Of a stretch of 64,000 nucleotides of DNA, positions 1-64,000 are shown piece after piece; positions within the stretch are counted from its first letter, which is position 1, and the number at the start of each line of letters is the position of its first letter. The DNA comes from Plantactinospora soyae (GTDB lineage: Bacteria; Actinomycetota; Actinomycetes; Mycobacteriales; Micromonosporaceae). A model generated the notes under the pieces. It did no database searches and had not been told where the DNA came from. It saw only the letters and a list, made by a program, of their open reading frames with translations. The stretch lies in assembly GCF_014874095.1 (NCBI RefSeq), contig NZ_JADBEB010000001.1:8494001-8558000 (forward strand), in the 5' to 3' direction. Made by a program: the position numbers and the translations under genes.

Positions 1-324
1 TTGCAGCAGGGCGGTCGAGACGAAGGTCTTGGTGATGCTGCCGACCCGGTGCCGCAGGTCCGGCCGCGTCGGCCGGGCATTCGACAGGTCGGCGATTCCG
101 GCGGCCCCGCCCCAGCCGCTTCGTCCGGCCCGGACGGCGGCGTAGGTGCCCGGCGCACCGGCCTCCGGGATCGCGTCGAGGGCCCGCTGTAACGCCGCCC
201 GGTCCAGCCCCGGGCCGTCGGCCCGGTCCGGCTGCGCCAGGGCCGGCGCGGGTACGACGGTGTTCAGCACCGCCAGCACCAGGCAGAGCGCCATGATCCG
301 AAGTGTCCTGAAAAAGATCAACAT
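1..324 (-). CDS. Secreted serine hydrolase (beta-lactamase / D-Ala-D-Ala carboxypeptidase family), partial
   Basis: The N-terminal 108 codons of a gene running off the left edge. The product begins with a signal peptide: a hydrophobic core followed by an APALA cleavage site around residue 30. Near the break is an SITK tetrad in the context VGSITKTF, the SxxK active-site serine motif of class C beta-lactamase-type serine hydrolases, which act outside the membrane on peptidoglycan peptides, beta-lactams or esters. The ATG at 324 gives a complete signal peptide but has no clear ribosome site. A second ATG at 294 has an AGGA about 11 bases upstream and is an equally possible start. The gene is divergent from the DUF2264 gene. 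The SxxK motif makes the family call firm; the substrate cannot be told from the fragment. Confidence 0.8.
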   Translation of the reverse strand, partial: MLIFFRTLRIMALCLVLAVLNTVVPAPALAQPDRADGPGLDRAALQRALDAIPEAGAPGTYAAVRAGRSGWGGAAGIADLSNARPTRPDLRHRVGSITKTFVSTALLQ

Positions 325-335
325 GTAGCTATTAT

Positions 336-347
336 CGATCGCGATCG
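336..347. promoter_or_regulatory. 12-bp palindrome in divergent promoter region
   Basis: CGATCGCGATCG is a perfect palindrome 11 bases upstream of the serine hydrolase start, between two divergent genes. It may be an operator, but GC-rich palindromes of this length can occur by chance. Confidence 0.3.
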
Positions 348-440
348 CAACCCGGCGCGGTACTCGTCCGGATGACGACGCGATCGGGCAGCCGGGGCGA
401 CCTCCGACATCGGCGCGGGTCGCCGACTTCTGCTGACGGA

Positions 441-477
441 TTGACGAAGTCCTCTGGTAATTCTACGCTGCTGCCGA
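441..477 (+). promoter_or_regulatory. Consensus promoter giving a leaderless mRNA
   Basis: TTGACG at 441-446, a 17-base spacer, and TACGCT at 464-469. The ATG at 477 lies 7 bases after the -10 box, so transcription should start at the start codon itself. There is no Shine-Dalgarno sequence, as expected for a leaderless transcript. This fixes the start of the DUF2264 gene. Confidence 0.7.
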
Positions 478-2516
478 TGAGCCACCGTCCGCCGTGGACC
501 TCCTCCCCCGCCCTGCCCCAGCCGGACCACCGGCTGTCGCCGTACACGGGGTGGGGCCGGGAGCACTGGGAGTCGGTGGTCGACCGGACCCTCGCCGCCG
601 TGCGGCCGTACGCCTCGCCCCGGCACGCGCTGATCGACCTGCCGGGGCCGCAGAGCAGTTCCGGTCGGCGCAGCGACGGGCTGGAGGGGTTCGCCCGGAC
701 CTTTCTCGCCGCCGGCTTCCGGCTCGCCCAGGGCGACGACGGTGGACTCGCGCAGTGGTACGCCGAGGGCCTCGCCGCCGGAGTCGACCCGGACTCGCCG
801 GAGCGCTGGCCCCGGGTCACCGAGACCAACCAGGCCAAGGTGGAGGCCGCGTCGATCGCGCTCGCCCTGCACGAGTCCCGGCACGTGCTCTGGGACGCCC
901 TCGACGACCGAGTACGGGAACTGCTGGTGGGATGGCTCGGCGAGGTCCTCGGCCAGCCGTACCCGGCCTGCAACTGGTTGTGGTTCCAGAACGTGGTGCA
1001 GGCGTTCCTGCGCTCGGTCGGCGGCCCCTGGTCGGCCGAGGAGATCGACCGGAACATCGCGGTGATGGAGGACTGGTACCTCGGCGACGGCTGGTACACC
1101 GACGGGTACGAGGGCCGGCACACCCCCCGCAACTTCGACTGGTACGCCGGCTGGGCGATGAACTTCTACCCGCTCTGGTACTGCCGGATGTCCGGCGGAC
1201 ACGCGGACGACGCACTCCGGACGCGGTACCAGGACCGGCTGCGGCTGTACCTGTCCACCGCCCAGCACCTGTACGCCCCCGACGGGGCGCCGCTGCACCA
1301 GGGCCGGTCACTGACCTACCGGTACGCGGCCCTCGCCCCGGTCTGGGCCGGCGCGGTGTTCGACGCCACCCCGCTGCCACCCGGCCGGACCCGACGCCTG
1401 GCCAGCGGTGTGCTGCGGCACTTCCACACCGAGGGACTCCAGCCGATCGGCTGGTACGGCGAGTTTCCGGCGATTCGGCAGCCGTACACCGGGCCCGGTT
1501 CGCCGTACTGGTCGAGCAAGGGTTTCGCCGGACTGGTGCTGCCGGCCGACCATCCGGTCTGGACCGAGCCGGAGCGCCCGCTGGAGATCGAGGAGCACGA
1601 CGTCTCGGTCAGCCTCCCCGTACCCGGCTGGCTGGTCTCCGGCACGAGGGCCGACGGGGTGGTCCGGATGGTCAACCACGGCACCGACCACGCCGACGAC
1701 GAGACCCTCGCCACGGACGAGCCGGACTACTCCCGGTACGCCTACGCCAGCCACGCCGGCCCGGAGTACGACGGCTCGCTGCTGGACAACCAGGTGACCC
1801 TGCTCGACCGGTACGGCGATCCCGCGCACCGGCGCCCGCTGCGGCCGTTGGGCGTACGCGGCCGGATCGGGATGTCCCGGCATCGGACGCACTGGCCGGT
1901 CGGCCCGGCGCCGGAACGCAGCTGGCCACCCCGGCAGCCGGCGTTCCGGACCGGCCCCTGGCTGTGGACCGGCTCGGTGCTGCGGGGCGCGGTGGAGATC
2001 CGGCTGGCCATCGTCGAACCTCCGAACGACGGCGCTCCGGACCACGGCGCCCCGGACCACGGCGCTCCGGACCACGGCGCCGTGGACGACAACGCTCCGG
2101 ACCACGGCGCTCCGGACCACGGCGCTCGGGGCCGCAGTGGGCCGTGGCGGTTGTGGGTCGGCGGTCACGCGCTCGCCGACGCCGAACCGCCGACCGCCCA
2201 GGTGCGCGGCGCCACCGCCACCGTCCGGCGCCCGGACGGGCTGACCGCCCTGGTGGTGGGGCTGCGCGGGCTACCCGTCGCCCGGGTGCTCGAAGGCTGC
2301 GGCGCGAACGCGTTCGGGGCGTACTCGGCCGTGCCGGTGGTCCAGAGCGACGGACCGGTACGGTTCGGCGAGCTCTACGCGGCGGCGGTGCTGCTCACCG
2401 GGGCGGCGGTGACCGAACTTCCCCTGGTCACGGCCGACTCCGGCGGCCCGGTCCAGGTGCGCTGGCCGGACGGGGAACTCGACGAGGTGCCCCTGGCCGA
2501 CCCGGTCAGCCCTTGA
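477..2516 (+). CDS. DUF2264 family protein, putative glycan-active enzyme
   Basis: 679 residues of a DUF2264 protein. The N-terminal 400 residues are rich in Trp and Tyr and look like an all-alpha barrel (for example CNWLWFQNVVQ and NFDWYAGWAMNFYPLWY), as in (alpha/alpha)6 glycan-active folds; the C-terminal part is beta-rich. No signal peptide is seen, so it is probably cytoplasmic. From memory, some DUF2264 proteins are linked to glucuronidase-type glycoside hydrolases; I cannot assign a substrate. Position next to a sugar importer and GH42 suggests it processes the imported oligosaccharide. A 15-bp repeat tract around 2036-2129 encodes six DHGAP-like units inserted in the C-terminal domain. 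The 3' end overlaps the convergent permease gene by 11 bases. The ATG at 477 is chosen because of the leaderless promoter; the reading frame is open further upstream to 372. Confidence 0.75.
   Translation: MSHRPPWTSSPALPQPDHRLSPYTGWGREHWESVVDRTLAAVRPYASPRHALIDLPGPQSSSGRRSDGLEGFARTFLAAGFRLAQGDDGGLAQWYAEGLAAGVDPDSPERWPRVTETNQAKVEAASIALALHESRHVLWDALDDRVRELLVGWLGEVLGQPYPACNWLWFQNVVQAFLRSVGGPWSAEEIDRNIAVMEDWYLGDGWYTDGYEGRHTPRNFDWYAGWAMNFYPLWYCRMSGGHADDALRTRYQDRLRLYLSTAQHLYAPDGAPLHQGRSLTYRYAALAPVWAGAVFDATPLPPGRTRRLASGVLRHFHTEGLQPIGWYGEFPAIRQPYTGPGSPYWSSKGFAGLVLPADHPVWTEPERPLEIEEHDVSVSLPVPGWLVSGTRADGVVRMVNHGTDHADDETLATDEPDYSRYAYASHAGPEYDGSLLDNQVTLLDRYGDPAHRRPLRPLGVRGRIGMSRHRTHWPVGPAPERSWPPRQPAFRTGPWLWTGSVLRGAVEIRLAIVEPPNDGAPDHGAPDHGAPDHGAVDDNAPDHGAPDHGARGRSGPWRLWVGGHALADAEPPTAQVRGATATVRRPDGLTALVVGLRGLPVARVLEGCGANAFGAYSAVPVVQSDGPVRFGELYAAAVLLTGAAVTELPLVTADSGGPVQVRWPDGELDEVPLADPVSP
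2036..2129 (+). repeat. 15-bp tandem repeat inside the DUF2264 gene
   Basis: About six copies of a unit close to GACCACGGCGCTCCG, encoding DHGAP with variants (DDNAP, DHGAR). The tract is in frame, so changes in copy number would only lengthen or shorten a surface loop. Confidence 0.7.
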
Positions 2517-3351
2517 TCCCGGTCGCCATGATCCCCCGCACGATGTAGCGCTGAGCGGCGAGGAAGACCAGCGCCAACGGAATCACCGAGATGACCGCAC
2601 TGGCGAACAGCGCCGGCAGGTTGATCGCCTGCGACGTGAGGTTGGTCGACATCGCCACCTGGACGGTCCAGAACGCCGGATCCTGTCCAATCACCAGCGG
2701 CCACAGGAACGAGTTCCAGTGCTCGATGAAGGAGAGCACCCCCAGCGCGGCGAGCAGGCCGGCCGAGTTGGGCAGCGCCAGCCGCAGGTACACGCCGAGG
2801 TGGCCGAGCCCGTCGATCCGGCCGGCGTCCTCGATCTCCTGCGGGAAGCGCAGGTAGAAACCCCGGAACAGCAGCACCGCGAGGGCGTTGAAGAGTCCCG
2901 GCACGATCAGCCCCCACAGGGTGTTCACCCCACCCATCGAGCCGACCACCACGAAGGTCGGCACGAAGGTCGCCGCGCCCGGCACCATCATGGTGGCGAC
3001 CACCAGCACGAACACCGGCCTGGCCGCGGCGACCCGGATCCGGGCGACCGCGTACCCGGTCATCGAGGCCAGCAGGGTGGAGACCGGGGCCGAGATGACC
3101 GCGACGAGCGCGGAGTTGAGCAGCGCCCGGCCCAGCGGCACCGTGCTGTTGTCGAACGCGTCGGTGAATCCGGTGAAACTGATCTTCTCCGGCCACCAGT
3201 GCCACTCCAGCGCGCCGAGTTCGGCCTGGGTCATCAGCGAGTTGCGCAGCAGCAGGTAGAACGGAAGCAGGAACGGCACCGCGAAGACGACCGCCGCCAG
3301 ATAGCTGCCGACCGGAAATCTCCGCCCACGCCGACTCGGTCGCTCGGTCAT
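2506..3351 (-). CDS. Sugar ABC transporter permease, MalG type
   Basis: 281-residue inner-membrane permease of the CUT1 carbohydrate importer class. Six hydrophobic segments can be seen, beginning with YLAAVVFAVPFLLPFYLLL. The cytoplasmic EAA loop is present (EIEDAGRIDG), which docks on the ATPase. No ATPase gene is present nearby; CUT1 importers of actinomycetes usually share the MsiK ATPase encoded elsewhere. The ATG at 3351 overlaps the stop of the upstream permease gene as ATGA, so the two are translationally coupled. The gene ends inside the convergent DUF2264 gene. Confidence 0.92.
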   Translation of the reverse strand: MTERPSRRGRRFPVGSYLAAVVFAVPFLLPFYLLLRNSLMTQAELGALEWHWWPEKISFTGFTDAFDNSTVPLGRALLNSALVAVISAPVSTLLASMTGYAVARIRVAAARPVFVLVVATMMVPGAATFVPTFVVVGSMGGVNTLWGLIVPGLFNALAVLLFRGFYLRFPQEIEDAGRIDGLGHLGVYLRLALPNSAGLLAALGVLSFIEHWNSFLWPLVIGQDPAFWTVQVAMSTNLTSQAINLPALFASAVISVIPLALVFLAAQRYIVRGIMATGIKG

Positions 3352-4331
3352 TCGCCATCCTTCCGGCCGAGTCCGACGAGACGTCCCTGCACCAGGGTCA
3401 CCACGACGATCAGCAGCGTCACCACGAAGGCACCGGCGGAACCGACCCCGTAGTCCTGCTGGACCAGCGAGACGTCGTAGAGGTAGACCAGTGGCGGTCG
3501 GCCGTCCGGGCCGGGTGCGCCGGCAAGCCCGGTACTGAGCAGGTTGTAGAACTCGTCGAAGGCCTGGAACGACGCGATCACCAGCAGCAGGGTCACCGCG
3601 ACCGAGGTGTTCCGGAGCAGCGGGAAGGTGATGTGCCGGAACAGCCGCCACTCGCCGGCCGCGCCGTCGACCCGGGCCGCCTCGTACAGCTCGCCGGGTA
3701 TCTCCTGCATCCCGGCCAGGAACAGGATCATGTAGAGACCGATCTGCAACCACAGCCGTACGGTGATCAGCACCACCCAGTACAGCGGCGGGTCCACGGT
3801 CGCGATCCAGGCCGTCGGTTCCTGCCCGAAGAGCGCGGCGAGCGAGTTCGCCGCGCTCGACGGCACCCCGCTGAACAGGCTCATCTTCCAGATCAGCGAG
3901 GCGACCACGTAGGAGACCGCGGCGGGCAGGAAGAACGTGGTCCGGAACAGGGCCCGTCCCCGGCGCAGCCGGTTGACCAGCACCGCCAGCCCCAACGCGA
4001 TCGCGAAGGTCAGCGGCACGATGACGAGCGTGAAGACCACGATCATCGACAACGAGGTGCGGAAGCGCGGGTCGTCGAGCAGCGCCCGGTAGTTGGCCAG
4101 GCCGGCCCAGTCGCCGAGTGCGATGGTGCCCCGGGCGTTGCTGAAGCTCAGCAGCAGGCCCCAGCCCATCGCGACGTACTTGAAGACGACCAGCCCGACG
4201 ACCAGCGGCGCGGTCAGCAGGATGAAGGCCCGCCAGGCCGGCCAGTCGACCCGGCGACGGCGCGGCGCGGCGGGCGCCGGTCCAGTGACGGGCCCGGCGC
4301 TGGTGCCCGGGCGTCCGGTACGCAGGGACAC
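3348..4331 (-). CDS. Sugar ABC transporter permease, MalF type
   Basis: 327-residue membrane permease that pairs with the MalG-type permease downstream. It has six or so transmembrane segments, starting with AFILLTAPLVVGLVVFKYV, and an EAA loop (ELYEAARVDGA). The GTG at 4331 is chosen: it lies 7 bases after the stop of the binding-protein gene and has a GAGG ribosome site; the frame is open further upstream but overlaps the binding-protein gene. Second gene of a three-gene importer operon with binding protein, MalF and MalG order. Confidence 0.92.
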   Translation of the reverse strand: MSLRTGRPGTSAGPVTGPAPAAPRRRRVDWPAWRAFILLTAPLVVGLVVFKYVAMGWGLLLSFSNARGTIALGDWAGLANYRALLDDPRFRTSLSMIVVFTLVIVPLTFAIALGLAVLVNRLRRGRALFRTTFFLPAAVSYVVASLIWKMSLFSGVPSSAANSLAALFGQEPTAWIATVDPPLYWVVLITVRLWLQIGLYMILFLAGMQEIPGELYEAARVDGAAGEWRLFRHITFPLLRNTSVAVTLLLVIASFQAFDEFYNLLSTGLAGAPGPDGRPPLVYLYDVSLVQQDYGVGSAGAFVVTLLIVVVTLVQGRLVGLGRKDGE

Positions 4332-4338
4332 CCGCGCC

Positions 4339-5616
4339 TCAGACCGTGGGCAGCTTGTCGAGGGCCTCCTGCGAGCGCTGCGCCGCCGCACCGAGCGTCG
4401 CCATCGGGTCGGCGTTCTTCTTGACGATGTCGGAGACCGCGTCGTCGTACGGCTTGCTGACCGTCGGCGCCCAGAGGGCGGTGGTCCGGGTGCCGTACTG
4501 GTTGAGCAGGTCGATGGCGGTCTTCGCCGGACCGGACCGCAGCGGCTCGGCCTGTGCGGCGAGACCCGCCCGGGGCGGCACGTGGAAGCCGTAGCTCAGC
4601 GCCCAGTCCTGCTGCACCTCGTTGTTCTGCAACCACAGCCACTGGATGTACTTCTTCGCCTCGGCCACGTGCTTGCTCTTGCCGTTGACCACCTGGGACC
4701 AGCCACCGAGGATGACCACCGGCTTGCCGCCCGGCCCGTGTGCCGGCCAGGGGATGAGGTCGAAGTCGTCGACGAGTTCCTTCTTGATCTGCGGCAGTGC
4801 CCACAGGCCACCCCAGGCGATCGCGGTGGCGCCGGTGATGAGCGCGCCCGGGTCGTACCACTCGGTGGCGTAGCCGAGCAGCATCGACTTGTCGGTGAAC
4901 ATCCGGCGCACCAGGGCGAACGCGTCGGCGATCTCCGGGGTGGCGTAGCTGACCCTGCGGCCCGTCAGCACGTTCTGCCCGACGGAGAACGGCAGCAGGT
5001 TGCGCATGCCGGCGAGACCGTCGTTTCCGACGAAGATGCCCTTGGTCTTGCCCCGGGTGAGTGCCTTGGCCGCGCTGACCAGCTCGGTGAGAGTCTTCGG
5101 CGGCTGCACCCCGGCGGCGGAGAGCAGGCTCTTCCGGTAGTACAACAGCATCACGTCGATGATCATCGGTACGCCGTACGCCTTGCCGCCGTGGGTCAGC
5201 GGGCTGAGCGCGTGCTCGTTGAGTTCGCCCTTCGCCGCACCGAGGATGTCGTCGAGGGCGGCGACCTGCTGCTGCGCCACCATGTCCGGGGTGACCTCGT
5301 TGATCTCGTAGATGTCGGGGCCTTCCGGGGTCAGCACCGACGACTGCCACTTCGTCTTGTAGTCCCCCGGCACCCAGGTCACCTTCACCGCGACGTCCGG
5401 GTTCTGCTTCGTGTAGTCGGCGGCGTACCGCATCGCCGCCTCGCGGGTGCCCTGCTCGCCGTACTCGTGGTACCAGTGGTTGAGGGTGACCTTGGCGCCG
5501 CCGGAGCCGGAGCCGGTCGGGTCGGTCTGGCAGCCGGAGATCGCGGCACCGCCGACGAAGAGCAGCGAGGTGCCGAGGAAGCGCCGGCGGGACAGGCCGG
5601 GCGTGGGACCGCTCAT
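4339..5616 (-). CDS. Sugar ABC transporter substrate-binding lipoprotein
   Basis: 425-residue extracellular solute-binding protein, family 1. The N-terminus has a twin-arginine motif (SRRRFLG), a hydrophobic stretch and a lipobox-like ISGC, so it is a Tat-exported lipoprotein tethered to the membrane outer face. The rest has the usual family features (for example DIYEINEVTPDMV and a Trp-rich C-terminal lobe). The ATG at 5616 is preceded by AAGGAAG. It is the first gene of the importer operon and is transcribed from the promoter at 5714-5742. The neighbouring GH42 gene suggests a beta-galactoside or galactan oligosaccharide as the ligand; this is inference from context. Confidence 0.92.
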   Translation of the reverse strand: MSGPTPGLSRRRFLGTSLLFVGGAAISGCQTDPTGSGSGGAKVTLNHWYHEYGEQGTREAAMRYAADYTKQNPDVAVKVTWVPGDYKTKWQSSVLTPEGPDIYEINEVTPDMVAQQQVAALDDILGAAKGELNEHALSPLTHGGKAYGVPMIIDVMLLYYRKSLLSAAGVQPPKTLTELVSAAKALTRGKTKGIFVGNDGLAGMRNLLPFSVGQNVLTGRRVSYATPEIADAFALVRRMFTDKSMLLGYATEWYDPGALITGATAIAWGGLWALPQIKKELVDDFDLIPWPAHGPGGKPVVILGGWSQVVNGKSKHVAEAKKYIQWLWLQNNEVQQDWALSYGFHVPPRAGLAAQAEPLRSGPAKTAIDLLNQYGTRTTALWAPTVSKPYDDAVSDIVKKNADPMATLGAAAQRSQEALDKLPTV

Positions 5617-5713
5617 GATGCGACTTCCTTCTCCTCGTGGTGGCGGGGACGCACCTGCCCACAGCCGGCGGGGATGCATCGGAGTACATGGATCAGGTCG
5701 TGAGGTGAGGCCG

Positions 5714-5751
5714 AGCCTAGGGTTCTGCCACTACTTCGTCAAGGACAAAGA
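5714..5751 (-). promoter_or_regulatory. Importer promoter with overlapping candidate ROK operator
   Basis: On the minus strand, TTGACG (5742-5737), a 17-base spacer and TAGGCT (5719-5714) make a near-consensus promoter for the importer operon. An imperfect inverted repeat at 5733-5751 (ACTTCGTC-AAG-GACAAAGA on the plus strand, 6 of 8 arm positions paired) covers the -35 box. Its arms resemble the GTCC/GGAC plus AAAG pattern I associate with actinobacterial ROK repressors. The ROK gene at 7848-9068 is the natural candidate to bind it. Confidence 0.6.
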
Positions 5752-5769
5752 ATAAGCCCCTGCGATCGG

Positions 5770-5799
5770 TTGACGCCCGCCTCGTCCACGTCGGACGAT
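5770..5799 (+). promoter_or_regulatory. Promoter of the GH42 gene, probably leaderless
   Basis: TTGACG at 5770-5775, an 18-base spacer and GACGAT at 5794-5799. The ATG at 5806 is 6 bases after the -10 box and has no ribosome site. Confidence 0.5.
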
Positions 5800-5805
5800 C
5801 TAGCG

Positions 5806-7800
5806 ATGGCGTTCGACATCCCGGCCCTGCGCGGCCTTGCCTTCGGCGGCGACTACAGCGCCGAACAGTGGCCGGAAGAGGTGTGGACCGACGACGTCCG
5901 GCTGATGAAGATCGCCGGGGTCAACCTGGCCACCGTCGGCGTCTTCTCCTGGGCCATGTTGGAGACCGCACCCGGCCGGTACGACTTCGACTGGCTCGAC
6001 CGGCTGCTCGACCTGCTCGCCCGGCACGGCATCGCCGCCGACCTGGCCACCGCCACCGCCGCGCCGCCGCCCTGGTTCAGCCACGCCCATTCGGAGTCAC
6101 TGCCGGTCGGCCCGGACGGCACCCGCCTCTGGTACGGCAGCCGCCAGTCCTTCTGCCCCAGCTCACCTGCGTACCGGGACGCGGCGGCGGCACTGGTCGA
6201 ACAGCTCGGCACCCGCTACGCCGGCCATCCCGCCCTCGCCATGTGGCACGTCAACAACGAGTACGGCTGCCACGTCGCCCGCTGCTGGTGCGACACCTCG
6301 GCCGAGGCGTTCCGCGGCTGGCTGCGCGACCGGTACGACAGCCTCGACGCACTCAACACCGCCTGGGGTACGGCCTTCTGGTCGCAGCGTTACACCGACT
6401 GGGAGCAGGTGCTGCCGCCCCGGCAGACGCCGAGCTTCGCCAACCCCACCCAGCAACTCGACTTCCACCGGTTCTCCTCCCGGGAACTGCTCGACTGCTA
6501 CCGGGCCGAACGTGACATCCTGCGCCGGCTCAGTCCCGGCGTACCGGTGACCACGAACTTCCTCGTCGACCGGTGGAGTGTGGACTTCTGGGCCTGGGCC
6601 GGCGAGGTCGATCTGGTCGCGATGGACCACTACCTGACGGCCGGACGCGTCGACCCGTACGCCGATCTCGCCCTCATCGCGGACCTGGCCCGGTCGCTGG
6701 CCGGCGGCCGGCCCTGGGCGCTGATGGAGCACGCCACCAGCGCGGTCAACTGGCAGCCCCGCAACCTCGCCAAGCCGCCCGGCCGGTTGCGCCGCGACTC
6801 GCTCGGGCACGTCGCCCGGGGCGCCGACTCGGTGCTCTACTTCCAGTGGCGGGCGTCCCGGTCCGGCGCCGAGAAGTGGCACTCCGGAATGGTGCCGCAC
6901 GCCGGCACCGACACCAAGGTGTGGCGGGAGGTGGTCGCGCTCGGCTCCGAACTGGACGGACTCGCGGAAGTCGTCGGCAGCGAGGTGATCGCCGAGGTCG
7001 CCGTCCTGCTCGACTGGTCGAGCATCTGGGCACAACGCCATCCCAGCCAGCCCAGCGTCGACGCCGACCCGATCGGTTGCATCGAACAGTGGCACGCGGC
7101 GCTCCGGGCCGCCACGGTCACCTGCGACTTCGCCCCGCCGGGCGGCGACCTCGGCCGGTACCGGCTGGTGCTGCTGCCGGCCCTGCACCTGGTGAGCGAG
7201 GCCGACGCGGCCAACCTGGTCGCGTACGTCGCCGAGGGCGGGACGGTGCTGGTCGGGCCGTACGCCGGGGTCGTCGACGAGCACGACCAGATCCGGCTCG
7301 GCGGGTACGGCGCCTGGCGGGAACTGCTCGGCGTCCGGGTCGAGGAGTTCTTTCCGCTCGACGTCGGGGCCACGGTCGCACTCAGTGACGGCGGCACGGG
7401 TCGAGTGTGGACGGAGCTGGCGACGGCGGACCAGGCCGAGGTGCTGGTGTCGTACGCCGACGGGCCGCTGGCCGGCGGTCCTGCGCTGACCCGACACCAG
7501 TACGGCCGGGGCACCGCCTACTACCTGGGCACCCACCTGGACGACCCGGCGCTGCGCGCCCTGCTGACCCGGCTGGCCGTCGACGCCGGGCTGACGCCGA
7601 TCCTGGCCACCCCGCCGCCCGGGGTCGAGGCGGTCCAGCGCCGCCATCCCGACGGGCGCCGCTACACCTTTCTGGCGAACGACACCGACGCCCCGGTCGA
7701 GGTACCGGTCGACGGCTCGATACTCACCGGCGCCGCCCGGGTCCCCGACGGCATCCAGATCCCGCCCCACGGCCTCGCCGTCCTCCGGGACAGGTGTTAG
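5806..7800 (+). CDS. Beta-galactosidase, GH42
   Basis: 664-residue glycoside hydrolase of family 42, which releases beta-linked galactose by a retaining mechanism. The N-terminal TIM barrel opens with the family signature GGDYSAEQWPEEVW. The acid/base glutamate is Glu152 in WHVNNEYGC and the nucleophile is Glu308 in LMEHATSAVNW. A beta-galactosidase trimerisation domain and a C-terminal beta domain follow. No signal peptide, so it acts in the cytoplasm on imported oligosaccharides, matching the divergent ABC importer. The ATG at 5806 is used because of the promoter spacing; a TTG at 5770 is in frame but lies within the -35 box. Length is normal for the family. Confidence 0.93.
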   Translation: MAFDIPALRGLAFGGDYSAEQWPEEVWTDDVRLMKIAGVNLATVGVFSWAMLETAPGRYDFDWLDRLLDLLARHGIAADLATATAAPPPWFSHAHSESLPVGPDGTRLWYGSRQSFCPSSPAYRDAAAALVEQLGTRYAGHPALAMWHVNNEYGCHVARCWCDTSAEAFRGWLRDRYDSLDALNTAWGTAFWSQRYTDWEQVLPPRQTPSFANPTQQLDFHRFSSRELLDCYRAERDILRRLSPGVPVTTNFLVDRWSVDFWAWAGEVDLVAMDHYLTAGRVDPYADLALIADLARSLAGGRPWALMEHATSAVNWQPRNLAKPPGRLRRDSLGHVARGADSVLYFQWRASRSGAEKWHSGMVPHAGTDTKVWREVVALGSELDGLAEVVGSEVIAEVAVLLDWSSIWAQRHPSQPSVDADPIGCIEQWHAALRAATVTCDFAPPGGDLGRYRLVLLPALHLVSEADAANLVAYVAEGGTVLVGPYAGVVDEHDQIRLGGYGAWRELLGVRVEEFFPLDVGATVALSDGGTGRVWTELATADQAEVLVSYADGPLAGGPALTRHQYGRGTAYYLGTHLDDPALRALLTRLAVDAGLTPILATPPPGVEAVQRRHPDGRRYTFLANDTDAPVEVPVDGSILTGAARVPDGIQIPPHGLAVLRDRC

Positions 7801-7850
7801 GAAGGGGCCCTTCATCTACAGAAAGCGATAAGAAGGGGCCCTTCCTTTCA
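7798..7850. repeat. Palindromic intergenic element, copy 1
   Basis: Two GAAGGGGCCCTTC palindromes separated by about 20 bases, filling the whole gap between two convergent genes. Two more copies are at 44370-44440 and 50434-50496. The outer arms can pair to form a large hairpin, and in this place it would serve as a two-way terminator. I recall similar elements as common in Micromonospora-type genomes. Confidence 0.75.
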
Positions 7851-9068
7851 GACTCGGCGGATGAGGCCGCCGGCCGGGGTGCCGATGCCGGCGAGGAACC
7901 GTTTCAGGGCGAAGGTGGCCGCGCCGAGGCTGACCGGATTGCCGGCGATCTGGCAGAGGGTGATCTCGGTGGCGGCCAGCGGACGGCTGAGCGCGTGCTG
8001 GGCCACCACCGCGCCCACCTCGGCGAGCAGGGATTCACCGAGCCGGGCGGCGACCCAGCTGCTGAGCACGATCACTTCCGGGTTGACCAGATTGATCAGG
8101 TCGGCGACCGCGACGCCGAGGTAGCGGGCGGTCTCGGTAACCACCTTCGCGGCCACCGGATCTCCGGCCGCCACCCCGTGGGCCAGCGCCTCGATCGTGG
8201 CGGTCTGGTCCTCGGGGTGCAGCAGCGGGCTGTTCGGGGCCAGGTCGCGCAGGGTCTGCATGATGCCCGGCGCGCCGACGTACGTCTCGACGCAGCCGCG
8301 ACTGCCGCAGTGGCAGAGCCGCCCGTCGACCACGAGAGTGGTGTGTCCCCACTCGCCGGCACTGTTCGTGGCGCCCCGGTAGAGCGTGCCGCCGAACGCC
8401 AGACCGGCGCCCACGCCGGTACCGAGGTTGACCACCACGACATCGTCGCGGCCCCGGCCGGCGCCGAACCAGAGTTCGGCGACCACGCAGGCCCGCAGCG
8501 GGTTGTCCAGGTACAACGGCAGGTCCAGGGACTCGGCCAGCAGGCTGCGCAGCGGTACGTCGTGCCAGTCCCAGTTCGGGGCGTACACCGACACCCCGCC
8601 CTCCCGGTCGACCTGGCCGGGCACGCTGACGCCCGCTCCGAGCACCCGGTCCGGGCCGACACCGGCCGCCTCGAACGCCGCCTGCACCCCCGAGGCGATG
8701 TGCGCCACCACCTGCTCGGGCCGGTTCTCCCGGGGGTGCAACTCCTCCTCGACACTGGCCAGTACGCCCAGCGCGGCGTCGAAGAGCTCGACGTGCACGT
8801 ACGTCTCGGCGACGTCGACGCCCACCAGCACGCCACCGGAGGGGTTGACCGAGACGACGCCCCGGGGACGCCCGCCGCCCGAGTCCTGGAAGCCGACCTC
8901 GACCAGCAGGCCCAGCTCCATCAGCTCGCCGATCAGGTTGGCCGCGGTGGCCAGGCTCAGCCCGGTCTCGCTGGCGATCTGCTGGCGGGAAACCATCGGG
9001 GCCCCGATGATCCGGCGCAGCACCTCGAAACGGTTGGCTATCCGGATGTCCCTGGAGGTGCGCTTCAC
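7848..9068 (-). CDS. ROK family transcriptional repressor
   Basis: 406-residue regulator with an N-terminal winged helix (residues about 5-70, SRQQIASETGLSLATAANLI) and a C-terminal ROK sugar-kinase-like domain. The ROK zinc motif is visible as CHCGSRGCVE. It lacks nothing expected of an NagC/XylR-type regulator and should release DNA on binding a sugar or sugar phosphate. It is convergent to the GH42 gene, and the likely targets are the importer and GH42 promoters. The start is GTG at 9068; a TAGAGT box ends 6 bases before it (9075-9080), so its own mRNA may be leaderless. Confidence 0.9.
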   Translation of the reverse strand: MKRTSRDIRIANRFEVLRRIIGAPMVSRQQIASETGLSLATAANLIGELMELGLLVEVGFQDSGGGRPRGVVSVNPSGGVLVGVDVAETYVHVELFDAALGVLASVEEELHPRENRPEQVVAHIASGVQAAFEAAGVGPDRVLGAGVSVPGQVDREGGVSVYAPNWDWHDVPLRSLLAESLDLPLYLDNPLRACVVAELWFGAGRGRDDVVVVNLGTGVGAGLAFGGTLYRGATNSAGEWGHTTLVVDGRLCHCGSRGCVETYVGAPGIMQTLRDLAPNSPLLHPEDQTATIEALAHGVAAGDPVAAKVVTETARYLGVAVADLINLVNPEVIVLSSWVAARLGESLLAEVGAVVAQHALSRPLAATEITLCQIAGNPVSLGAATFALKRFLAGIGTPAGGLIRRV

Positions 9069-9222
9069 GCCGAAACTCTAGACGGTGGAGGCCAGGGTCG
9101 ATCAGCGCCGCCGTGAGCTGTGGCTCCGGATCGTCGCGCACATCTCATAACACTTAGCGTAAGCACACGAGATAGTGCCGCGCCAGCCCCGGGGGGCACG
9201 TCCTTTCGGGCCGGGCCTCTGC

Positions 9223-9645
9223 TCAGTCCGGCGGTGCCCGCAGCAGGTCGGCGTGGGCCGCGCGCAGCCGGGCCAGCGCCGGATCACTGCCCGGCACGAC
9301 CCGGCGGTCAAGCTCGGCCCAGACCTGGGCGAGCGCGTCGCTGACCGTCCGCAGCTCGGCCGCGTGCCGGCGGGCACTTTGCCGGTGCAGCTCGTCGAGC
9401 CGGCGGGCCCAACCGGCGGTCACCGCACCGACCCGGTCGGCGTCGGCGCGGGCCCGTGCCGCCGTGCGGGCGGCCGAGGCCGGCACGATCGCCGCGATGG
9501 GTCGCGGGTCGCCGTCCCTGGTGATCATCGTGACCGCGTCGGCCACCTCGGCCAACGCGACGAGCTGGGTGAGCCGGACCCGGACCTCGCGGAGCGGCAA
9601 GGCACGCGCGGGATCGGGGTCGGAGGCCGGAGCGGGGGCAGCCAT
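9223..9645 (-). CDS. Phd/YefM-like antitoxin family protein
   Basis: 140 residues. Residues about 15-60 match the Phd/YefM N-terminal DNA-binding fold (LPLREVRVRLTQLVALAEV, then VTMITRDGDPRPIAAIVPA). The C-terminal 75 residues are helical, rich in Arg and Ala, and longer than in a typical antitoxin. No toxin gene (PIN, RelE or Doc) is next to it, so it may be an orphan or a regulator. The ATG at 9645 is the best start at the domain boundary, but its ribosome site is poor; the frame is open upstream to 9882. Confidence 0.6.
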   Translation of the reverse strand: MAAPAPASDPDPARALPLREVRVRLTQLVALAEVADAVTMITRDGDPRPIAAIVPASAARTAARARADADRVGAVTAGWARRLDELHRQSARRHAAELRTVSDALAQVWAELDRRVVPGSDPALARLRAAHADLLRAPPD

Positions 9646-9902
9646 CCACCCATGCTGCCCCCGGGGTACGACACCCGCGCCGCCGTCGTCCGTAGTGGAC
9701 CACCCCGAGGTGGACGGTCCATCGATATAGTTTGCCGGTCTCAGCCCGAGTCCGCCTCCCAGCACCCATGCTTCAAGCAGCCGCCGGGCGGTACCGGCTC
9801 CGCTGCCCCGAGCCACGGCTGCCGGCGCCACCGCCTCGGCCGCGAGGGCGTGTGGCGGAAACATGGCGGCAGGTAGGTGCAAAAGCCGTTAGGTTCCCAG
9901 AC

Positions 9903-10565
9903 ATGGGCAGAATCCTCTCCGTCAATCTCGCGGTGCCAGAGCGCTCCACCGCGAAGGGGGTCGGCATAACCGGGATCAACAAGCAGCCGGTCGACGGACC
10001 CGTGGCGGTCCGCGCGCCGGGGCCGAAGACCACCGGGTTGCACAGTGGCCTGGTCGGCGACCAGATCTTCGACATCAAGCACCACGGCGGGGACGACCAG
10101 GCCGTGTACGCGTACGCCCGCGAGGACTACGACTGGTGGGAGGTGCGGCTCGACCGGGGGCTGCCGGGCGGCATCTTCGGCGAGAACCTGACCACGCTGG
10201 GCGTCGACGTCAACGGTGCGGTGATCGGCGAGACGTGGCGGATCGGCGATGCCCTTGTCCTACAGCCGACGTTCGGGCGTATCCCGTGTACCACCTTCCA
10301 GGTAAAGATGGCCGAGCCGCACTGGCTCAAGACGTTCACCCGGGAGAACCGCCCGGGCGCCTACCTGCGGGTTGTCACACCGGGCGACGTCCAGGCCGGT
10401 GACCCGGTGGTTGTGGAGGGTCGACCGGCCCACGGAGTGACGATCGCGGACGCCTTTCGCGCGTACATGACCGAGCCGGAGTTGCTGCCTGCGCTGATCG
10501 AGGTCGAGGGCTTGCCCGACCAGGTGCGGGACTCACTGCGCCGCCGCATAGGTAGCCTGAGATGA
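9903..10565 (+). CDS. MOSC domain protein, YiiM-like
   Basis: 220-residue MOSC-domain protein. Family features seen are the early strand ILSVNLAVPE, the HHGGDDQAVYAYAREDYDWW segment and a conserved cysteine in GRIPCTTFQ, the residue used to hold sulfur or a molybdenum cofactor ligand. YiiM-type proteins have been tied to reduction of N-hydroxylated compounds; the exact role here is unknown. A TAGGTT box at 9890-9895 ends 7 bases before the ATG and there is no ribosome site, so the transcript may be leaderless. A tiny ORF overlaps its stop codon. Confidence 0.88.
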   Translation: MGRILSVNLAVPERSTAKGVGITGINKQPVDGPVAVRAPGPKTTGLHSGLVGDQIFDIKHHGGDDQAVYAYAREDYDWWEVRLDRGLPGGIFGENLTTLGVDVNGAVIGETWRIGDALVLQPTFGRIPCTTFQVKMAEPHWLKTFTRENRPGAYLRVVTPGDVQAGDPVVVEGRPAHGVTIADAFRAYMTEPELLPALIEVEGLPDQVRDSLRRRIGSLR

Positions 10566-10720
10566 ACGGTGCGTCGGTCGCTTACCGGCCGGCGCGGGAC
10601 GGCCACCTGCGCAAGGTGCTGGAGTTGGCCGCCCACGGCTCGACGAACCGCGGGGCGGCCGGATGGCTGTGCACCAGCGACGCCACGGCGCTGACGTTCC
10701 GCGCGGACTACCCGGAATAG
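10562..10720 (+). CDS. 52-residue hypothetical protein coupled to the MOSC gene
   Basis: A short frame, ATG at 10562, overlapping the MOSC stop as ATGA, which favours translational coupling. The product is hydrophilic with no membrane segment or known motif (contains LRKVLELAAHG). It ends 13 bases inside the convergent GH71/99 gene. It may be a real small protein or the truncated start of a lost gene. I do not recognise it. Confidence 0.4.
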   Translation: MNGASVAYRPARDGHLRKVLELAAHGSTNRGAAGWLCTSDATALTFRADYPE

Positions 10721-12663
10721 ACCTCGAACTCCGACACCTGGCCGGCGGGCCAGCCGGTGTTGCCGGTGAACTCCAGCCGGACGTACCGGGTCGGCGTCGC
10801 GGTGAAAGTGATCGTGACCGTGTTGCCGGTGGCCGGATCGAACCGGCGCCCGGCCGAGGCCGAGAGGGTGCCGAACGCGGAACCGTTGGTGCTGCCGCGT
10901 ACCGCGAGGGTCTGGGTACGGGCGCCCCAGGCGGACAGCGGCGGCAGCTTCAGTACCACCCGGCCGACCGGGGTGGTGGTACCGAGGTCGACCTGCACCC
11001 ACTGCGGGAACGCGTGGTTCGGGCTCTCCCAGTAGCTGTGTGCGTCGCCGTCGACGACGTTGCCCGAGCCGTAGTGCTGGACGTGCCCGCTCTCCGCGGT
11101 TGCCCTGCCCCGGGCCAGGTTGGTGTTCGGCGCCGCGTCGGTGGTCGCCGTGACGAGGTTGGACGACGGCGAGACGTTGCCGGCCGTGTCCCGGGCGACG
11201 ACGGAGAAGCTGTAGCCGGTGCCCGGGCCCAGCCCGGTCACCGTGTACGACGTGCCGGTCGGCGTGCCCGCCACCGTCGTACCCTGTCGGACCTGGTAGC
11301 CGACGACGCCGACGTTGTCGGTCGAGGCGGTCCAGGACAGCGAGACGCTGGTGGTGGTCTTTCCGGTCACCGTCAGGTTGCCCGGCGCGGTCGGCGGGGG
11401 GTCGCCGCCGCCGACTACCGGCTGGGTCGGCCGGACCGGGGTCAGCGCGAGCTGGCCCTTGAGCATCCGGTTGCCGTCGGCGGTGATCCGCAGGTAGTAG
11501 TCGGAGGAGCAGAAGGTGCCGTCCTCGTCCAGCGCGCGGATTCCGGCCCCGGCCGGGGTGGTCGCCTGGGTCTCGCTGGTCTTGGCGATCTGGTTGCCCT
11601 CGTTGAACTCGTCGAACATCGAGATGTAGATGCCCTGCGCGCCGACCCGCACCATGTTGTAGAAGTGCCGCCAGTAGAAGTCACCGTGGTAGCGGTGCCC
11701 CGAGGACAGGTCGCCGGGCATCACGCACGGCTGGTAGTCGATGCCCCGGGCGTTGCAGTCGGCCTGGTCCGGCTGGTTGACGTTGGTGTAGAACCAGTCC
11801 AGCCCGTCGAGCGTGCCGGTCCGGCCGACCATCCACGGCGAGATCATGTTGAACGCGTGGTAGACGTCGAGGAACCCGGGTCGGGAGTCGTTGATCCCCT
11901 GCCGCCAGTACGTCGGCACGCCGCCGATCACGTAGCAGCCCTGCGCCTTGAACCAGTTGACCACTTCGAGGCAGGGCGCCGGCGGAAACGGTCGGCCCTC
12001 GTCGTTGAAGCCGAATCCCCAGATGCAGACGACCGGCTTGCCGTTCTGCCGGGCGTACGCGGGCGAGGCGGTGTGCGCCGACATCTTCGTGGCCCAGTCG
12101 GTCTTGATCTCGCTCTGGAAGTTCGTCCAGCTCGTGACGTCGTACATGATGTAGTACTTGCGGCCGAACCGCTCCGCCGCGCCACGGACCTTGGTGGCCA
12201 TCGCGTCGCGGGTCGGGCCCTCGTCACCCATCGGGTTGAACCGCTGTAGCGCGGCGGTGTCGCAGTTGTACTCCTGCATCCACCGGAAGTGCGTGTCCAC
12301 GGTCTGCTGGTCGTACGAGGAGAAGAGCTGCGCGGGCTGCCCGTTGCCGAGGTTCGGGTACGCGGTGGTGTAGCCACGGCTCAGTTCGCGCATGTCCGGC
12401 CAGGACACGATCGTGGTGTTGCTCGGCGACGGCGACTGGAACCGGTCGCGGCTCCAGTGCCACCAACCGCCGATCGGCGCACCGTCGCCGGGGCAGGCGA
12501 ACCAGCCCTGGTATCCGACCGAGACCTTGCCGACGACGTCGCCCGGTGGGCTGGCCGCGCTGGCCGGACTGGCGAGCGCCGACAGCAGCTCGGCGCTGGA
12601 GACGGCGGCGAGGGCAGATCCGGCCGCTGCGGACGTGAGAAGTTTCCGGCGAGAGACCGCCAT
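10708..12663 (-). CDS. Secreted GH71/99-like glycoside hydrolase with FN3 and F5/8 type C domains
   Basis: 651 residues. A Tat-like signal (SRRKLLTSAA, cleavage near ASA residue 36) is followed by a catalytic domain of about 360 residues related to GH71/GH99 (VGYQGWFACPGDGAP; late FDEFNEGNQ carrying likely acidic catalytic residues). Then come a fibronectin type III domain (about residues 425-510) and a C-terminal F5/8 type C/CBM32-like discoidin domain (residues about 515-651, AESGHVQHYGSGNVVDGD). GH99 enzymes act on alpha-mannosides and GH71 on alpha-1,3-glucans; substrate here is open. The ATG at 12663 has GAGGAG upstream. Monocistronic, divergent from the exporter genes. Confidence 0.85.
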   Translation of the reverse strand: MAVSRRKLLTSAAAGSALAAVSSAELLSALASPASAASPPGDVVGKVSVGYQGWFACPGDGAPIGGWWHWSRDRFQSPSPSNTTIVSWPDMRELSRGYTTAYPNLGNGQPAQLFSSYDQQTVDTHFRWMQEYNCDTAALQRFNPMGDEGPTRDAMATKVRGAAERFGRKYYIMYDVTSWTNFQSEIKTDWATKMSAHTASPAYARQNGKPVVCIWGFGFNDEGRPFPPAPCLEVVNWFKAQGCYVIGGVPTYWRQGINDSRPGFLDVYHAFNMISPWMVGRTGTLDGLDWFYTNVNQPDQADCNARGIDYQPCVMPGDLSSGHRYHGDFYWRHFYNMVRVGAQGIYISMFDEFNEGNQIAKTSETQATTPAGAGIRALDEDGTFCSSDYYLRITADGNRMLKGQLALTPVRPTQPVVGGGDPPPTAPGNLTVTGKTTTSVSLSWTASTDNVGVVGYQVRQGTTVAGTPTGTSYTVTGLGPGTGYSFSVVARDTAGNVSPSSNLVTATTDAAPNTNLARGRATAESGHVQHYGSGNVVDGDAHSYWESPNHAFPQWVQVDLGTTTPVGRVVLKLPPLSAWGARTQTLAVRGSTNGSAFGTLSASAGRRFDPATGNTVTITFTATPTRYVRLEFTGNTGWPAGQVSEFEVYSG

Positions 12664-12785
12664 GGCTACCGCTCCTCGGGGGGGGAAGGGATGCGGATCG
12701 ATGCCTCAGCTTGCCAGGACTCGACAGATTCCCGCAAGAGTTCGACTTTGCTCTGCAATCTCCTGGCCTTGAGGCAGAAAGAAAG

Positions 12786-12814
12786 TTGCAGGATGATGTT
12801 GGGCTTCCTATGCT
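12786..12814 (+). promoter_or_regulatory. Promoter of the ABC exporter operon, leaderless
   Basis: TTGCAG (12786-12791), 17-base spacer, TATGCT (12809-12814). GTG at 12822 is 7 bases after the -10 box and lacks a ribosome site. The in-frame ATG at 12810 lies inside the -10 box and so is unlikely to be used. The divergent spacer (12664-12821) also holds an inverted repeat CTTGC/GCAAG at 12710-12738. Confidence 0.65.
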
Positions 12815-12821
12815 CGGCCGC

Positions 12822-13775
12822 GTGACTGACGTTCTCGTGCAGGCGGTCGACCTCGTCAAGCGCTACCCACCCCGACACCGGCGGGACGCGAGCTTCACGG
12901 CGGTCGACGGGATCGAATTCACGCTTCACCGGGGGGAGGCGTTCGGGTTCCTCGGCCCGAACGGCGCCGGAAAGTCCTCGACGATGCGGATGATCGCCTG
13001 CGTCTCACCGCCCACCTCGGGAACGCTGCGGGTGCTCGGGATGGATCCCCGGAAGGACGGCCGACGGATCCGGGCCCGGCTCGGCGTCGTACCCCAGGAC
13101 GACGCCCTCGACCGCGAACTCACCGTCCGGGAGAACCTGCTCATCTACGGCCGCTACTTCGGACTGCCGAAGCAGGTGATCGCCGAACGCGGCGACCGAC
13201 TGCTGGAGTTCGCCCAGCTGACGGAGCGCGGCGCGGAACGCGTGGAGGCGCTCTCCGGCGGCATGCGGCGGCGACTCACCATCGCCCGGTCCCTGATCAA
13301 CGAGCCGGAGATCCTGCTGCTCGACGAGCCGACCACCGGGCTCGACCCACAGGCCCGGCACGTCCTCTGGGACCGGCTGTTCCGGCTCAAGCAACAGGGT
13401 GTCAGCCTGGTGCTCACCACCCACTACATGGACGAGGCCGAACAGCTCTGCGACCGGCTCGTGGTGATGGACGCCGGCCGGATCGTCGCGCACGGCTCCC
13501 CGGCCGAACTGATCGCCGCACACTCCACCCGGGAGGTGCTCGAACTGCGGTTCGGCGTCGGCGAGCAGGGCACCGCGCTGGAGAAGCTGCGCGACGCGGG
13601 CGTACCCGACCGGCTGGAGGAACTGCCCGACCGGCTCCTCTGGTACACGGCGGAGGGCGAGACGGCGCTGGCGTTCGTACACCGGTTGGGGTTGAGCCCG
13701 ATCACCGCGATGGTGCGGCGGGCGAGCCTGGAGGACGTCTTCCTCGCCCTGACCGGCCGGACCCTGGTGGACTGA
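12822..13775 (+). CDS. ABC exporter ATPase, DrrA type
   Basis: 317-residue cytoplasmic ATPase powering the two membrane proteins encoded next. Walker A is GPNGAGKSS, the signature is LSGGMRRRL, and Walker B is ILLLDEPTTGLD, followed by the H-loop TTHYMDEAEQLCDR. The C-terminal extension of about 90 residues is typical of the DrrA/daunorubicin-resistance group. Substrates in this group include antibiotics, lipids and polysaccharides, so the cargo is not known. GTG at 12822 is the start that fits the promoter. The next gene starts 2 bases after the stop. Confidence 0.9.
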   Translation: MTDVLVQAVDLVKRYPPRHRRDASFTAVDGIEFTLHRGEAFGFLGPNGAGKSSTMRMIACVSPPTSGTLRVLGMDPRKDGRRIRARLGVVPQDDALDRELTVRENLLIYGRYFGLPKQVIAERGDRLLEFAQLTERGAERVEALSGGMRRRLTIARSLINEPEILLLDEPTTGLDPQARHVLWDRLFRLKQQGVSLVLTTHYMDEAEQLCDRLVVMDAGRIVAHGSPAELIAAHSTREVLELRFGVGEQGTALEKLRDAGVPDRLEELPDRLLWYTAEGETALAFVHRLGLSPITAMVRRASLEDVFLALTGRTLVD

Positions 13776-13777
13776 CC

Positions 13778-14593
13778 GTGGCCACCTCGACCCTCGTCCC
13801 GCCCCGGCCCATCCCGGTCAGCGGCGCTGGAATGGCCTTGCGGGCATACGGCTACTGGGCGCTGCGCTACCGGCGGACCTGGCGGGGCACCATCGTCATC
13901 GGCGTCGCCAATCCCCTGCTGTTTCTGATGGCGATCGGGCTGGGGCTCGGTCGGTTGATCAGCCCCGACCTGGCCGTCCTCGGCGGCGTCGACTATCTCG
14001 CGTTCTTCGCGCCCGGAATGCTCGCCGCCGCCGCGATGCAGAACGGCATCGTGGAGGCGGCATTCCCGGTCAGCATGAGCCGGCAGCCGGGCGGGGCCTA
14101 TCCGGTGGCCGCCGGCACCCCGCTGGAGCCGGAGGACATCCTGCACGGCCACGCCCTGTTCATGGCGCTCCGGGTGGCGACCAACGCCGCGGTGTTCCTG
14201 GCCGTGATGGTCGCGTTCGGCGCCGCGCAGTCCCCGATGGTCGCGCTGACCCTGCCGGCGGCGACCCTGACCGGCCTGGCGTTCGCCCTGCCGGCAGCTG
14301 CCTGGGCGGTCACCCTGACCGGCGTCGGTCCGGTGATGGGCGCCTTCAAGTGGGTCGTCATGCCGCTCTACCTCTTCTCCGGCACGTTCTTCGCGGTCGA
14401 GCAACTGCCGGACGCACTCCGGCCGATCGTCTACGTCACACCGCTGTGGCACGGCGTCGACCTCTGCCGGACGTTGAGCCTCGGCACCGCGACCTGGCCG
14501 GCCAGCCTGGGCCACCTGGCCTACCTCGTCACCCTGGCCGGCGCCGGCTACCTCGTCGCGCGCCGCAACTACCGACGAAACCTGCACGGGTAG
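13778..14593 (+). CDS. ABC-2 type permease, DrrB-like (first)
   Basis: 271-residue integral membrane protein with six hydrophobic segments (for example IVIGVANPLLFLMAIGLGLG and LAYLVTLAGAGYLVA), of the ABC-2 exporter family. The GTG at 13778 follows the ATPase stop by 2 bases, indicating coupled translation. With the next gene it should form the heterodimeric membrane pore. Daunorubicin-type exporters often have this one-ATPase, two-permease order. Confidence 0.88.
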   Translation: MATSTLVPPRPIPVSGAGMALRAYGYWALRYRRTWRGTIVIGVANPLLFLMAIGLGLGRLISPDLAVLGGVDYLAFFAPGMLAAAAMQNGIVEAAFPVSMSRQPGGAYPVAAGTPLEPEDILHGHALFMALRVATNAAVFLAVMVAFGAAQSPMVALTLPAATLTGLAFALPAAAWAVTLTGVGPVMGAFKWVVMPLYLFSGTFFAVEQLPDALRPIVYVTPLWHGVDLCRTLSLGTATWPASLGHLAYLVTLAGAGYLVARRNYRRNLHG

Positions 14594-14608
14594 GAAGTGG
14601 AGTCGCAC

Positions 14609-15370
14609 GTGTCATCGGCACATCTGATCGTCCTGCGACACCTGTGGGTGCTGCGCCACGGGCGCCCGTGGAACCTCGTCGTCAACGGCATCTTCGAGCC
14701 GTTCCTCTACCTGCTGTCGGTCGGCATCGGGATCGGGCAGCTCGTCACCGCCGGAGCCGACGGGGGCGCCGGCCGGTACGCCGCGTTCGTCGCGCCCGCC
14801 CTGCTCGCCACCTCCGCGATGAACAGCGCCGTCAACGAGACGACCGGCAACGTGTGGTGGCGGGTCCGCTTCGACAAGCTCTACGACTCGGTCGTGACCA
14901 CACCGATGCGGATCGCCGACATCACCGTTGGCGAGATCGCCGCCTCGGTGCTGCGCAGTACGCTCTCCGCCGTCTGTTTCTGCGCCGTCATCGTCGCCCT
15001 CGGCATGATCCACTCGTGGTGGGCCCTGCTGGCCGTGCCGGCGGCCGTGCTGATCGCCTTCGCGTTCTCCGCCGCCGGTCTCGCCGCCGCGACCTACCTG
15101 CGCGACCCGCACGACCACCAGTACCTGCAACTCTGCATGCTGCCGATGTTCCTGTTCTCCACGACCTTCTACCCGCTGTCGGTCTATCCGGAGCCGGTCC
15201 AGGTGGTGGTCGCGGCACTGCCGCTCTACCAGAGCATCGAACTGCTCCGCGGGCTGACCACCGGGCAGCTCGGTGTCGGTCTGCTCGCCGCGACCGCGTA
15301 CCTGGTCCTGATGGGTGTCGGCGGCACGTGGTTGGCGAATCGACGGTTGGGCCGGATGCTGCTGGGCTGA
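14609..15370 (+). CDS. ABC-2 type permease, DrrB-like (second)
   Basis: 253-residue membrane protein with six hydrophobic segments, homologous in layout to the preceding permease (both begin with an RHL/RYR-type amphipathic helix and end with WLANRR / LVARRN). The GTG at 14609 is chosen because GGAG lies 6 bases upstream; GTG at 14597 (4 codons longer) is possible but its ribosome site is too close. Ends 18 bases before the convergent esterase gene. Confidence 0.87.
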   Translation: MSSAHLIVLRHLWVLRHGRPWNLVVNGIFEPFLYLLSVGIGIGQLVTAGADGGAGRYAAFVAPALLATSAMNSAVNETTGNVWWRVRFDKLYDSVVTTPMRIADITVGEIAASVLRSTLSAVCFCAVIVALGMIHSWWALLAVPAAVLIAFAFSAAGLAAATYLRDPHDHQYLQLCMLPMFLFSTTFYPLSVYPEPVQVVVAALPLYQSIELLRGLTTGQLGVGLLAATAYLVLMGVGGTWLANRRLGRMLLG

Positions 15371-15388
15371 GCCCGATGTTCGGTGAGC

Positions 15389-16279
15389 TCAGCGCTTCCG
15401 GGGGTGGGCGGCGAAGAATTTCCAGAGGAGTTCCGTCGCCACCACCCCGGCGTCGGGCGCGGCCAGCCCACCGGTCTTCGCGCCGGGCCAGGAGTGCCCC
15501 ATGCCCTCGATCACGTAGACCTCCACCTCGCTGCCGTCGGCACAGCGGGTCCGGGTGAGGACGATCGTCTTGGCCGGGGACTTCGGGGCGGGGGTGACCG
15601 GGGTGCAGCGCAACCGCTGCTGCCAGGTCTGGATCCCGGTGCGGAAGGTCTCGGCGTACTGGTCCTGATCGCCGATGAACGTGATGACCGAGACCGGGCT
15701 CTTCGGCGCGTAGTCGGGCTTCGCGGCGAGTTGCCCGCCGAAACCGCCGCTGACCGCGCCGATCGCCGCGAACACCTCGCTGGCCTCGACCGCGGCCCGG
15801 AAGCTCATGTCGCCACCGTTGGAGATGCCGGTCAGGTAGACCCGGTCCGGGTCGACCCGCCAGTCGGCGACCAGGTGCTCGGTGATCGCCTTCAGGAACC
15901 CGACGTCGTCGGCCGCGCCGCAGCAGACCAGCGCGTTGAACCCACCGGCGACCCCGTCTGGGTACGCGACCAGGAAGTTCTCCCGCGCCGCCATCTCGTC
16001 CAGCCCGGTCATCCCGATCATCGCCGATCCGTTGCCGGGATAGGGATGCATGGCGATCACCAGCGGAACCGGCCGGGCCGGGTCGTAGCCGGCCGGCGCG
16101 TGCACCCGGTACTTGCGGGTGGCTCCACCATGCTCCAGGGTGAGCCAGTGCTTCCCTGGCGCGGGCGCCACGGTAGAGCTTGAAGGAGCTGGCGACGACG
16201 TCTGTTGCGTACCCCCGCCGCAGGCCACCGCGCCGAACAACACACCCAACAGCCCACACCACGCAGCCACTCGTCGCAC
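15389..16279 (-). CDS. Secreted PHB-depolymerase/LpqC-type esterase lipoprotein
   Basis: 296 residues. The N-terminus has a signal peptide ending at Cys20 (GAVAC), a probable lipoprotein anchor, then a Ser/Pro/Thr-rich linker. The alpha/beta-hydrolase domain carries the nucleophile Ser153 in GISNGGD, an aspartate region IGDQDQ and a late histidine in GMGHSWPG. This is the esterase/PHB depolymerase (LpqC) group, which includes feruloyl and acetylxylan esterases as well as polyester depolymerases, so the ester substrate is open. GTG at 16279 has AAGGAG 6 bases upstream. It is divergent from an ArsR-type regulator across a palindrome that may control both. Confidence 0.85.
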   Translation of the reverse strand: MRRVAAWCGLLGVLFGAVACGGGTQQTSSPAPSSSTVAPAPGKHWLTLEHGGATRKYRVHAPAGYDPARPVPLVIAMHPYPGNGSAMIGMTGLDEMAARENFLVAYPDGVAGGFNALVCCGAADDVGFLKAITEHLVADWRVDPDRVYLTGISNGGDMSFRAAVEASEVFAAIGAVSGGFGGQLAAKPDYAPKSPVSVITFIGDQDQYAETFRTGIQTWQQRLRCTPVTPAPKSPAKTIVLTRTRCADGSEVEVYVIEGMGHSWPGAKTGGLAAPDAGVVATELLWKFFAAHPRKR

Positions 16280-16340
16280 ACCCAGCTCCTTCCCGCCCGT
16301 GTGCCATACCCTGGGTCCACGGTTCCGCCCGGTCAACCCT

Positions 16341-16356
16341 TTCGGCGTACGCCGAA
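16341..16356. promoter_or_regulatory. Perfect 16-bp palindromic operator between esterase and ArsR genes
   Basis: TTCGGCGTACGCCGAA is a perfect inverted repeat with no spacer. It is 19 bases from the regulator start and 61 from the esterase start. It overlaps the place where the regulator's -35 region would be (TTTCGG at 16340, CAGGCT at 16363-16368, then 7 bases to GTG). This is a good position for autorepression by the ArsR-type protein. Confidence 0.65.
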
Positions 16357-16375
16357 TGCCGGCAGGCTGGGAAGG

Positions 16376-17461
16376 GTGATCTTCCTGCGGCTCGAACCGG
16401 CGGACCTGGTGCGGGTGCGGTTCGCCGACCGCCTGCATCCGATCGGCAACACGATCCTGGCCTGCCAGGCGTTGCGGGACCCGGCCCTGGCGGCGGTGAT
16501 GCCCGAACCGGCCAGCCGGGGCGAGGCGGTCGCGGCGGCCACCGGGCCACTGCGGCACCTGCTCCCGGCCCAGGGGTTCCTGCCGGACTTCCTCACCCCC
16601 TACCACGGACTCGAATCGGTGGCGGCCGGCATCGAGGCGATCCGCGCGACGCCCCGGCAGCGGATCCGCGCCGAGCTGACCGAGGCGTACGCGAACCTGC
16701 CGGCCACCCCGTGGCGGCGACGGTTCGCCGCGGCCGACCGGGACGTGCTCGAACTGCTAACGGTGTCCCTGGCCCGCTACTACGACGCGGTGCTCGCCCC
16801 ACACTGGTCGGACCTGACGCTGACCCACCGGAGCTGGATCGCCCGGGCCGCCCAGACGTACGCGTTGTCCGGAGTGGACGCACTGCTCACGGACCTACAT
16901 CCGGCGATCCGCTGGCGGCCCCCCGTCCTCGAGATCGACAGCTGGTGGAGCGGCGACGTCCGAGGCACCGGCGAGGGTGTGCTGCTGATACCCACCCCGT
17001 TCGCCGGCCCCCGCCCCCGAGTCCTGGTCGAGCCGGGCCAGCCGGTGCTGCTCGTGTATCCGGCCCTGGCACTGGCGCCGACCGGAACGGCCCGGTCCGG
17101 ACCCGATCCGCTCGCCCGGCTGCTCGGCGGTACCCGCGCGGCGGTACTGCGCCGCCTCGGCGAGCCCGGCCGGCACACCACGACGACGCTGGGCCGGCAT
17201 TCGGGGATCAGCTCGTCGTCGGCCTCCGAGCACGCCACGGCGCTGCGCGCGGCCGGGCTGGTCAGCAGCGACCGGGCCGGTGGCGCCATCGTGCACCGGC
17301 TCACGCCGCTCGGGGTCCACCTGCTGGCCCAGAACGCGTCCCGGCCGGCCGGCCCCGGCGGATCCGCCCGGGTCGGCCGGGTCGGTGCCCGAGCTAGCGC
17401 CGGTCCCTCCGGTCCCCGGTCGGCGGCCGGCGAACCCTGGCCCGAGCCCGGGCCGCCTTGA
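16376..17461 (+). CDS. ArsR-type winged-helix regulator (DUF5937-like)
   Basis: 361 residues. The C-terminal third (about 250-315) is a winged-helix DNA-binding domain (LRRLGEPGRHTTTTLGRHSG, then SSASEHATALRAAGLV), typical of ArsR-family regulators with a long N-terminal domain of the DUF5937 type (opens with RLEPADLVRVRFA). Effector unknown. GTG at 16376 is chosen because the domain begins there. A GGAAGG touches the start codon, so the mRNA may be leaderless. The 3' end overlaps the convergent nhaA fusion gene by 68 bases, an unusually long tail-to-tail overlap. Confidence 0.8.
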   Translation: MIFLRLEPADLVRVRFADRLHPIGNTILACQALRDPALAAVMPEPASRGEAVAAATGPLRHLLPAQGFLPDFLTPYHGLESVAAGIEAIRATPRQRIRAELTEAYANLPATPWRRRFAAADRDVLELLTVSLARYYDAVLAPHWSDLTLTHRSWIARAAQTYALSGVDALLTDLHPAIRWRPPVLEIDSWWSGDVRGTGEGVLLIPTPFAGPRPRVLVEPGQPVLLVYPALALAPTGTARSGPDPLARLLGGTRAAVLRRLGEPGRHTTTTLGRHSGISSSSASEHATALRAAGLVSSDRAGGAIVHRLTPLGVHLLAQNASRPAGPGGSARVGRVGARASAGPSGPRSAAGEPWPEPGPP

Positions 17462-19307
17462 TCGCCCTGGTCAGCGTCGCGATGTCGTACGCCCCATAGT
17501 GGCGCTGCTCGTTGACGAAAAAGGTGGGCGTCCCGGAGACACCGCTGAGGTCGGCGGAGTCGACGTGCAGGGCGATCCGGTCGGCGTGCACGTTGTGCCG
17601 CAGGTCGTCGCGGAACCGCTGCTGGTCGAGGCCGAGTTCGCCGGCGTACCGCACGAGGTCCGCGGTGACCAGCTTGTCCTGGTGGTCCAGCAACAGGTCG
17701 TGCATCTGCCAGAAGGCTCCCTGCGCCGCCGCGGCCTCGCTCGCCTCCGCCGCGAGTTGCGCCTCCGGATGGACGTCGGTGAGCGGCAGGTGACGCCAGA
17801 CGTAGCGCAGGTCGGAGTCGGTGAGCAGTTCGCGGACCACCGGCTCGGCCTGTCCGCAATACGGGCACTGGAAGTCGCCGTACTCGACGAGCGTGACGGA
17901 GGCGTCCGCCGGCCCCCGGATGTGGTCGTGCTCCGGATCGACCGGCGGAACCAGGTCGACGAGTTGGTCGATGTCACCGAGCAGTGCGCGGGCCCGTCGC
18001 GCCTTCGGCAGCGACGCCGTGATCCGGTACACGGCCCAGGTGATCAGGGTCGCGACGATCGCCGAGGCCAGCACGCCGATCTTCGCCTCGGCTAGTTGTG
18101 GGCCGTCGAAGGCGAGGGTGGCGATCAGCAGCGACAGGGTGAAGCCGATACCGGCGATCGTGCCGCTGCCGAGCACGGCCGCCCAGCCCACCGCCGGACG
18201 GATCCGGCCCCGGCTGAGCCTGGTCAGCAGCCAGGAGACGCCGACGACCGCGATCGGCTTGCCGAGCACGTACCCGAACAGGATGCCGAGGGTCACCGGG
18301 GAGGTGAAGGCGTGGGCGAGGAAGGCGCCGTCGACCGCGATGCCGGCGTTGGCCAGGCCGAACAGCGGAACGATGAGATAGCTCGTCCACGGGTGGTAGA
18401 GCCGCTGGAGCCGGTCGTTGGGCGACAGCGACCGGGCCAGGCCGAGGCTGGCGGAACGGGCGAGCTCGGCGGTCGGCTGCTCGCGGAAGAGCTTGAACAG
18501 GCCACTGGCGTTCTCCAGCGCGCCCCGGACCGGCGAGTAGGCCGTCGCGGTCAGCCCGATGAGCAGCCCGGCCACCACCGCGTCGACCCCGCTGGCCAGC
18601 AGCGCACCCCAGAGCGCGACGCAGAACGGGAGATAGACGAGGCCGCGCCGGACGCCCAGGGCCCGCAGGCCGAGCAGTACCCCGAAGATCCCGGCCGCGA
18701 CGACGAGCGGCGTAAACCTGATCTCCTCGGTGTAGACGACGGCGATGACGGCCAGGGCGATCACGTCGTCCACCACGAACACGGTCAGCAGGAAGATCCG
18801 CGCCTGGTCGGGTACGCCACGGCCGAGCAGCGCGAGCAGGCCGAGGGCGAGCGCCGTGTCGGTCGACATCGCCACCCCCCAGCCGTGTAGGCCGGGGCCG
18901 CCTTGGTTGACCAGCAGGTAGATCAGCACCGGAAGCACCATGGCCACGACTCCGGCGACGAACGGCAGCACGAACCGGCGCCGGTCACGCAGGTCACCGA
19001 GGTCGAACTCGCGGCGCGCCTCAAGCCCGACGACCAGGAAGAACAGCGTCATCAGCCCGCTGTTGACCCAGGTTCGCAGGTCGAGCGCGACACCGGCGTC
19101 GCCGAGCCGGATGCTGAGTTCGGTCTCCCAGACCGCCTCGTAGGAGTGGTTGTCGACGTTCGCCCAGGCCAGTGCCGCGACGATGGCCGCGACCAGCACC
19201 CCCGCGCTGCCCGCCTCGGTACGCATGAACCTGCGCAGCGGCGCGGGGATCCCCTGACCCCACGCCGTGTGCCCGAGCCATCCGGACGAAGGTGAGTCCG
19301 TCACCAT
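17394..19307 (-). CDS. nhaA: NhaA Na+/H+ antiporter fused to a DsbA-like thioredoxin domain
   Basis: 637 residues. Residues about 1-430 form an NhaA antiporter with about 11-12 membrane segments; the aspartate pair needed for ion exchange is present in FVVDDVIALAV, and the AMSTDTALALG motif is intact. A soluble DsbA/thioredoxin-like domain follows (about 455-625) with the redox motif CPYC at 481-484 in the context YGDFQCPYC and a cis-proline loop SGTPTFF. Such NhaA-thioredoxin fusions occur in actinobacteria; the job of the redox domain is unknown. ATG at 19307 starts the family N-terminus; the frame extends a further 10 codons upstream. Confidence 0.9.
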   Translation of the reverse strand: MVTDSPSSGWLGHTAWGQGIPAPLRRFMRTEAGSAGVLVAAIVAALAWANVDNHSYEAVWETELSIRLGDAGVALDLRTWVNSGLMTLFFLVVGLEARREFDLGDLRDRRRFVLPFVAGVVAMVLPVLIYLLVNQGGPGLHGWGVAMSTDTALALGLLALLGRGVPDQARIFLLTVFVVDDVIALAVIAVVYTEEIRFTPLVVAAGIFGVLLGLRALGVRRGLVYLPFCVALWGALLASGVDAVVAGLLIGLTATAYSPVRGALENASGLFKLFREQPTAELARSASLGLARSLSPNDRLQRLYHPWTSYLIVPLFGLANAGIAVDGAFLAHAFTSPVTLGILFGYVLGKPIAVVGVSWLLTRLSRGRIRPAVGWAAVLGSGTIAGIGFTLSLLIATLAFDGPQLAEAKIGVLASAIVATLITWAVYRITASLPKARRARALLGDIDQLVDLVPPVDPEHDHIRGPADASVTLVEYGDFQCPYCGQAEPVVRELLTDSDLRYVWRHLPLTDVHPEAQLAAEASEAAAAQGAFWQMHDLLLDHQDKLVTADLVRYAGELGLDQQRFRDDLRHNVHADRIALHVDSADLSGVSGTPTFFVNEQRHYGAYDIATLTRAIKAARARARVRRPPTGDRRDRR

Positions 19308-19472
19308 TACCCCCGTCCCGACGTATGCCGCCCACACCGAGATCTACCACGTGTCGACGGGACGGCAGGCCCGCTCGGGTGAACAGCCCAGGGAATCCCG
19401 GCCCGGCGCACGGCGTTGTGACTGTGCGTAACGCCGAGAAGGACCACCGCTAGGCAGCCAGGGGAGGCAGAC

Positions 19473-19595
19473 ATGAAGGTTCGCACCTCACTGCGGGCAT
19501 TGAAGCAGAAGCCGGGTTCGGTGGTGGTACGCCGGCACGGCCGGGTGCTCGTGGTCAACCGTACGAACCCGCAGTGGAAGAGCCGCCAGGGCTGA
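19473..19595 (+). CDS. rpmJ: Ribosomal protein L36, zinc-free paralogue
   Basis: 40-residue L36 with the pattern [15 protein letters not shown]...[16 protein letters not shown]...KSRQG. It lacks the four zinc ligands of the housekeeping form, so it is the C-minus alternative version that can replace zinc-bound L36 in the 50S subunit. In many actinobacteria this paralogue is induced by zinc starvation under Zur; I see no clear Zur box upstream, so regulation is uncertain. GGGGAGG lies 6 bases before the ATG. It stands alone and is followed by a strong terminator. Confidence 0.93.
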
Positions 19596-19662
19596 GGCCA
19601 CCCGGACAGCGCTGACGCCGATGTCCGGTTGAGGCCCGATTCCACCGACTGACCGATTCTCC

Positions 19663-19697
19663 CGTACGGCCCCCGTCACCTCGGCGGGGGCCGTACG
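19663..19697 (+). terminator. Terminator downstream of rpmJ
   Basis: A perfect 13-bp stem (CGTACGGCCCCCG with its complement at 19685-19697) closing a 9-base loop. There is no T tract, which is common for actinobacterial terminators. Confidence 0.75.
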
Positions 19698-19723
19698 TCA
19701 TTCCCCACCGGAAGCGGCGGACA

Positions 19724-19775
19724 TTGACACCTGTGAACGGCGAGATTACGCTCCCGTTTCAGGAAAGCGCTTTCC
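19724..19775 (+). promoter_or_regulatory. Consensus promoter with LacI-type operator
   Basis: TTGACA (19724-19729), 17-base spacer, TACGCT (19747-19752). Ten bases downstream lies the perfect palindrome GGAAAGCGCTTTCC (19762-19775), which has the central CG and AAAGCGCTTT core of LacI/GalR-family operators. It would cover the first transcribed bases, so a bound repressor should block initiation. It controls the pectate lyase gene; no LacI-type gene is present in the window. Confidence 0.75.
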
Positions 19776-19833
19776 CAACATCGCGGCATCACCGGGTACG
19801 GAGCGCTCGGTACCCCTTCCAGAAGGGCCCGTG

Positions 19834-21564
19834 ATGGACACACCCGCTCCCTCGACGCCCAGGTCGCGCCGCAGATGGCCGATCATCGGCGGCGCCATCG
19901 CGGCGATGACCGCCGGTGCGGCGATCTTCGCGCCGCTGGCCAGTGCCGCCACCGTCTTCACCGCCGGCTTCGAGGACGGCGACATCGGCGGCTGGTCCAA
20001 GTCCGGCGGCACCTGGGCGGTGGTCAGCGACGGATCGCAGGTCGCCCGCCAGTCCAAGGCCGACGCGGAGAACGCCCGGTTGTTCAACGCCCCCACCAAC
20101 CTCACCGACTACACCGTCCAGGCCAGGGTCAAGCCGCTGAGCATCGGCACGAACGGCTTCGTCGGCCTGCTGGCCCGGTCCAGCGGGTCGACCGTCTTCT
20201 ACCGCCTGGCCCTGCTGCCGGGACGGGCCGAGTTGCAGGCCGTACAGGGAAGCGCCGTCACGGTGCTCGGCAGTTCCTCACGTACCGTCGCCAACGGCAC
20301 CTGGTACACCCTGTCGATCACCACCAGCGGTTCGGCCGTCACCGGGTCGATCGACGGTGCCCAGTTCGCCTCCGGCTCCAGCTCCCTCTCCGCCGCCGGC
20401 CGGATCGGCCTACAGACCTCGTACTCCTCGGCCTCCTTCGACGACGTGACGGTGACGACCGGCGGCACCACCCCGCCGCCCACCCCGACCCCGAGTCCCA
20501 CCCGGCCGACCCCCACCCCCACCGGCCCGTCCACGCCCACCCCGACGCCGACCGGACCGTCGACCCCGCCGCCCACCGCCCCGCCCGGCAACGCCAGCGG
20601 CCTGGTCGGCTTCGCGACCATGAGCGAGTACGGTCGCACCGGCACCAACGGCGGAACCGGCGGCCCGACGGTGACGGTCAGCAACTACGCGCAACTCGCG
20701 GCGGCGGTGGCCGACGACGCACCCCGGATCGTCCGGGTGTCGGGCACGATCAGCGGCAACGGCGACGACATGCTGGACGTCGGCTCGAACAAGACCGTCA
20801 TCGGGGTCGGCTCCAACGCGACCATCAGCGGCTTCGGCCTCGACGTCAACGGCTGGGGCCCGGCGGAGGTGGCCTGGGGCGGCGACCTCTGCGACCCCGC
20901 CGAGCGGGACCGGTTCACCCGCACCCAGAACGTCATCATCCGCAACCTGTCGTTCCGGAACTCCCCGGACGACTCGGTGAACGTGCAGTGCTACTCCCAC
21001 CACGTGTGGATCGACCACAACACGTTCTACCCGGCCAGTGACGGCTCGGTCGACGTCAAGCGCGGATCCGACCTGGTGACCGTCTCCTACAACAGGTACG
21101 CCGGGACGGACAAGTCGATGCTGCTGGGGCACAGCGACAGCAACGGCGCCCAGGACACCGGGTACCTGCGCGTCACCTACCACCACAACTGGTTCGACGG
21201 ATCCGCCACCCGGCACCCGAGAGTGCGGTTCGGGTACGCGCACGTGTTCGCCAACTACGTGAACATCAGCGACTACTTCATCGGGCTGGGCGTGGACGGC
21301 AGGATCTACGCCGAGAGCAACTACGTACGCGGCGCGAAGACGATCACCGAGGACTTCGGCAACGCCAGTCTCACCTGGACGAGCAGCAACTTCTACGACG
21401 TGGCCACGATCACCCGGGCCAACGACAGCGGCAAGACCATGGAGGACTGGCTGCGCGCCAACAACAGCGTGGCGCGGCCGCCGTACAGCTACTCGGCCGG
21501 CTCCGCGTCCTCCAGCCCACCGTCGGCGGGCGCCGGAGTCAGCGGCGCGGACACCATTCCGTAA
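19834..21564 (+). CDS. Secreted pectate lyase, PL1, with N-terminal carbohydrate-binding-like domain
   Basis: 576 residues, exported. A signal peptide with RSRRR start and ASA cleavage near residue 38 is followed by a jelly-roll/LamG-like domain (about 40-210), a Pro/Thr-rich linker of about 35 residues, and a right-handed beta-helix pectate lyase domain (about 250-540). PL1 motifs visible: WIDHNTF, a calcium-site aspartate stretch VDVKRGSD and the catalytic region RHPRVRFG with the proton-abstracting arginine. The enzyme cleaves pectate by beta-elimination. AGAAGGG lies 6 bases upstream of ATG 19834; GTG 19831 is also in frame. Regulation by a LacI-family repressor is indicated upstream. Confidence 0.92.
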   Translation: MDTPAPSTPRSRRRWPIIGGAIAAMTAGAAIFAPLASAATVFTAGFEDGDIGGWSKSGGTWAVVSDGSQVARQSKADAENARLFNAPTNLTDYTVQARVKPLSIGTNGFVGLLARSSGSTVFYRLALLPGRAELQAVQGSAVTVLGSSSRTVANGTWYTLSITTSGSAVTGSIDGAQFASGSSSLSAAGRIGLQTSYSSASFDDVTVTTGGTTPPPTPTPSPTRPTPTPTGPSTPTPTPTGPSTPPPTAPPGNASGLVGFATMSEYGRTGTNGGTGGPTVTVSNYAQLAAAVADDAPRIVRVSGTISGNGDDMLDVGSNKTVIGVGSNATISGFGLDVNGWGPAEVAWGGDLCDPAERDRFTRTQNVIIRNLSFRNSPDDSVNVQCYSHHVWIDHNTFYPASDGSVDVKRGSDLVTVSYNRYAGTDKSMLLGHSDSNGAQDTGYLRVTYHHNWFDGSATRHPRVRFGYAHVFANYVNISDYFIGLGVDGRIYAESNYVRGAKTITEDFGNASLTWTSSNFYDVATITRANDSGKTMEDWLRANNSVARPPYSYSAGSASSSPPSAGAGVSGADTIP

Positions 21565-21933
21565 CCGCCTCCGTAGCCGCCGACGCGGCGCTCGGACGAT
21601 CCCGCACGGCCCCGGGCGGCCGGTACACCCGTACCGGCCGCCCTCGGCGTGCGTGCCACGACGGCGCCGGCCAGCAGCGCCACCGGCCAGCAGCGCCACC
21701 GCGACGATCAGCAGTACCCGCACGGCCTGGTCGGCCGGCAGTCGTACCGGCTGCATCGGCAGCAGGGCCAGGCCGAGCAGGGACGCCAGGGCGACGGCCG
21801 ACCAGAACGGGACCGGCCGGGGTACGACCGACGGCGGTGGCCCGTACCAGCGCCGCGGCAGCCCCGTACGGCCGGCGCTGTGAAGATCCGTCCAGTCCGC
21901 TGGGTCCCGCTCGCGCCGGTTCGGTCGCGACAT
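21489..21933 (-). CDS. Small membrane protein, probably frameshifted by a 16-bp duplication
   Basis: From ATG 21933 (GGACGAG upstream) a frame encodes a polar N-terminus of about 45 residues and two hydrophobic segments (PFWSAVALASLLGLALL and VRVLLIVAVALLAGG). At 21667-21698 the frame meets a perfect 16-bp tandem duplication. As written, translation shifts into an Arg-rich tail and runs antisense through the pectate lyase gene to 20410. With one copy removed, it would instead read AVALLAGAVVARTPRAAG and stop at 21489. I infer that the undisrupted gene ended near 21489, but the current frame could also be functional. Divergent from the NB-ARC regulator. Confidence 0.4.
21667..21698. repeat. 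Perfect 16-bp tandem duplication
   Basis: CCGGCCAGCAGCGCCA occurs twice head to tail. Because 16 is not a multiple of three, gain or loss of one unit changes the reading frame of the membrane protein gene covering it. Confidence 0.9.
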
Positions 21934-22015
21934 CTCGTCCAAGTGATGGATGTAGATTGACCGTGCCCGTGAACACACCGTGTGCACGTCGATGTCCGCT
22001 AGGTATGGAGGACAC

Positions 22016-24400
22016 GTGGTCGACCAGTCGGGCGGACACCTGCCGGACCTGGACCCGGGGACCATCGCGCGGGTGGCGAGCGTCGCCGAGTTGGCCGCGC
22101 TGCTGCGCCAACTCCGCCGCCGGGAGGCCCGGCAGGAGGGGGCGAGCCCGCTCACCTACCGCGAACTGGCGGCCAAGACCGGATGGTCCCGGGGCATCCT
22201 CGGGGAGTACTTCGCCGGCGGGGTGCTGCCACCCACCGACCGGTTCGACGTCCTGATCCGCCTCCTCGGTGCCAGTCCGGCCGAGCAGGGCTGGCTGGCG
22301 ACCGCCCGGGACCGGGTCGAGGAATCCCGCCGGTCCGGCAGTACCGCCGCCGGACCTCCGCCGGTCCCCACCTCGCGCCAACTGCCGTCGGCGGTGCCCG
22401 GCTTCGCGGGCCGGGCCGGCGAACTCGCCGAACTCGACCGCCTGATGGACGCCACCCCACCCACCCCGGTGGCGCTGATCACCGCCGTCTCCGGCACCGC
22501 CGGAGTCGGCAAGACCGCCCTGGCCCTGCACTGGGCACACCGGGTCGCCGACCGGTTCGGCGACGGGCAGCTCTACCTCAACCTGCGCGGATTCGACCCC
22601 AGCGGCTCGCCGGTCGCCCCGGCCGAGGCGATCCGTACGCTGCTCGACGCCCTCGGGGTGCCGCCACAGCGGATCCCCACGACGCTGGAGGCACAGGCCG
22701 CCCTCTACCGGGGCCTGCTGGCCGACCGGCAGGTGCTGGTGCTCCTCGACAACGCCCGGGACGCCGACCAGGTCCGCCCACTGCTGCCCGGCGGTCCGGC
22801 CTGCCGGGTGCTGGTGACCAGTCGCAACCAGCTCGCCGGCCTGGTCAGTACCGGAGGCGCCCGACCGATCAGCCTCGACCTGCTTCCCGTCACCGAGGCC
22901 CGCCAACTCCTCGCCGCCCGGATCGGTGCCGCCCGGCTGGCCGCCGAACCGGAGGCGGTCGACGACATCATCGCCGCCTGCACCCGGCTGCCGCTGGCCC
23001 TGGCGATCGTGGCGGCCAGGGCGGCGTTCCATCCCGAGTTCCCGCTCACCGCGCTGGCCGGCGAGCTGCGCTCGGCGCGCGGTGGGCTGGAGGCGTTCAG
23101 CGGCGCCGATCCGGTCTCCGACGTACGGGCGGTCTTCTCCTGGTCGTACCGGGCACTCAGTGCCGGCGCCGCCCGGCTGTTCCGGCTGCTGGCGTCGCAT
23201 CCCGGCCCCAGCGCCAGCGGCCCGGCGGTGGCCAGTCTCGCCGGGCTGCCCCCCGTTCGGACGCGTCCGCTGCTGGCCGAGCTGACCTCCGCCAACCTGG
23301 TGGCGGAACAGGACCCCGGCCGTTACACCTGTCATGACCTGCTGCGCGCGTACGCGGCCGAGCTGAGCCAGGCCGTCGACCCCGACTACGAACGGCGGTC
23401 GGCCACCCGCCGGGCACTCGACCACTACCTGCACAGCGCACACGGCGCCGATCGCCGGCTGGACCCGCACCGCGACCCGATCCCACTGCTGCCGGCCGAT
23501 TCCGGCGTGACCCCGGTCGAGATCGCCGACCACGGCGCGGCACTGGCCTGGTTCGACGCCGAACTGCCGGCGCTACTGGCCGCCGCCGGGGAGGCCGGTC
23601 CGGCCGGGTTCGACCGGCACCTGTGCCGGCTCACCCGCAGCATGGCGCACTTCCTGGAGCGTCGGGGCCACTGGCACCGGTGGGCCACCGTCCAGGAACT
23701 CGCCCTGGGCGCGGCGCAGCGGTTGGCCGACCCGGCCGAGGAGGCGCACGCCCGACGGAGCCTCGGCCGGGCCCACGTACACCTCGGCCGGACCGCCGGA
23801 GCCGCCACGCACCTCGGTGCCGCGCTGGCGCTCTATCGCGACGCCGACGACCCCGTCGGCCAGGGGCGGGTCCAGTTCGACCTGAGCTGGGTCGCGGTCC
23901 GGCAGGACCGGTTCCCGGACGGGCTTAGGCACAGCCGGGCGGCGCTCGACCTGTTCACCAGTGCCGGCAACCGGTCCGGGCAGGGGCGGGCGCTGAACAA
24001 CATCGGCTGGTGCCTGAGCTGGCTCGGCCAGCACTCCGACGCCGTCGGGTACTGCCAACGGGCCCTCGACCTGCTGCTGGAACTCGACGACCGGTTCGGC
24101 GCGGCCGACGCGTGGGACAGCCTCGGACACGCCGAGCACGAACTCGGCCGGTACCGGGAGGCCGCCGACTCGTACCAGCGCGCGTACGCGCTGTGGCGGG
24201 AACTCGGTCACCGCTACCAGGAGGCCGATCTGCTGGCCCGGCTCGGCGACACCCAGTCGGCGCTCGGCGACCTCGACGCGGCCTCCGACAGCTGGCGCCG
24301 GGCGCTCGACATCCTCGACGAACTCGACCATCCCGACGCCGAGCAGTTGAAGGCCCGGCTCGACCGGGTCGGCCGGAGTACACCGGGCCGGCACCGATGA
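22016..24400 (+). CDS. HTH-NB-ARC-TPR regulator, AfsR-like STAND NTPase
   Basis: 794 residues. N-terminal helix-turn-helix of the XRE-like kind (about 35-80, YRELAAKTGWSRGILGEYFAG); NB-ARC/AAA domain with Walker A GTAGVGKT at 160-167, Walker B VLVLLDNARD, sensor region RVLVTSRNQLAG and GLPLALAI-type motif (LPLALAIVAARA); C-terminal TPR array (about 560-785) of at least five repeats. This is a STAND switch that probably binds DNA or a partner after ligand-driven nucleotide exchange. It lacks the SARP beta-transducer domain of true AfsR. GTG 22016 follows GGAGG by 4 bases; GTG 21980 is in frame but without a ribosome site. Confidence 0.85.
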   Translation: MVDQSGGHLPDLDPGTIARVASVAELAALLRQLRRREARQEGASPLTYRELAAKTGWSRGILGEYFAGGVLPPTDRFDVLIRLLGASPAEQGWLATARDRVEESRRSGSTAAGPPPVPTSRQLPSAVPGFAGRAGELAELDRLMDATPPTPVALITAVSGTAGVGKTALALHWAHRVADRFGDGQLYLNLRGFDPSGSPVAPAEAIRTLLDALGVPPQRIPTTLEAQAALYRGLLADRQVLVLLDNARDADQVRPLLPGGPACRVLVTSRNQLAGLVSTGGARPISLDLLPVTEARQLLAARIGAARLAAEPEAVDDIIAACTRLPLALAIVAARAAFHPEFPLTALAGELRSARGGLEAFSGADPVSDVRAVFSWSYRALSAGAARLFRLLASHPGPSASGPAVASLAGLPPVRTRPLLAELTSANLVAEQDPGRYTCHDLLRAYAAELSQAVDPDYERRSATRRALDHYLHSAHGADRRLDPHRDPIPLLPADSGVTPVEIADHGAALAWFDAELPALLAAAGEAGPAGFDRHLCRLTRSMAHFLERRGHWHRWATVQELALGAAQRLADPAEEAHARRSLGRAHVHLGRTAGAATHLGAALALYRDADDPVGQGRVQFDLSWVAVRQDRFPDGLRHSRAALDLFTSAGNRSGQGRALNNIGWCLSWLGQHSDAVGYCQRALDLLLELDDRFGAADAWDSLGHAEHELGRYREAADSYQRAYALWRELGHRYQEADLLARLGDTQSALGDLDAASDSWRRALDILDELDHPDAEQLKARLDRVGRSTPGRHR

Positions 24401-24797
24401 GGCGCCGACCCGGTCGCACCCGCAACGCCCCGCCGACGGGCGGCACGCCGGTCGCGCGTACCGCCGGTCGCGGTGACCGGGCCCGCCGCTGTCCCCCTCG
24501 GCAGCGGCGATCGTAGCCTCGGTCCCTGTCCCGACCCGGTACCCGACGGGTGCGAGGGGACCGATCCTGCCCAGCGCCGGCCACCGGCCACCGCGATCCT
24601 GGACCCGGTTGGACACGGTTGGACACCGCTGGGAGGACACCGCACGCTCCGCCCGCGGGTCCGAGCCGGGAACACGGTCGAGCACCACCGGGGCACCGCC
24701 GCGTCGCCGCTGCCGCACCCCGGTTGGCGTAACCGAACGTTTGCGGGGTAGGCGGTGCCCCGACGACCTGCGGGTGCGACCGGGGAAGGGAGCGAGG
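24401..24797. other. Intergenic region before the GH15 gene
   Basis: I see no supported gene. It holds a direct repeat of GGTTGGACAC (24607-24627) and an inverted repeat CGGTT-ggcgt-AACCG at 24721-24735, which may be an operator for the GH15 gene. Confidence 0.4.
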
Positions 24798-26711
24798 GTG
24801 CGGTCCGGCGACTCCGATGACCGGCACTCGGCGAGGGAGGAGCGCCAGACCAGGGCGTACCCGCTACGCGAGTATGCGCTGCTCGCCGACGGCCATCGCG
24901 GCGGACTGGTGGACCCCGCCGGCAACGTCGGGTGGCTCTGCGCACCGGGCTGGGACAGCCCGGCCGTCTTCAGCAGCCTGCTCGGCGGCGCCGGCCGCTA
25001 CAGCGTCACCCCCACCGACCCGCGCTTCACCTGGGGCGGCCACTACGAGTCCGGCTCGCTGATCTGGACCAGCCGCTGGGTGGGTACCGACGGGATCGTG
25101 GAGTCACGGGAGGCGCTGGCGTACCCGGGAGACAGCTGCCGCCTGGTGCTGATCCGCCGGATCCACGCGCTCGACCACCCGGCCCAGCTCTCGGTCTGGC
25201 TGGAACCCCGCGCGGACTTCGGCCGGGAACCGCTGCGCGATCTGCACCGGACCGGCGGGACGTGGTCGGGCCGCAGCGGCCCGCTGCACCTCCGGTTCAC
25301 CAGCACCGCCCGGCTCCAGCCGACCGGAGACGGCGCGATCACCGGACTGGTGACCCTTCCGGCGGGCGGTCGGCACGATCTGGTGCTGGAGATCTCCACC
25401 GTCCGGTTCGACCGGCCCGCGCCCGATCCGGACGAGACCTGGCGTACCACCGAACGCGCCTGGCGGTCCACGGCGATCTCTCTGCGCGGCTGCCTGGCCC
25501 GGCGCGACGCGACGTTCGCGCACACCGTGCTGCGCGGAATGACCAGCCCGGGCGGTGGCATGGTCGCGGCCGCGACCACGTCACTGCCGGAGCGGGCCCG
25601 CGCCGGCCGCAACTACGACTACCGGTACGTCTGGATCCGCGACCAGTGCTACGCCGGCCGGGCCGCCGCGGTCGCCGGAGCGGACGACCTGCTGGACGGC
25701 GCGGTCACCTTCGTCCGGGACCGGCTTCTGGCCGACGGGCCACGGACGGCGCCCGCGTACACGGCCACCGGTGCGCGGGTGCCGGACCAGGAGCCGTTGG
25801 CCCGACTGCCGGGCTATCCGGGCGGCGTGGTGCACATCGGTAACCGGGTCGCCGAGCAGTTCCAACTCGACGTGTTCGGCGAGTGCCTGCTCCTGTTCGG
25901 TACGGCCGGGCGGCGGCAACGGCTGGACATCGAGGCGTGGCGGGCCGTCGAGACGGCGGTGGCGGCGATCGAGCACCGATGGCGGGAGCCGGACTCCGGG
26001 ATGTGGGAGCTGGAGCCCCGGCAGTGGACCCCCTCCAAGCTCACCTGCGTGGCGGGACTGCGTTCGGTGGCCCGGTTGGCGCCGTCGGCCCAGGCCAGCC
26101 GGTGGACCCAGCTGGCCGACACCGTACTCGCCGACGCCGGGCGGCACGGCCTGCATCCGTCCGGGCGCTGGCAGCGCTGTTACGACGATCCCCGGGTCGA
26201 CGCGGCGCTGCTGCTCCCGGTGGTACGCGGCGCGCTGCCGGCCTCCGACCCGCGCAGTGACGCGACCCGGCAGGCGGTGTTCGGAACGCTCGCCGTGGAC
26301 CACCACCTCTACCGGTTCGCGCCGGACGAACGACCGCTCGGCGACGCCGAGGGCGCCTTCCTGCTCTGCGGTTTCATCGCCGCCCTCGCCACCCACCAGG
26401 CCGGTGACCCGGTCGCGGCGACCCGCTGGTTCGAACGTAACCGTGCCGGCTGCGGCCCACCCGGCCTCTTCAGCGAGGAGTACGACGTCCAGCAGCGCCA
26501 ACTGCGGGGCAACCTGCCGCAGGCCTTCGTCCACGCGCTCCTGCTGGAGACGGCGGTGACGCTGAGCGGCCCGATCGGCGGAACGGGGTTCGACGGACCG
26601 ATCGGCGGAACGGGGTTCGACGGTCCGGTCGGCGGAACCGGGCTCGACGGACCGGTCGGCAGAACCGGGCTCGACGGCCCGGCCGGCGCCGCCGGTCAGC
26701 CGACCCGGTAA
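24798..26711 (+). CDS. Glycoside hydrolase family 15 protein (glucoamylase/trehalase type)
   Basis: 637 residues, cytoplasmic. The N-terminal beta-sandwich (about 20-250) begins LREYALLADGHRGGLVDPAG, and the (alpha/alpha)6 barrel (about 260-600) has the family motifs YRYVWIRDQCY and, near its end, GLFSEEYD with the likely catalytic base glutamate. Family 15 in actinobacteria includes trehalases and glucoamylases that release glucose with inversion; which one this is cannot be told. GTG 24798 follows GGAAGGGAG. The C-terminus carries four-plus copies of a 9-residue repeat (GPIGGTGFD). The stop overlaps the convergent enolase-family gene by 16 bases. Confidence 0.85.
   Translation: MRSGDSDDRHSAREERQTRAYPLREYALLADGHRGGLVDPAGNVGWLCAPGWDSPAVFSSLLGGAGRYSVTPTDPRFTWGGHYESGSLIWTSRWVGTDGIVESREALAYPGDSCRLVLIRRIHALDHPAQLSVWLEPRADFGREPLRDLHRTGGTWSGRSGPLHLRFTSTARLQPTGDGAITGLVTLPAGGRHDLVLEISTVRFDRPAPDPDETWRTTERAWRSTAISLRGCLARRDATFAHTVLRGMTSPGGGMVAAATTSLPERARAGRNYDYRYVWIRDQCYAGRAAAVAGADDLLDGAVTFVRDRLLADGPRTAPAYTATGARVPDQEPLARLPGYPGGVVHIGNRVAEQFQLDVFGECLLLFGTAGRRQRLDIEAWRAVETAVAAIEHRWREPDSGMWELEPRQWTPSKLTCVAGLRSVARLAPSAQASRWTQLADTVLADAGRHGLHPSGRWQRCYDDPRVDAALLLPVVRGALPASDPRSDATRQAVFGTLAVDHHLYRFAPDERPLGDAEGAFLLCGFIAALATHQAGDPVAATRWFERNRAGCGPPGLFSEEYDVQQRQLRGNLPQAFVHALLLETAVTLSGPIGGTGFDGPIGGTGFDGPVGGTGLDGPVGRTGLDGPAGAAGQPTR
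26568..26687 (+). repeat. 27-bp tandem repeat at the end of the GH15 gene
   Basis: Four full copies and part of a fifth of a 27-bp unit encoding GP(I/V)GGTG(F/L)D. It is in frame and makes a Gly-rich tail after the catalytic domain. Confidence 0.8.
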
Positions 26712-27775
26712 CGGTCCGCGTCGGTCTCCCGGAACGCCAGGCCGTTGCCGGGTTCGGTGAGGTTCACCGGCGCCACTCCCCCGGTGGCCGGCACGGCGCC
26801 GTCGAACAGCATCGCCTCGATCCGGACGTGGTCGTGGAACCACTCCAGGTGCCGCAGGTTCGCAATTGCCGCCGTCACCGCCAGGTGCTGCTGCGGGGCG
26901 CAGTGTGCCGACACCTCCAACCCGGCCGCCGCGGCGACCGCCGCCGCGCGGAGGAACTCGGTGATTCCGCCGCACCGGGTGACGTCGATCTGCAGGCAGT
27001 CCACGTACGGGACCATGCGCTGGAAGTAGACCAGGTCGAAGCCGTACTCGCCGGCCGCGACGTCGGCCGACACCTGGTCCCGGACCACGCCCAGCCCGAT
27101 CAGGTCGTCCGAGCTGACCGGCTCCTCGAACCACCGCACGTCGGAGTCCGCGGCGGCCCGGAGGACCCGGACGGCCTGTTTGCGGCCGTAGCCGCCGTTC
27201 GCGTCGACGTACAACTCGACGTCGGGGCCGACGGAGCGGCGGGCGGCGGCCATCCGGGCCAGGTCGCGGCCCTCGTCGGCGCCCCAGCTCTCACCGATCT
27301 TGATTTTGACCCGGGTGATCCCCTGGTCCCGGGTCCAGCCGACCAACTGGCGGTGCTGGGTCTCGTCGTCGTAGGTGGTGAAGCCGCCGCTGCCGTAGAC
27401 CGGCAACCGGTGCCGCGTGGTGCCGAGCAGCCGGGCCAGCGGCAGGTCGAGCCGGCGGGCCTTGAGATCCCAGATCGCGTTGTCCGCCGCCGACAGCGCC
27501 AGTCCGGCGATGCCCGGACGCCCGGCGTTGCGCAGCGCCCGCCGCATCGCCAGCCAGGCGGCCGGCACGTCGTCCGGGTCGAGATCGACCACGGCCGGGG
27601 CGAGCAGTTCGGGCACCACCGGCGCGACCGCCGCCGGCCCGTACGTCCAGCCGATCCCGACCACGCCGTCCGCGCTGGCCCGGACCAGTACCAGGGTGGT
27701 GGCCGACCAGGTCAGCGTGCCGTCGCCCTCGGGCGCGTCGGTCGGGATCCGGTACGCCCGCGCGTCGAGCCGCAT
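26696..27775 (-). CDS. Enolase superfamily sugar-acid dehydratase / racemase (mandelate racemase group)
   Basis: 359 residues. The capping domain (about 1-120) is followed by a (beta/alpha)7-beta barrel with the KxK motif (RVKIKIGESWG), first metal ligand VDANGGYG, second WFEEPV, third region AAGEYGFD, and a late histidine in SAHCAPQQH. The enzyme should abstract a proton alpha to a carboxylate with Mg2+; dehydration of sugar acids such as gluconate or galactonate is common in the group, but the substrate is not fixed. ATG 27775 starts 4 bases after the stop of the FAD/Fe-S gene. Last gene of that operon. Confidence 0.85.
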   Translation of the reverse strand: MRLDARAYRIPTDAPEGDGTLTWSATTLVLVRASADGVVGIGWTYGPAAVAPVVPELLAPAVVDLDPDDVPAAWLAMRRALRNAGRPGIAGLALSAADNAIWDLKARRLDLPLARLLGTTRHRLPVYGSGGFTTYDDETQHRQLVGWTRDQGITRVKIKIGESWGADEGRDLARMAAARRSVGPDVELYVDANGGYGRKQAVRVLRAAADSDVRWFEEPVSSDDLIGLGVVRDQVSADVAAGEYGFDLVYFQRMVPYVDCLQIDVTRCGGITEFLRAAAVAAAAGLEVSAHCAPQQHLAVTAAIANLRHLEWFHDHVRIEAMLFDGAVPATGGVAPVNLTEPGNGLAFRETDADRYRVG

Positions 27776-27779
27776 CCGC

Positions 27780-30700
27780 TCACCGCCTCGGGGCGGTACG
27801 GCCCCGTGCCCCACCCCCGGCGGTCCGGCCACCGCCCAGCGCGGTCACCGCTCCGGCCAGCAGTCCGGCGGCGACCAGCCCGACAGCCGCGCCGACCAGG
27901 GCGCGGACCGGCGAGGCCGGAGCCGCCGGCCGGGAACCCCACCGGCGCTCGGGCAGCGGATCCGGGCGCTCGCCGCGCAGTCCGGCGCGAAGCAGTTCGG
28001 CGAGGTGGATCGCCTGCCGCCCGAACGCCGCGCCCTGCTCGATCTGGGTACGGCAACTGAACCCGTCGGCCAGGATCACGTCGGTCGGGTCGGCGGCGCG
28101 CAGTGCGGGCAGCAGCACCCGTTCGGCGCATGCCTCGGAGACCTCGTAGTGGCCCGGTTCGAAGCCGAAGTTGCCGGCCAGTCCGCAGCAACCGGAGTCG
28201 AGGAACTCGGCGGTCACCCCCGTCTCGTCCAGCACCGCCCGGTCGGCGCCGGTGCCGAGGATGGCGTGCTGGTGGCAGTGCGTCTGGATCAGGGCGTTGC
28301 CGGAGAGCTTCGGCGCATGCCAGCCGGGGCTGTGCTCGTGCAGCAACTCGGCCAGCGTGACGGTCTGCTGCCGCAGCCTGCGGACGTCCTCGTCGTCGGG
28401 GAAGAGTTCGGCCGCGTCGGCCCGGAACACCGCCGTACAGCTCGGTTCGAGGCCGACCACGAGGGTGCCGGCGCGCAGTGCCGGGCGCAGCGTCTCGATG
28501 GTGCGGCGCAGCACCCGTTTCGCGGTGTGCAGTTGCCCGGTGGAGATCCAGGTGAGTCCACAGCAGACGGGGCGCTGCGGTACCCGGACCCGCCAGCCGG
28601 CGGCCTCCAGCACCTCGACCGCGGCCTGCCCGACGGCCGGATGGAAGTGGTTGGTGAAGGTGTCCGGCCAGAGCAGCACCTCGCCCCGCGCACCCGTCCC
28701 GGTCGGCTGCCGACCGGCGAACCAGCGTACGAACGTCTGCTCCGCGAGGACCGGCAGGTCACGCCGCTGTTCGATGCCCCCGACGGCCTTGGTCAGCCGG
28801 GCCAGCCCGGGGGTGTGGATCACCGTGTTGACCAGCCGGGGCACCCGCGACGCCAACGCCATCGCCAACGGCAGCCAGCCCATCGAGTAGTGCGCGCGCG
28901 GACGCAACCGGCCGGCGTAGTGGTGCGAGAGGAACTCCGCCTTGTAGGTGGCCATGTCGACGTTGACCGGGCAGTCCGCCTTGCAGCCCTTGCAGGCCAG
29001 ACAGAGGTCGAGGGCGTCGCGTACGGCGTCCGAGCGCCAGCCGTCGGCGATCGTCCCGCCCCGGGCGGCGCCGTCGAGCATCTCGAAGAGCAGCCGGGCC
29101 CGCCCCCGGGTGGAGTGCTCCTCCTCCCGGGTCACCATGTACGACGGGCACATCACGCCGTCGTGCTGGCGCCGACACTTGCCCACCCCGACGCAGCGCA
29201 GTACGGCCCGGCCGAAGCTGCCGCCGTCGTCCGGATACCGGAACACGGTGTCGACCTCGCCGTGGTTGTAGTCGACACCGAGCCGTAGCTGGCCGTCCAG
29301 CGGATGCGGCGCCGCCACCTTGCCCGGGTTCATCCGGTCACCCGGATCGAAGATCGCCTTGAGCTGGCCGAAGGCCCGGACCAGCCGGTCGCCGAACATC
29401 TTCGGCAGCACTTCGGCCCGGGCCTGCCCGTCACCGTGCTCGCCGGAGAGCGAGCCGCCGTGCGCGATGGCCAGGTCGGCGGCGCGTTCGACGAAGGACC
29501 GGAACCGGGCTATCCCGTCGGCGGTACGCAGTTCGAACGGGACACTGCTGTGCACGCAGCCCTGGCCGAAGTGCCCGTAGACCGAGGCCCGCTCGAAGCC
29601 GTACTCCTGGTAGAGCCGGGCCAGGCCGCGCAGGTAGTCGCCGAGTTGGTCCGGCGCCACGGCGGAGTCCTCCCAGCCGGGCCAGGTGTCGTGCATGACG
29701 GTCGGATGGGCGGTGGCGCCGAGGCCGGACTCGCGGACCGCCCAGAGCTGCACCTCGTCCGCCTCCTCCTCGAACCGGGCCACGCTGGGACCGTCGGCCC
29801 GGTCGATGGCGTCACTGAACCGGTCCGCCGCGGCGTCGGCCTCCTGCCGGGTGTCCCCGCCGAACTGCACCATCAGCCAGGCGCCGGCCGGGGGCAGATC
29901 GTGCAGCGCGGCCGGGTGCAGGTGCTGCTGCCGCTCGAGATTGATCAGTTTGTCGTCGATTCCCTCCAGCGCGATCGGCTCGTACGGCAGGATGCGTGGC
30001 ACGTCGTCGGCGGCGGCGGCGATGTCCGGGTAGCCGAGGATGACCAGCGACCGGACCCGCACCGCGGGCAGCAGCCGCAGCCGGGCCCGCAGGACCGTCA
30101 CCAAGGTCCCCTCGGAGCCGACCAGCGCCTGGGCGACGTGGAAGTTCTTTTCCGGCAGCAGACTGTCCAGGTTGTAGCCGGAGACCCGGCGCGGGATGTC
30201 CGGATAACGGCCGCGGATCTCGTCCAGGTACTCGTCGCGCAGTGCCCGCAGCTGGCGATGGATCTCCGCCGGCCGGCCGCCCTGGCGCTGGATCTCGGCG
30301 TACCGGTCGTCGCCGGTCTCGCCGACCCACATCCGGGTGCCGTCGTAGAGCAGCACCTCCAGCTCGATGACGTTGTCGACGGCCTTACCGGTGCGCTGGG
30401 CACTGGCTCCGCAGGAGTTGTTGCCGATCATGCCGCCGACCGTGCAGTGGTCGTGGGTGGCCGGCTCCGGGCCGAACTCCAGACCGGCCGGCGCCAGCAG
30501 CTCGTTGAGGGTGTCCCGGACGATCCCCGGTTCCACCAGGCAGGTACGCCGGTCCTGGTCGACCTCCACCAGCCGGTTGCAGTACTTCGACCAGTCCAGC
30601 ACCACGGCAACGTTCGTGCACTCGCCGCCGAGGCTGGTGCCGCCGCCCCGGGACAGCACGGGCGCCCCGTGCCGCCGGCACACCGCGACGGCCTCGACCG

Positions 30701-30920
30701 CCGCGTCGACCGAACGCGGCACCACGACGCCGAGCGGCACCTGCCGATAGTTGGAGGCGTCCGTCGAGTACGTCGCCCGGGACCCCGCGTCGAACCGCAC
30801 CTCGCCGTCGACGGCGGCCCGCAGGTCGGCTTCGAGACGCCTCAGGTCGAGGCCGTCGGCGTGACCGTCGACGTGGGCGTCGCTCCGGACGACCGGATCG
30901 GGCAGGACGACGCCGCTCAT
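27780..30920 (-). CDS. FAD-linked oxidase fused to Fe-S/CCG oxidoreductase (D-lactate/2-hydroxyacid dehydrogenase type)
   Basis: 1046 residues. The N-terminal FAD_binding_4 domain (about 35-280) has LSRGGGTSLGGECTN and VGGMIGNNSCGASA; a FAD-oxidase C-terminal domain follows (to about 560) with GSLSGEHGDGQ. The C-terminal half carries cysteine clusters for Fe-S (CVGVGKCRRQHDGVMCPSY and CLACKGCKADCPVN) and two CCG-type domains (PVCCGLTW, DSGCCGLAG). A final hydrophobic segment near residue 1000 may anchor it to the membrane. This layout oxidises D-lactate, glycolate or D-2-hydroxyglutarate and passes electrons to quinone. Operon with the TPP oxidase upstream and the dehydratase downstream. Confidence 0.88.
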   Translation of the reverse strand: MSGVVLPDPVVRSDAHVDGHADGLDLRRLEADLRAAVDGEVRFDAGSRATYSTDASNYRQVPLGVVVPRSVDAAVEAVAVCRRHGAPVLSRGGGTSLGGECTNVAVVLDWSKYCNRLVEVDQDRRTCLVEPGIVRDTLNELLAPAGLEFGPEPATHDHCTVGGMIGNNSCGASAQRTGKAVDNVIELEVLLYDGTRMWVGETGDDRYAEIQRQGGRPAEIHRQLRALRDEYLDEIRGRYPDIPRRVSGYNLDSLLPEKNFHVAQALVGSEGTLVTVLRARLRLLPAVRVRSLVILGYPDIAAAADDVPRILPYEPIALEGIDDKLINLERQQHLHPAALHDLPPAGAWLMVQFGGDTRQEADAAADRFSDAIDRADGPSVARFEEEADEVQLWAVRESGLGATAHPTVMHDTWPGWEDSAVAPDQLGDYLRGLARLYQEYGFERASVYGHFGQGCVHSSVPFELRTADGIARFRSFVERAADLAIAHGGSLSGEHGDGQARAEVLPKMFGDRLVRAFGQLKAIFDPGDRMNPGKVAAPHPLDGQLRLGVDYNHGEVDTVFRYPDDGGSFGRAVLRCVGVGKCRRQHDGVMCPSYMVTREEEHSTRGRARLLFEMLDGAARGGTIADGWRSDAVRDALDLCLACKGCKADCPVNVDMATYKAEFLSHHYAGRLRPRAHYSMGWLPLAMALASRVPRLVNTVIHTPGLARLTKAVGGIEQRRDLPVLAEQTFVRWFAGRQPTGTGARGEVLLWPDTFTNHFHPAVGQAAVEVLEAAGWRVRVPQRPVCCGLTWISTGQLHTAKRVLRRTIETLRPALRAGTLVVGLEPSCTAVFRADAAELFPDDEDVRRLRQQTVTLAELLHEHSPGWHAPKLSGNALIQTHCHQHAILGTGADRAVLDETGVTAEFLDSGCCGLAGNFGFEPGHYEVSEACAERVLLPALRAADPTDVILADGFSCRTQIEQGAAFGRQAIHLAELLRAGLRGERPDPLPERRWGSRPAAPASPVRALVGAAVGLVAAGLLAGAVTALGGGRTAGGGARGRTAPRR

Positions 30921-30996
30921 GCCGTCACCTCGCCGCGCTCCGCGCCGTCAGGAGCCTTCCCGGCCCCGAACCGGCTGACCCGCCCGCTCCGCCCGT

Positions 30997-32763
30997 TCAT
31001 GACCGGAGTTGGTTGATCTTGTCACGGGCCACCGTGGCGAGGGTGGCGATCCGGTGCGGCTGCCCGCGCAGGAACGCCTCGGTGAACTCCTTTGCCTGCT
31101 CGTACCGCACCTTGCCGGGCATCGGCGGCTCGTTCGGATTGACGCTGCAGTCGACCAGCGCCGGCCCGGGATGCGCCAGGGCCTCCCGGACCGCGTCTTG
31201 GAGCCGCCCCGGATCGGTGACCTTCACGCCGTACCCGCCACAGCTGCGCGCCCAGCTGGAGAAGTCCGCCTCCGGCTCCCGGTGCCGTACCGCGTACTCG
31301 GGATAGCCGAGGAGGATCTGCTCCCAGAGAATCTGCCCGTACGAGTTGTTGTTGTTGACCATCACCTTGATCGGCAGGTCGTGCCGGGCGGCGGTGAGGA
31401 ACTCCGCCATCAGCATCGCGAACCCGCCGTCCCCGACGAAGGCGATCACCTGCCGATTGGGCAAGGCGTGTTGCATCGCGATCGCGTACGGCAACCCCGG
31501 CGCCATCGTGGCGAGGTTTCCGGACAGGTAGAACTCCCGGCCGCCCCGGATGGTCCAGTGCCGGGCCGACCAGGTGGCGATGGTGCCCGAGTCGCAGGTC
31601 AGGATCGCGTCGTCGGCAGCCAGATCGTCGACGCAGCCCATGAAGTACGACGGCGCGATCGGATGCCGCTTCGGATCCCGCAACGCCTTCATGCTGCTGC
31701 GCCACTCCGTACTGCCCCGCTGGTACTTCTCCAGGAACGAGCGGTCGGTGGTCGGGTTCAGCAGCGGAAGCAACTGCCGCAGCGCCGTCCGGGCGTCGGC
31801 GGCCAGCGCCACCTCCACCGGCAGCCGCAGGCCGATCCGACTGGCGTCCCGGTCGATCTGCACCACCCTGGCCTTCCCCGGCGCCGGCAGGTAGCTGCTG
31901 TACGGGAAGCTGGTGCCGACCATCAGCAGGGTGTCGCACTCCTCCATCAGCTCCTCGCTCGGCTTCGTGCCGAGCAGCCCGAGGCCGCCGGTGGTCAGCG
32001 GGTGCTCGTCCGGCACCACCTGCTTTCCGGGCAGGGTCTTCACGATCGGCGCGGCGAGGCAGTCGGCGACGGCCAGCACCTCGTCCCGGGCATCCCGGGC
32101 GCCGATGCCGACCAGCATGGCGACCTTGCCGCCCTCGCCGAGCACCCGGGCGGCCCGGTCCAGTTCATCCTGCGCCGCCGGCACCGGTGGACGGGAGAGC
32201 ACCGGACTGCTCTTCGGCGGCTTACCCGGGCTGACGTGCCGGTACGGGTCGGCGGACGCCTCGGCCACCTGGATGTCGTTCGGGAAGCTCAGGTGCACGA
32301 CGGTCCGCTCCGCCAGCGCCTTACGAATGGCGATGTCGACCACGCCCGGCAACTGCTGCGGGTTCGTCACCATCAGGTTGTAGGCGGCGACGTTCTCGTA
32401 GAGCTGCGGCGTGTGCACCTCCTGCTGGTAGTACGAACCGAGCACCGAGGTCTCCTGCATGCCGGTGAGCGCGAGTACCGGCGCGTGGTCGAGCTTGGCG
32501 TCGTACAGGCCGTTGAGCAGGTGGATCGCGCCGGGGCCGGAGGTGGCGGCGCAGACGCCGAGCCGGCCGGTCGCCTTGGCGTACCCGGTCGCCATGAACG
32601 CGGCGGCCTCCTCGTGGTGGACGAGGACGAAGCGCAGCGACTCGCGCTGCCGGCGGAAGCCCTCCATCAGCCCGTTGATGCCGTCGCCGGGCAGCCCGAA
32701 AATCGTGTCGACACCCCAGTCGACCAGGCGCTTGGCCAGCGCCTCTCCGACGATCTCACGCAT
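30997..32763 (-). CDS. Thiamine-diphosphate enzyme, pyruvate oxidase (PoxB) type
   Basis: 588 residues. The N-terminal Pyr domain has FGLPGDGINGLMEGF and the catalytic glutamate in VHHEEAAAFMA; the middle FAD/DHAP domain and the C-terminal PP domain follow with the TPP/Mg2+ motif GDGGFAMLMAEFLTA...VNNNN. Layout and length match bacterial pyruvate oxidase/dehydrogenase (quinone), which makes acetate or acetyl phosphate plus CO2 from pyruvate; acetolactate-synthase-like activity is an alternative. The ATG at 32763 is followed 76 bases after the stop by the FAD/Fe-S dehydrogenase, so lactate to pyruvate to acetate is a reasonable but inferred linkage. Confidence 0.87.
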   Translation of the reverse strand: MREIVGEALAKRLVDWGVDTIFGLPGDGINGLMEGFRRQRESLRFVLVHHEEAAAFMATGYAKATGRLGVCAATSGPGAIHLLNGLYDAKLDHAPVLALTGMQETSVLGSYYQQEVHTPQLYENVAAYNLMVTNPQQLPGVVDIAIRKALAERTVVHLSFPNDIQVAEASADPYRHVSPGKPPKSSPVLSRPPVPAAQDELDRAARVLGEGGKVAMLVGIGARDARDEVLAVADCLAAPIVKTLPGKQVVPDEHPLTTGGLGLLGTKPSEELMEECDTLLMVGTSFPYSSYLPAPGKARVVQIDRDASRIGLRLPVEVALAADARTALRQLLPLLNPTTDRSFLEKYQRGSTEWRSSMKALRDPKRHPIAPSYFMGCVDDLAADDAILTCDSGTIATWSARHWTIRGGREFYLSGNLATMAPGLPYAIAMQHALPNRQVIAFVGDGGFAMLMAEFLTAARHDLPIKVMVNNNNSYGQILWEQILLGYPEYAVRHREPEADFSSWARSCGGYGVKVTDPGRLQDAVREALAHPGPALVDCSVNPNEPPMPGKVRYEQAKEFTEAFLRGQPHRIATLATVARDKINQLRS

Positions 32764-32810
32764 TGCGGTCCCCCCGTGCTGTCTGTCGTGGCCCGGCGGC
32801 GGGTGCGGCC

Positions 32811-32990
32811 TCAGCCTCGCCGTTGCATCCGGCGGCCGATCAGGTAGCCGACCAGAACACCGACCGCGACCAGGACCGGCACGGTCGAGTGGCTCCGTAT
32901 CTGTCGTATCCCCTGCCTGGGATCCACGACGGTGCCGGCGGCGGTCCCGATCACACCGGTCGCCAGGTCACCGACTCGTCCGTCCGACAT
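32811..32990 (-). CDS. 59-residue single-pass membrane protein
   Basis: A short gene, ATG 32990, with AGGGGAC upstream. The product has a polar N-terminus of about 35 residues and one membrane segment near the C-terminus (VPVLVAVGVLVGYLIG) ending in a positive tail RRMQRRG. Function unknown. It lies 47 bases upstream of the TPP oxidase and may be co-transcribed. Confidence 0.65.
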   Translation of the reverse strand: MSDGRVGDLATGVIGTAAGTVVDPRQGIRQIRSHSTVPVLVAVGVLVGYLIGRRMQRRG

Positions 32991-33258
32991 CCCCGTCCCC
33001 TTCGACGTGGACCTCCCGGGCGGAGGCCGCCGTCATCCCGCCGTCATCCCGCCGTCGGGACTCGCCGGGGCGCGACAATCGGCGCCTAACCGACCATAAC
33101 CAATCGCTCCGGAAGAACGGGACGGACGGTGAATTCCGCTCCGATTCCCTGCGGATGGTATGAGCGGTTCCTGATCTTCGGGAGTAGTAATTTCACCTAT
33201 ATCCGCCCGCCGGTCGTGCTGGGTACGTTCGCCCTGCCACCCGATGGAAGGAGCAACC

Positions 33259-34002
33259 GTGACGGCGACCGTGTCCCACCTCGGCGACCGTGCCGCTGCC
33301 GCGCCGGCCCCGGAGCGGTACACCATCGACAGCCTCGCCCGGGTGGTCGGAATGTCACCCCGCAACATCCGGGCGCACCAGGCCCGGGGCCTGCTGGCAC
33401 CGCCGACCCGGCACGGTCGGACCGCCTACTACGCCGCCGGACACGTACGCCGGCTGGAGAGCATCAAGCTGCTGCAACGGCAGGGCTTCAACCTGGTGGC
33501 CATCGAGGCGATGCTCGGGGTACGACGGGCGGCGACCACACCGACCGAGCCGCTGACCGCCGCGCTCTCCCGGCTGGCCACCGAGCATCCGGCCATCGTG
33601 TACGCCCTGGCCCGGCACGGCGTGCTCGCGCACACCCCGGACGGGGCGGTCACCGTGGCGCGGGCCCGGGCGGTCCAGCCGGCGCTCGACCTCCGGCATG
33701 CCGGCGTGCCGATACCGGCCGGGTTGACCCTGCTCAGTGAGGTGCTGGACGAGTTACGTCTGGTCGCCGAGGAACTGGTCCGCGACGCCGGCACCCGGAT
33801 GCTGGCGATGCGCCGGCCGGAAGCCGCCAGCACCGCCGGGCCCCAGCTCGACCACGAGAGCGCCGCGCTGACCCAGAGCCTGATCCGCCTGCTCAGCGAG
33901 GCGTTCCGGGTGGTGGCGGAGAACTCCGGCGAGGCCGCCATGGCCGAGTTCGGGACCGGGCCGACCGACGTCGACCGACGGGGCGGGAAGTCCGACCTCT
34001 GA
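33259..34002 (+). CDS. MerR family transcriptional regulator
   Basis: 247 residues. An N-terminal MerR winged helix (residues about 20-90) is plain from YTIDSLARVVGMSPRNIRAH and YYAAGHVRRLESIKLLQRQG. The rest is helical without the cysteine pattern of metal sensors, so the ligand is unknown; the group often senses small molecules or forms part of stress response. GTG 33259 has GGAAGGAG 6 bases upstream; the ATG 33244 lies in that ribosome site. The upstream spacer (32991-33258) has a lower GC patch around 33150-33210 that probably contains its promoter. Confidence 0.85.
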   Translation: MTATVSHLGDRAAAAPAPERYTIDSLARVVGMSPRNIRAHQARGLLAPPTRHGRTAYYAAGHVRRLESIKLLQRQGFNLVAIEAMLGVRRAATTPTEPLTAALSRLATEHPAIVYALARHGVLAHTPDGAVTVARARAVQPALDLRHAGVPIPAGLTLLSEVLDELRLVAEELVRDAGTRMLAMRRPEAASTAGPQLDHESAALTQSLIRLLSEAFRVVAENSGEAAMAEFGTGPTDVDRRGGKSDL

Positions 34003-34056
34003 GGCGCCGACAGCCGCGCGGACGCCACCGGCAACGGGTGGGATCGGCGCCGGTGG
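34003..34056. terminator. Possible two-way terminator
   Basis: The gap between convergent MerR and LuxR genes can fold with CCACCGGC (34025-34032) pairing to GCCGGTGG (34049-34056), or GGCGCCGA (34003) to TCGGCGCC (34044). Confidence 0.4.
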
Positions 34057-34057
34057 A

Positions 34058-34888
34058 TCAGCGCGGCCGGTCCGGACCTCGGGCCAGCAGGCTGACCATG
34101 GCGGCCCGGGAGGTGACCCCCAGCTTGCGGTAGATCCGCATCAGATGCGCGTCGACGGTACGGGGGCTGACCTGCAACTGCCGGGCGATGAGCCGGGAGG
34201 TGGCGCCGGTGGCCGTCAGCTCGGCGACCTCGCGTTCCCGGGAGGTCAGCAGCGCCAGTGGATCCGGGACGTCCGGCACCGCCCCCGGTCTGGTCGCCAG
34301 GCAGATGCGCCGGAAGACCGCGTCGCCGACCGCGGACCGGACCGGTCGGGGCAGCGGCGTACCCGGCCGTCCGGCCAGGAGCAGCAGCAACGGGCCCCGG
34401 ACCGGGTACCGCGCCAGATGGTCGATCAGCTCCGTGGAGGCGGGATCGGCCCAGTGCAGGTCGTCGAGGACCAGTACCATCCCCGTACCCACCCGGTCGG
34501 CGACCGCCCGCCGCCAGCCACGGTAGAGCTGGAAGCGTGCGACGCTGAGCAGTCCGCCGGAGCCCTGTAGCGCCACCTCGGCCCACAACTGGTTCCCCGG
34601 CCCCAGATGCTCGGCGGCCTCGTCGCCGAGGGCGTGCAGGAACACGTGGAACGGTATCTGGCGCTCCACCTCCGCCGCCGCTCCGGCGAAGATCTCCGTA
34701 CCGGTCCGGTCGATCCGGCGCAGGGCCTCGGCGATCAGCCGGGACTTGCCGGTACCCGCCGCACCGATCACCTCGACGATCACCTGCCGTCCGGCGTCGA
34801 GTGCGGCGACCGCCGCCCGGATGCCGGCCAGTTCCGCCTCCCGGCCGACAAAGGGCGCCGCCCGCTGATGGTCGGTCGTCAGTGTCAC
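34058..34888 (-). CDS. Short AAA-ATPase with LuxR DNA-binding domain
   Basis: 276 residues: an AAA/NACHT-like ATPase core (Walker A GAAGTGKS near residue 43, Walker B LVLDDLHWAD) joined directly to a LuxR-type helix-turn-helix at the C-terminus (LTSREREVAELTATGATSRL, then SPRTVDAHLMRIYRKLG). A full LAL regulator would have several hundred residues of TPR between them; here they are missing. The gene upstream, 3 bases away, encodes a TPR protein without ATPase, so the two may work as one split regulator. Start GTG 34888. Confidence 0.85.
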   Translation of the reverse strand: MTLTTDHQRAAPFVGREAELAGIRAAVAALDAGRQVIVEVIGAAGTGKSRLIAEALRRIDRTGTEIFAGAAAEVERQIPFHVFLHALGDEAAEHLGPGNQLWAEVALQGSGGLLSVARFQLYRGWRRAVADRVGTGMVLVLDDLHWADPASTELIDHLARYPVRGPLLLLLAGRPGTPLPRPVRSAVGDAVFRRICLATRPGAVPDVPDPLALLTSREREVAELTATGATSRLIARQLQVSPRTVDAHLMRIYRKLGVTSRAAMVSLLARGPDRPR

Positions 34889-34891
34889 GGC

Positions 34892-37030
34892 TCAGCCCGC
34901 CCGCACCGTCGCCCGGCCGAGCCGGTCCAGGCAGATCCCGATCTGTCTGCGCGCCTCCGGATCGCCGGTGGCGGCGTGCACCTCGGTGAAGTCGGCGAGC
35001 GCCTCCTCGCACCGGTCCGCCTCGACCAGCGCCATGCCCCGGTGGAACCGGGTCGAGGGACTGTCGGCGAGGGCCAGCGCGCGATCGAAGTCGGCGGCCG
35101 CGGCGGCCAGGTCACCCCGCTCGTAACCGGCGACACCCCGGGCGACCCAGCCGTCGGCGAACTGCGGGTGCGCGGTCACCAGCTCGGTCAGCGCCGCCTC
35201 ACCCGCCCCGGGATCCTCGGCCATCAGCAGCTGGGCCCGTACGCGGAGCAGGCGTGGATTGTCCGGCTCCAGGGCGAGTCCGTGATCGACGTCCTGCCAG
35301 GAACCGTCGGTGTCGCCCAGGTCGTAGCGGAGTACCGCCCGGTGGACGTAGGCGTCCAGCTGGGACTCGTCGAGTTCCAGCACGTGGCCGAGGTCGACCT
35401 CCGCACCGGTGAGGTCACCGACCTCGAGCCTGGCCTCGGCCCGGCGGTGGTACACCTCCGGGAACGGCGGGGAGAGCTCCATCGCCCGCTCGTAGCTGAC
35501 GATCGCCTCGGCCGGACGCGCCAGCCGGCGTAACAGGTCACCCCGGTCGACGTGGTACTCCGGGCAGTCCGGTACGGCGGCGATCACCGTCTCGAGGTCG
35601 GACAGCGCCTCGTCGTACCGGCCGAGTGCCGACAGCACCCGCGCGCGGTGGTGCCGGAGCATCGACCGGTGCCCGAGGTACCCGGTCGGGCCGAGTTCCC
35701 GGTCGAGTCGGTCGAGCCCGGCGGTGACCAGCCGCAGTGCCTCGTCGAGCCGGCCCTCGTGCCCGGCGACCGAGGCGAGGCCGTTCTGCTGGAACACCGT
35801 CTCGACGGCCCGGGTCAGCGGATCGGGCAGGCACCCGGCGAGCGCGATGGCCAGGTTCGCCCAGCCCCGGGCGGCGGAACTGTCCCGGCTCTCCGCCGGC
35901 AGGTGTCGGACGTGCAGCATCGCGGTCGCGTACGCCGCCTGGCGGTGCACCGCCGGGCTGCTGGAGTACGCCCGCGCCTCCTGGTAGAGCCCGAGGGCCT
36001 CCGCCGGCCGGCCGAGTTCGGCAAGTGGGGTCGCCATCCGGCTGACGAACGCCCACGAGTGCTCCGGATGGCCGGCCCAGTCGACCACCGCCCGACCACG
36101 CCGTCCGTAGTCGACGGCGGCGTGCCGGAACCCCAGGCCGACGCAGTGGTCGAGGGCCGCCAGCAGGGCTTCGGCGCCGGCACCGGCCGGGTCGCCGCCG
36201 TGCTCGGCGTGGTAGGTGAGCGCCCCCAACCGCAGCGACCACTCCCCGGTGCCGGTCAACCGGGCAGCCCGCTCGTCGTGCAGCCGAGCCCGCTTCTCCG
36301 GGTCGAGCCGCTGGTACGCGTGCCGTACCCGGGGGTCGTCGTCGGTGCCGTCGGTCGCGACGAACCGGCGGGCCAGCTCCTCGACGGCGGCCAGCTCCTC
36401 GACGGGCAGCGCGGGCAGTTCCGGCAGTTCGGTCGCGGTCACCCGCACCGCTACCGCGTACCGGTGCAGTGCCGCCGGCAGGGACATCGCGACCGGGCCG
36501 GCCGGATCGGCGATCGGCTCGGTACCGGTGGCCAGGTGCAGGCGGAGCCGGCGTCGGTCGACCCGGCGCAGCAGTACGACGCAGAGCTCCTGGTCGGTCG
36601 GGTCCGCCTCGTGCAGGTTGTCGACCAGCAGGTCCCGGCACTCCCCACCGAGCCGGTCCAGGTACGCGTCGAGAAACTCGACCAGCCCGTGGGCGAACCG
36701 CAGCGTAGCGGGCCGGGGATGCGCGCGGAGCCACTCGTCGGGCGCCACCGGTGCGGGCGGGGTGTGGTGCCGGGTGGCCGGAACCAGGTCGCGCAGCTCC
36801 GGGGCGAGGGCGAGGATCTCCACCTCGTGCCGGGAGACCAACTCGGGCCAGCGCTTCCATGCGCCGGGCACCAGGGCCCGCAGCAGCTCGCCGGCCGCGC
36901 TGTACGGCCCACGCCGGCGCCGGTGGGCGTCGAGGCTGGCCAGCAGCGGGCCGGTGGCACCAGCGGCGAGTTCCCGCCGGCGGTCGTGCCCGTGCCGCGC
37001 GCGGATCCAACGGTGCGGCGCCTGGAGCAT
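34892..37030 (-). CDS. TPR protein, partner of the LuxR/ATPase gene
   Basis: 712 residues from ATG 37030 (GGGGAG 6 bases upstream). The N-terminal 300 residues resemble the region around the NTPase of LAL/AfsR-type proteins (YSAAGELLRALVPGAW, LRDLVPATRH, DLLVDNLHEADPTDQELC as a degenerate Walker-B-like segment) but have no Walker A. From about 330 to the end are many TPR repeats. The whole can be read as a sensor arm for the adjacent ATPase/LuxR protein. An upstream in-frame ATG at 37288 with a perfect ribosome site would add 86 residues; codon use there looks non-coding, so I keep 37030. Confidence 0.75.
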   Translation of the reverse strand: MLQAPHRWIRARHGHDRRRELAAGATGPLLASLDAHRRRRGPYSAAGELLRALVPGAWKRWPELVSRHEVEILALAPELRDLVPATRHHTPPAPVAPDEWLRAHPRPATLRFAHGLVEFLDAYLDRLGGECRDLLVDNLHEADPTDQELCVVLLRRVDRRRLRLHLATGTEPIADPAGPVAMSLPAALHRYAVAVRVTATELPELPALPVEELAAVEELARRFVATDGTDDDPRVRHAYQRLDPEKRARLHDERAARLTGTGEWSLRLGALTYHAEHGGDPAGAGAEALLAALDHCVGLGFRHAAVDYGRRGRAVVDWAGHPEHSWAFVSRMATPLAELGRPAEALGLYQEARAYSSSPAVHRQAAYATAMLHVRHLPAESRDSSAARGWANLAIALAGCLPDPLTRAVETVFQQNGLASVAGHEGRLDEALRLVTAGLDRLDRELGPTGYLGHRSMLRHHRARVLSALGRYDEALSDLETVIAAVPDCPEYHVDRGDLLRRLARPAEAIVSYERAMELSPPFPEVYHRRAEARLEVGDLTGAEVDLGHVLELDESQLDAYVHRAVLRYDLGDTDGSWQDVDHGLALEPDNPRLLRVRAQLLMAEDPGAGEAALTELVTAHPQFADGWVARGVAGYERGDLAAAAADFDRALALADSPSTRFHRGMALVEADRCEEALADFTEVHAATGDPEARRQIGICLDRLGRATVRAG

Positions 37031-37412
37031 GCTCGTCTCCCCTGTGCGATCGGCTCGGCGGTGACGTGTCGGCCGTGGACATGTCGGCGGTGCGGCGAGC
37101 CCGGCGGTCACCGGCCTCCCGCCCGGCGGCCAACGCCCTCCCGCGCGGCGGCCAACGCGTTCCGTCCGGCGGTTACCGCGTTCTGTCCGGTGCCGGACGT
37201 CGTCCGGTCGCGTCGCGGGCCCGACCCGACCGGACGAACTCGTCCGACCCGTGCGGTGGCGCGGCGGACCCCGGGACGGATGCGACATCGCATTCACCTC
37301 CTTCATTGCGATCGGTGCCTCACTGTGCACCTGGGACGGCTTACTTAGGATCCGGGGAAACACCTAACCCGGACGGATTGACCACACTGCGTCATCGACG
37401 ACCGGCCCGGCG
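37031..37412. other. Leader region of the TPR/LuxR operon
   Basis: No certain gene. It carries a perfect ribosome site on the minus strand (AAGGAGGTGA, 37303-37294), followed by ATGs at 37293 and 37288. A short frame from 37293 (61 codons, to 37108) is possible as a leader peptide. A TAAGTA-like -10 box lies about 40 bases upstream of the ribosome site. Confidence 0.45.
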
Positions 37413-40406
37413 TCAGAGCTGTCGGGCCACCGCCGCCCGGGACGGAATGCCGAGCTTGGCGATGATCCGGGTGACGTGGGTTTCCACGGTGCGTGGGCTC
37501 AGCACCAGCTGACCGGCGATCTGATGGTTGGTCAGTCCCTGCGCGACCAGTTCGGCGACCTCCCGTTCCCGGGAGGAGAGGGTGACCGGACCGTCCGTAC
37601 GTTGCCGGGGCAGCCGGGCGGCCAGTCGACGTTGGGCCCGGTCCGCCTGTCCGGCCAGCCAGCGCGCGCCGCTGCCGGAGAAGAGCCGCTTGGCCCGGCC
37701 CAGTTGCTCCCGGGCCAGCTGCGGGTTCCCGGTCCCGAACTGCGCCTCGGCGAGGAGCATCCGGGCCTCCCCCTCGGCCACCGGCATGCCGGCCCGGGTG
37801 AAGAGGCTGATCGCCGGGGCGGCCTGGCCGACGGCCTCGTCCGGGCGGTGCCGCGCCAGCGACAGCGCCGCCCTGGCCATGCCGACCGCACCCAGTCGGG
37901 CGGGCAGGTCGCCGGCGATTGTCGCGGCCCGGCTCAACCACCGCCCCAGCTCCGGCGCCTCACCACCCGATCCGCCGCCCATCCCGTCACGCGATCCGCC
38001 GCCCGAGCCTTCGCGCAATCCGCCGCCCGAGCCTTCGCGCAATCCGCCGCCCGAGCCGCCGCGCGATACGTCGTGCGATCCGCTGCCCGAGCCGCCGTGC
38101 GGACCGTGTACGCCGACGGAGCGGGCCCGCAGGGCGAGAATGGTCGCCTCGGCCGGCCCGAGACAGCGGTAGATCTCCGGGTCGGCCAGAAGGCGCTGGC
38201 AGTCGGCGTGGTCCCCGACCGCGTCGCAGGCCTCGGCCAGGTGCGTCTGTACGACCGCCCGGTACAGCGTGGACCGTGGTGCGGCGCTGCCCTTGAGCCG
38301 GTCCAGGGCCGGGCGTACGGCGTCCGGGCCGGCGAGCCAGAGCAGTGGGCGGAGCCGTACGGCCGCCGCCAGCGTCGCCGCCTCGGCACTGCCCTGCCAC
38401 CGGGCGATCTCCTCCGCCTCCTCCGCGTCCCGCAGTGCCTCGTCGACCCGGCCGACCGCGCCGTACAGGACCGAGCGGGCCGAGTAGAGCAGCGGGTGCA
38501 CATGGATCCGGCCGAACCGCAGGCCCACCTCGATGCCGTGTTCCGCGTGGGCCAGCCCGTCGTCGACCCGGTCCAGCATGGGCTCGATCCAGGCGAGCAG
38601 GGCGATCGCTCCCAACTCGTCCCGGAGCGCGGCGTCCCCCAGGGCGTCGACCATCCGTTTGGCGTACGACACGCGTACCCGGGCGGTCGACAGTGGACCG
38701 CTGGCCACCACGCAGGCGGCGAGTACGGCGCTCGCCGCCGCCTCGATGCCACGGTGCCCGCCGGCCCGGGACCGCTCGATCGTCTTACCCGCGTGCCGGG
38801 CACCGGCCCGCCACCGGCCGGCCAGCATCTCGGTCACGGCGAGCTCCAGCCGGAGCATCGCCTGGGTGGCTCCGGTGGCGTCGAGTCGTTCCAGTTCGGT
38901 ACTGAGCAGCGCGCTGGCGACGTCGAGCCGGCCGGCGAGCCGTTCCAGGACGGCCAGTTGCTCGACCGCCGCGTGCCGGTGCGGGCCGGCGACCGCGACC
39001 AGGTCGTGCAACACGGTCCGGGCCTCGTCGAACTGGCCGGTGACGCCGAGGGCCTTGGCGAACAGCAGCCGCAGCTCGGCCCGGCGGTCGGCGTGGCCGG
39101 GGTCGTCGGGCAGCGCGGACAGGGCCGCACGCAGCCAGGCGGCGCTGCTCCCCGGCGCCGTACCCATGGTGCTCCTGGCCGCCATCGCGAGCACCTCGAC
39201 GGCGTCCTCGTCGCCCGGCACGACGGCCTTGGCCAGATGGTGGGCCCGCAGCGGGAGCGGGGCGGCCCGGCGCTCCAGGTGGGTCGCCGCCCGGCGGTGC
39301 GCGCCGAGCCGCCACGCCGGGCCGGCCATCCAGTACGCCACCGCCCTGACCAGCGAGTGCCGGAAGTCCAGTTGCCCGCCGACCTGGCGCAGCAGGTTCC
39401 GTTCGACCAGCGCGTCCAGCGCGGTGGTGGTCGGCAGCGGATCCAGTTCGGCCGCGGCGGCGACGGCGGCCACGTCGAGACCGGGGCCGATCACCGCGAT
39501 CGCCTGGAGGACGAGCCGCTCGATCGGCGCCAGCCCGCGCACCTCGACCGCCATCGCGCCGTGCAGGGCCGCGCTCACCGGTTCGTCGGGGAAGTCGCCG
39601 CGACGCAGCGCGCCGAGAATCTCCGTCGAGGTGCCGGCGAGCAGCTCCAGGTACAGCGGGTTGCCGCCGCTGACCTGGTGCAGCAGCCGGCGCCGGGACG
39701 CCGGCTCGGTGGGTAGCAGTTGGTCGACGTCGGCGCCGGAGAGCGGACCGAGGTGCAGCCGGAGGGGTACCGGCACCAGGTGGGCGAGCCCTTCGGCCAG
39801 CCGCGCGGGACACTGCTCCGAGCGGAACGCGAGCACCACGGTGATCCGGGCCTCCGGCGGGTGCCGCAGCAGATATCCGAGGAACTCCACGGAGGCGTCG
39901 TCGGCCCACTGCACGTCGTCGAAGACGAACAACGCCCCGGCCGGCCGGGCGACCGCGGTGAGCAGGTTGCGCAGTCGCCGGTGCCGCTGGTGCCGCTCCA
40001 CGGCCGCGGTGGCCGGCACCCCGTCCGCCGAGCCGGGATCGCCGCCGCCGGCCGGGTCCGGCACCGCCAGCGCGTCCAGCAGCACGTGCAGGTCGGACCG
40101 ATGATCCGGTACGGCGGCCAGGGCGTCGAGCACGACTCCGTACGGAAGGAAGCGCTCGAACTCGGTCGCCCGCCCGAACAGCACGGTACGGCCACGCTCG
40201 CCGGCGATCTTCGCGAACTCGGAGACGAGTCGGCTCTTGCCGATCCCCGGCTCCCCCTCCACCACCAGGAAACGCGCCGACGGTACGGAATCGTCGAGCA
40301 GATCGACCATCCGGGTCAGGTCGTCCTGGCGCCCGACAAGCTCACTGGTCCCGGCTGTTGTCTGATCCGGGACAGCAGGAGTCTCCGATGTTGATTCGAC
40401 CCGCAC
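37413..40406 (-). CDS. LAL-type LuxR regulator (large ATP-binding)
   Basis: 997 residues: N-terminal AAA ATPase (Walker A GEPGIGKS near residue 52, Walker B LFVFDDVQWAD), helical/TPR-like middle of about 600 residues, and a C-terminal LuxR HTH (LSSREREVAELVAQGLTNHQ, SPRTVETHVTRI). It activates transcription after ligand binding; the target is not known. GTG 40406 has GGAGG 6 bases upstream, so it is preferred to ATG 40469. A Gly/Ser/Arg-rich repeat (GGSGGGLREGSGGG type, about 37970-38100) is inserted in the TPR region. The gene precedes the split TPR/LuxR pair, with a 382-base gap. Confidence 0.87.
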   Translation of the reverse strand: MRVESTSETPAVPDQTTAGTSELVGRQDDLTRMVDLLDDSVPSARFLVVEGEPGIGKSRLVSEFAKIAGERGRTVLFGRATEFERFLPYGVVLDALAAVPDHRSDLHVLLDALAVPDPAGGGDPGSADGVPATAAVERHQRHRRLRNLLTAVARPAGALFVFDDVQWADDASVEFLGYLLRHPPEARITVVLAFRSEQCPARLAEGLAHLVPVPLRLHLGPLSGADVDQLLPTEPASRRRLLHQVSGGNPLYLELLAGTSTEILGALRRGDFPDEPVSAALHGAMAVEVRGLAPIERLVLQAIAVIGPGLDVAAVAAAAELDPLPTTTALDALVERNLLRQVGGQLDFRHSLVRAVAYWMAGPAWRLGAHRRAATHLERRAAPLPLRAHHLAKAVVPGDEDAVEVLAMAARSTMGTAPGSSAAWLRAALSALPDDPGHADRRAELRLLFAKALGVTGQFDEARTVLHDLVAVAGPHRHAAVEQLAVLERLAGRLDVASALLSTELERLDATGATQAMLRLELAVTEMLAGRWRAGARHAGKTIERSRAGGHRGIEAAASAVLAACVVASGPLSTARVRVSYAKRMVDALGDAALRDELGAIALLAWIEPMLDRVDDGLAHAEHGIEVGLRFGRIHVHPLLYSARSVLYGAVGRVDEALRDAEEAEEIARWQGSAEAATLAAAVRLRPLLWLAGPDAVRPALDRLKGSAAPRSTLYRAVVQTHLAEACDAVGDHADCQRLLADPEIYRCLGPAEATILALRARSVGVHGPHGGSGSGSHDVSRGGSGGGLREGSGGGLREGSGGGSRDGMGGGSGGEAPELGRWLSRAATIAGDLPARLGAVGMARAALSLARHRPDEAVGQAAPAISLFTRAGMPVAEGEARMLLAEAQFGTGNPQLAREQLGRAKRLFSGSGARWLAGQADRAQRRLAARLPRQRTDGPVTLSSREREVAELVAQGLTNHQIAGQLVLSPRTVETHVTRIIAKLGIPSRAAVARQL

Positions 40407-41066
40407 CCGGCACCTCCGTGGACATGCGAAAAAACCTGTCCCGAGGTAACCGCGTTGACCGTTATCCATGCCAGACCGATCAGGCCGGACTATAAGCAGT
40501 CATCAGTCCATTGACACCGGCGCGACGGGAACATATGGCGTCGGATCGTCCACTGTTTCCGAGGTGCGGGACATCGCTGCCGGTCAGGCCGGTGGGCTGG
40601 GCGTCCGGCCACGTTCCGCGACACAGTACGGCGGCGCCGATAGCGGGCCCGCACATCCGGGAGCGCATGGCGAGCAGCCCCAACAACGTGACATTTGCGC
40701 TGCTCTACTTCCCGCCATGCGAGACGAGTCGGTCCCGCAGGCGGGACCATTCCGGAGCGCATCGGAAACGACCCTGTCCCGCAGGGGCACGGCCGACGCG
40801 GAGAGTACTCCCACTGCCACCGGAGTCGGGGCGGGCCCGCCACTTTCGGTCCCAGGTCCGCGCGATCCGTCCGGCCGATGTGACCGAACTGACGGTGGCG
40901 GGCACCGTTGCTCCTCGGCACAATGCCCGCCGCCGTCTGTGGACTGACCTACTGGAAAGTTCCGGTCAGAAAAACGACGGAAACCTTATCTTGGTCCGCA
41001 AGAACCCGATCCATCGTCGTCCGGCAGAACCGGGGCCCGGCTCCGGCCCGGCATTGGCCGAGCGGA
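40407..41066. other. 660-base region without a supported gene
   Basis: Several frames are open on both strands but none shows a consistent protein pattern or a ribosome site. It probably contains the LAL promoter on the minus strand. Confidence 0.5.
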
Positions 41067-41798
41067 TCAGTGCCGCACTTTCGCCATTGCTTGCTGGCCC
41101 ACCCGCATGCCGATCTTGCGCATCCCCATCGGCATGCTCTTCGACATCACCAGGGGCATGCCCCTGGAGACGCCCTTCGACATCATCGGCACGCCCCTCG
41201 ACACGCCCTTCGAGACCCCCTTGGACATGCCCTTCGACATGGCGGTCAGCCCGCTCATCCGCTTCAGGACTCCCCTGGCGACCTGACCGGGCTTCTGCTG
41301 CTCACCGGCGAGCGCGGTCACGATGATCAGTCCGCCGGTGAGCGCCGGAATGGCCCACTGCAACACCCTCAGCTGGCGCTGCTGGGAGGCGAGCTGCTGG
41401 GGTGTCCCGTGATCGGGCTCGGTCACCCCCGCCACCGGGGTCCCATCGGACTTCGCCAGCCGCATGCCGAGCAGCCGGCTGTAGCCGGTCACCGCCAGGG
41501 CCGCGACGGTGAGGCCGGTCTTGATGACGCTCATCCGGCCCACCCCGGACTGGGCCATCACCCGAGGACTCTCGGTGATCAGCTCACCGGCGGCGCCGGC
41601 CACGTGGACGCCGATCGCCGCCGCGTTGACGGGCGTCCACCGGGCCCAGCCGGCCGAGGCCACCCCGAGTCGCTGCTTCGAGTCACTCAACTTCGCCGCC
41701 GCGCCGTTGACTCCGATCGCCCCCATCAGGGATCCGCCGAACCAGGCCGCCAGGCCGAGATCGTGGATCGAGCGCATTACGGTGTGCCGTTCCGACAT
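41067..41798 (-). CDS. Membrane protein with a Met/Lys/Gly-rich repeated tail
   Basis: 243 residues, ATG 41798. At least three hydrophobic segments (LGLAAWFGGSLMGAIGVNG, IKTGLTVAALAVTG, LQWAIPALTGGLIIVTALAG). The C-terminal 60 residues are a repeat tail of the M-S-K-G type (SKGMSKGVSKGVSRG), strongly basic and probably cytoplasmic. I do not recognise the family. Divergent from the DUF1232 gene with a 380-base gap. Confidence 0.65.
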   Translation of the reverse strand: MSERHTVMRSIHDLGLAAWFGGSLMGAIGVNGAAAKLSDSKQRLGVASAGWARWTPVNAAAIGVHVAGAAGELITESPRVMAQSGVGRMSVIKTGLTVAALAVTGYSRLLGMRLAKSDGTPVAGVTEPDHGTPQQLASQQRQLRVLQWAIPALTGGLIIVTALAGEQQKPGQVARGVLKRMSGLTAMSKGMSKGVSKGVSRGVPMMSKGVSRGMPLVMSKSMPMGMRKIGMRVGQQAMAKVRH

Positions 41799-42178
41799 GT
41801 GCCACCCCCCGAGATACGAGATCCGACGCGTACCCGCTGGCCACCGCTCCAATCCTGTCCGGCCCGAACGTACCGCCGTCGGCACCCGGGTCGGGACACC
41901 CGCTTGTTCGTTCCCCGTTCCGCACGGCGGGGCCCGGCAACAGAATTGCGTGCCATTGAGCGGATGCTCCCGGGCCGATCGAGCGATCGCCACTCGGTCG
42001 TTTCGGATGGTGTGGGCGGTGGGTGGCGGTCGAGCGTACTGACTGGGCGGGTGCGCTCGTCCCCGTACGGACGAAATCGCCTTTGCGGGCTTGCTGACCG
42101 CCGAGGAAGAAGCAACGCTCATTGGCAGCGGCACGGGATGCCGCGAAATTGTTCCTCGGACGAATTGAAGGGGGACCC
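41799..42178. other. Divergent intergenic region
   Basis: No gene recognised. It should contain promoters for both flanking membrane protein genes. I see no convincing operator. Confidence 0.4.
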
Positions 42179-42514
42179 GTGGATTCTCCGGTTGTCGTCG
42201 CGCTCCTGATCGCGCTCGGGGTGGCAGTCATCGCCATGCTCGGGATCGCGATCTTCCTCCTGGTGAAACTTCTCAGGATGGGCCGGCTCGTACGGGCCGA
42301 CCTGATGCCCGTACAGGGGAAGGTGGCCTTCTGGGCTGCCATCGCCTACAGCATTTTTCCGGTCGACGTCCTTCCCGATCCGATCTATCTCGACGACGTG
42401 GGCGTTCTCGTCGGCGTGATCACCTACATCGGACACCTGGCGAAGAAGCACGGACTTCTCGGTGCTCGACCGACGGAGCCGGAACTCGAAGGGCCGACCG
42501 GGAAAACGCGGTAA
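42179..42514 (+). CDS. DUF1232 (YkvA-like) membrane protein
   Basis: 111 residues. A first hydrophobic segment (VVVALLIALGVAVIAMLGIA) is followed by the DUF1232 signature in AIAYSIFPVDVLPDPIYLDD. GTG 42179 has GGGGGA upstream. Function unknown. Confidence 0.8.
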   Translation: MDSPVVVALLIALGVAVIAMLGIAIFLLVKLLRMGRLVRADLMPVQGKVAFWAAIAYSIFPVDVLPDPIYLDDVGVLVGVITYIGHLAKKHGLLGARPTEPELEGPTGKTR

Positions 42515-42567
42515 CGTGCGGCGGAATGGCAGATGGTGTTTCCCCATGACGACGGAGTGGCCGCCGG

Positions 42568-44121
42568 TCAGCCGACGCGGGTTACCCGTACCGCATCGGC
42601 GACGACGTAGCCGGTGCCGGACGTCCACCGGCTCACTCCCACCTTGTTCTCGTCTCCGGCGGTCAACGCAAAGACCCCGAGCGACACCCACCGGCCGCCG
42701 TTGGCGCGCTGGTTGACCCGTACGGTCTGGTTGCCGCTCGTGCTGGCCACGATGAACGGGGTCGCATCGTTGTAGCCCGGATCGGCGGCGTACCAGACCG
42801 AGACCTCGTAGCTGGCGGTGGTCGGGATGTTCACCTTGTACCAGGCGACGTCGCTGGACAGGACCGGGTCGGCGAACCGGTAGTCGGTGCCGTACCGCTG
42901 GCTGGAGTAGGTCGACGTACCCCAGCTCGCGCTCGCGGTGAACCGGCCGGCGGTGGTGTTGTCGACCGTGGAACTCCAGGCCTGCGCGGTGGAGACGAAA
43001 CCGATTCCGTTGGGTACCAGCCGTTGGGCGCCATCCGACGGCGTGTTGCGGACCGATACCGACGTGTCGCCGGGCATCCGGGCGACCATCGTGCTCGACC
43101 CGCCGCCGTCGAGGTTGATCGCGTCGTCGGCACCGATCGACTTCATGTAGTTGGCCAGCTCGACGTAGGTCATCCCGACGCTGTTGGTGGCCCGGCCGTC
43201 GACGACGACCATCCACATCTTCAACCCGTCGGCGGAGAAGCCGACCGCCGTCCGTGGATTGCGCGGATGCGATTCCGTCGTCACCACCCCGTCCCGGACC
43301 AGTACGAGGTTGCCGCCGATCGCGACCTGGGCCGCCCCGTCCCCACCGCGCGGGGTGTAGTTGACCGTGACGCTGTCGCCGACCACGACCCCGGCCAGCG
43401 CGTCGGCACCGGCATTCACGCCGAGTACGACGACACTTCCGGCCGCCACCTTGCCCCCGGCGGTGGTGCTGACCTTGCTGACCCGGCCGGCCGTTATCTC
43501 GATCTCGCGGGACCGGGTGGCACCATCGAGCACCTGGCTGCGTGCCTCGTCGCCCCAGAGCGAGTTGTAGACGCCGATGCCGTTGGCGGCGATGTTCGGC
43601 GAGTTGAGATTGGTGGCGGTGAGCTGCCTACCGCCCGGCAGCGTGACCCTCGCGTCGAGGAAGATCTGGGCCAGGCCGCCACGGCTGCCCCCCGCACCGT
43701 TGGCGTACAGCGCGGCCACGTTGTTCCAGCCGGCAGCCGGGCCGTTGAGCAGGGTGCCGTTGTCCAGTCCTATCCCGCGTGGCGCCCCGGTGACACCGAT
43801 GTCGAAGAAGTCTCCGTTGACGGCGGCGATCGCCCCGACCCGGTTGGCCTGGCTGGTCAGGGTGGCGGTGGCGCCGACGGTGCCGGGGTTGAGGTACTTC
43901 GGCTTCAGCGTCGGCTCGGCCAGGTTCGCGGCGAGGATGTTGACCCGGTTGGGGCCGGTCGCCGTCGTGTTGCTCAGGGAGAGCCCGGGCGCGAGCGCCG
44001 TGGTGGCGAGCGTACCCACATCGGGTCCGACGGCGACCGCGACCGCGGGGGCGGGCGCCGCGCCGAGCCCGACGAAGGCGATCGATGCGGACAGCAGGAC
44101 AGCGAGGGTTGGTCGTCGCAT
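42568..44121 (-). CDS. Secreted phosphodiester glycosidase family protein
   Basis: 517 residues with a signal peptide (ALLSA-type core, AVAVAV around residue 30). Residues about 50-370 form a NAGPA/DUF2233 phosphodiester glycosidase domain with VNGDFFDIG and DDAINLDGGGSSTM. The C-terminal 130 residues are a beta-sandwich of the golvesin-type, starting near WSSTVDNTTAG. The human homologue uncovers mannose-6-phosphate; bacterial members may act on teichoic or other glycosyl phosphates. ATG 44121 has GGGAG upstream. Confidence 0.85.
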   Translation of the reverse strand: MRRPTLAVLLSASIAFVGLGAAPAPAVAVAVGPDVGTLATTALAPGLSLSNTTATGPNRVNILAANLAEPTLKPKYLNPGTVGATATLTSQANRVGAIAAVNGDFFDIGVTGAPRGIGLDNGTLLNGPAAGWNNVAALYANGAGGSRGGLAQIFLDARVTLPGGRQLTATNLNSPNIAANGIGVYNSLWGDEARSQVLDGATRSREIEITAGRVSKVSTTAGGKVAAGSVVVLGVNAGADALAGVVVGDSVTVNYTPRGGDGAAQVAIGGNLVLVRDGVVTTESHPRNPRTAVGFSADGLKMWMVVVDGRATNSVGMTYVELANYMKSIGADDAINLDGGGSSTMVARMPGDTSVSVRNTPSDGAQRLVPNGIGFVSTAQAWSSTVDNTTAGRFTASASWGTSTYSSQRYGTDYRFADPVLSSDVAWYKVNIPTTASYEVSVWYAADPGYNDATPFIVASTSGNQTVRVNQRANGGRWVSLGVFALTAGDENKVGVSRWTSGTGYVVADAVRVTRVG

Positions 44122-44369
44122 GGCGTCTCCCGGGAGGGCGGTGGCGAGATCGAACATTGACGGATATCGCGAAAGATATTGTCACCTGCCACTATGCACT
44201 TGGCAAGAATCTTCGCCGCTGGCCGTGCCGCACCACCGTGACAGGTCGCGATGGTTCTGCGTACGGTCCGAAGTTGGCTCGCCGCGCGGCCGAGCTGGCT
44301 GCTGGATCCTCCAGCCCGAGTCGACGCCGTCCGCCGCCGAGTTGCGCCGGATCACCGGGCTGGGCTGAA
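44122..44369. other. Spacer with possible gene remnant
   Basis: Plus-strand codons just before 44368 read STPSAAELRRITGLG and a stop, directly followed by the palindromic element, like the end of a lost gene. No start is seen, and the frame continues antisense through the glycosidase gene, so this is weak. Confidence 0.25.
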
Positions 44370-44440
44370 CCTGAGGCGTTAGGAAGGGGCCCTTCTTCTA
44401 CAGGAAACGATAGGAAGGGGCCCTTCCTTACAACCTCAGG
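44370..44440. repeat. Palindromic intergenic element, copy 2
   Basis: Two AAGGGGCCCTT palindromes with outer arms CCTGAGG (44370-44376) and CCTCAGG (44434-44440). It is almost identical to copy 3 at 50434 and in the same direction. Confidence 0.8.
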
Positions 44441-44510
44441 GCGGTTTCTTCTGTGGTCCGAGATTGCTACCGTCTGTAGCCACGCCCGGCACTCGACCCG
44501 GAGAGCGGCA

Positions 44511-47500
44511 GTGACGAAGGTTTACGTCTCGGCGACGTTCACGGACCTGCAGGAGTGCCGTGCTGCGGTCCAACTCGCGCTGCGGCGACTGCGGGTCGAG
44601 GACGTGGCCATGGAGTCGTACGTGGCCGAGGAACGGCGACCCCTGGAACGCTGTCTGGCCGACGCCGCCGAGTGCGACATCTACATCGGAATCTTCGCCT
44701 GGCGCTACGGCTTCGTTCCCGACGGGTACGACCGGTCGATCATCGAACTGGAATACCGGGAGGCGCTGACCGCCGGCAAGCCCTGCCTGATCTTCCTGCT
44801 CGACGAGGAGGCGCCCTGGCCGCGCAACTTCATCGACCGGGGCCCGGCGGCGGAGAGAATCGAGGCGCTCCGGGCCGAGTTGGCCGACCGGCACACGTGC
44901 AGCACGTTCCAAAGTCCGGCGGACCTCGCCGCGATGGTCACCGCGGCGGTGGCGAACTCCGTGACCGAGTCGGGCCTGCCGGTCGGCGGCATGCAGGCGT
45001 TGAGCCGGAACGCCCTGGAGCAGTACTTTCTCCGGTTGCGTCAGCACTACGGGGTGCTGGACCTGGACGCGCTCACCCCGGAGCAGACCGAGGACTACGT
45101 GCGGATCCAGTTGATGTCGGTCTTCGTCGAGCAGTGGGTACGCGAGGATCCACCCCCGGCCGAACTGCCCCGGGAATGGCTGCGCCGGATCCAGTCCCAG
45201 GGACACATCGGCACCGAGGACGTACCCGAGGAGGTGGACCCGCAGGAGCTGGTGCACCTGCACGAGTCGTACCGGGCGAAGCCGTTGCAGCGGCTGTTCG
45301 ACGTACTCGGGGCACCGGACCAGCGGGCGATCGTACTGCTCGGCGACCCCGGCTCCGGAAAGTCAACCGCCGCCCGCTACGTCGCCCTGAGCCTCACCCG
45401 CGGCCCGACCGACGACCGGCTGGCCATGCTCAGCGGGCATCTACCGCTGCTGATCGAGCTGTCCGCGTACGTCGCCGCGTTCACCGAGCGCCGCTGCGTG
45501 AACGTCGTCGACTATCTGGACCACCGGGCGGCAACCGACGGCCTCGGCATCGAGCGCTCCGCGCTGCACCGGCACCTGAGCACCGGCGGGCTGGCGGTCG
45601 TCATCTTCGACGGCCTCGACGAGGTCTTCGACCGGCGACAACGGGAGGAGGTGTCCCGGCAGATCGCCGACTTCGCGGTCGGCCATCCGCAGGTACGGAT
45701 CGTCGTCACCTCCCGGACGACCGATTACGGCCGCCGGATTCTGGGCGATGTCGGGTTCACCCATTTCACGCTCCAGGACCTGGACGAGGACCAGACGTCG
45801 GAGTTTTTGTCGAGCTGGTACCGGCTGGCGATCCCGGATCAGGCGGAGGTCGCTCACTCGGCGCGGACCCGCCTGCTGGACGCCCTGCGCCGCTCGGACG
45901 CGCTCCAGGAACTGGCCGGCAATCCGCTGCTGCTCACCGTCCTGGCCATCGTCGGCAGACGACACGCCCTGCCCCGCGAGCGCTGGAAGCTGTACGACCA
46001 CGCGGCGACGGTGCTGGTGCAGCATTGGGACGTCTTCCGGCACCTTGGCGGGCAGTCCCCCCTCGCCGATTTCATCGACAGCGAGGACAAGAAGGAACTG
46101 CTGCGCCGGCTGGCGTACCGGATGCAGGCTGACGAGCGCGGTCTGACCGCGAACTACGTCAGCGCGCAGACGTTGAGCACGGTCTTCGAGCAGTACCTCG
46201 TCGAGCGTTACGACCGCGACCCGGTCGACGCCCGGCGGATCGCCCTTCAGTTGACGAGCGAGTTTCGGGAACGGACCTTCACCCTCAGCCGGTACGGCCC
46301 CCGGATCTACGGCTTCGTCCACCGTGCGTTCCTGGAGTTCTTCTCCGCCGAGGCCATCCTGAACAGATTCAAGTCCGACCTCTCGTTCACCTTCGAGCAC
46401 GTCAAGGATCTGCTCCGCCTGCACTGGGCCGTCCCCTCCTGGCGGAGCATTTTCCGGCTGCTCGCCGGCCACATGCATGAGAGGCACACCGCCCAGATCA
46501 TCCACCTGCTGACCGCCGACGTCGGCCAATCCTGGCCAGCCGCCGAGATCAGCCCGCCGCCGTGGAAACTGGCCCTCGCCGTACAGTGCCTGGCCGAGGT
46601 CCGGAGGCTGGACAGCGCCGTCGCGGCACCCGCCGAAGCACTGCTCCGGCGACTCGTCCTCCTTCTCGAACACTGCGTCTCGATCGACGACCGCGACACC
46701 GTCCGGCTGATCGAGGAGGAAATTCTGCCCGCCGCCAGGACCATCGGATCGAAATGGCCCGGCCGCGAGCTCTACCTTTCCTGGTACCGCCGACGCGGTG
46801 TCCGGGTCGTCTGGAGTCCCGTTTCCACCCATGCCGCCCGACTCGCCGCTGTGCTCTCCACCCCGACCGAACGCATCGACGACCTCTTCGACAAGATCCT
46901 CGTCAGGATGGACGAGAGTCCGGCCGCGCACGCCTGCGTCGCCGGACTGGCCGAGATCGCCCAACTCGCCGTCGCCACCGTGGACAGTCCCGCCCACTCG
47001 GCCGCCGCCGCCCGGGTCCGTACCCGCCTGATCGAGCGCGCCCGCGACGACAACCATGCCGTCGTCAGGATGGCCGCCGTCGAAGCCCTCGGCGAATCCT
47101 TCCGGGCCGACCCCCGGGCCCAGGATCTCCTCATCGAACGTGCCCGCACGGACGGGTACGTCGGAGTCCGGCTCGTCGCCATCCAGGCCCTTGGCGGGGG
47201 CTTCTGGGACGACCCCGACGTGGGTGGCCTCATCGAGGGCGCCCACGCCGACGAAAACCCGAGCGTACGTCGCGCGGCCGTACAGATCCTGGGTGAACGC
47301 GCCAGCGGCGACTCCGACGTACGGGCCGCCCTCGTCGGCTCCCTGCACACCGACACCGATGCCGAGGTCATCCGCAGCACCGTCCAGGTCCTCGTCGAAC
47401 GCTTCGAGGCCACCCGAGAAGTCCGGGAGGTGCTCATCGCGCGCGCCCACGACGACGCCATCGCCATCATCCGACGCACCTGTCTCCGTGTCCTCGGCGA

Positions 47501-50432
47501 CCGACTCCCCGCCGACAGCCAACTTCACGCTCTGCTGGTCGACCGGATCCAGCACGATCGGGATCCCGGTGTTCTGGACGCCGCGGCCCGGGTCCTCGTC
47601 GACCGGTTCGGTTCCGCCGCTGGCGTCCGCGAGATCCTGGTCAGCCGCGCGACCGGCGACTCGGACGTAACCGTCCGCCGCGTCGCCCTCCAACTGCTGA
47701 CCGGGTACCACCCCCGGGACAGTGCGCTGATCGCACTGCTGACCACCGCCGCCGGTCAGGACCGCGACGCCGACGTACGACTGCACGCCACCCGGGCCCT
47801 CGCCGACCGGATCGGCACCGACTCCACCATCGGCACCGCCCTCGGCCGCCTCGCTCTGGGTGATCTGGATGCCCGGGTCCGGCTCGCCGCCGCCGGGGCC
47901 CTGGTGGAACGCGTCGGCCTGGACGACGGTGTCTCCGGCGTACTCGTCGGACTTGCCCGTGAGGATGCCGAGGCCGGCGTACGACTCGTCGCCGTCAATG
48001 CCCTTGCCGAGGTCGTCGCCACCGATCCGGCCGCCCGGGACACCCTCACCGACCGCGCCCGCACCGACCGCGACGCCGGGGTCCGGCTGGCCGCCGTCAG
48101 GGCTCTCCTCCGGTACCCGGAGGTTCGGGACAGCAGCTTCGAGACCCTGGTCGACCGGACTCACCACGACCTTGATGCCGGGGTGTTCGCCCTCGCCGCC
48201 GCTGCCGTGGTCGGTGACCGTGGATCTCCCCAGGACCCGCACCGCCTGCTGGCCGACCGGGTACGCGGGAACAGCAACGCCGAGGTCCGGCTCGCCGCCG
48301 TACGGTTGCTGATTCGGCACTTCGGCGTCGACAGCGACGTCCGGGAGGCGTTGTTGGAACGGGTCCGGCACGACCCGGACGCCGAACTGGTCCACGAGGT
48401 CGCCGTCGAACTCGCCTCCCGGACCGGCGCCGAGCTCGACATCGCGCACCGCGACGTGCTGCTGGAGCGAACCCTCGACGGCGACGCGCAGATCCGGGCT
48501 GCGGCGCTGCGCATCCTGGCCAGCTACTTCGGCACCGACGAGGCGGTCCGTGAACTGTTGGTCAGACGGGCCGCCGACGATCCGGACGTACAGGTCCGCC
48601 GGGTGGTGCTCCGGGTGCTCGACCAGCCCCAGGTCGCCCACCACCCCGAGGTGCACACCCTGTTCGTCGAGCGGCTCCACGACCAGGACTGGTCGGTACG
48701 CGCCACGGCGGTGCACGCCCTCGGTACCCACTTCGGCGACCAGGAACAGACCCGGAAGCTCCTCACCGACCTGGCCCGCGACGACCCCGATCCCGACTTC
48801 CGGCGCCGCGCCGGCCAGGCCCTCACCTGGCTACCCGACGCCGACCCGGACCACCTGCCCAGCCTCGGTAACGCGCCGCCACCGGGGGACGAGTCGCGGC
48901 CAGAGCAGAACAGCAGAGGTGACGCCATCTTCACGCACCCGCTCAGTGACGTCTTCAAGCGGAACGGTCATCCGACGCTGACCTTCGTGGAGCCGCCGAA
49001 CTTCGCCATGTTCCGGATGGCCCTGCGCCAGCCCGGTCTGGGAATCGTGATCGAGGGGCCGTCCGGAATCGGCAAGAGCACGGTCCTGCAACGCGCGGTC
49101 CGGCTCGAACGCGAACAGGGCCGCAACATCCTCGTACTCAGTGCCAGGAAGCGGGACGACCTCGAACAGATCAAGACCCTGCCGACGACCCGGCAACGCG
49201 GGGTGGTGGCCGTCGACGACTTCCACCGCCTCTCGCCCGAGTTGCAGGCGGCGTTGACCGACCATCTGAAGCTGCTCGCCGACGAGGAGGCTCCCGACGA
49301 TCGTCTGATCATCGTCGGTATTCCGGGGACCGGCCGTCACCTGGTCGAACGGTCGTCCGATCTGGCAATCCGGATCGAGGTCTTCCAGGTGCCGGTGGCC
49401 ACGGACGACCTGATCCTGGAGATGGTGCGCAAGGGTGAGGCCGCCCTCAACGTGTCGTTCACCCAGGCCGACGAGATCGTCAGGCTGGCCAGGGGCAGTC
49501 TGAGCACCGCCCAGATGTTGTGCTGGTACCTCGCCACGCAGAACGGCATCGAGCGTACCCAGCTCAGTCTGGTCACCGTGAAACGCGGCCTTGACGAGGC
49601 GATTCAGCACGTCGAGCAGACGTTGGCCGCCCGGTACCAGGGGGTGGTGCGGTCGTTCGCGGCACTCGACGGGGATCGCCAACAGGCCTGCATCGAGCTG
49701 CTGCTGATGTTGGCCGCCACCGACGGCGTACTGTCGCTGGACGATGCCGCCGTGCGGGACCCGAACCTCGCGCCCGCGATCGACAAGCATCTGCTCCGCC
49801 GGTTTCCGCACGGCTTCGACGGGCACGACCAGCTGGACGAGCATCTTTTCCTCGACACCCAGTCCCGGCAGCTGGTCATCGAGGATCCACAGTTCCTGAT
49901 CTATCTCCTCCGGCAGCAGCGGGACGCGTTGGCGAAGGCGGTCGGGAAGCGGATCCGCGCCCCCCGTGCCCAGGTCTTCATCAGCTACAGCCACCGGGAC
50001 GCGGAGTGGCTGAGCCGGCTCGAACGGCATCTCAAGCCACTCGTCCGGCGGGGCCTGGTCGACGTCTGGGCCGACACCCGGCTCAAGCCCGGCGACGTGT
50101 GGCGCGACGAGTTGGAGGCCGCGATGTCCCGGGCCCGCGCCGCGATCCTCCTGGTGACGGCGGACTTCTTCAGTTCGGCCTTCGTGGACGAGGTCGAGTT
50201 GCCGACCATGCTGGAGGCGGCCCGGGAGGACGGCTGCCAGATCCTGCCGCTGATCGTCAAGCCGAGTGTCTTCGCCCGGATTCCCGAGGTCGCCTGCTTC
50301 CAGGCGTTCAATCCCGTCTCGCGACCGTTGAGCGGACAGAGTGACCACGATCAGGAGCAGCTCCTCAGCGAGCTGGCCGCGTTCGTGTTGAGCATGTTCG
50401 ACGACGGAAGAGGTGGCGTCACGGCCGGCTGA
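44511..50432 (+). CDS. DUF4062-NACHT-HEAT-AAA-TIR multidomain NTPase, predicted immunity protein
   Basis: 1973 residues. (1) DUF4062 at about 3-100 (KVYVSATFTDLQECR), a TIR-like/deoxyribosyltransferase-like fold with acidic pair Glu79/Glu81 in IIELEYREA. (2) NACHT STAND domain with Walker A GDPGSGKST at 278-286 and Walker B LAVVIFDGLDE at 361-371. (3) About 600 residues of HEAT repeats (roughly 835-1445). (4) Second AAA-type domain, Walker A GPSGIGKST at 1516-1524 and GVVAVDDFHR as Walker B. (5) C-terminal TIR domain at about 1820-1960 (VFISYSHRDAEW), with glutamates 1894 and 1896 at the expected catalytic place (FVDEVELP). TIR domains of this kind cleave NAD+. The build fits an abortive-infection sensor. 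GTG 44511 has GGAG 8 bases upstream. Single-gene unit bracketed by repeats. Confidence 0.88.
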   Translation: MTKVYVSATFTDLQECRAAVQLALRRLRVEDVAMESYVAEERRPLERCLADAAECDIYIGIFAWRYGFVPDGYDRSIIELEYREALTAGKPCLIFLLDEEAPWPRNFIDRGPAAERIEALRAELADRHTCSTFQSPADLAAMVTAAVANSVTESGLPVGGMQALSRNALEQYFLRLRQHYGVLDLDALTPEQTEDYVRIQLMSVFVEQWVREDPPPAELPREWLRRIQSQGHIGTEDVPEEVDPQELVHLHESYRAKPLQRLFDVLGAPDQRAIVLLGDPGSGKSTAARYVALSLTRGPTDDRLAMLSGHLPLLIELSAYVAAFTERRCVNVVDYLDHRAATDGLGIERSALHRHLSTGGLAVVIFDGLDEVFDRRQREEVSRQIADFAVGHPQVRIVVTSRTTDYGRRILGDVGFTHFTLQDLDEDQTSEFLSSWYRLAIPDQAEVAHSARTRLLDALRRSDALQELAGNPLLLTVLAIVGRRHALPRERWKLYDHAATVLVQHWDVFRHLGGQSPLADFIDSEDKKELLRRLAYRMQADERGLTANYVSAQTLSTVFEQYLVERYDRDPVDARRIALQLTSEFRERTFTLSRYGPRIYGFVHRAFLEFFSAEAILNRFKSDLSFTFEHVKDLLRLHWAVPSWRSIFRLLAGHMHERHTAQIIHLLTADVGQSWPAAEISPPPWKLALAVQCLAEVRRLDSAVAAPAEALLRRLVLLLEHCVSIDDRDTVRLIEEEILPAARTIGSKWPGRELYLSWYRRRGVRVVWSPVSTHAARLAAVLSTPTERIDDLFDKILVRMDESPAAHACVAGLAEIAQLAVATVDSPAHSAAAARVRTRLIERARDDNHAVVRMAAVEALGESFRADPRAQDLLIERARTDGYVGVRLVAIQALGGGFWDDPDVGGLIEGAHADENPSVRRAAVQILGERASGDSDVRAALVGSLHTDTDAEVIRSTVQVLVERFEATREVREVLIARAHDDAIAIIRRTCLRVLGDRLPADSQLHALLVDRIQHDRDPGVLDAAARVLVDRFGSAAGVREILVSRATGDSDVTVRRVALQLLTGYHPRDSALIALLTTAAGQDRDADVRLHATRALADRIGTDSTIGTALGRLALGDLDARVRLAAAGALVERVGLDDGVSGVLVGLAREDAEAGVRLVAVNALAEVVATDPAARDTLTDRARTDRDAGVRLAAVRALLRYPEVRDSSFETLVDRTHHDLDAGVFALAAAAVVGDRGSPQDPHRLLADRVRGNSNAEVRLAAVRLLIRHFGVDSDVREALLERVRHDPDAELVHEVAVELASRTGAELDIAHRDVLLERTLDGDAQIRAAALRILASYFGTDEAVRELLVRRAADDPDVQVRRVVLRVLDQPQVAHHPEVHTLFVERLHDQDWSVRATAVHALGTHFGDQEQTRKLLTDLARDDPDPDFRRRAGQALTWLPDADPDHLPSLGNAPPPGDESRPEQNSRGDAIFTHPLSDVFKRNGHPTLTFVEPPNFAMFRMALRQPGLGIVIEGPSGIGKSTVLQRAVRLEREQGRNILVLSARKRDDLEQIKTLPTTRQRGVVAVDDFHRLSPELQAALTDHLKLLADEEAPDDRLIIVGIPGTGRHLVERSSDLAIRIEVFQVPVATDDLILEMVRKGEAALNVSFTQADEIVRLARGSLSTAQMLCWYLATQNGIERTQLSLVTVKRGLDEAIQHVEQTLAARYQGVVRSFAALDGDRQQACIELLLMLAATDGVLSLDDAAVRDPNLAPAIDKHLLRRFPHGFDGHDQLDEHLFLDTQSRQLVIEDPQFLIYLLRQQRDALAKAVGKRIRAPRAQVFISYSHRDAEWLSRLERHLKPLVRRGLVDVWADTRLKPGDVWRDELEAAMSRARAAILLVTADFFSSAFVDEVELPTMLEAAREDGCQILPLIVKPSVFARIPEVACFQAFNPVSRPLSGQSDHDQEQLLSELAAFVLSMFDDGRGGVTAG

Positions 50433-50433
50433 G

Positions 50434-50496
50434 CCTGAGGCGTTAGGAAGGGGCCCTTCTTCTACAGAAAACGATAAGAAGGGGCCCTTCCTTACA
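50434..50496. repeat. Palindromic intergenic element, copy 3
   Basis: Fills the gap between the convergent NACHT gene and vWA gene. About 60 bases nearly identical to copy 2, in the same direction. Confidence 0.8.
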
Positions 50497-50499
50497 CCC

Positions 50500-52176
50500 T
50501 CAACGCCCGCCGGCCCGCCACTCGAAGCGGATGTCGCCGACCGTGGCGGAACCTCCGGCGGGGCAGACCTTGACCTCCCGCGCGTCGGTCGAGCCGTCCC
50601 GGCTGTACGCGATCTCCAGGTCGGTACGGCCGGAGCGTGCCGTGGGGCGACGCCCCCGGGCGGTACCCGAACCCGGTATGCCGAGTGTCGCCGCGCTGAT
50701 CGTCATCCGCCGGCCGTGCAGGGTCACCGAGCCGCCGTTCACCGAACCCGATCCCCGGGAGCCGCCCGTCGCAGTAGCGGTCAGGACGCCGCTGAGCACC
50801 GGATGCAGTCGGTGCCAGCGCAGCAGCGCGGCGAGGGCCACCAGGAGCAGCAGCAGCCCGGCGCCGAGCTGCCACCAGCCGGGGCGACCCTGCTGCGCCC
50901 GCAGTGAAGCGGCGCCGTCGGGTCCGGCCAGAGTCGAGGTCAGCTTCGCCGAGGCGCCCAGCTCGTCGGCGAGGAAGGCCGCCCAGGGCGTACCGACCCG
51001 ACCGGTGAGGGTGAGCGCGCACTGCTGGCGTACCACCTCCGACGGTTTCCAGCTCCGGTCACCGGGGTTCCAGTCGACGGTCAGCCGGACCGGTGCACTG
51101 CCGCCGGGCGGCAGCTCCACCGGGTCGCCGTCCAGGGTGGACGTCACCGTCGCCCCGCAGGTCGTACCGACTGCCAGGTCGGTGACGGTCAGCGGCAGGT
51201 GGTCGTTCTGGGACCGGAGCGTCGCGGTCAGTTCGTTGCTGCCGGCGTCCAGTCGGCCGAGCTGCCCGGGCCACTGGACCGAGACGTTCCGGGCAAGATC
51301 TCCGGCCAGCAGTTCCTGCGCCTTGGCCGCCCGGACCCGCTGCTTCGGCTCGGCCAGCCGGGCGCCGATCTGGTCCGGGTTCGTGGTCGGCAGGACCGAG
51401 GCCCGCGTTCCGAAGACCTTCTTCAGCAGGTGCGCGCTGGTCCCACCGGCCAGCGGGATCGCGTACGCGCTCAGCGCGTCCTTCTCCAGCCCGCCCGCCG
51501 CTTTCGTCAACTGGTTCCAGGCGTACCCGGACTCCACCGGGTACCGACTACCCGGCTTCGGGTCGTGCCGGCCGTCGGTGAGCAGGATGACCGTACCGAT
51601 CGACGGTGCCTCGGGCCGGCGCAGTACGCGTACGGCGCTCTCCAGTGCGAGCCCGATGTCCGTGTACGCCCCGTTGGCGACCGGCGGCAGCTTGGCCACG
51701 ATCGCGTCCGGTGACTCGCCGGCCGGCTGCCGCCACACCTGCACCGCCCGCTCGGCGAACGTCACCACGGTGACCTCGTCCTTCGGCGCCAGCGCCGCGA
51801 AGAGGTTGCGTAGCCCGGTCTTCAGGGCGGCGTACAGGTTCCCGGTGCGCAGTGATCCGGAGACGTCGACCAGTACGACGTAGTCGGCGGCCACCTCCTG
51901 GACGCCGAGCTGTTCGTAGATCCGCTCGGTCGCGGCGGGGTCGGCCCGGCCCGGCACCGGAGCACCGAGGGCCGCCGGCACCGGAGCACCGAAAACTCCA
52001 GGCACTGGAGCACTCAGGACCGCCGGCACTGGAGCACCGAGGGCGGCCGGGACGGGCACGCCGAGCAGTCCGGTCCCGAGCCCGAGGGTCAGGGCCAGCC
52101 CGGCGGCCGTCCGACGGATCCACCGGTGGCTCGGCCGCACATCGCGGTGACGCGACTTCCCGCCCTTCGCAGTCAT
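50500..52176 (-). CDS. Secreted/membrane vWA domain protein
   Basis: 558 residues. Signal or anchor segment near 22-40 (AAGLALTLGLGTGLLG), then an 8-residue repeat APVPAALG five times, then a von Willebrand A domain with the metal-binding DVSGS at 104-108 and a later TDGRHD. A membrane segment (LGAGLLLLLVALAALL, near 460) separates this from a cytoplasmic C-terminal beta domain. The vWA part would bind a partner outside the cell. ATG 52176 has GGGGGAG upstream. Divergent from the chaperone operon and probably part of the same system, as similar vWA genes accompany Hsp70/GTPase sets; this is inference. Confidence 0.78.
   Translation of the reverse strand: MTAKGGKSRHRDVRPSHRWIRRTAAGLALTLGLGTGLLGVPVPAALGAPVPAVLSAPVPGVFGAPVPAALGAPVPGRADPAATERIYEQLGVQEVAADYVVLVDVSGSLRTGNLYAALKTGLRNLFAALAPKDEVTVVTFAERAVQVWRQPAGESPDAIVAKLPPVANGAYTDIGLALESAVRVLRRPEAPSIGTVILLTDGRHDPKPGSRYPVESGYAWNQLTKAAGGLEKDALSAYAIPLAGGTSAHLLKKVFGTRASVLPTTNPDQIGARLAEPKQRVRAAKAQELLAGDLARNVSVQWPGQLGRLDAGSNELTATLRSQNDHLPLTVTDLAVGTTCGATVTSTLDGDPVELPPGGSAPVRLTVDWNPGDRSWKPSEVVRQQCALTLTGRVGTPWAAFLADELGASAKLTSTLAGPDGAASLRAQQGRPGWWQLGAGLLLLLVALAALLRWHRLHPVLSGVLTATATGGSRGSGSVNGGSVTLHGRRMTISAATLGIPGSGTARGRRPTARSGRTDLEIAYSRDGSTDAREVKVCPAGGSATVGDIRFEWRAGGR
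51946..52068 (-). repeat. 24-bp repeats in the vWA gene
   Basis: Five copies encoding variants of APVPAALG in the linker after the signal segment. Confidence 0.75.
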
Positions 52177-52773
52177 GCTCTCCCCCACCTGGTCAACGAA
52201 AGTGGCGCCGGTTCGCCCGGCTCCATTGCCGATCGCATTTGTCGTACCGGAAGCGTGCTGTCGATTTCCGTGCGGAAATGGCCGACCGTTCCCGGGTGCC
52301 GCGCCAAGAACACGCGGGAGGGTGGCACGAGGTGTCGGGAAGCCGACCGGGATATGCGTACACCGGGTCCGGTTCGGCACCGGAAACAATCGTGCCACTC
52401 CCTTGTGACACGCAGACCCGACGCGTTCAATTGACGGGGGACGGGCCCGTTCTGGCAATCACCCGGTCGTCCACCCGGGATGGCCTGATCGGCTCGCGGG
52501 GCGCCGGGAGGGCGACCAGCGTCGCTGATCAGTTGACCTGCTCCGGGTATTTTCGTCGTTCCGGAGAATGCGTACGGAGTCGACGACGACCCGATCCGAA
52601 TGGCGTACATGGTGACGTCTTCGACCGATACCACGATCCGTTTGGTCAATAGCCCGGGGTAGATCAGCTAAGAGGGTCAAACGGGTCTGGACCGCTTTCG
52701 GTGCCGCCCTCTACGGTTCGGGGCGTCACTGGGGTGTCCACAGCAGAGACGCCATGTCGGTGGAGGTGCGCAC
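52177..52773. other. 597-base divergent promoter region
   Basis: I see no convincing gene. A weak promoter for the chaperone operon can be proposed: TGGACC (52688-52693), 18 bases, TACGGT (52712-52717). Confidence 0.4.
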
Positions 52774-53802
52774 GTGCCGGAAGAGATTGTTCCCGGGTCG
52801 ACCGACTCCGAATCGGGGCGGACCATCGACCTGGAAATTGTGCGGGATACGACGGGAAACACGGACTTTCCTTCGCCACGCAACGGTACCCAGGTCACGG
52901 TCTCCGGAACGCGGACGTCCGTTTCCGGCGACCGGGAGGCGCCCGGTCCCGACGAACAGGCGACGGGCGCCGACCCGACCGCGCCGGGCCACGGCCCGGA
53001 GGTTCCGGCGGCCGGGACCGGACCGGCGGAAGGCGTTCCGCTGACCTTCGCCGAGCGGCTCGACCGGCTCGACGCGACGGTCGCGACGCTGCACCGCGGG
53101 CTGGCCAGCGGCAACGAGCGGGCGGCCGCCCGGGAGCGGGTCATCGACCGGCAGTACGAGGACATCGAACGGCTCCGTGCCGGTGAACGCCAGTCCCTGC
53201 TCCGGCCCATGCTGGTCGAGTTGCGCCGGCTCCGGGACGACCTGCTCCGGCAGGCCGCCGGACTTCCGGAGAACCTGCCGTCCACCCAGGCGGCCAGCCT
53301 GCTGGAGTCGTTCGCGTACAGCACGGAGCTGATCCTCGGCCGGGCCGGAGTGGAGGTGCTCCGCCCGAATCCAGGCACCCCGTTCGACCCGACCCGGCAA
53401 CGCGCGGCCGGGATGCTGCCCGCGCCCTCGCCGGAACTGGACGGCACCGTCGCCGAGGTCGTCAGCGACGGATATTTCGACCTGGCCACGGATCGGGTCC
53501 TGGCCACCGCGACGGTACGCGTGCAGCGGTGGCAGGAGCCGGCGCCGGTGATCGCGCCGGACGACCCCGACGAGGCGGCACGGCCGGAGGCCGGGCTGCC
53601 GGAGGCCGGGCTGCCGGAGGCCGGGCTGCCGGAGGCCGGGCTGCCGGAGGCCGGGCTGCCGGAGGCCGGGCTGCCGGAGGCCGGGCTGCCGGAGGCCGGG
53701 CTGCCGGAGGCCGGGCTGCCGGAGGCCGGGCTGTCGGAGGCCGGGCTGTCGGAGGCCGGGCTGTCGGAGGCCACGGCGCGCCCGGTCGGCGCCGACATCT
53801 GA
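52774..53802 (+). CDS. GrpE-like nucleotide exchange factor with PEAGL repeat tail
   Basis: 342 residues. An acidic, disordered N-terminus (about 90 residues), a helical coiled-coil region (about 90-180), then a GrpE head with GVEVLRPNPGTPFDPTRQRA and DGTVAEVVSDGYF. GrpE releases ADP from Hsp70; the Hsp70 gene starts 39 bases downstream. The C-terminal 70 residues are a run of PEAGL pentapeptides, absent in housekeeping GrpE. GTG 52774 has GGAGG 7 bases upstream. Confidence 0.8.
   Translation: MPEEIVPGSTDSESGRTIDLEIVRDTTGNTDFPSPRNGTQVTVSGTRTSVSGDREAPGPDEQATGADPTAPGHGPEVPAAGTGPAEGVPLTFAERLDRLDATVATLHRGLASGNERAAARERVIDRQYEDIERLRAGERQSLLRPMLVELRRLRDDLLRQAAGLPENLPSTQAASLLESFAYSTELILGRAGVEVLRPNPGTPFDPTRQRAAGMLPAPSPELDGTVAEVVSDGYFDLATDRVLATATVRVQRWQEPAPVIAPDDPDEAARPEAGLPEAGLPEAGLPEAGLPEAGLPEAGLPEAGLPEAGLPEAGLPEAGLSEAGLSEAGLSEATARPVGADI
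53584..53763 (+). repeat. 15-bp tandem repeat, 12 units, in the GrpE-like gene
   Basis: Ten exact copies of CCGGAGGCCGGGCTG followed by two with TCG in place of CCG, then a partial unit. The near-zero divergence suggests recent slippage expansion. All changes would stay in frame. Confidence 0.95.
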
Positions 53803-53841
53803 AGTTCCGACGCCCGAAGTCCGACGCCCGAAGGAGGAGAG

Positions 53842-55524
53842 ATGTCCCAGGAACCAGTCACATATTTCGGTATCGACCTCGGCACCACGTACTCGGTGGT
53901 CTCCTACGTCGACCAGTCCGGCCATCCGACGGTGGTCCGGAACGTCATCACCAACAGCGAGACGACGCCGTCGGCGGTGTACTTCGAGAACGCCGGCAAC
54001 GTGGTGGTCGGTGCCTCGGCCAAGAACGTGTCCCGGCTCTACCCGGACCGGGTGGTGCAGCGGGTGAAGCGGCGGATGGGCCGGGAGGCGCACTGGGAGT
54101 TCGACGGGAACACCTACACCCCGGAGTCGATCTCGGCACTGATCCTCAAGCAGCTTGCCGAGGACGCCGCCGAGGCCACCGGGCACGAGGTACGTCAGGT
54201 CGTCATCACCGTACCGGCGTACTTCGGGATGCTGGAGCGGGACGCGACCCGCAACGCCGGTCGGATCGCCGGGCTCGACGTGATCGGCATCGTGCCCGAG
54301 CCGGTCGCCGCCGCGCTCCAGTACGAGATGCGGGACAGCGCCGCGGGCGCCGAGCGGATCGTCCTGGTGTACGACCTCGGCGGCGGCACCTTCGACACCA
54401 CCGTCATCCGGATCACCCCGGGCGCGATCGACGTGCTCTGCACCGACGGCGAGCAGGAACTCGGCGGCGTCGACTGGGACAACCGGCTGATCAAGTACCT
54501 GGTCGACGAGTTCGTCAGCCAGGCCGAGCCGGCCCAGGACCCCTACTCCGACGAGGAGTTCATGCAGTCCGTCGCGTCCAGCGCGGAGGAGCTCAAGCAC
54601 CAGCTCTCCCAGGTGGAGTCCCGCAAGGTGCCGCTGCGGTTCGCCGGTGCCGCCGCGATGATCGAGGTGACCCGGACGACGTTCGAGCAGATCACCCGCG
54701 ATCTGCTGGACACCACGCTGGTGGTCACCGACCGGGTACTGGCGAAGCTGGCCGACAAGCTCGGCGCCGCCGACCCGGCCGGGCGGATCGACGACGTACT
54801 GCTGGTCGGCGGCTCCACCAAGATGCCGGCGGTCAAGGGCCGGCTGACCGAGAAGTACGGCTGGAAGCCCCGGTTGCACGATCCGGACCTGGCGGTGGCC
54901 AAGGGCGCGGCCCGGTTCGCGCTCAGCCGGGCGCTGTGGGACTGGAAGGACGCCGAGTCTGCCGCACCGACCCCGCAGGAGCAGGAGTTCCGGGTCCAGG
55001 AGCTGGCGCTGCGTACCGGGGTGGATCCGGACGAGCTGGCCGAACTGGCGAGCAAGCGGATCACCACCGTGCTGCCCAAGGCGTTCGGCGTACGGCTGGT
55101 CGACACCGACCTGCCGAACTGGGAGGCCGACCCGATGGCCGCCTCGTACGTCGAGCACCTGGTGCACGCCGACGACTCGCTGCCCAGCGACCTCAAGGTG
55201 CTGCACGCCGGCACGGTCGTACCGAACCAGACCGACATCGAGATCGCGGTCTACGAGCAGGCCGGCGCCACCGAGAGCCGGGACCTGGCCGCGAACAAGG
55301 CGGTGGACCAGGGCAAGGGCGTCATCAGCGGGCTGCCGCCGCTGCCGGTCGGCTCGCCGATCAACATCACCCTCCGGGTGGACGACGAGGGCTTGCTGAC
55401 GGTGCGGGCGGTGGAACCGGGCACCGGCAAGGAACTCACCATCGAGGTCCGGGTCAGCATGCTCACCGAGGCCGAGGTGGTCGAGGCCCAGCAGATGGTC
55501 TCGGCGATCGCGGTACGGGCCTGA
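53842..55524 (+). CDS. Hsp70 family chaperone
   Basis: 560 residues. Nucleotide-binding domain with phosphate loop FGIDLGTTYSVVS, VPAYFGMLERDATRNAG, EPVAAALQY, YDLGGGTFDTT and LLVGGSTKMP. A substrate-binding domain follows (about 400-545; PNQTDIEIAVYEQ, GSPINITLRVDDEGLLTVRA) but the C-terminal lid of DnaK is short or missing. The gene is not near dnaJ or hspR, so it is a specialised Hsp70, not the housekeeping dnaK. It sits between the GrpE-like gene and the FN3-like gene (3-base gap to the latter). ATG 53842 has AAGGAGG upstream. Confidence 0.9.
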   Translation: MSQEPVTYFGIDLGTTYSVVSYVDQSGHPTVVRNVITNSETTPSAVYFENAGNVVVGASAKNVSRLYPDRVVQRVKRRMGREAHWEFDGNTYTPESISALILKQLAEDAAEATGHEVRQVVITVPAYFGMLERDATRNAGRIAGLDVIGIVPEPVAAALQYEMRDSAAGAERIVLVYDLGGGTFDTTVIRITPGAIDVLCTDGEQELGGVDWDNRLIKYLVDEFVSQAEPAQDPYSDEEFMQSVASSAEELKHQLSQVESRKVPLRFAGAAAMIEVTRTTFEQITRDLLDTTLVVTDRVLAKLADKLGAADPAGRIDDVLLVGGSTKMPAVKGRLTEKYGWKPRLHDPDLAVAKGAARFALSRALWDWKDAESAAPTPQEQEFRVQELALRTGVDPDELAELASKRITTVLPKAFGVRLVDTDLPNWEADPMAASYVEHLVHADDSLPSDLKVLHAGTVVPNQTDIEIAVYEQAGATESRDLAANKAVDQGKGVISGLPPLPVGSPINITLRVDDEGLLTVRAVEPGTGKELTIEVRVSMLTEAEVVEAQQMVSAIAVRA

Positions 55525-55527
55525 GCG

Positions 55528-58215
55528 ATGACCTTCGACCCCGTCCGGTACGAGCAGGAGGTGATCCGGCCGCTGCGCCGGCACACCCGGCTGCCCGCCG
55601 GTGACCTGCTAAGGCGGTACGCCATCGAGCCGGGCCTGGACGACACACGGCTAAAGGAGCACCTGCGCCGGATCCGGGCGTACTGGAACCAGAAGGCCGG
55701 CAGCCCGGACAACCGGGCCAAGGTGTGCCGGCTGCTGCTGCTCGCCGACGAGGAACTGCAACGCAACCACGGTGCGGCGATGTACCAGCCCGCCTGGTGG
55801 CAGCAGCAGGCGCAGCAGTGGCAGCAGAGCAGCCGGGCCAAGGTGACCGCGCTGGCCGCCGACCTGGCCAGGGCGCACCAGCCGCTGGGTCAGGTGACCC
55901 GGGCCCAGTTGGCCGCCCTGGCCGCGAGCTTTCCGGAGCTGTCCCAGGCGCAGATCGACGACGCGGTACGCCAGGCCAAGCTGCGGGTCGTCGACACCGT
56001 CGAGCTGCCGAAGACCAGCGGATTGGACCGGACCGCCTACGGGCGGCTCAAGACCGGCTGCGCGGAGGTGGACGCGCCGACCGTGGTCCAGTTGCTGCAT
56101 CCGACCCTGAACCGGCCGTTCACCCTGCTGCGCGAGTTCGGGGTGCCGGGCGGCCCGGCGCTGCGACTGGACCGCCCGGTGCTCGACGCGTGCCTGCGGG
56201 CCGTCGACTCGGCCGCCGACTCGTCCACGGTACGGGCCCGGAAGGCGGCGCTGCACGTGCTGCGTACCGGCCTGGAGGGCGGCGCGGACCTGCGCGTCAT
56301 CGCGCTGTACCAGGTCGTCGAGCAGTTGGCGGCGGCCCGGTCCCAGGGGCTGGCCGAACTGCTGCTGATCCATCAGGCCACCGCGCTGGGCCTGGCCCAG
56401 CCGGAGGCGGAGCTGCTGGTCGCCAGCCTGGGCAGCGCGGGAGGCCAGGCCGCCAGTGGCGCCGACCGGATCCGCGAACTGCTGGCGGACGGCGAGTTGC
56501 GGGCCGCCCAGCAGGCGCTGGCCGCGCTGCCGGGCAGGGATCCGGAACACACCGCGGTGGCGGCCCTGGTCGCGACCCAGCAGGCGACCGTGGAGCGGCT
56601 GGTCCGGGAGGCCGGCGCGGCCCTGGCGGCACACCGCGAGCAGGACGCCGAACGGCAGTTGCGGGAGGCGCTGCGGATCGCCTCCGACGACGAGGACCTG
56701 GCGGCCCGGCTGCGCCGGCTGCCGCCACCGCCGCCGCGTGACCTCTCCGTCGTGCCGGTCGACACCGACGTGCGGCTGGACTGGAAGGCGCCGGACTCGG
56801 CAATGGCCGAACTGCGCTACCGGGTGGTCCGGACCGAGGGCCGGGTGGCGGCGGCACCGGCCGACGGTGTGCAGGTCGCCGCGCCGACCTCGACGTCGGC
56901 GGTGGACCGCCAACCGCCGGTGGCCCGGCCGATCGCGTACGCGGTCTTCGCCAGTGCCGACGGTACGGTCTGGTCCCGCCCGGCCAGCGGCACACTCTCG
57001 ATCGTCCCGCCGTTGACCGAGGTGACCCTGCGGGTGCGCCGGGACCAGATCGTCGGCGCCTGGAAGCGGCATCCGGCGACGGTGGCCGTCCGGGTACGCC
57101 GGGTCGAGGGCTCCCCGCCGCATGGCGCGGGTGACGGCGATCCGGTCGACGCGGAGCTGGACTCGTTCGTCGACCGGGGCATCGGCGAGGGCCGGGAGTA
57201 CTTCTACAGCGTCGTCGCGGTGTACCACGACGTACGCCGACGTGAGGTGACCGCGCCGATGGTGGTGGTCTCGGCGTCACCCCGGGCTCCGGCCACCCCG
57301 GTGGAGACGCTGCGGGTCAGTCCGCTGGCCGCCGCCGACGACGGCAACCGGGTACGGGTGTCCTGGACCACCTCGGCCGGCACCGAGGTACGCGTCCGGT
57401 ACGCCGCGCAGCGCCCGCCGTGGGAGGTCGGCGCGGTCGTACCGGTGACCCATCTCGACCGGTACGGCCGTCCGCTGGTCGGCGCGCGGCACGTCGAGGG
57501 GCCGGACACCGTGCTGGAGGCCGACGTGGCGGCCGGACAACAGGTGTACGTCCCGTTCGCCATCGGTGGCACCGGCGCCGTGGTCGGTCGGCCGGTGGTG
57601 GTCGGAGTCGCCGAGCCGGTACGCCAGCTCGTCGCCCGGCGTACCGGTCCGGAGGTACGGCTGTCCTGGGTGTGGCCCGACGAGGTGGGCATGGCGGAGG
57701 TCACCTGGACCACCCCGGAGCACGGCACCCGGCGGCACCGGGTCACCCGGGCACAGCTCGTCGACGGCGAGGGCTGTCTGCTGCCGGTCGGACCGGGTGG
57801 CGGCAGCGCCGAAGTCAGCGCGATCGCGGTCGGCTCGCTCGGCGAGGCCAGCTCGGTCCCGGTCTCGGTGACCGTGGAGGGAACCGCGCTCTCGCTGTCG
57901 TACGAACTGTGCCGGCTGCCCGGGATCCGGCGGCTGTCCCGGCAGCGGCAGCTGCGGGCCACCGTGAACGCCGACTGCCGGAACGTCGATCTGGTGGTGG
58001 TGGCCGCCGCTGGACTGATCATGCCGCTGCGTCCCGAGCAGGGCACCGTGGTGAACCGGTACGACGGGCTCACCTTCACCCGGGACGTGCCGCTGACCTT
58101 CGACATCGAGATCCCGTCGGGGTTGGGCCGGCCGTACTGGCTGCGCTGCTTCGTCAACGGCCCCGGCAACCTGACCGTGACCGACCCGCCGATCGACAAC
58201 CTGAAGGTGTCCTGA
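55528..58215 (+). CDS. Large FN3-like adaptor protein of the Hsp70 system
   Basis: 895 residues, no signal peptide. The N-terminal 390 residues are helical, with a run of Gln (WWQQQAQQWQQ) and a tetratricopeptide-like part (about 310-390). A polyproline stretch PPPPP near 397 leads into several beta-sandwich domains resembling fibronectin type III (RDLSVVPVDTDVRLDWKAP; later VRLSWVWPDEVG). It has no J-domain HPD motif. I infer a scaffold or client-recognition adaptor for Hsp70. The stop shares a base with the ATG of the next gene (TGATG), so they are coupled. Confidence 0.7.
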   Translation: MTFDPVRYEQEVIRPLRRHTRLPAGDLLRRYAIEPGLDDTRLKEHLRRIRAYWNQKAGSPDNRAKVCRLLLLADEELQRNHGAAMYQPAWWQQQAQQWQQSSRAKVTALAADLARAHQPLGQVTRAQLAALAASFPELSQAQIDDAVRQAKLRVVDTVELPKTSGLDRTAYGRLKTGCAEVDAPTVVQLLHPTLNRPFTLLREFGVPGGPALRLDRPVLDACLRAVDSAADSSTVRARKAALHVLRTGLEGGADLRVIALYQVVEQLAAARSQGLAELLLIHQATALGLAQPEAELLVASLGSAGGQAASGADRIRELLADGELRAAQQALAALPGRDPEHTAVAALVATQQATVERLVREAGAALAAHREQDAERQLREALRIASDDEDLAARLRRLPPPPPRDLSVVPVDTDVRLDWKAPDSAMAELRYRVVRTEGRVAAAPADGVQVAAPTSTSAVDRQPPVARPIAYAVFASADGTVWSRPASGTLSIVPPLTEVTLRVRRDQIVGAWKRHPATVAVRVRRVEGSPPHGAGDGDPVDAELDSFVDRGIGEGREYFYSVVAVYHDVRRREVTAPMVVVSASPRAPATPVETLRVSPLAAADDGNRVRVSWTTSAGTEVRVRYAAQRPPWEVGAVVPVTHLDRYGRPLVGARHVEGPDTVLEADVAAGQQVYVPFAIGGTGAVVGRPVVVGVAEPVRQLVARRTGPEVRLSWVWPDEVGMAEVTWTTPEHGTRRHRVTRAQLVDGEGCLLPVGPGGGSAEVSAIAVGSLGEASSVPVSVTVEGTALSLSYELCRLPGIRRLSRQRQLRATVNADCRNVDLVVVAAAGLIMPLRPEQGTVVNRYDGLTFTRDVPLTFDIEIPSGLGRPYWLRCFVNGPGNLTVTDPPIDNLKVS

Positions 58216-59393
58216 TGACTCCTCTGCTGGGGCAGACGGCCTGCCCCTACTGCTATCACCAGATCCCGGGGCGGAAGCTGGCGTACCAGTGCACCGGGCG
58301 GGGCTCACCGGGCCGGGACGGCTGCCCGAAGACCGTCGACGAGAAACGCCGACGGGAGACGGGCTTCAACCAGCCGTCCCGGCCGGTGTTCACGGCCGAC
58401 AAGGCGGGTCTGTACGCGCCGCCCCGGGCCAAGTGTCCGACCTGTCGGGCGGAGAGCGGGATCCGGGCCTGTCCCTGCTGCCACACGCCGCTGTCGGCGA
58501 ACTTCGGCGCCTCGGCCGGCCCGTTGATCGCGATGGTCGGCGCGACCGGCACCGGCAAGACGGTCTACCTGACCGTACTGGCGCACGAGCTGATGAACGG
58601 GCTGCGCCGACGGTTCGACGCCGACGTACGGCGGGTCGGCGGCTCGTCGTCGGAGGTGGAGCAGGTGTTCGGCGAGCAGACCCTGTTCGGGCAGACCGCA
58701 CAGGCCAAGGGCGGTTGGCGGGAGCCGGTCGTCTTCGAGTGGCGGCAGCAGCGCCGGGGGCTCGGGATCGGTCCCCGGTTCCGCACCACCTACCTGTCCT
58801 TCTACGACACCGCGGGTGAGGACCTCACCGAGCAGGACACCACGCACGACCTGACCTACCTCGGTGCGGCGGAGGCGCTGATCCTGCTGCTCGATCCCTT
58901 CATGATCCGCAAGGCCCGGGACCAGATCCGACTGCCGAAGTCGGCACTGCGGTCCCAGGAGTCGACGCTGAACGTGGTCAACCGGGTGACCGAGACCCTG
59001 CGGGCCAGTCACGGGCTCAAGCCCCGGCAGAACGTGAAGATCCCGGTGGCGGTGGCGTTCGCGAAGATCGACGCCTTCTTCGACGTACTCGGTCGGGACC
59101 ACGCGCTGCTGCGGAAGCCCCCGGTCACCGCCGGCTACGACGAACTCGCCGGCCAGGCGACGCACGAGCAGATCCGAGCCCTGCTCCGGGAGTGGGACGC
59201 CGACGACATCGACGCCCACCTGCGGCACAACTACGAGAACTTCCGCTACTTCGCCGTCTCCGCGCTCGGCGCCCAACCGGACTACGACGACGCGGTCGTC
59301 GATCCGCGCGGCGTACAGCCGTTCCGGGTGGACGAGCCGCTGGTCTGGCTGCTCAGCCGGTTCGGCGTGGTACCCCGGCTGGTGAACAGGTGA
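58215..59393 (+). CDS. Zinc-ribbon GTPase, double-GTPase family
   Basis: 392 residues. N-terminal zinc ribbons (CPYCYH, CPTCRAESGIRACPCC) precede a GTPase with P-loop GATGTGKT at 109-116, a G3-like DTAGED and a G4-like AKID. I place it in the double-GTPase (DO-GTPase) families described from bacterial conflict systems; this is from memory. ATG 58215 overlaps the preceding stop, and its own stop overlaps the GTG of the next gene as GTGA. Confidence 0.8.
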   Translation: MTPLLGQTACPYCYHQIPGRKLAYQCTGRGSPGRDGCPKTVDEKRRRETGFNQPSRPVFTADKAGLYAPPRAKCPTCRAESGIRACPCCHTPLSANFGASAGPLIAMVGATGTGKTVYLTVLAHELMNGLRRRFDADVRRVGGSSSEVEQVFGEQTLFGQTAQAKGGWREPVVFEWRQQRRGLGIGPRFRTTYLSFYDTAGEDLTEQDTTHDLTYLGAAEALILLLDPFMIRKARDQIRLPKSALRSQESTLNVVNRVTETLRASHGLKPRQNVKIPVAVAFAKIDAFFDVLGRDHALLRKPPVTAGYDELAGQATHEQIRALLREWDADDIDAHLRHNYENFRYFAVSALGAQPDYDDAVVDPRGVQPFRVDEPLVWLLSRFGVVPRLVNR

Positions 59394-61789
59394 CCGCGCC
59401 GGAGGGGCAACCCGGCTTCGACACCCTGATCTACACCGACTGCCGGGCCGGACAGGGCCTGCGCGGCGCGGTCGGACTCCAGTTCCAGGCCCGTTCGGCC
59501 GGTGCCGACGAGGCGGCGATGGCGGTGGTGCAACGCAACCTGCTGTACGAGCCGCCGGCGAGGTGGATGCGGGAACGCCGGTCGGTCTCGGACTATCCGC
59601 CCTCGTTCGCGCACGTCTGGGACGGGCACCTGGCCACCGCCGCCGGGGTCTACCTCGGCAAGGAGGTCAACGGCAGCCGCGAGGGCAACCAGCTCACCCA
59701 CAGCGTGGTCACCCGCGACCCCGCCGCGTACGGCCCGGTCCGGCCGGCGCAGCTGTTCGGCGCGACGTTCTGGACCGACCGACCGGCACCGACCACCCAG
59801 TCCCCGCCGGTGCCGCCCGGCTGGCAACCCGGACCGATCGGGATCGAGGACGCCCAGAAGTTCGTTCTCGACCAGCCCGACGGGCGGCAGACCCTGATCG
59901 CCCTGGTCTCCGCGCTGGAGGAGGTGACCGAGCCGGGCGCCCGGCGGGTGCTCTTCGTCGCCGACGCGCCGGCCCCGGTGCTGCACTGGATCACCGCGGC
60001 GACGCTGCTGCTGCCCCGGAACCGGGCGCTGGCCATCGGGTTCAAGGTCTTCACCACCAATCCCGCGTACGCCACCCAACCGGTGGTGGCGGTGCATCCC
60101 GACTGGGGCACCACCGACGCCCGGGTCGACAACGATCTCGGGTACGCCGTCTTCGACCTGGTGCACGGCGGCTGCTCCGAGGTGCCGTCGACCCGGCACG
60201 CCGAGACCTGGGTGCCGCTGTTCTGCGCCGAGGACCCGTACGACATCGTCGACGCGATCGAGGTCGCCGCCGCCTCCGGGCTCGGCCGGCACGCGCCGGT
60301 GCTCGGCCTGGCCGCGACGCTGCGCCGCCGGCAGACCCCGGAACAGGCGGCGATCCTGCTGCGCTGGCTCCGGGACAGCGACCGCGACCTGCTGGCCGGC
60401 TGGCGGGGACCGGTCGTCGACCTGCTCGCCGAGTCGGTCGACGAGCTTCCGTCGCCGGTGCTGCTCGCCTTCGACGAGGTGGCCCGCTCCGGGCAGGTGC
60501 CCGCCGACCGGGTGGCACCGGTACGACTGGCGCTGATCACGGCCGAGATCCAGCGGGCGTACCGGGACGCCGAGGTGGCCGGCGTGGTCCTGCCGGCCCT
60601 GCCCGCCGGTACCTGGCTGCCGGAGCACCAGGCCGCCGCCGAACGGGCGGTACTGGCGGCGCTGCGCGGCGCACCGCCGGCCGCGTTCGACGCGGTGCTC
60701 CGGGTCGCGTCCCGGTTCGAACTGGCGGTCCGGATCGCCGACATCAGGGACGAGGCCGGCCGGTTCGTCGACGACTGGGCCCAGCACCGCCGGGCGTACG
60801 AGCCGGCCGGCTGGCCGTGCGGCGAGGAACTCGACGCGATGCTCGTCGACGGGCTCTGCGAGCAGATCGCCCGGGATCCGGCCCGGGGCGCCGGCATCGG
60901 CGACGGCTGGTGGCGGCAGCGCTGGCGGGGGTGCGTCAACGGGGCCACGCCGTTCGACCAGGCGGTGCTCGGCGCGGCGATGGTGCACCTCGATCCGGAC
61001 CGTCGGCTCGACCTGGTCCGGCTGGTGTTCCGGGACCTGCCGGCCGCCGACGATCCGAGGCGACTGGCCGGCGAGCTGGCCGAGATCCTCTGGGCCCGGC
61101 GGCCGGCCACGCACGAGGAACTGCAACTCCTGCTGGACACCGTGCCCCGGGACACCGTGCTGCCGCACGTCGTCTGCCAGGCGCTCTGCGCCGAACTCCT
61201 GGACGGGAAGCTGACCGAGCAGGTGGTGGTGCTCGGCCACCGGCTGCGCAGCAAGGGCATTCTGCGCAGCCGGAACCGTCGGGTGGCCGACCTGCTGGAG
61301 GCCGACTACGACCTGTACGACCTCATCGAGCAAATCGCCCGGCTGAGCTCCGCGAACTCGGCGAAGTCACTGGAGAGCCGACTCGGTGCCATTCCCGGCC
61401 CGATACTGCTGCTCCGGGTCGACAAGGTGGTCGACGCGCTGTTGGCGGCCGACGCACCGCACGTCGTCCGCCGTCTGCTCAGCGCCCGGCCGGAGCTCGC
61501 CGAGCCGTACGTCCGGCGACTCTGCGCCGACCTGCGCCGGGGCGGCCGGAGCCCGGCCCGGGTCCGTACCGCGTTCTATCTCGGCACCTCCCCGCACGTG
61601 GCCGGCGCCGACCAGACCGAGTGCAAGCAGGCGGTCCGGCACTGGCTCGGGCGGGCCGGCACCAGACGGATCAAGCCGGTCACCGAACTCGTGGCGCAAC
61701 TCAGCCCCGACCATCTGAGCATCTGGCAGGCGTGGGTGGCGGAGACCCGGCGCGGTTTCCCGGCCCGATTCCTGCCCCGGCGGAGGTGA
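59390..61789 (+). CDS. GTPase-associated protein 1 (GAP1-like)
   Basis: 799 residues, cytoplasmic. N-terminal domain (about 1-270; FDTLIYTDCRAGQGLRG, FAHVWDGHLATAAGVYLGKE) resembles GAP1-N2; a middle and C-terminal helical part (about 300-799) resembles GAP1-M and the C-terminal domain. These proteins are found next to double-GTPase genes and are thought to link GTPases to other components. No catalytic motif is evident. GTG 59390 overlaps the GTPase stop. Confidence 0.75.
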   Translation: MTAPEGQPGFDTLIYTDCRAGQGLRGAVGLQFQARSAGADEAAMAVVQRNLLYEPPARWMRERRSVSDYPPSFAHVWDGHLATAAGVYLGKEVNGSREGNQLTHSVVTRDPAAYGPVRPAQLFGATFWTDRPAPTTQSPPVPPGWQPGPIGIEDAQKFVLDQPDGRQTLIALVSALEEVTEPGARRVLFVADAPAPVLHWITAATLLLPRNRALAIGFKVFTTNPAYATQPVVAVHPDWGTTDARVDNDLGYAVFDLVHGGCSEVPSTRHAETWVPLFCAEDPYDIVDAIEVAAASGLGRHAPVLGLAATLRRRQTPEQAAILLRWLRDSDRDLLAGWRGPVVDLLAESVDELPSPVLLAFDEVARSGQVPADRVAPVRLALITAEIQRAYRDAEVAGVVLPALPAGTWLPEHQAAAERAVLAALRGAPPAAFDAVLRVASRFELAVRIADIRDEAGRFVDDWAQHRRAYEPAGWPCGEELDAMLVDGLCEQIARDPARGAGIGDGWWRQRWRGCVNGATPFDQAVLGAAMVHLDPDRRLDLVRLVFRDLPAADDPRRLAGELAEILWARRPATHEELQLLLDTVPRDTVLPHVVCQALCAELLDGKLTEQVVVLGHRLRSKGILRSRNRRVADLLEADYDLYDLIEQIARLSSANSAKSLESRLGAIPGPILLLRVDKVVDALLAADAPHVVRRLLSARPELAEPYVRRLCADLRRGGRSPARVRTAFYLGTSPHVAGADQTECKQAVRHWLGRAGTRRIKPVTELVAQLSPDHLSIWQAWVAETRRGFPARFLPRRR

Positions 61790-61792
61790 ACC

Positions 61793-63535
61793 ATGCCCAC
61801 TCTGGTCATGTTCCTGGCGCTCGCCGCCGCAATCATCGGGTACGGCTGGCTGTGCTACCTCGTCCTGGCCCTGGTCCTTCCGGCCGTGGCCCCGGTGGCG
61901 TTCGTCGCCGGGGTGGTCGGCGGACTCGGGCTGGCAATGGTGGCCGCGACCCGGGTGCTCAGCGGCCACTATCCGCCGACCCGGGTGCTCGGGCCGACCG
62001 ACGTGGCGGCGGGCCGGCTGGCCGGCAGGGTCGGCGCGGCACAGGTCCGGCGCGACCGGGCCTGGCCGCAGTACTTCACCGCGCAGGTCCGGCTGGACCT
62101 GATCGCGGTGCACCGGCTCGGCTACGGCGTGCTCGGCCGCGCCTGGACGGGTGCCGTCCGGCCGTTCGGGCCGACCCGCCGCCCCCGACTGCTGCTGTTC
62201 TGGCCACTGCTGCTGATCGGCGTCGCCGGGTTCGCCGGGTTCGGCGCCGGGACGGTGCTGGGCACCGCACTGGTGGCACTGCTGTCCGGGATCTTGACGA
62301 TCTCCGCCTGGCTGGTCGGCTTTCCGCTGGTCCTGTTGCTGCGCGGGGCCGACCGGTGCTGGCAGTGGATCTTCCGGGCCGGGGGCAGCTGTCCACGCTG
62401 CTACGAGGTGACCTCGCTGCCCGCGTACCGGTGTCCCGGTCCACACTCGACCGAGGATCGGCGGTGCGGCGACGATCTGCACCGGAACGTCCGCCCCGGC
62501 CGGCTCGGCGTGCTGTGGCGGCGGTGCGCCTGCGGTACCCGACTGCCGACAACCGTGCTCCGGGCCTCCCGCACACTCGCGGCACACTGTCCCACCTGCA
62601 CCGCCGCGCTGCATCCGGGTGCCGCGGTCGCCACCGACGTACGGGTGCCGGTCTTCGGTGCCTCCTCGGCCGGCAAGACCCAGCTCATCATGGCGGCGCT
62701 GGTGGCACTGGTCGGGGCACCGTCGACCGGGGCGGACCGACCGGCGGGCGGCTCCGACGATCCAGTGGACGGCATCGGGGCCGGCGAGGCGTCGGGCGGG
62801 GCCGGAACCATGCTGGCCGACGAGTACAGCCGGCGCCGGTACGACGAGTACCTGCAACTGGTGACCGAGGACCGGGCGGCGCCGAAGACCGACGTGGCGC
62901 AGCAGCCGGTGGCGGTGACCGTACGCATCCCGACCGGCCGGCACCGCTCCGCGCTGCTGCACCTGTTCGACGCGGCCGGCGAGGCCCTGGTCGACCAGCA
63001 GCTCAACGCGGGGTACGCGTACCTCGACTACGCCCGGACGCTGCTCTTCGTGCTCGACCCGTTCTCCGTACGCGATGTCCGGGACCAGTCCGCGCGGGCG
63101 TTCGCGGACGTCTTCGCGGAGGCCAACCCGGCGCAGCACGATCCGGAGGACTCGTACCAGTCGACCGTCACCCGACTGCGCCAGTACGGCGTCGACACCG
63201 CCCGCCAGCGGCTGGCGTTCGTGGTCAGCAAGCGGGACCTGATCGAGCGGCTGCCGATCGGCGAACGGCTCGGCATCGATCCGGACAGCATCCGCGGCTG
63301 GTTGCTGGATCGCGGGCTGGACAACCTCGTCGCCTCGGCCGCCCGGGACTTCGCCGAGGTGCGGTTCTTCCTGGTGTCGTCGAAGGACCTGTCCGAGTCC
63401 GGCGCGGTGGCACCGGTGCGTTGGCTGCTGGAGACCGAGCGGGTCGCGGTACGGCCGCAGGGCACGGGCATCGGCCGGGCCGCGCCGGCTCCCCGGGGCG
63501 TACCGAACGAACGCGACCAGCACCAGACCGCCTGA
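61793..63535 (+). CDS. Membrane-anchored zinc-ribbon GTPase, second of the pair
   Basis: 580 residues. N-terminal membrane segments (residues about 3-50 and 140-190; LLLFWPLLLIGVAGFAGFG, TISAWLVGFPLVLLLRGA), zinc ribbons (CPRCYE, CACGT, CPTCTA), then a GTPase with P-loop GASSAGKT at 289-296, G3-like FDAAGEA and G4-like SKRD. It would hold the GTPase complex at the membrane. ATG 61793 is 3 bases after the preceding stop. Confidence 0.82.
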   Translation: MPTLVMFLALAAAIIGYGWLCYLVLALVLPAVAPVAFVAGVVGGLGLAMVAATRVLSGHYPPTRVLGPTDVAAGRLAGRVGAAQVRRDRAWPQYFTAQVRLDLIAVHRLGYGVLGRAWTGAVRPFGPTRRPRLLLFWPLLLIGVAGFAGFGAGTVLGTALVALLSGILTISAWLVGFPLVLLLRGADRCWQWIFRAGGSCPRCYEVTSLPAYRCPGPHSTEDRRCGDDLHRNVRPGRLGVLWRRCACGTRLPTTVLRASRTLAAHCPTCTAALHPGAAVATDVRVPVFGASSAGKTQLIMAALVALVGAPSTGADRPAGGSDDPVDGIGAGEASGGAGTMLADEYSRRRYDEYLQLVTEDRAAPKTDVAQQPVAVTVRIPTGRHRSALLHLFDAAGEALVDQQLNAGYAYLDYARTLLFVLDPFSVRDVRDQSARAFADVFAEANPAQHDPEDSYQSTVTRLRQYGVDTARQRLAFVVSKRDLIERLPIGERLGIDPDSIRGWLLDRGLDNLVASAARDFAEVRFFLVSSKDLSESGAVAPVRWLLETERVAVRPQGTGIGRAAPAPRGVPNERDQHQTA

Positions 63536-63573
63536 TCCAGTCTTCGACGGCCCGACCGGAAACGAGGAACGAC

Positions 63574-63738
63574 ATGTCCGGCACCGCACTGCCCGTGACG
63601 CACCGGATCGCCCGGGGCGTGACCCTCCTGCTCGTCCTGGTCTCCTTCGGCGTGCTCGCGGTGGGCAGCGGCGCGCTCGCCTGGCTGCTCGGCGAGGGCG
63701 CGGAGATCCTCGAACGGATCGGCTCGGGCCCGCAGTGA
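63574..63738 (+). CDS. 54-residue single-pass membrane peptide
   Basis: ATG 63574. One membrane segment (GVTLLLVLVSFGVLAVGSGA), short acidic tail. Placed between the membrane GTPase and the second Hsp70, co-directional, with small gaps. Function unknown; likely a membrane subunit of the system. Confidence 0.65.
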   Translation: MSGTALPVTHRIARGVTLLLVLVSFGVLAVGSGALAWLLGEGAEILERIGSGPQ

Positions 63739-63763
63739 CCGAAGCGGAAGGCGTGGAACGACG

Positions 63764-64000
63764 ATGAGAACGCTCGGCATCGACCTGGGCACCACCTTCT
63801 CGGTGGTGGCCACCCTGGACAGCGCCGGACGGCCGATGATCCTGCCGAACCCGCTGGGCGAGGAGGCCACCCCGTCGGTGGTCTGCTTCGAGTCGCCCGG
63901 CTCGGTGCTGGTCGGCTCCGCCGCGTACAACGCCGGACCGGCCTTTCCGGACCGTACCGTCGCGTTGATCAAACGTCAGATGGGCACGGACCGGCTGCTC
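63764..64000 (+). CDS. Second Hsp70 family protein, partial
   Basis: The first 79 codons of a gene cut by the right edge. The phosphate loop is intact (LGIDLGTTFSVVATLD), followed by ATPSVVCFE and ALIKRQMG. GGAACG lies 8 bases before ATG 63764, a weak ribosome site. It is a different Hsp70 from the one at 53842, which means the system has two. Confidence 0.9.
   Translation, partial: MRTLGIDLGTTFSVVATLDSAGRPMILPNPLGEEATPSVVCFESPGSVLVGSAAYNAGPAFPDRTVALIKRQMGTDRLL

Follow-up and report, generated by a model that had tools for sequence, protein, structure and literature searches.

A membrane-associated double-GTPase operon of Plantactinospora soyae with two lidless Hsp70 proteins and a CHAT protease gene, and its possible control by chaperones

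Results

Organization of the locus

The window, i.e. the whole stretch of DNA analysed here, comprises 64,000 nucleotides of the Plantactinospora soyae genome (NZ_JADBEB010000001.1, positions 8,494,001 to 8,558,000). In its last part a preliminary description had listed a row of co-oriented genes for chaperones, GTPases and associated proteins, with a divergent vWA gene. The coordinates, the Pfam matches and, for the FN3 protein, an AlphaFold model bear this out: all the genes named are present on the plus strand with tight or overlapping junctions, and the divergent vWA gene is real. Reading past 64,000 for the rest of the operon, as had been suggested, completed the second Hsp70 gene and added vWA2 and CHAT genes. 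Positions past the window are also given in the numbering of locus L013, to which 62000 must be added to obtain the window count.

50500-52176, minus strand: divergent vWA gene (Pfam VWA_2 4e-11; homologue in 10/61 complete Hsp70-type loci)
52774-53802, plus strand: GrpE-like nucleotide exchange factor (Pfam GrpE 6.2e-8), its C-terminal tail made of about twelve GLPEA/GLSEA repeats
53842-55524, plus strand: Hsp70a (Pfam HSP70 5.9e-93), with full ATPase domain and SBD-beta, without alpha-helical lid
55528-58215, plus strand: FNIII adaptor, helical N-terminal part to about residue 397, then a fibronectin type-III-like beta part (AlphaFold2, Foldseek)
58215-59393, plus strand: zinc-ribbon DO-GTPase, with two N-terminal Cys clusters, P-loop GATGTGKT and DTAGED
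59390-61789, plus strand: GAP1 (N2 type), with N, M and C domains (Pfam GAP1-N2/M/C)
61793-63535, plus strand: membrane DO-GTPase (Pfam DO-GTPase2 1.6e-11; hydropathy; alignment of 20)
63574-63738, plus strand: single-pass membrane microprotein of 54 aa (slot conservation; motif P-x-x-[YH]-x-x-x-R)
63764-65479 (L013:1764-3479), plus strand: Hsp70b (Pfam HSP70 7e-75), cut by the window end at 64000
65506-66171 (L013:3506-4171), plus strand, past the window: vWA2 (Pfam VWA_2 6e-13)
66168-70124 (L013:4168-8124), past the window: CHAT protease, 1318 aa (Pfam CHAT 1.6e-48)
L013:8102-10111, minus strand, convergent: C14 caspase (Pfam 3.5e-17)
L013:11856-15401: degenerate CHAT paralogue (Pfam CHAT 3.5e-5, 23.8 bits, just below the cut-off of 24)

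The genes from GrpE through Hsp70b form one tight operon, from which the vWA gene diverges, and the operon runs unbroken past 64000 from Hsp70b to vWA2 and CHAT. The zinc-ribbon GTPase gene overlaps the FNIII gene by 1 base, GAP1 overlaps the zinc-ribbon GTPase gene by 4, and the CHAT gene overlaps vWA2 by 4 bases. The likely ATG of the divergent vWA gene, read from the sequence, is at 52176, thus the gene is shorter than its open reading frame. Its product has a signal-peptide-like N-terminus, a DVSGS motif in the vWA domain and a single hydrophobic stretch near the C-terminus; this topology, judged by eye, suggests that the protein is probably secreted and anchored.

Conservation of the core and distribution

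The arrangement of the core is beyond chance. The six core genes are contiguous and in the same order in 54 of the 61 complete Hsp70-type loci, among them the present one, and a GrpE homologue occupies the same place in 58/61. The genes are therefore kept together in other genomes, the point on which the preliminary description had staked its proposal. The main counts exclude loci with less than 8.5 kb downstream or less than 6 kb upstream of the zinc-ribbon GTPase, a length filter which reduced the Hsp70-type loci from 65 to 61 and those without Hsp70 from 38 to 30; all locus counts are inflated by close relatives, and since most locus stretches are about 10 kb long, the presences of accessory genes are lower bounds. 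The 113 loci at the outset included 10 duplicates, which were removed.

GAP1-N2 was found in 33 of 200 genomes of the family and, among those listed, in none of six other genomes of the same genus. A tblastn search with the window's GAP1 as the sole query gave no match in 72,556 plasmid and 50,697 phage records, a result that lends no support to a mobile defence system. PADLOC-DB returned just two weak single-protein matches, BovA to the CHAT part (3.9e-5) and PDC-M61B to Hsp70a (0.0018), and both were set aside as general domain similarity. Among the eight proteins submitted to PHROGs, matches were obtained for the two Hsp70s only.

The GTPase pair, the microprotein and GAP1

The zinc-ribbon GTPase matched Pfam DO-GTPase2 at 1.8e-5 (24.9 bits, below the cut-off of 27), its DTAGED motif is invariant across 17 aligned homologues, and it has two N-terminal Cys clusters and the conserved Glu in Walker B, as expected for the DO-GTPase with two N-terminal zinc ribbons of GAP1-N2 systems; it has no membrane helix. 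The membrane GTPase scored above the Pfam cut-off and has Cys clusters, a GTPase domain and, by hydropathy, four N-terminal hydrophobic segments (10-28, 32-50, 133-151 and 159-177). It lacks a C-terminal transmembrane segment, which is apparently encoded by the next gene instead.

In 72 of 84 loci the gene after the membrane GTPase encodes a small membrane peptide; the corresponding figure for control genes is 22 of 1365. In the microprotein the motif precedes the hydrophobic stretch, and the GTPases of three loci without a separate peptide (L020, L021 and L040) carry the same motif and helix fused at their C-terminus; in view of these fusions the microprotein looks like a fifth helix of the membrane GTPase that has probably been split off.

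The three GAP1 domains (N2, M and C) matched Pfam above cut-off (1.5e-30, 2e-16 and 4.8e-41). In the AF2 model (pLDDT 94.8, pTM 0.76) the N domain has the order beta-beta-alpha-beta-beta-beta, the M domain is alpha/beta and the C domain is a helical repeat. We take the strand and helix order of the N domain to fit a longin-like fold. DENN or longin proteins were absent among the 50 Foldseek hits listed for the whole model, which were mostly helical-repeat proteins, and a PDB profile search and Pfam gave no DENN or longin for the N+M part. GAP1-N/M may perhaps be a bacterial longin/DENN-like GTPase regulator, an assignment that we regard as quite improbable. GTPase and GAP activities are predictions from sequence here, and "GAP1" is used as a name only.

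The Hsp70 proteins

When aligned to the genome's own DnaK, both Hsp70a and Hsp70b keep SBD-beta and the ATPase motifs and lack the alpha-helical lid. They belong to separate lineages, Hsp70b falling in its own clade, in a tree for which 22 of the 65 Hsp70a rows were hand-picked and the genome's own DnaK was the sole outgroup. The second Hsp70 is present in 28 of the 61 complete Hsp70-type loci.

CHAT, vWA2 and the C14 homologue

The CHAT protein of the operon has both the His (LACHG) and the Cys (AACSS) in place, whereas in the degenerate paralogue His is replaced by Arg and Cys by Asp. Of 21 CHAT rows inspected, 16, the window's included, have His and Cys, four are degenerate paralogues with neither, and one (L091) has no letters at either site.

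Proximity of CHAT genes was assessed using the Pfam model itself on 33 whole genomes, sorted by hand into 21 with Hsp70-type loci and 12 others. Among the matches listed, a CHAT gene lies within 15 kb in at least 12 of the 21 Hsp70-type genomes (0.45 expected), and in at least 1 of the 12 genomes whose GAP1 loci lack Hsp70 (0.22 expected). The second, overlapping locus set gave CHAT in 23/61 Hsp70-type loci versus 1/30 without Hsp70 (Fisher p 0.0003). The stretch read has no CHAT in 38 of the 61 complete Hsp70-type loci, thus the protease is not obligatory, and in 34 neither CHAT nor C14. CHAT is weakly associated with the second Hsp70 (both 15, Hsp70 only 13, CHAT only 8, neither 25; p 0.03).

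In the CHAT tree, from which duplicates and rows below 140 bits or 180 residues were excluded, one clade (100/99) takes 23 of 26 system CHATs and 4 of 20 hand-picked background CHATs. The other three system CHATs fall outside this clade, and the four background CHATs inside it belong to genomes in which the system is present as well. The vWA2 gene follows Hsp70b in 19 of 20 loci. A C14 homologue is convergent after CHAT in locus L015, and pieces of it are found in L016 and L027; the C14 caspase and the degenerate CHAT paralogue are possible accessories.

Discussion

Kaur, Burroughs, Iyer and Aravind described GAP1-N2 double-GTPase systems with a predicted role in conflict (2020, PMC7159879); what follows refers to the portions of that paper used here, according to which such systems are widespread in multicellular actinobacteria. 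HSP70/GrpE is one of three themes, and our locus shares with it the zinc-ribbon DO-GTPase, the membrane DO-GTPase with four N-terminal TMs, GAP1-N2/M/C, the FNIII protein, HSP70 and GrpE, the second HSP70 found in a subset, and the actinobacterial host. The earlier view of the locus as a membrane-associated double-GTPase system with Hsp70/GrpE agrees with this theme; the suggestion that its exact composition may be new fails for the core, which those portions already contain. The tubulin and kinase themes have the same GTPase/GAP1/FNIII core with membrane-bound or standalone vWA proteins, and tubulins, or a kinase with PP2C and vWA, instead of HSP70/GrpE.

Three features go beyond the Kaur text as far as these portions show: the vWA2-CHAT end, the microprotein and the two lidless Hsp70 lineages. 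The HSP70 theme description in them makes no mention of a vWA2-CHAT end or a degenerate CHAT. The membrane GTPase described there has one C-terminal TM, whereas here this is apparently a separate gene. The second HSP70 of the Kaur subset lacks the peptide-binding domain, a feature of that subset and not a defining one, while Hsp70b keeps SBD-beta and lacks only the lid. A literature search by system names found the prediction of Kaur et al. and a passing mention, and no experiment on these systems.

Our preferred explanation, which we hold tentatively and rate somewhat short of an even chance, is a chaperone-controlled GTPase switch, tethered to the membrane, that would release a protease. We prefer it because the locus belongs to the Kaur system, the core order is conserved, CHAT is specific to Hsp70-type loci and falls largely in one clade, the Hsp70 ATPase motifs and the CHAT His and Cys are kept, vWA2 and CHAT overlap, and the microprotein is conserved. 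What speaks against it is that CHAT is missing from the stretch read in 38 of the 61 loci, that the second Hsp70 and CHAT go together only loosely, that the main CHAT clade leaves out three system CHATs and takes in four background ones, that a J-domain was not detected in the adaptor, and that GAP1 had no match among the plasmid and phage records searched.

It is also conceivable, although rather unlikely, that the operon is an envelope-stress or developmental module, in which the membrane GTPases, the Hsp70s and the FNIII adaptor build or remodel a cortical structure, CHAT and caspase being later additions at a site where conflict genes abound. The 34 loci that lack both CHAT and C14 over the stretch read would suit such a module, as would the lack of GAP1 matches in the plasmid and phage records and the membrane-bound nature of several parts; the patchy occurrence of GAP1-N2 in the family and in the genus genomes listed is unlike that of a housekeeping gene, and CHAT enrichment is seen specifically at Hsp70-type loci and mostly involves one clade of CHAT. 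We consider it improbable that this is an anti-phage system with the Hsp70s as effector, to which the FNIII adaptor would hand over phage proteins, with the GTPases as timer and CHAT as an optional kill switch. HSP70 and tubulins were indeed proposed as multimer-forming effectors in the consulted portions of PMC7159879, and two distinct Hsp70 lineages with SBD-beta and without lid are kept, but fewer than half of the complete loci have the second Hsp70, and a direct phage link was not found. That the Hsp70-GTPase-GAP1 core alone is functional, with vWA2 and CHAT as unrelated neighbours, is highly improbable: CHAT genes are common in these genomes (0 to at least 20 each among the matches listed), but the excess over the expected 0.45 among the matches listed, the 4-base vWA2/CHAT overlap on the window's chromosome and the constancy of vWA2 after Hsp70b speak against a chance neighbourhood.

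In the chaperone-controlled switch the FNIII adaptor and the vWA proteins would sense or bind a partner, either an invader or envelope damage, and GAP1 would tie the GTP state of the two GTPases at the membrane to this sensing. Cycles of Hsp70 and GrpE might keep GAP1/GTPase or CHAT inactive or limited in assembly, thus setting a threshold, past which the CHAT protease would be released and cleave host proteins, leading to growth stop or cell death. The inactive CHAT paralogue may act as a decoy or damper. A more far-reaching version, unlikely when taken as a whole, is a bacterial cell-death pathway in which Hsp70-GrpE and the membrane GTPase pair gate a CHAT executioner, the split helix informs the GTPase about the state of the envelope, and GAP1-N/M is possibly longin/DENN-like. 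If true, this would be a counterpart of apoptosome control with a threshold set by chaperones and GTP as the trigger. Should the proposed chain of events be right, Hsp70 would serve as a dedicated gate for a caspase-like protease in bacteria. Through the link to a specific CHAT clade the HSP70 theme gains an output that is concrete and can be tested, and the 54 residues of the probable split helix provide a small entry point to possible sensing or assembly by the membrane GTPase.

It is useful to compare the locus with two other kinds of system. TPR-CHAT proteases such as Csx29 have CHAT behind a long N-terminal region, as here. Csx29 is part of a type III-E CRISPR system, of which no sign was seen at this locus, and an NCBIfam match over the CHAT domain was weak (9.3e-8, 31 bits versus a cut-off of 300). 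CoCoNuT systems of type II/III (PMC11090510, in the portions used) also have an Hsp70-like protein, a GTPase (McrB) and a vWA protein (TerY) in one operon. They differ in having a McrB-type GTPase with nucleases, with no GAP1 or DO-GTPase in the description contained in those portions, and their Hsp70 is predicted there to bind RNA and to be a poor ATPase.

The FNIII protein described in the cited portions of Kaur et al. is typically fused to DnaJ or TPR, whereas the adaptor here has no recognisable DnaJ domain. Pfam was silent on the adaptor at E 0.01; its AlphaFold model (pLDDT 88.7) matched fibronectin type-III repeats by Foldseek (7.6e-13). We considered a J-domain in the adaptor, to which its N-terminal helices and a conserved Y-W-N at the would-be HPD position had pointed, and dropped it, as none was detected by Pfam (50 members), by a PDB profile search or by hhalign against 25 DnaJ J-domains (0.4%).

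Organization and conservation of the operon

The preliminary description of a one-direction gene run from GrpE to a second Hsp70, with a vWA gene divergent from it, was borne out. On the 9.7 Mb chromosome carrying the window (bases 8494001-8558000), a single plus-strand run starts at 52774 (positions counted from the window start) and encodes GrpE, a first Hsp70 (Hsp70a), a helical and fibronectin-III protein (FNIII adaptor), a zinc-ribbon GTPase, GAP1, a membrane GTPase, a small membrane peptide and the second Hsp70 (Hsp70b). Reading past 64,000, as had been advised, showed that the run goes on with another vWA gene (vWA2) and the gene of a 1318-residue CHAT protein, and ends at 70124. Neighbouring genes overlap by up to 4 bases or are separated by up to 39 bases. 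Three further genes lie around the operon:

50500-52176, minus strand: divergent vWA protein, probably secreted and anchored, upstream of the operon
70102-72111, minus strand: C14 caspase, convergent, past the CHAT gene, active-site motifs in place
73856-77401: second CHAT protein, past the caspase gene, both catalytic residues lost (His to Arg, Cys to Asp)

The 3' end of the GrpE gene (52774-53802, plus strand) codes for about a dozen GLPEA/GLSEA pentapeptides in tandem (Pfam GLTT). Adjoining the operon, and convergent with the divergent vWA gene, is the gene of a giant 1973-aa protein (44511-50432, plus strand) with DUF4062, a NACHT/STAND NTPase, HEAT repeats, a second STAND-like NTPase and a C-terminal TIR domain, which is likely a conflict effector. 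A phosphodiester glycosidase (NAGPA) with a golvesin C-terminal domain is encoded at 42568-44157 (minus strand).

The operon matched the Pfam families GAP1-N2, GAP1-M, GAP1-C, DO-GTPase2, HSP70 and GrpE. The GAP1-N2 systems described by Kaur et al. 2020 (PMC7159879) combine an FNIII protein with two GTPases, one bearing two zinc ribbons and the other five membrane helices (four N-terminal, one C-terminal); HSP70 and GrpE occur in ~14% of the neighbourhoods, a second HSP70 in a subset. The same authors predicted a conflict system and linked GAP1-N2 systems to multicellular bacteria. Because the composition matches these HSP70/GrpE systems, the core of the operon is of an already published kind, and the earlier suggestion that its exact composition may be new does not hold for the core. 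Three extensions are absent from the GAP1-N2 sections of that paper: the vWA2-CHAT protease end, the separate small membrane peptide, and two Hsp70 lineages keeping the beta substrate-binding domain. The real interest of the operon lies in the protease end and the probable split helix. A search of the literature from 2020 on, outside preprints and most subscription journals, found, besides Kaur et al., one further paper with a single mention of DO-GTPase/GAP1-N2 systems, and no experiments on them.

Of 200 genomes from the same family, 33 carried GAP1-N2, the window's own included; it was absent from all six other genomes listed for the genus. The other 32 loci were read together with 80 named loci that a search of GTDB genomes with the zinc-ribbon GTPase had yielded (best 80 of 431 relatives, all titled as actinobacterial). 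After removal of 10 duplicates 103 loci remained, the window's included, 65 with Hsp70 just upstream (Hsp70-type) and 38 without. The preliminary description had staked its reading on the homologues being kept together, and in 54 of the 61 complete Hsp70-type loci the six core genes were adjacent and in the window's order. These 61 loci contained GrpE (58), GAP1 (60), the membrane GTPase (59), a second Hsp70 (28), vWA2 (18) and the divergent vWA gene (10). None of these counts is independent, because many loci are close relatives (e.g. several Saccharopolyspora).

In five loci without Hsp70 (L029, L032, L033, L036, L041) the GAP1-N2 system adjoins one shared gene family, represented in L029 by a trypsin-VMAP-C protein; the first four also share two further gene clusters beside GAP1. 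Whereas tubulin-type actinobacterial systems and VMAP systems are mutually exclusive according to the text of Kaur et al. (PMC7159879), the GAP1-N2 system of L029 adjoins a VMAP protein.

The CHAT protease end

The CHAT domain of the 1318-residue protein (Pfam, 1.6e-48) has kept its His and Cys (LACHG, AACSS). When the Pfam CHAT model was searched through 33 whole genomes carrying GAP1-N2, with expected numbers computed from the CHAT genes per genome, a CHAT gene lay within 15 kb of GAP1 in at least 12 of 21 genomes with the Hsp70-type system (0.45 expected) and in at least 1 of 12 genomes with the system lacking Hsp70 (0.22 expected). In a larger, overlapping set our own profiles, which favour system members because they were built from them (a bias from which the Pfam test is free), detected CHAT in 23/61 Hsp70-type vs. 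1/30 other loci (p 0.0003); at least one of CHAT and C14 caspase was detected in 27/61 vs. 2/30. A tree built from 26 system and 20 background CHAT sequences placed 23 system and 4 background members in one clade (support 100/99) and three system CHATs outside it. These results strongly suggest that the protease is a recurrent partner of Hsp70-type systems; the stretch read at 34 of the 61 complete loci had neither CHAT nor C14, which counts against obligate linkage.

Kaur et al. (PMC7159879) nowhere use the word CHAT in their main text, figures and supplement aside; they name caspases for GAP1-N1 and other systems, not in the GAP1-N2 section. Degenerate CHAT paralogues follow CHAT also in L015, L016 and L018, and inactive effector versions are a theme stressed in the same text for related systems.

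Composition, gene order, membrane segments and catalytic motifs can be read directly from the sequence of the operon. In the mechanism that we propose, GAP1 would read or set the state of the GTPases, Hsp70-GrpE would keep the complex or CHAT in check, and CHAT release would be the output. We put forward this full chain tentatively, at somewhat less than an even chance, and rank it above a structural or stress role of the system, which we consider rather unlikely.

A probable split-off membrane helix

The small membrane peptide gene claimed earlier is real and conserved: in 72 of 84 loci (55/60 Hsp70-type, 17/24 other) the membrane GTPase is directly followed by an ORF of 38-100 residues containing a single, strongly hydrophobic segment, the same search after other genes being positive in 22/1365. 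The motif P-x-x-[YHFW]-x-x-x-R precedes the helix in 45/84 loci vs. 2/1365 control genes; this motif count is no blind test because the motif was picked from the first loci seen, ORF presence being less affected. The peptide matched no family in Pfam or PHROG.

In three of the 12 ORF-less loci (L020, L021, L040) the extreme C-terminus of the GTPase itself carries this motif and helix; the other nine lack both. Of the 72 GTPases with a separate peptide gene, only that of L069 has a hydrophobic stretch near its end (residues 439-457 of 538), which probably lies within the GTPase domain. These fusions, few as the three are, and the near-absence of such a helix from the other GTPases strongly suggest, as the simplest reading, that the peptide represents the fifth helix of the published architecture, encoded by a gene of its own; it should then bind the membrane GTPase. 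Thus the C-terminal helix, part of the GTPase in the GAP1-N2 architecture described in the text of PMC7159879, is apparently a separate gene in the window. In Parafrankia (L094, gene 10) the same slot encodes a protein of 213 aa that, judged by eye, opens with the motif and helix and continues into a longer domain, as though an outside domain could be attached to the split helix.

Predicted structures of the adaptor and GAP1

The AlphaFold2 model of the FNIII adaptor (pLDDT 88.7, pTM 0.42) has helices to residue 397 and beta domains after it, and matches fibronectin FNIII 7-10 and cytokine receptors (Foldseek). The conserved N-terminal helices gave no match to a J-domain (Pfam on 50 members, PDB profile search, hhalign).

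The GAP1 model (pLDDT 94.8) has three domains: N, with the strand order bbabbb; M, of alpha/beta type; and C, built of helical repeats. We take the order of elements in the N domain to resemble that of longin domains. Compared also with the DENN modules as described in the text of PMC3521125, the modelled domain recalls a longin/DENN-like fold; with such a fold GAP1 would be a GTPase regulator. Neither the 50 hits listed for the complete model (mostly helical-repeat proteins) nor profile searches with N+M or Pfam showed such a likeness, and the longin/DENN-like fold is a candidate assignment.

The Hsp70 chaperones

Each of the window's two Hsp70s retains the ATPase motifs and can be aligned with DnaK through the beta substrate-binding domain, but stops short of the helical lid; a longer, variable stretch takes the place of the DnaK linker. 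In the text of Kaur et al. (PMC7159879) the second HSP70 is described as being without the peptide-binding domain, whereas that of the window has the beta substrate-binding domain. When 22 Hsp70a rows were placed in one tree with 26 further Hsp70s, the genome's DnaK serving as outgroup, 20 Hsp70b proteins formed one clade (SH-aLRT 96) separate from Hsp70a, and vWA2 follows Hsp70b in 19 of 20 loci. Convergent CHAT-Hsp70 pairs lie beside the main operon in L058, L060, L062, L065 and L069; the Hsp70s of such pairs (Saccharopolyspora, Actinokineospora, Amycolatopsis) fall together in the tree, in a small group on the side of Hsp70a. The pairs are followed by two genes of ~205-225 aa with no assigned family, one of which (e.g. 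L058|14) resembles, by eye only, a RES-type domain.
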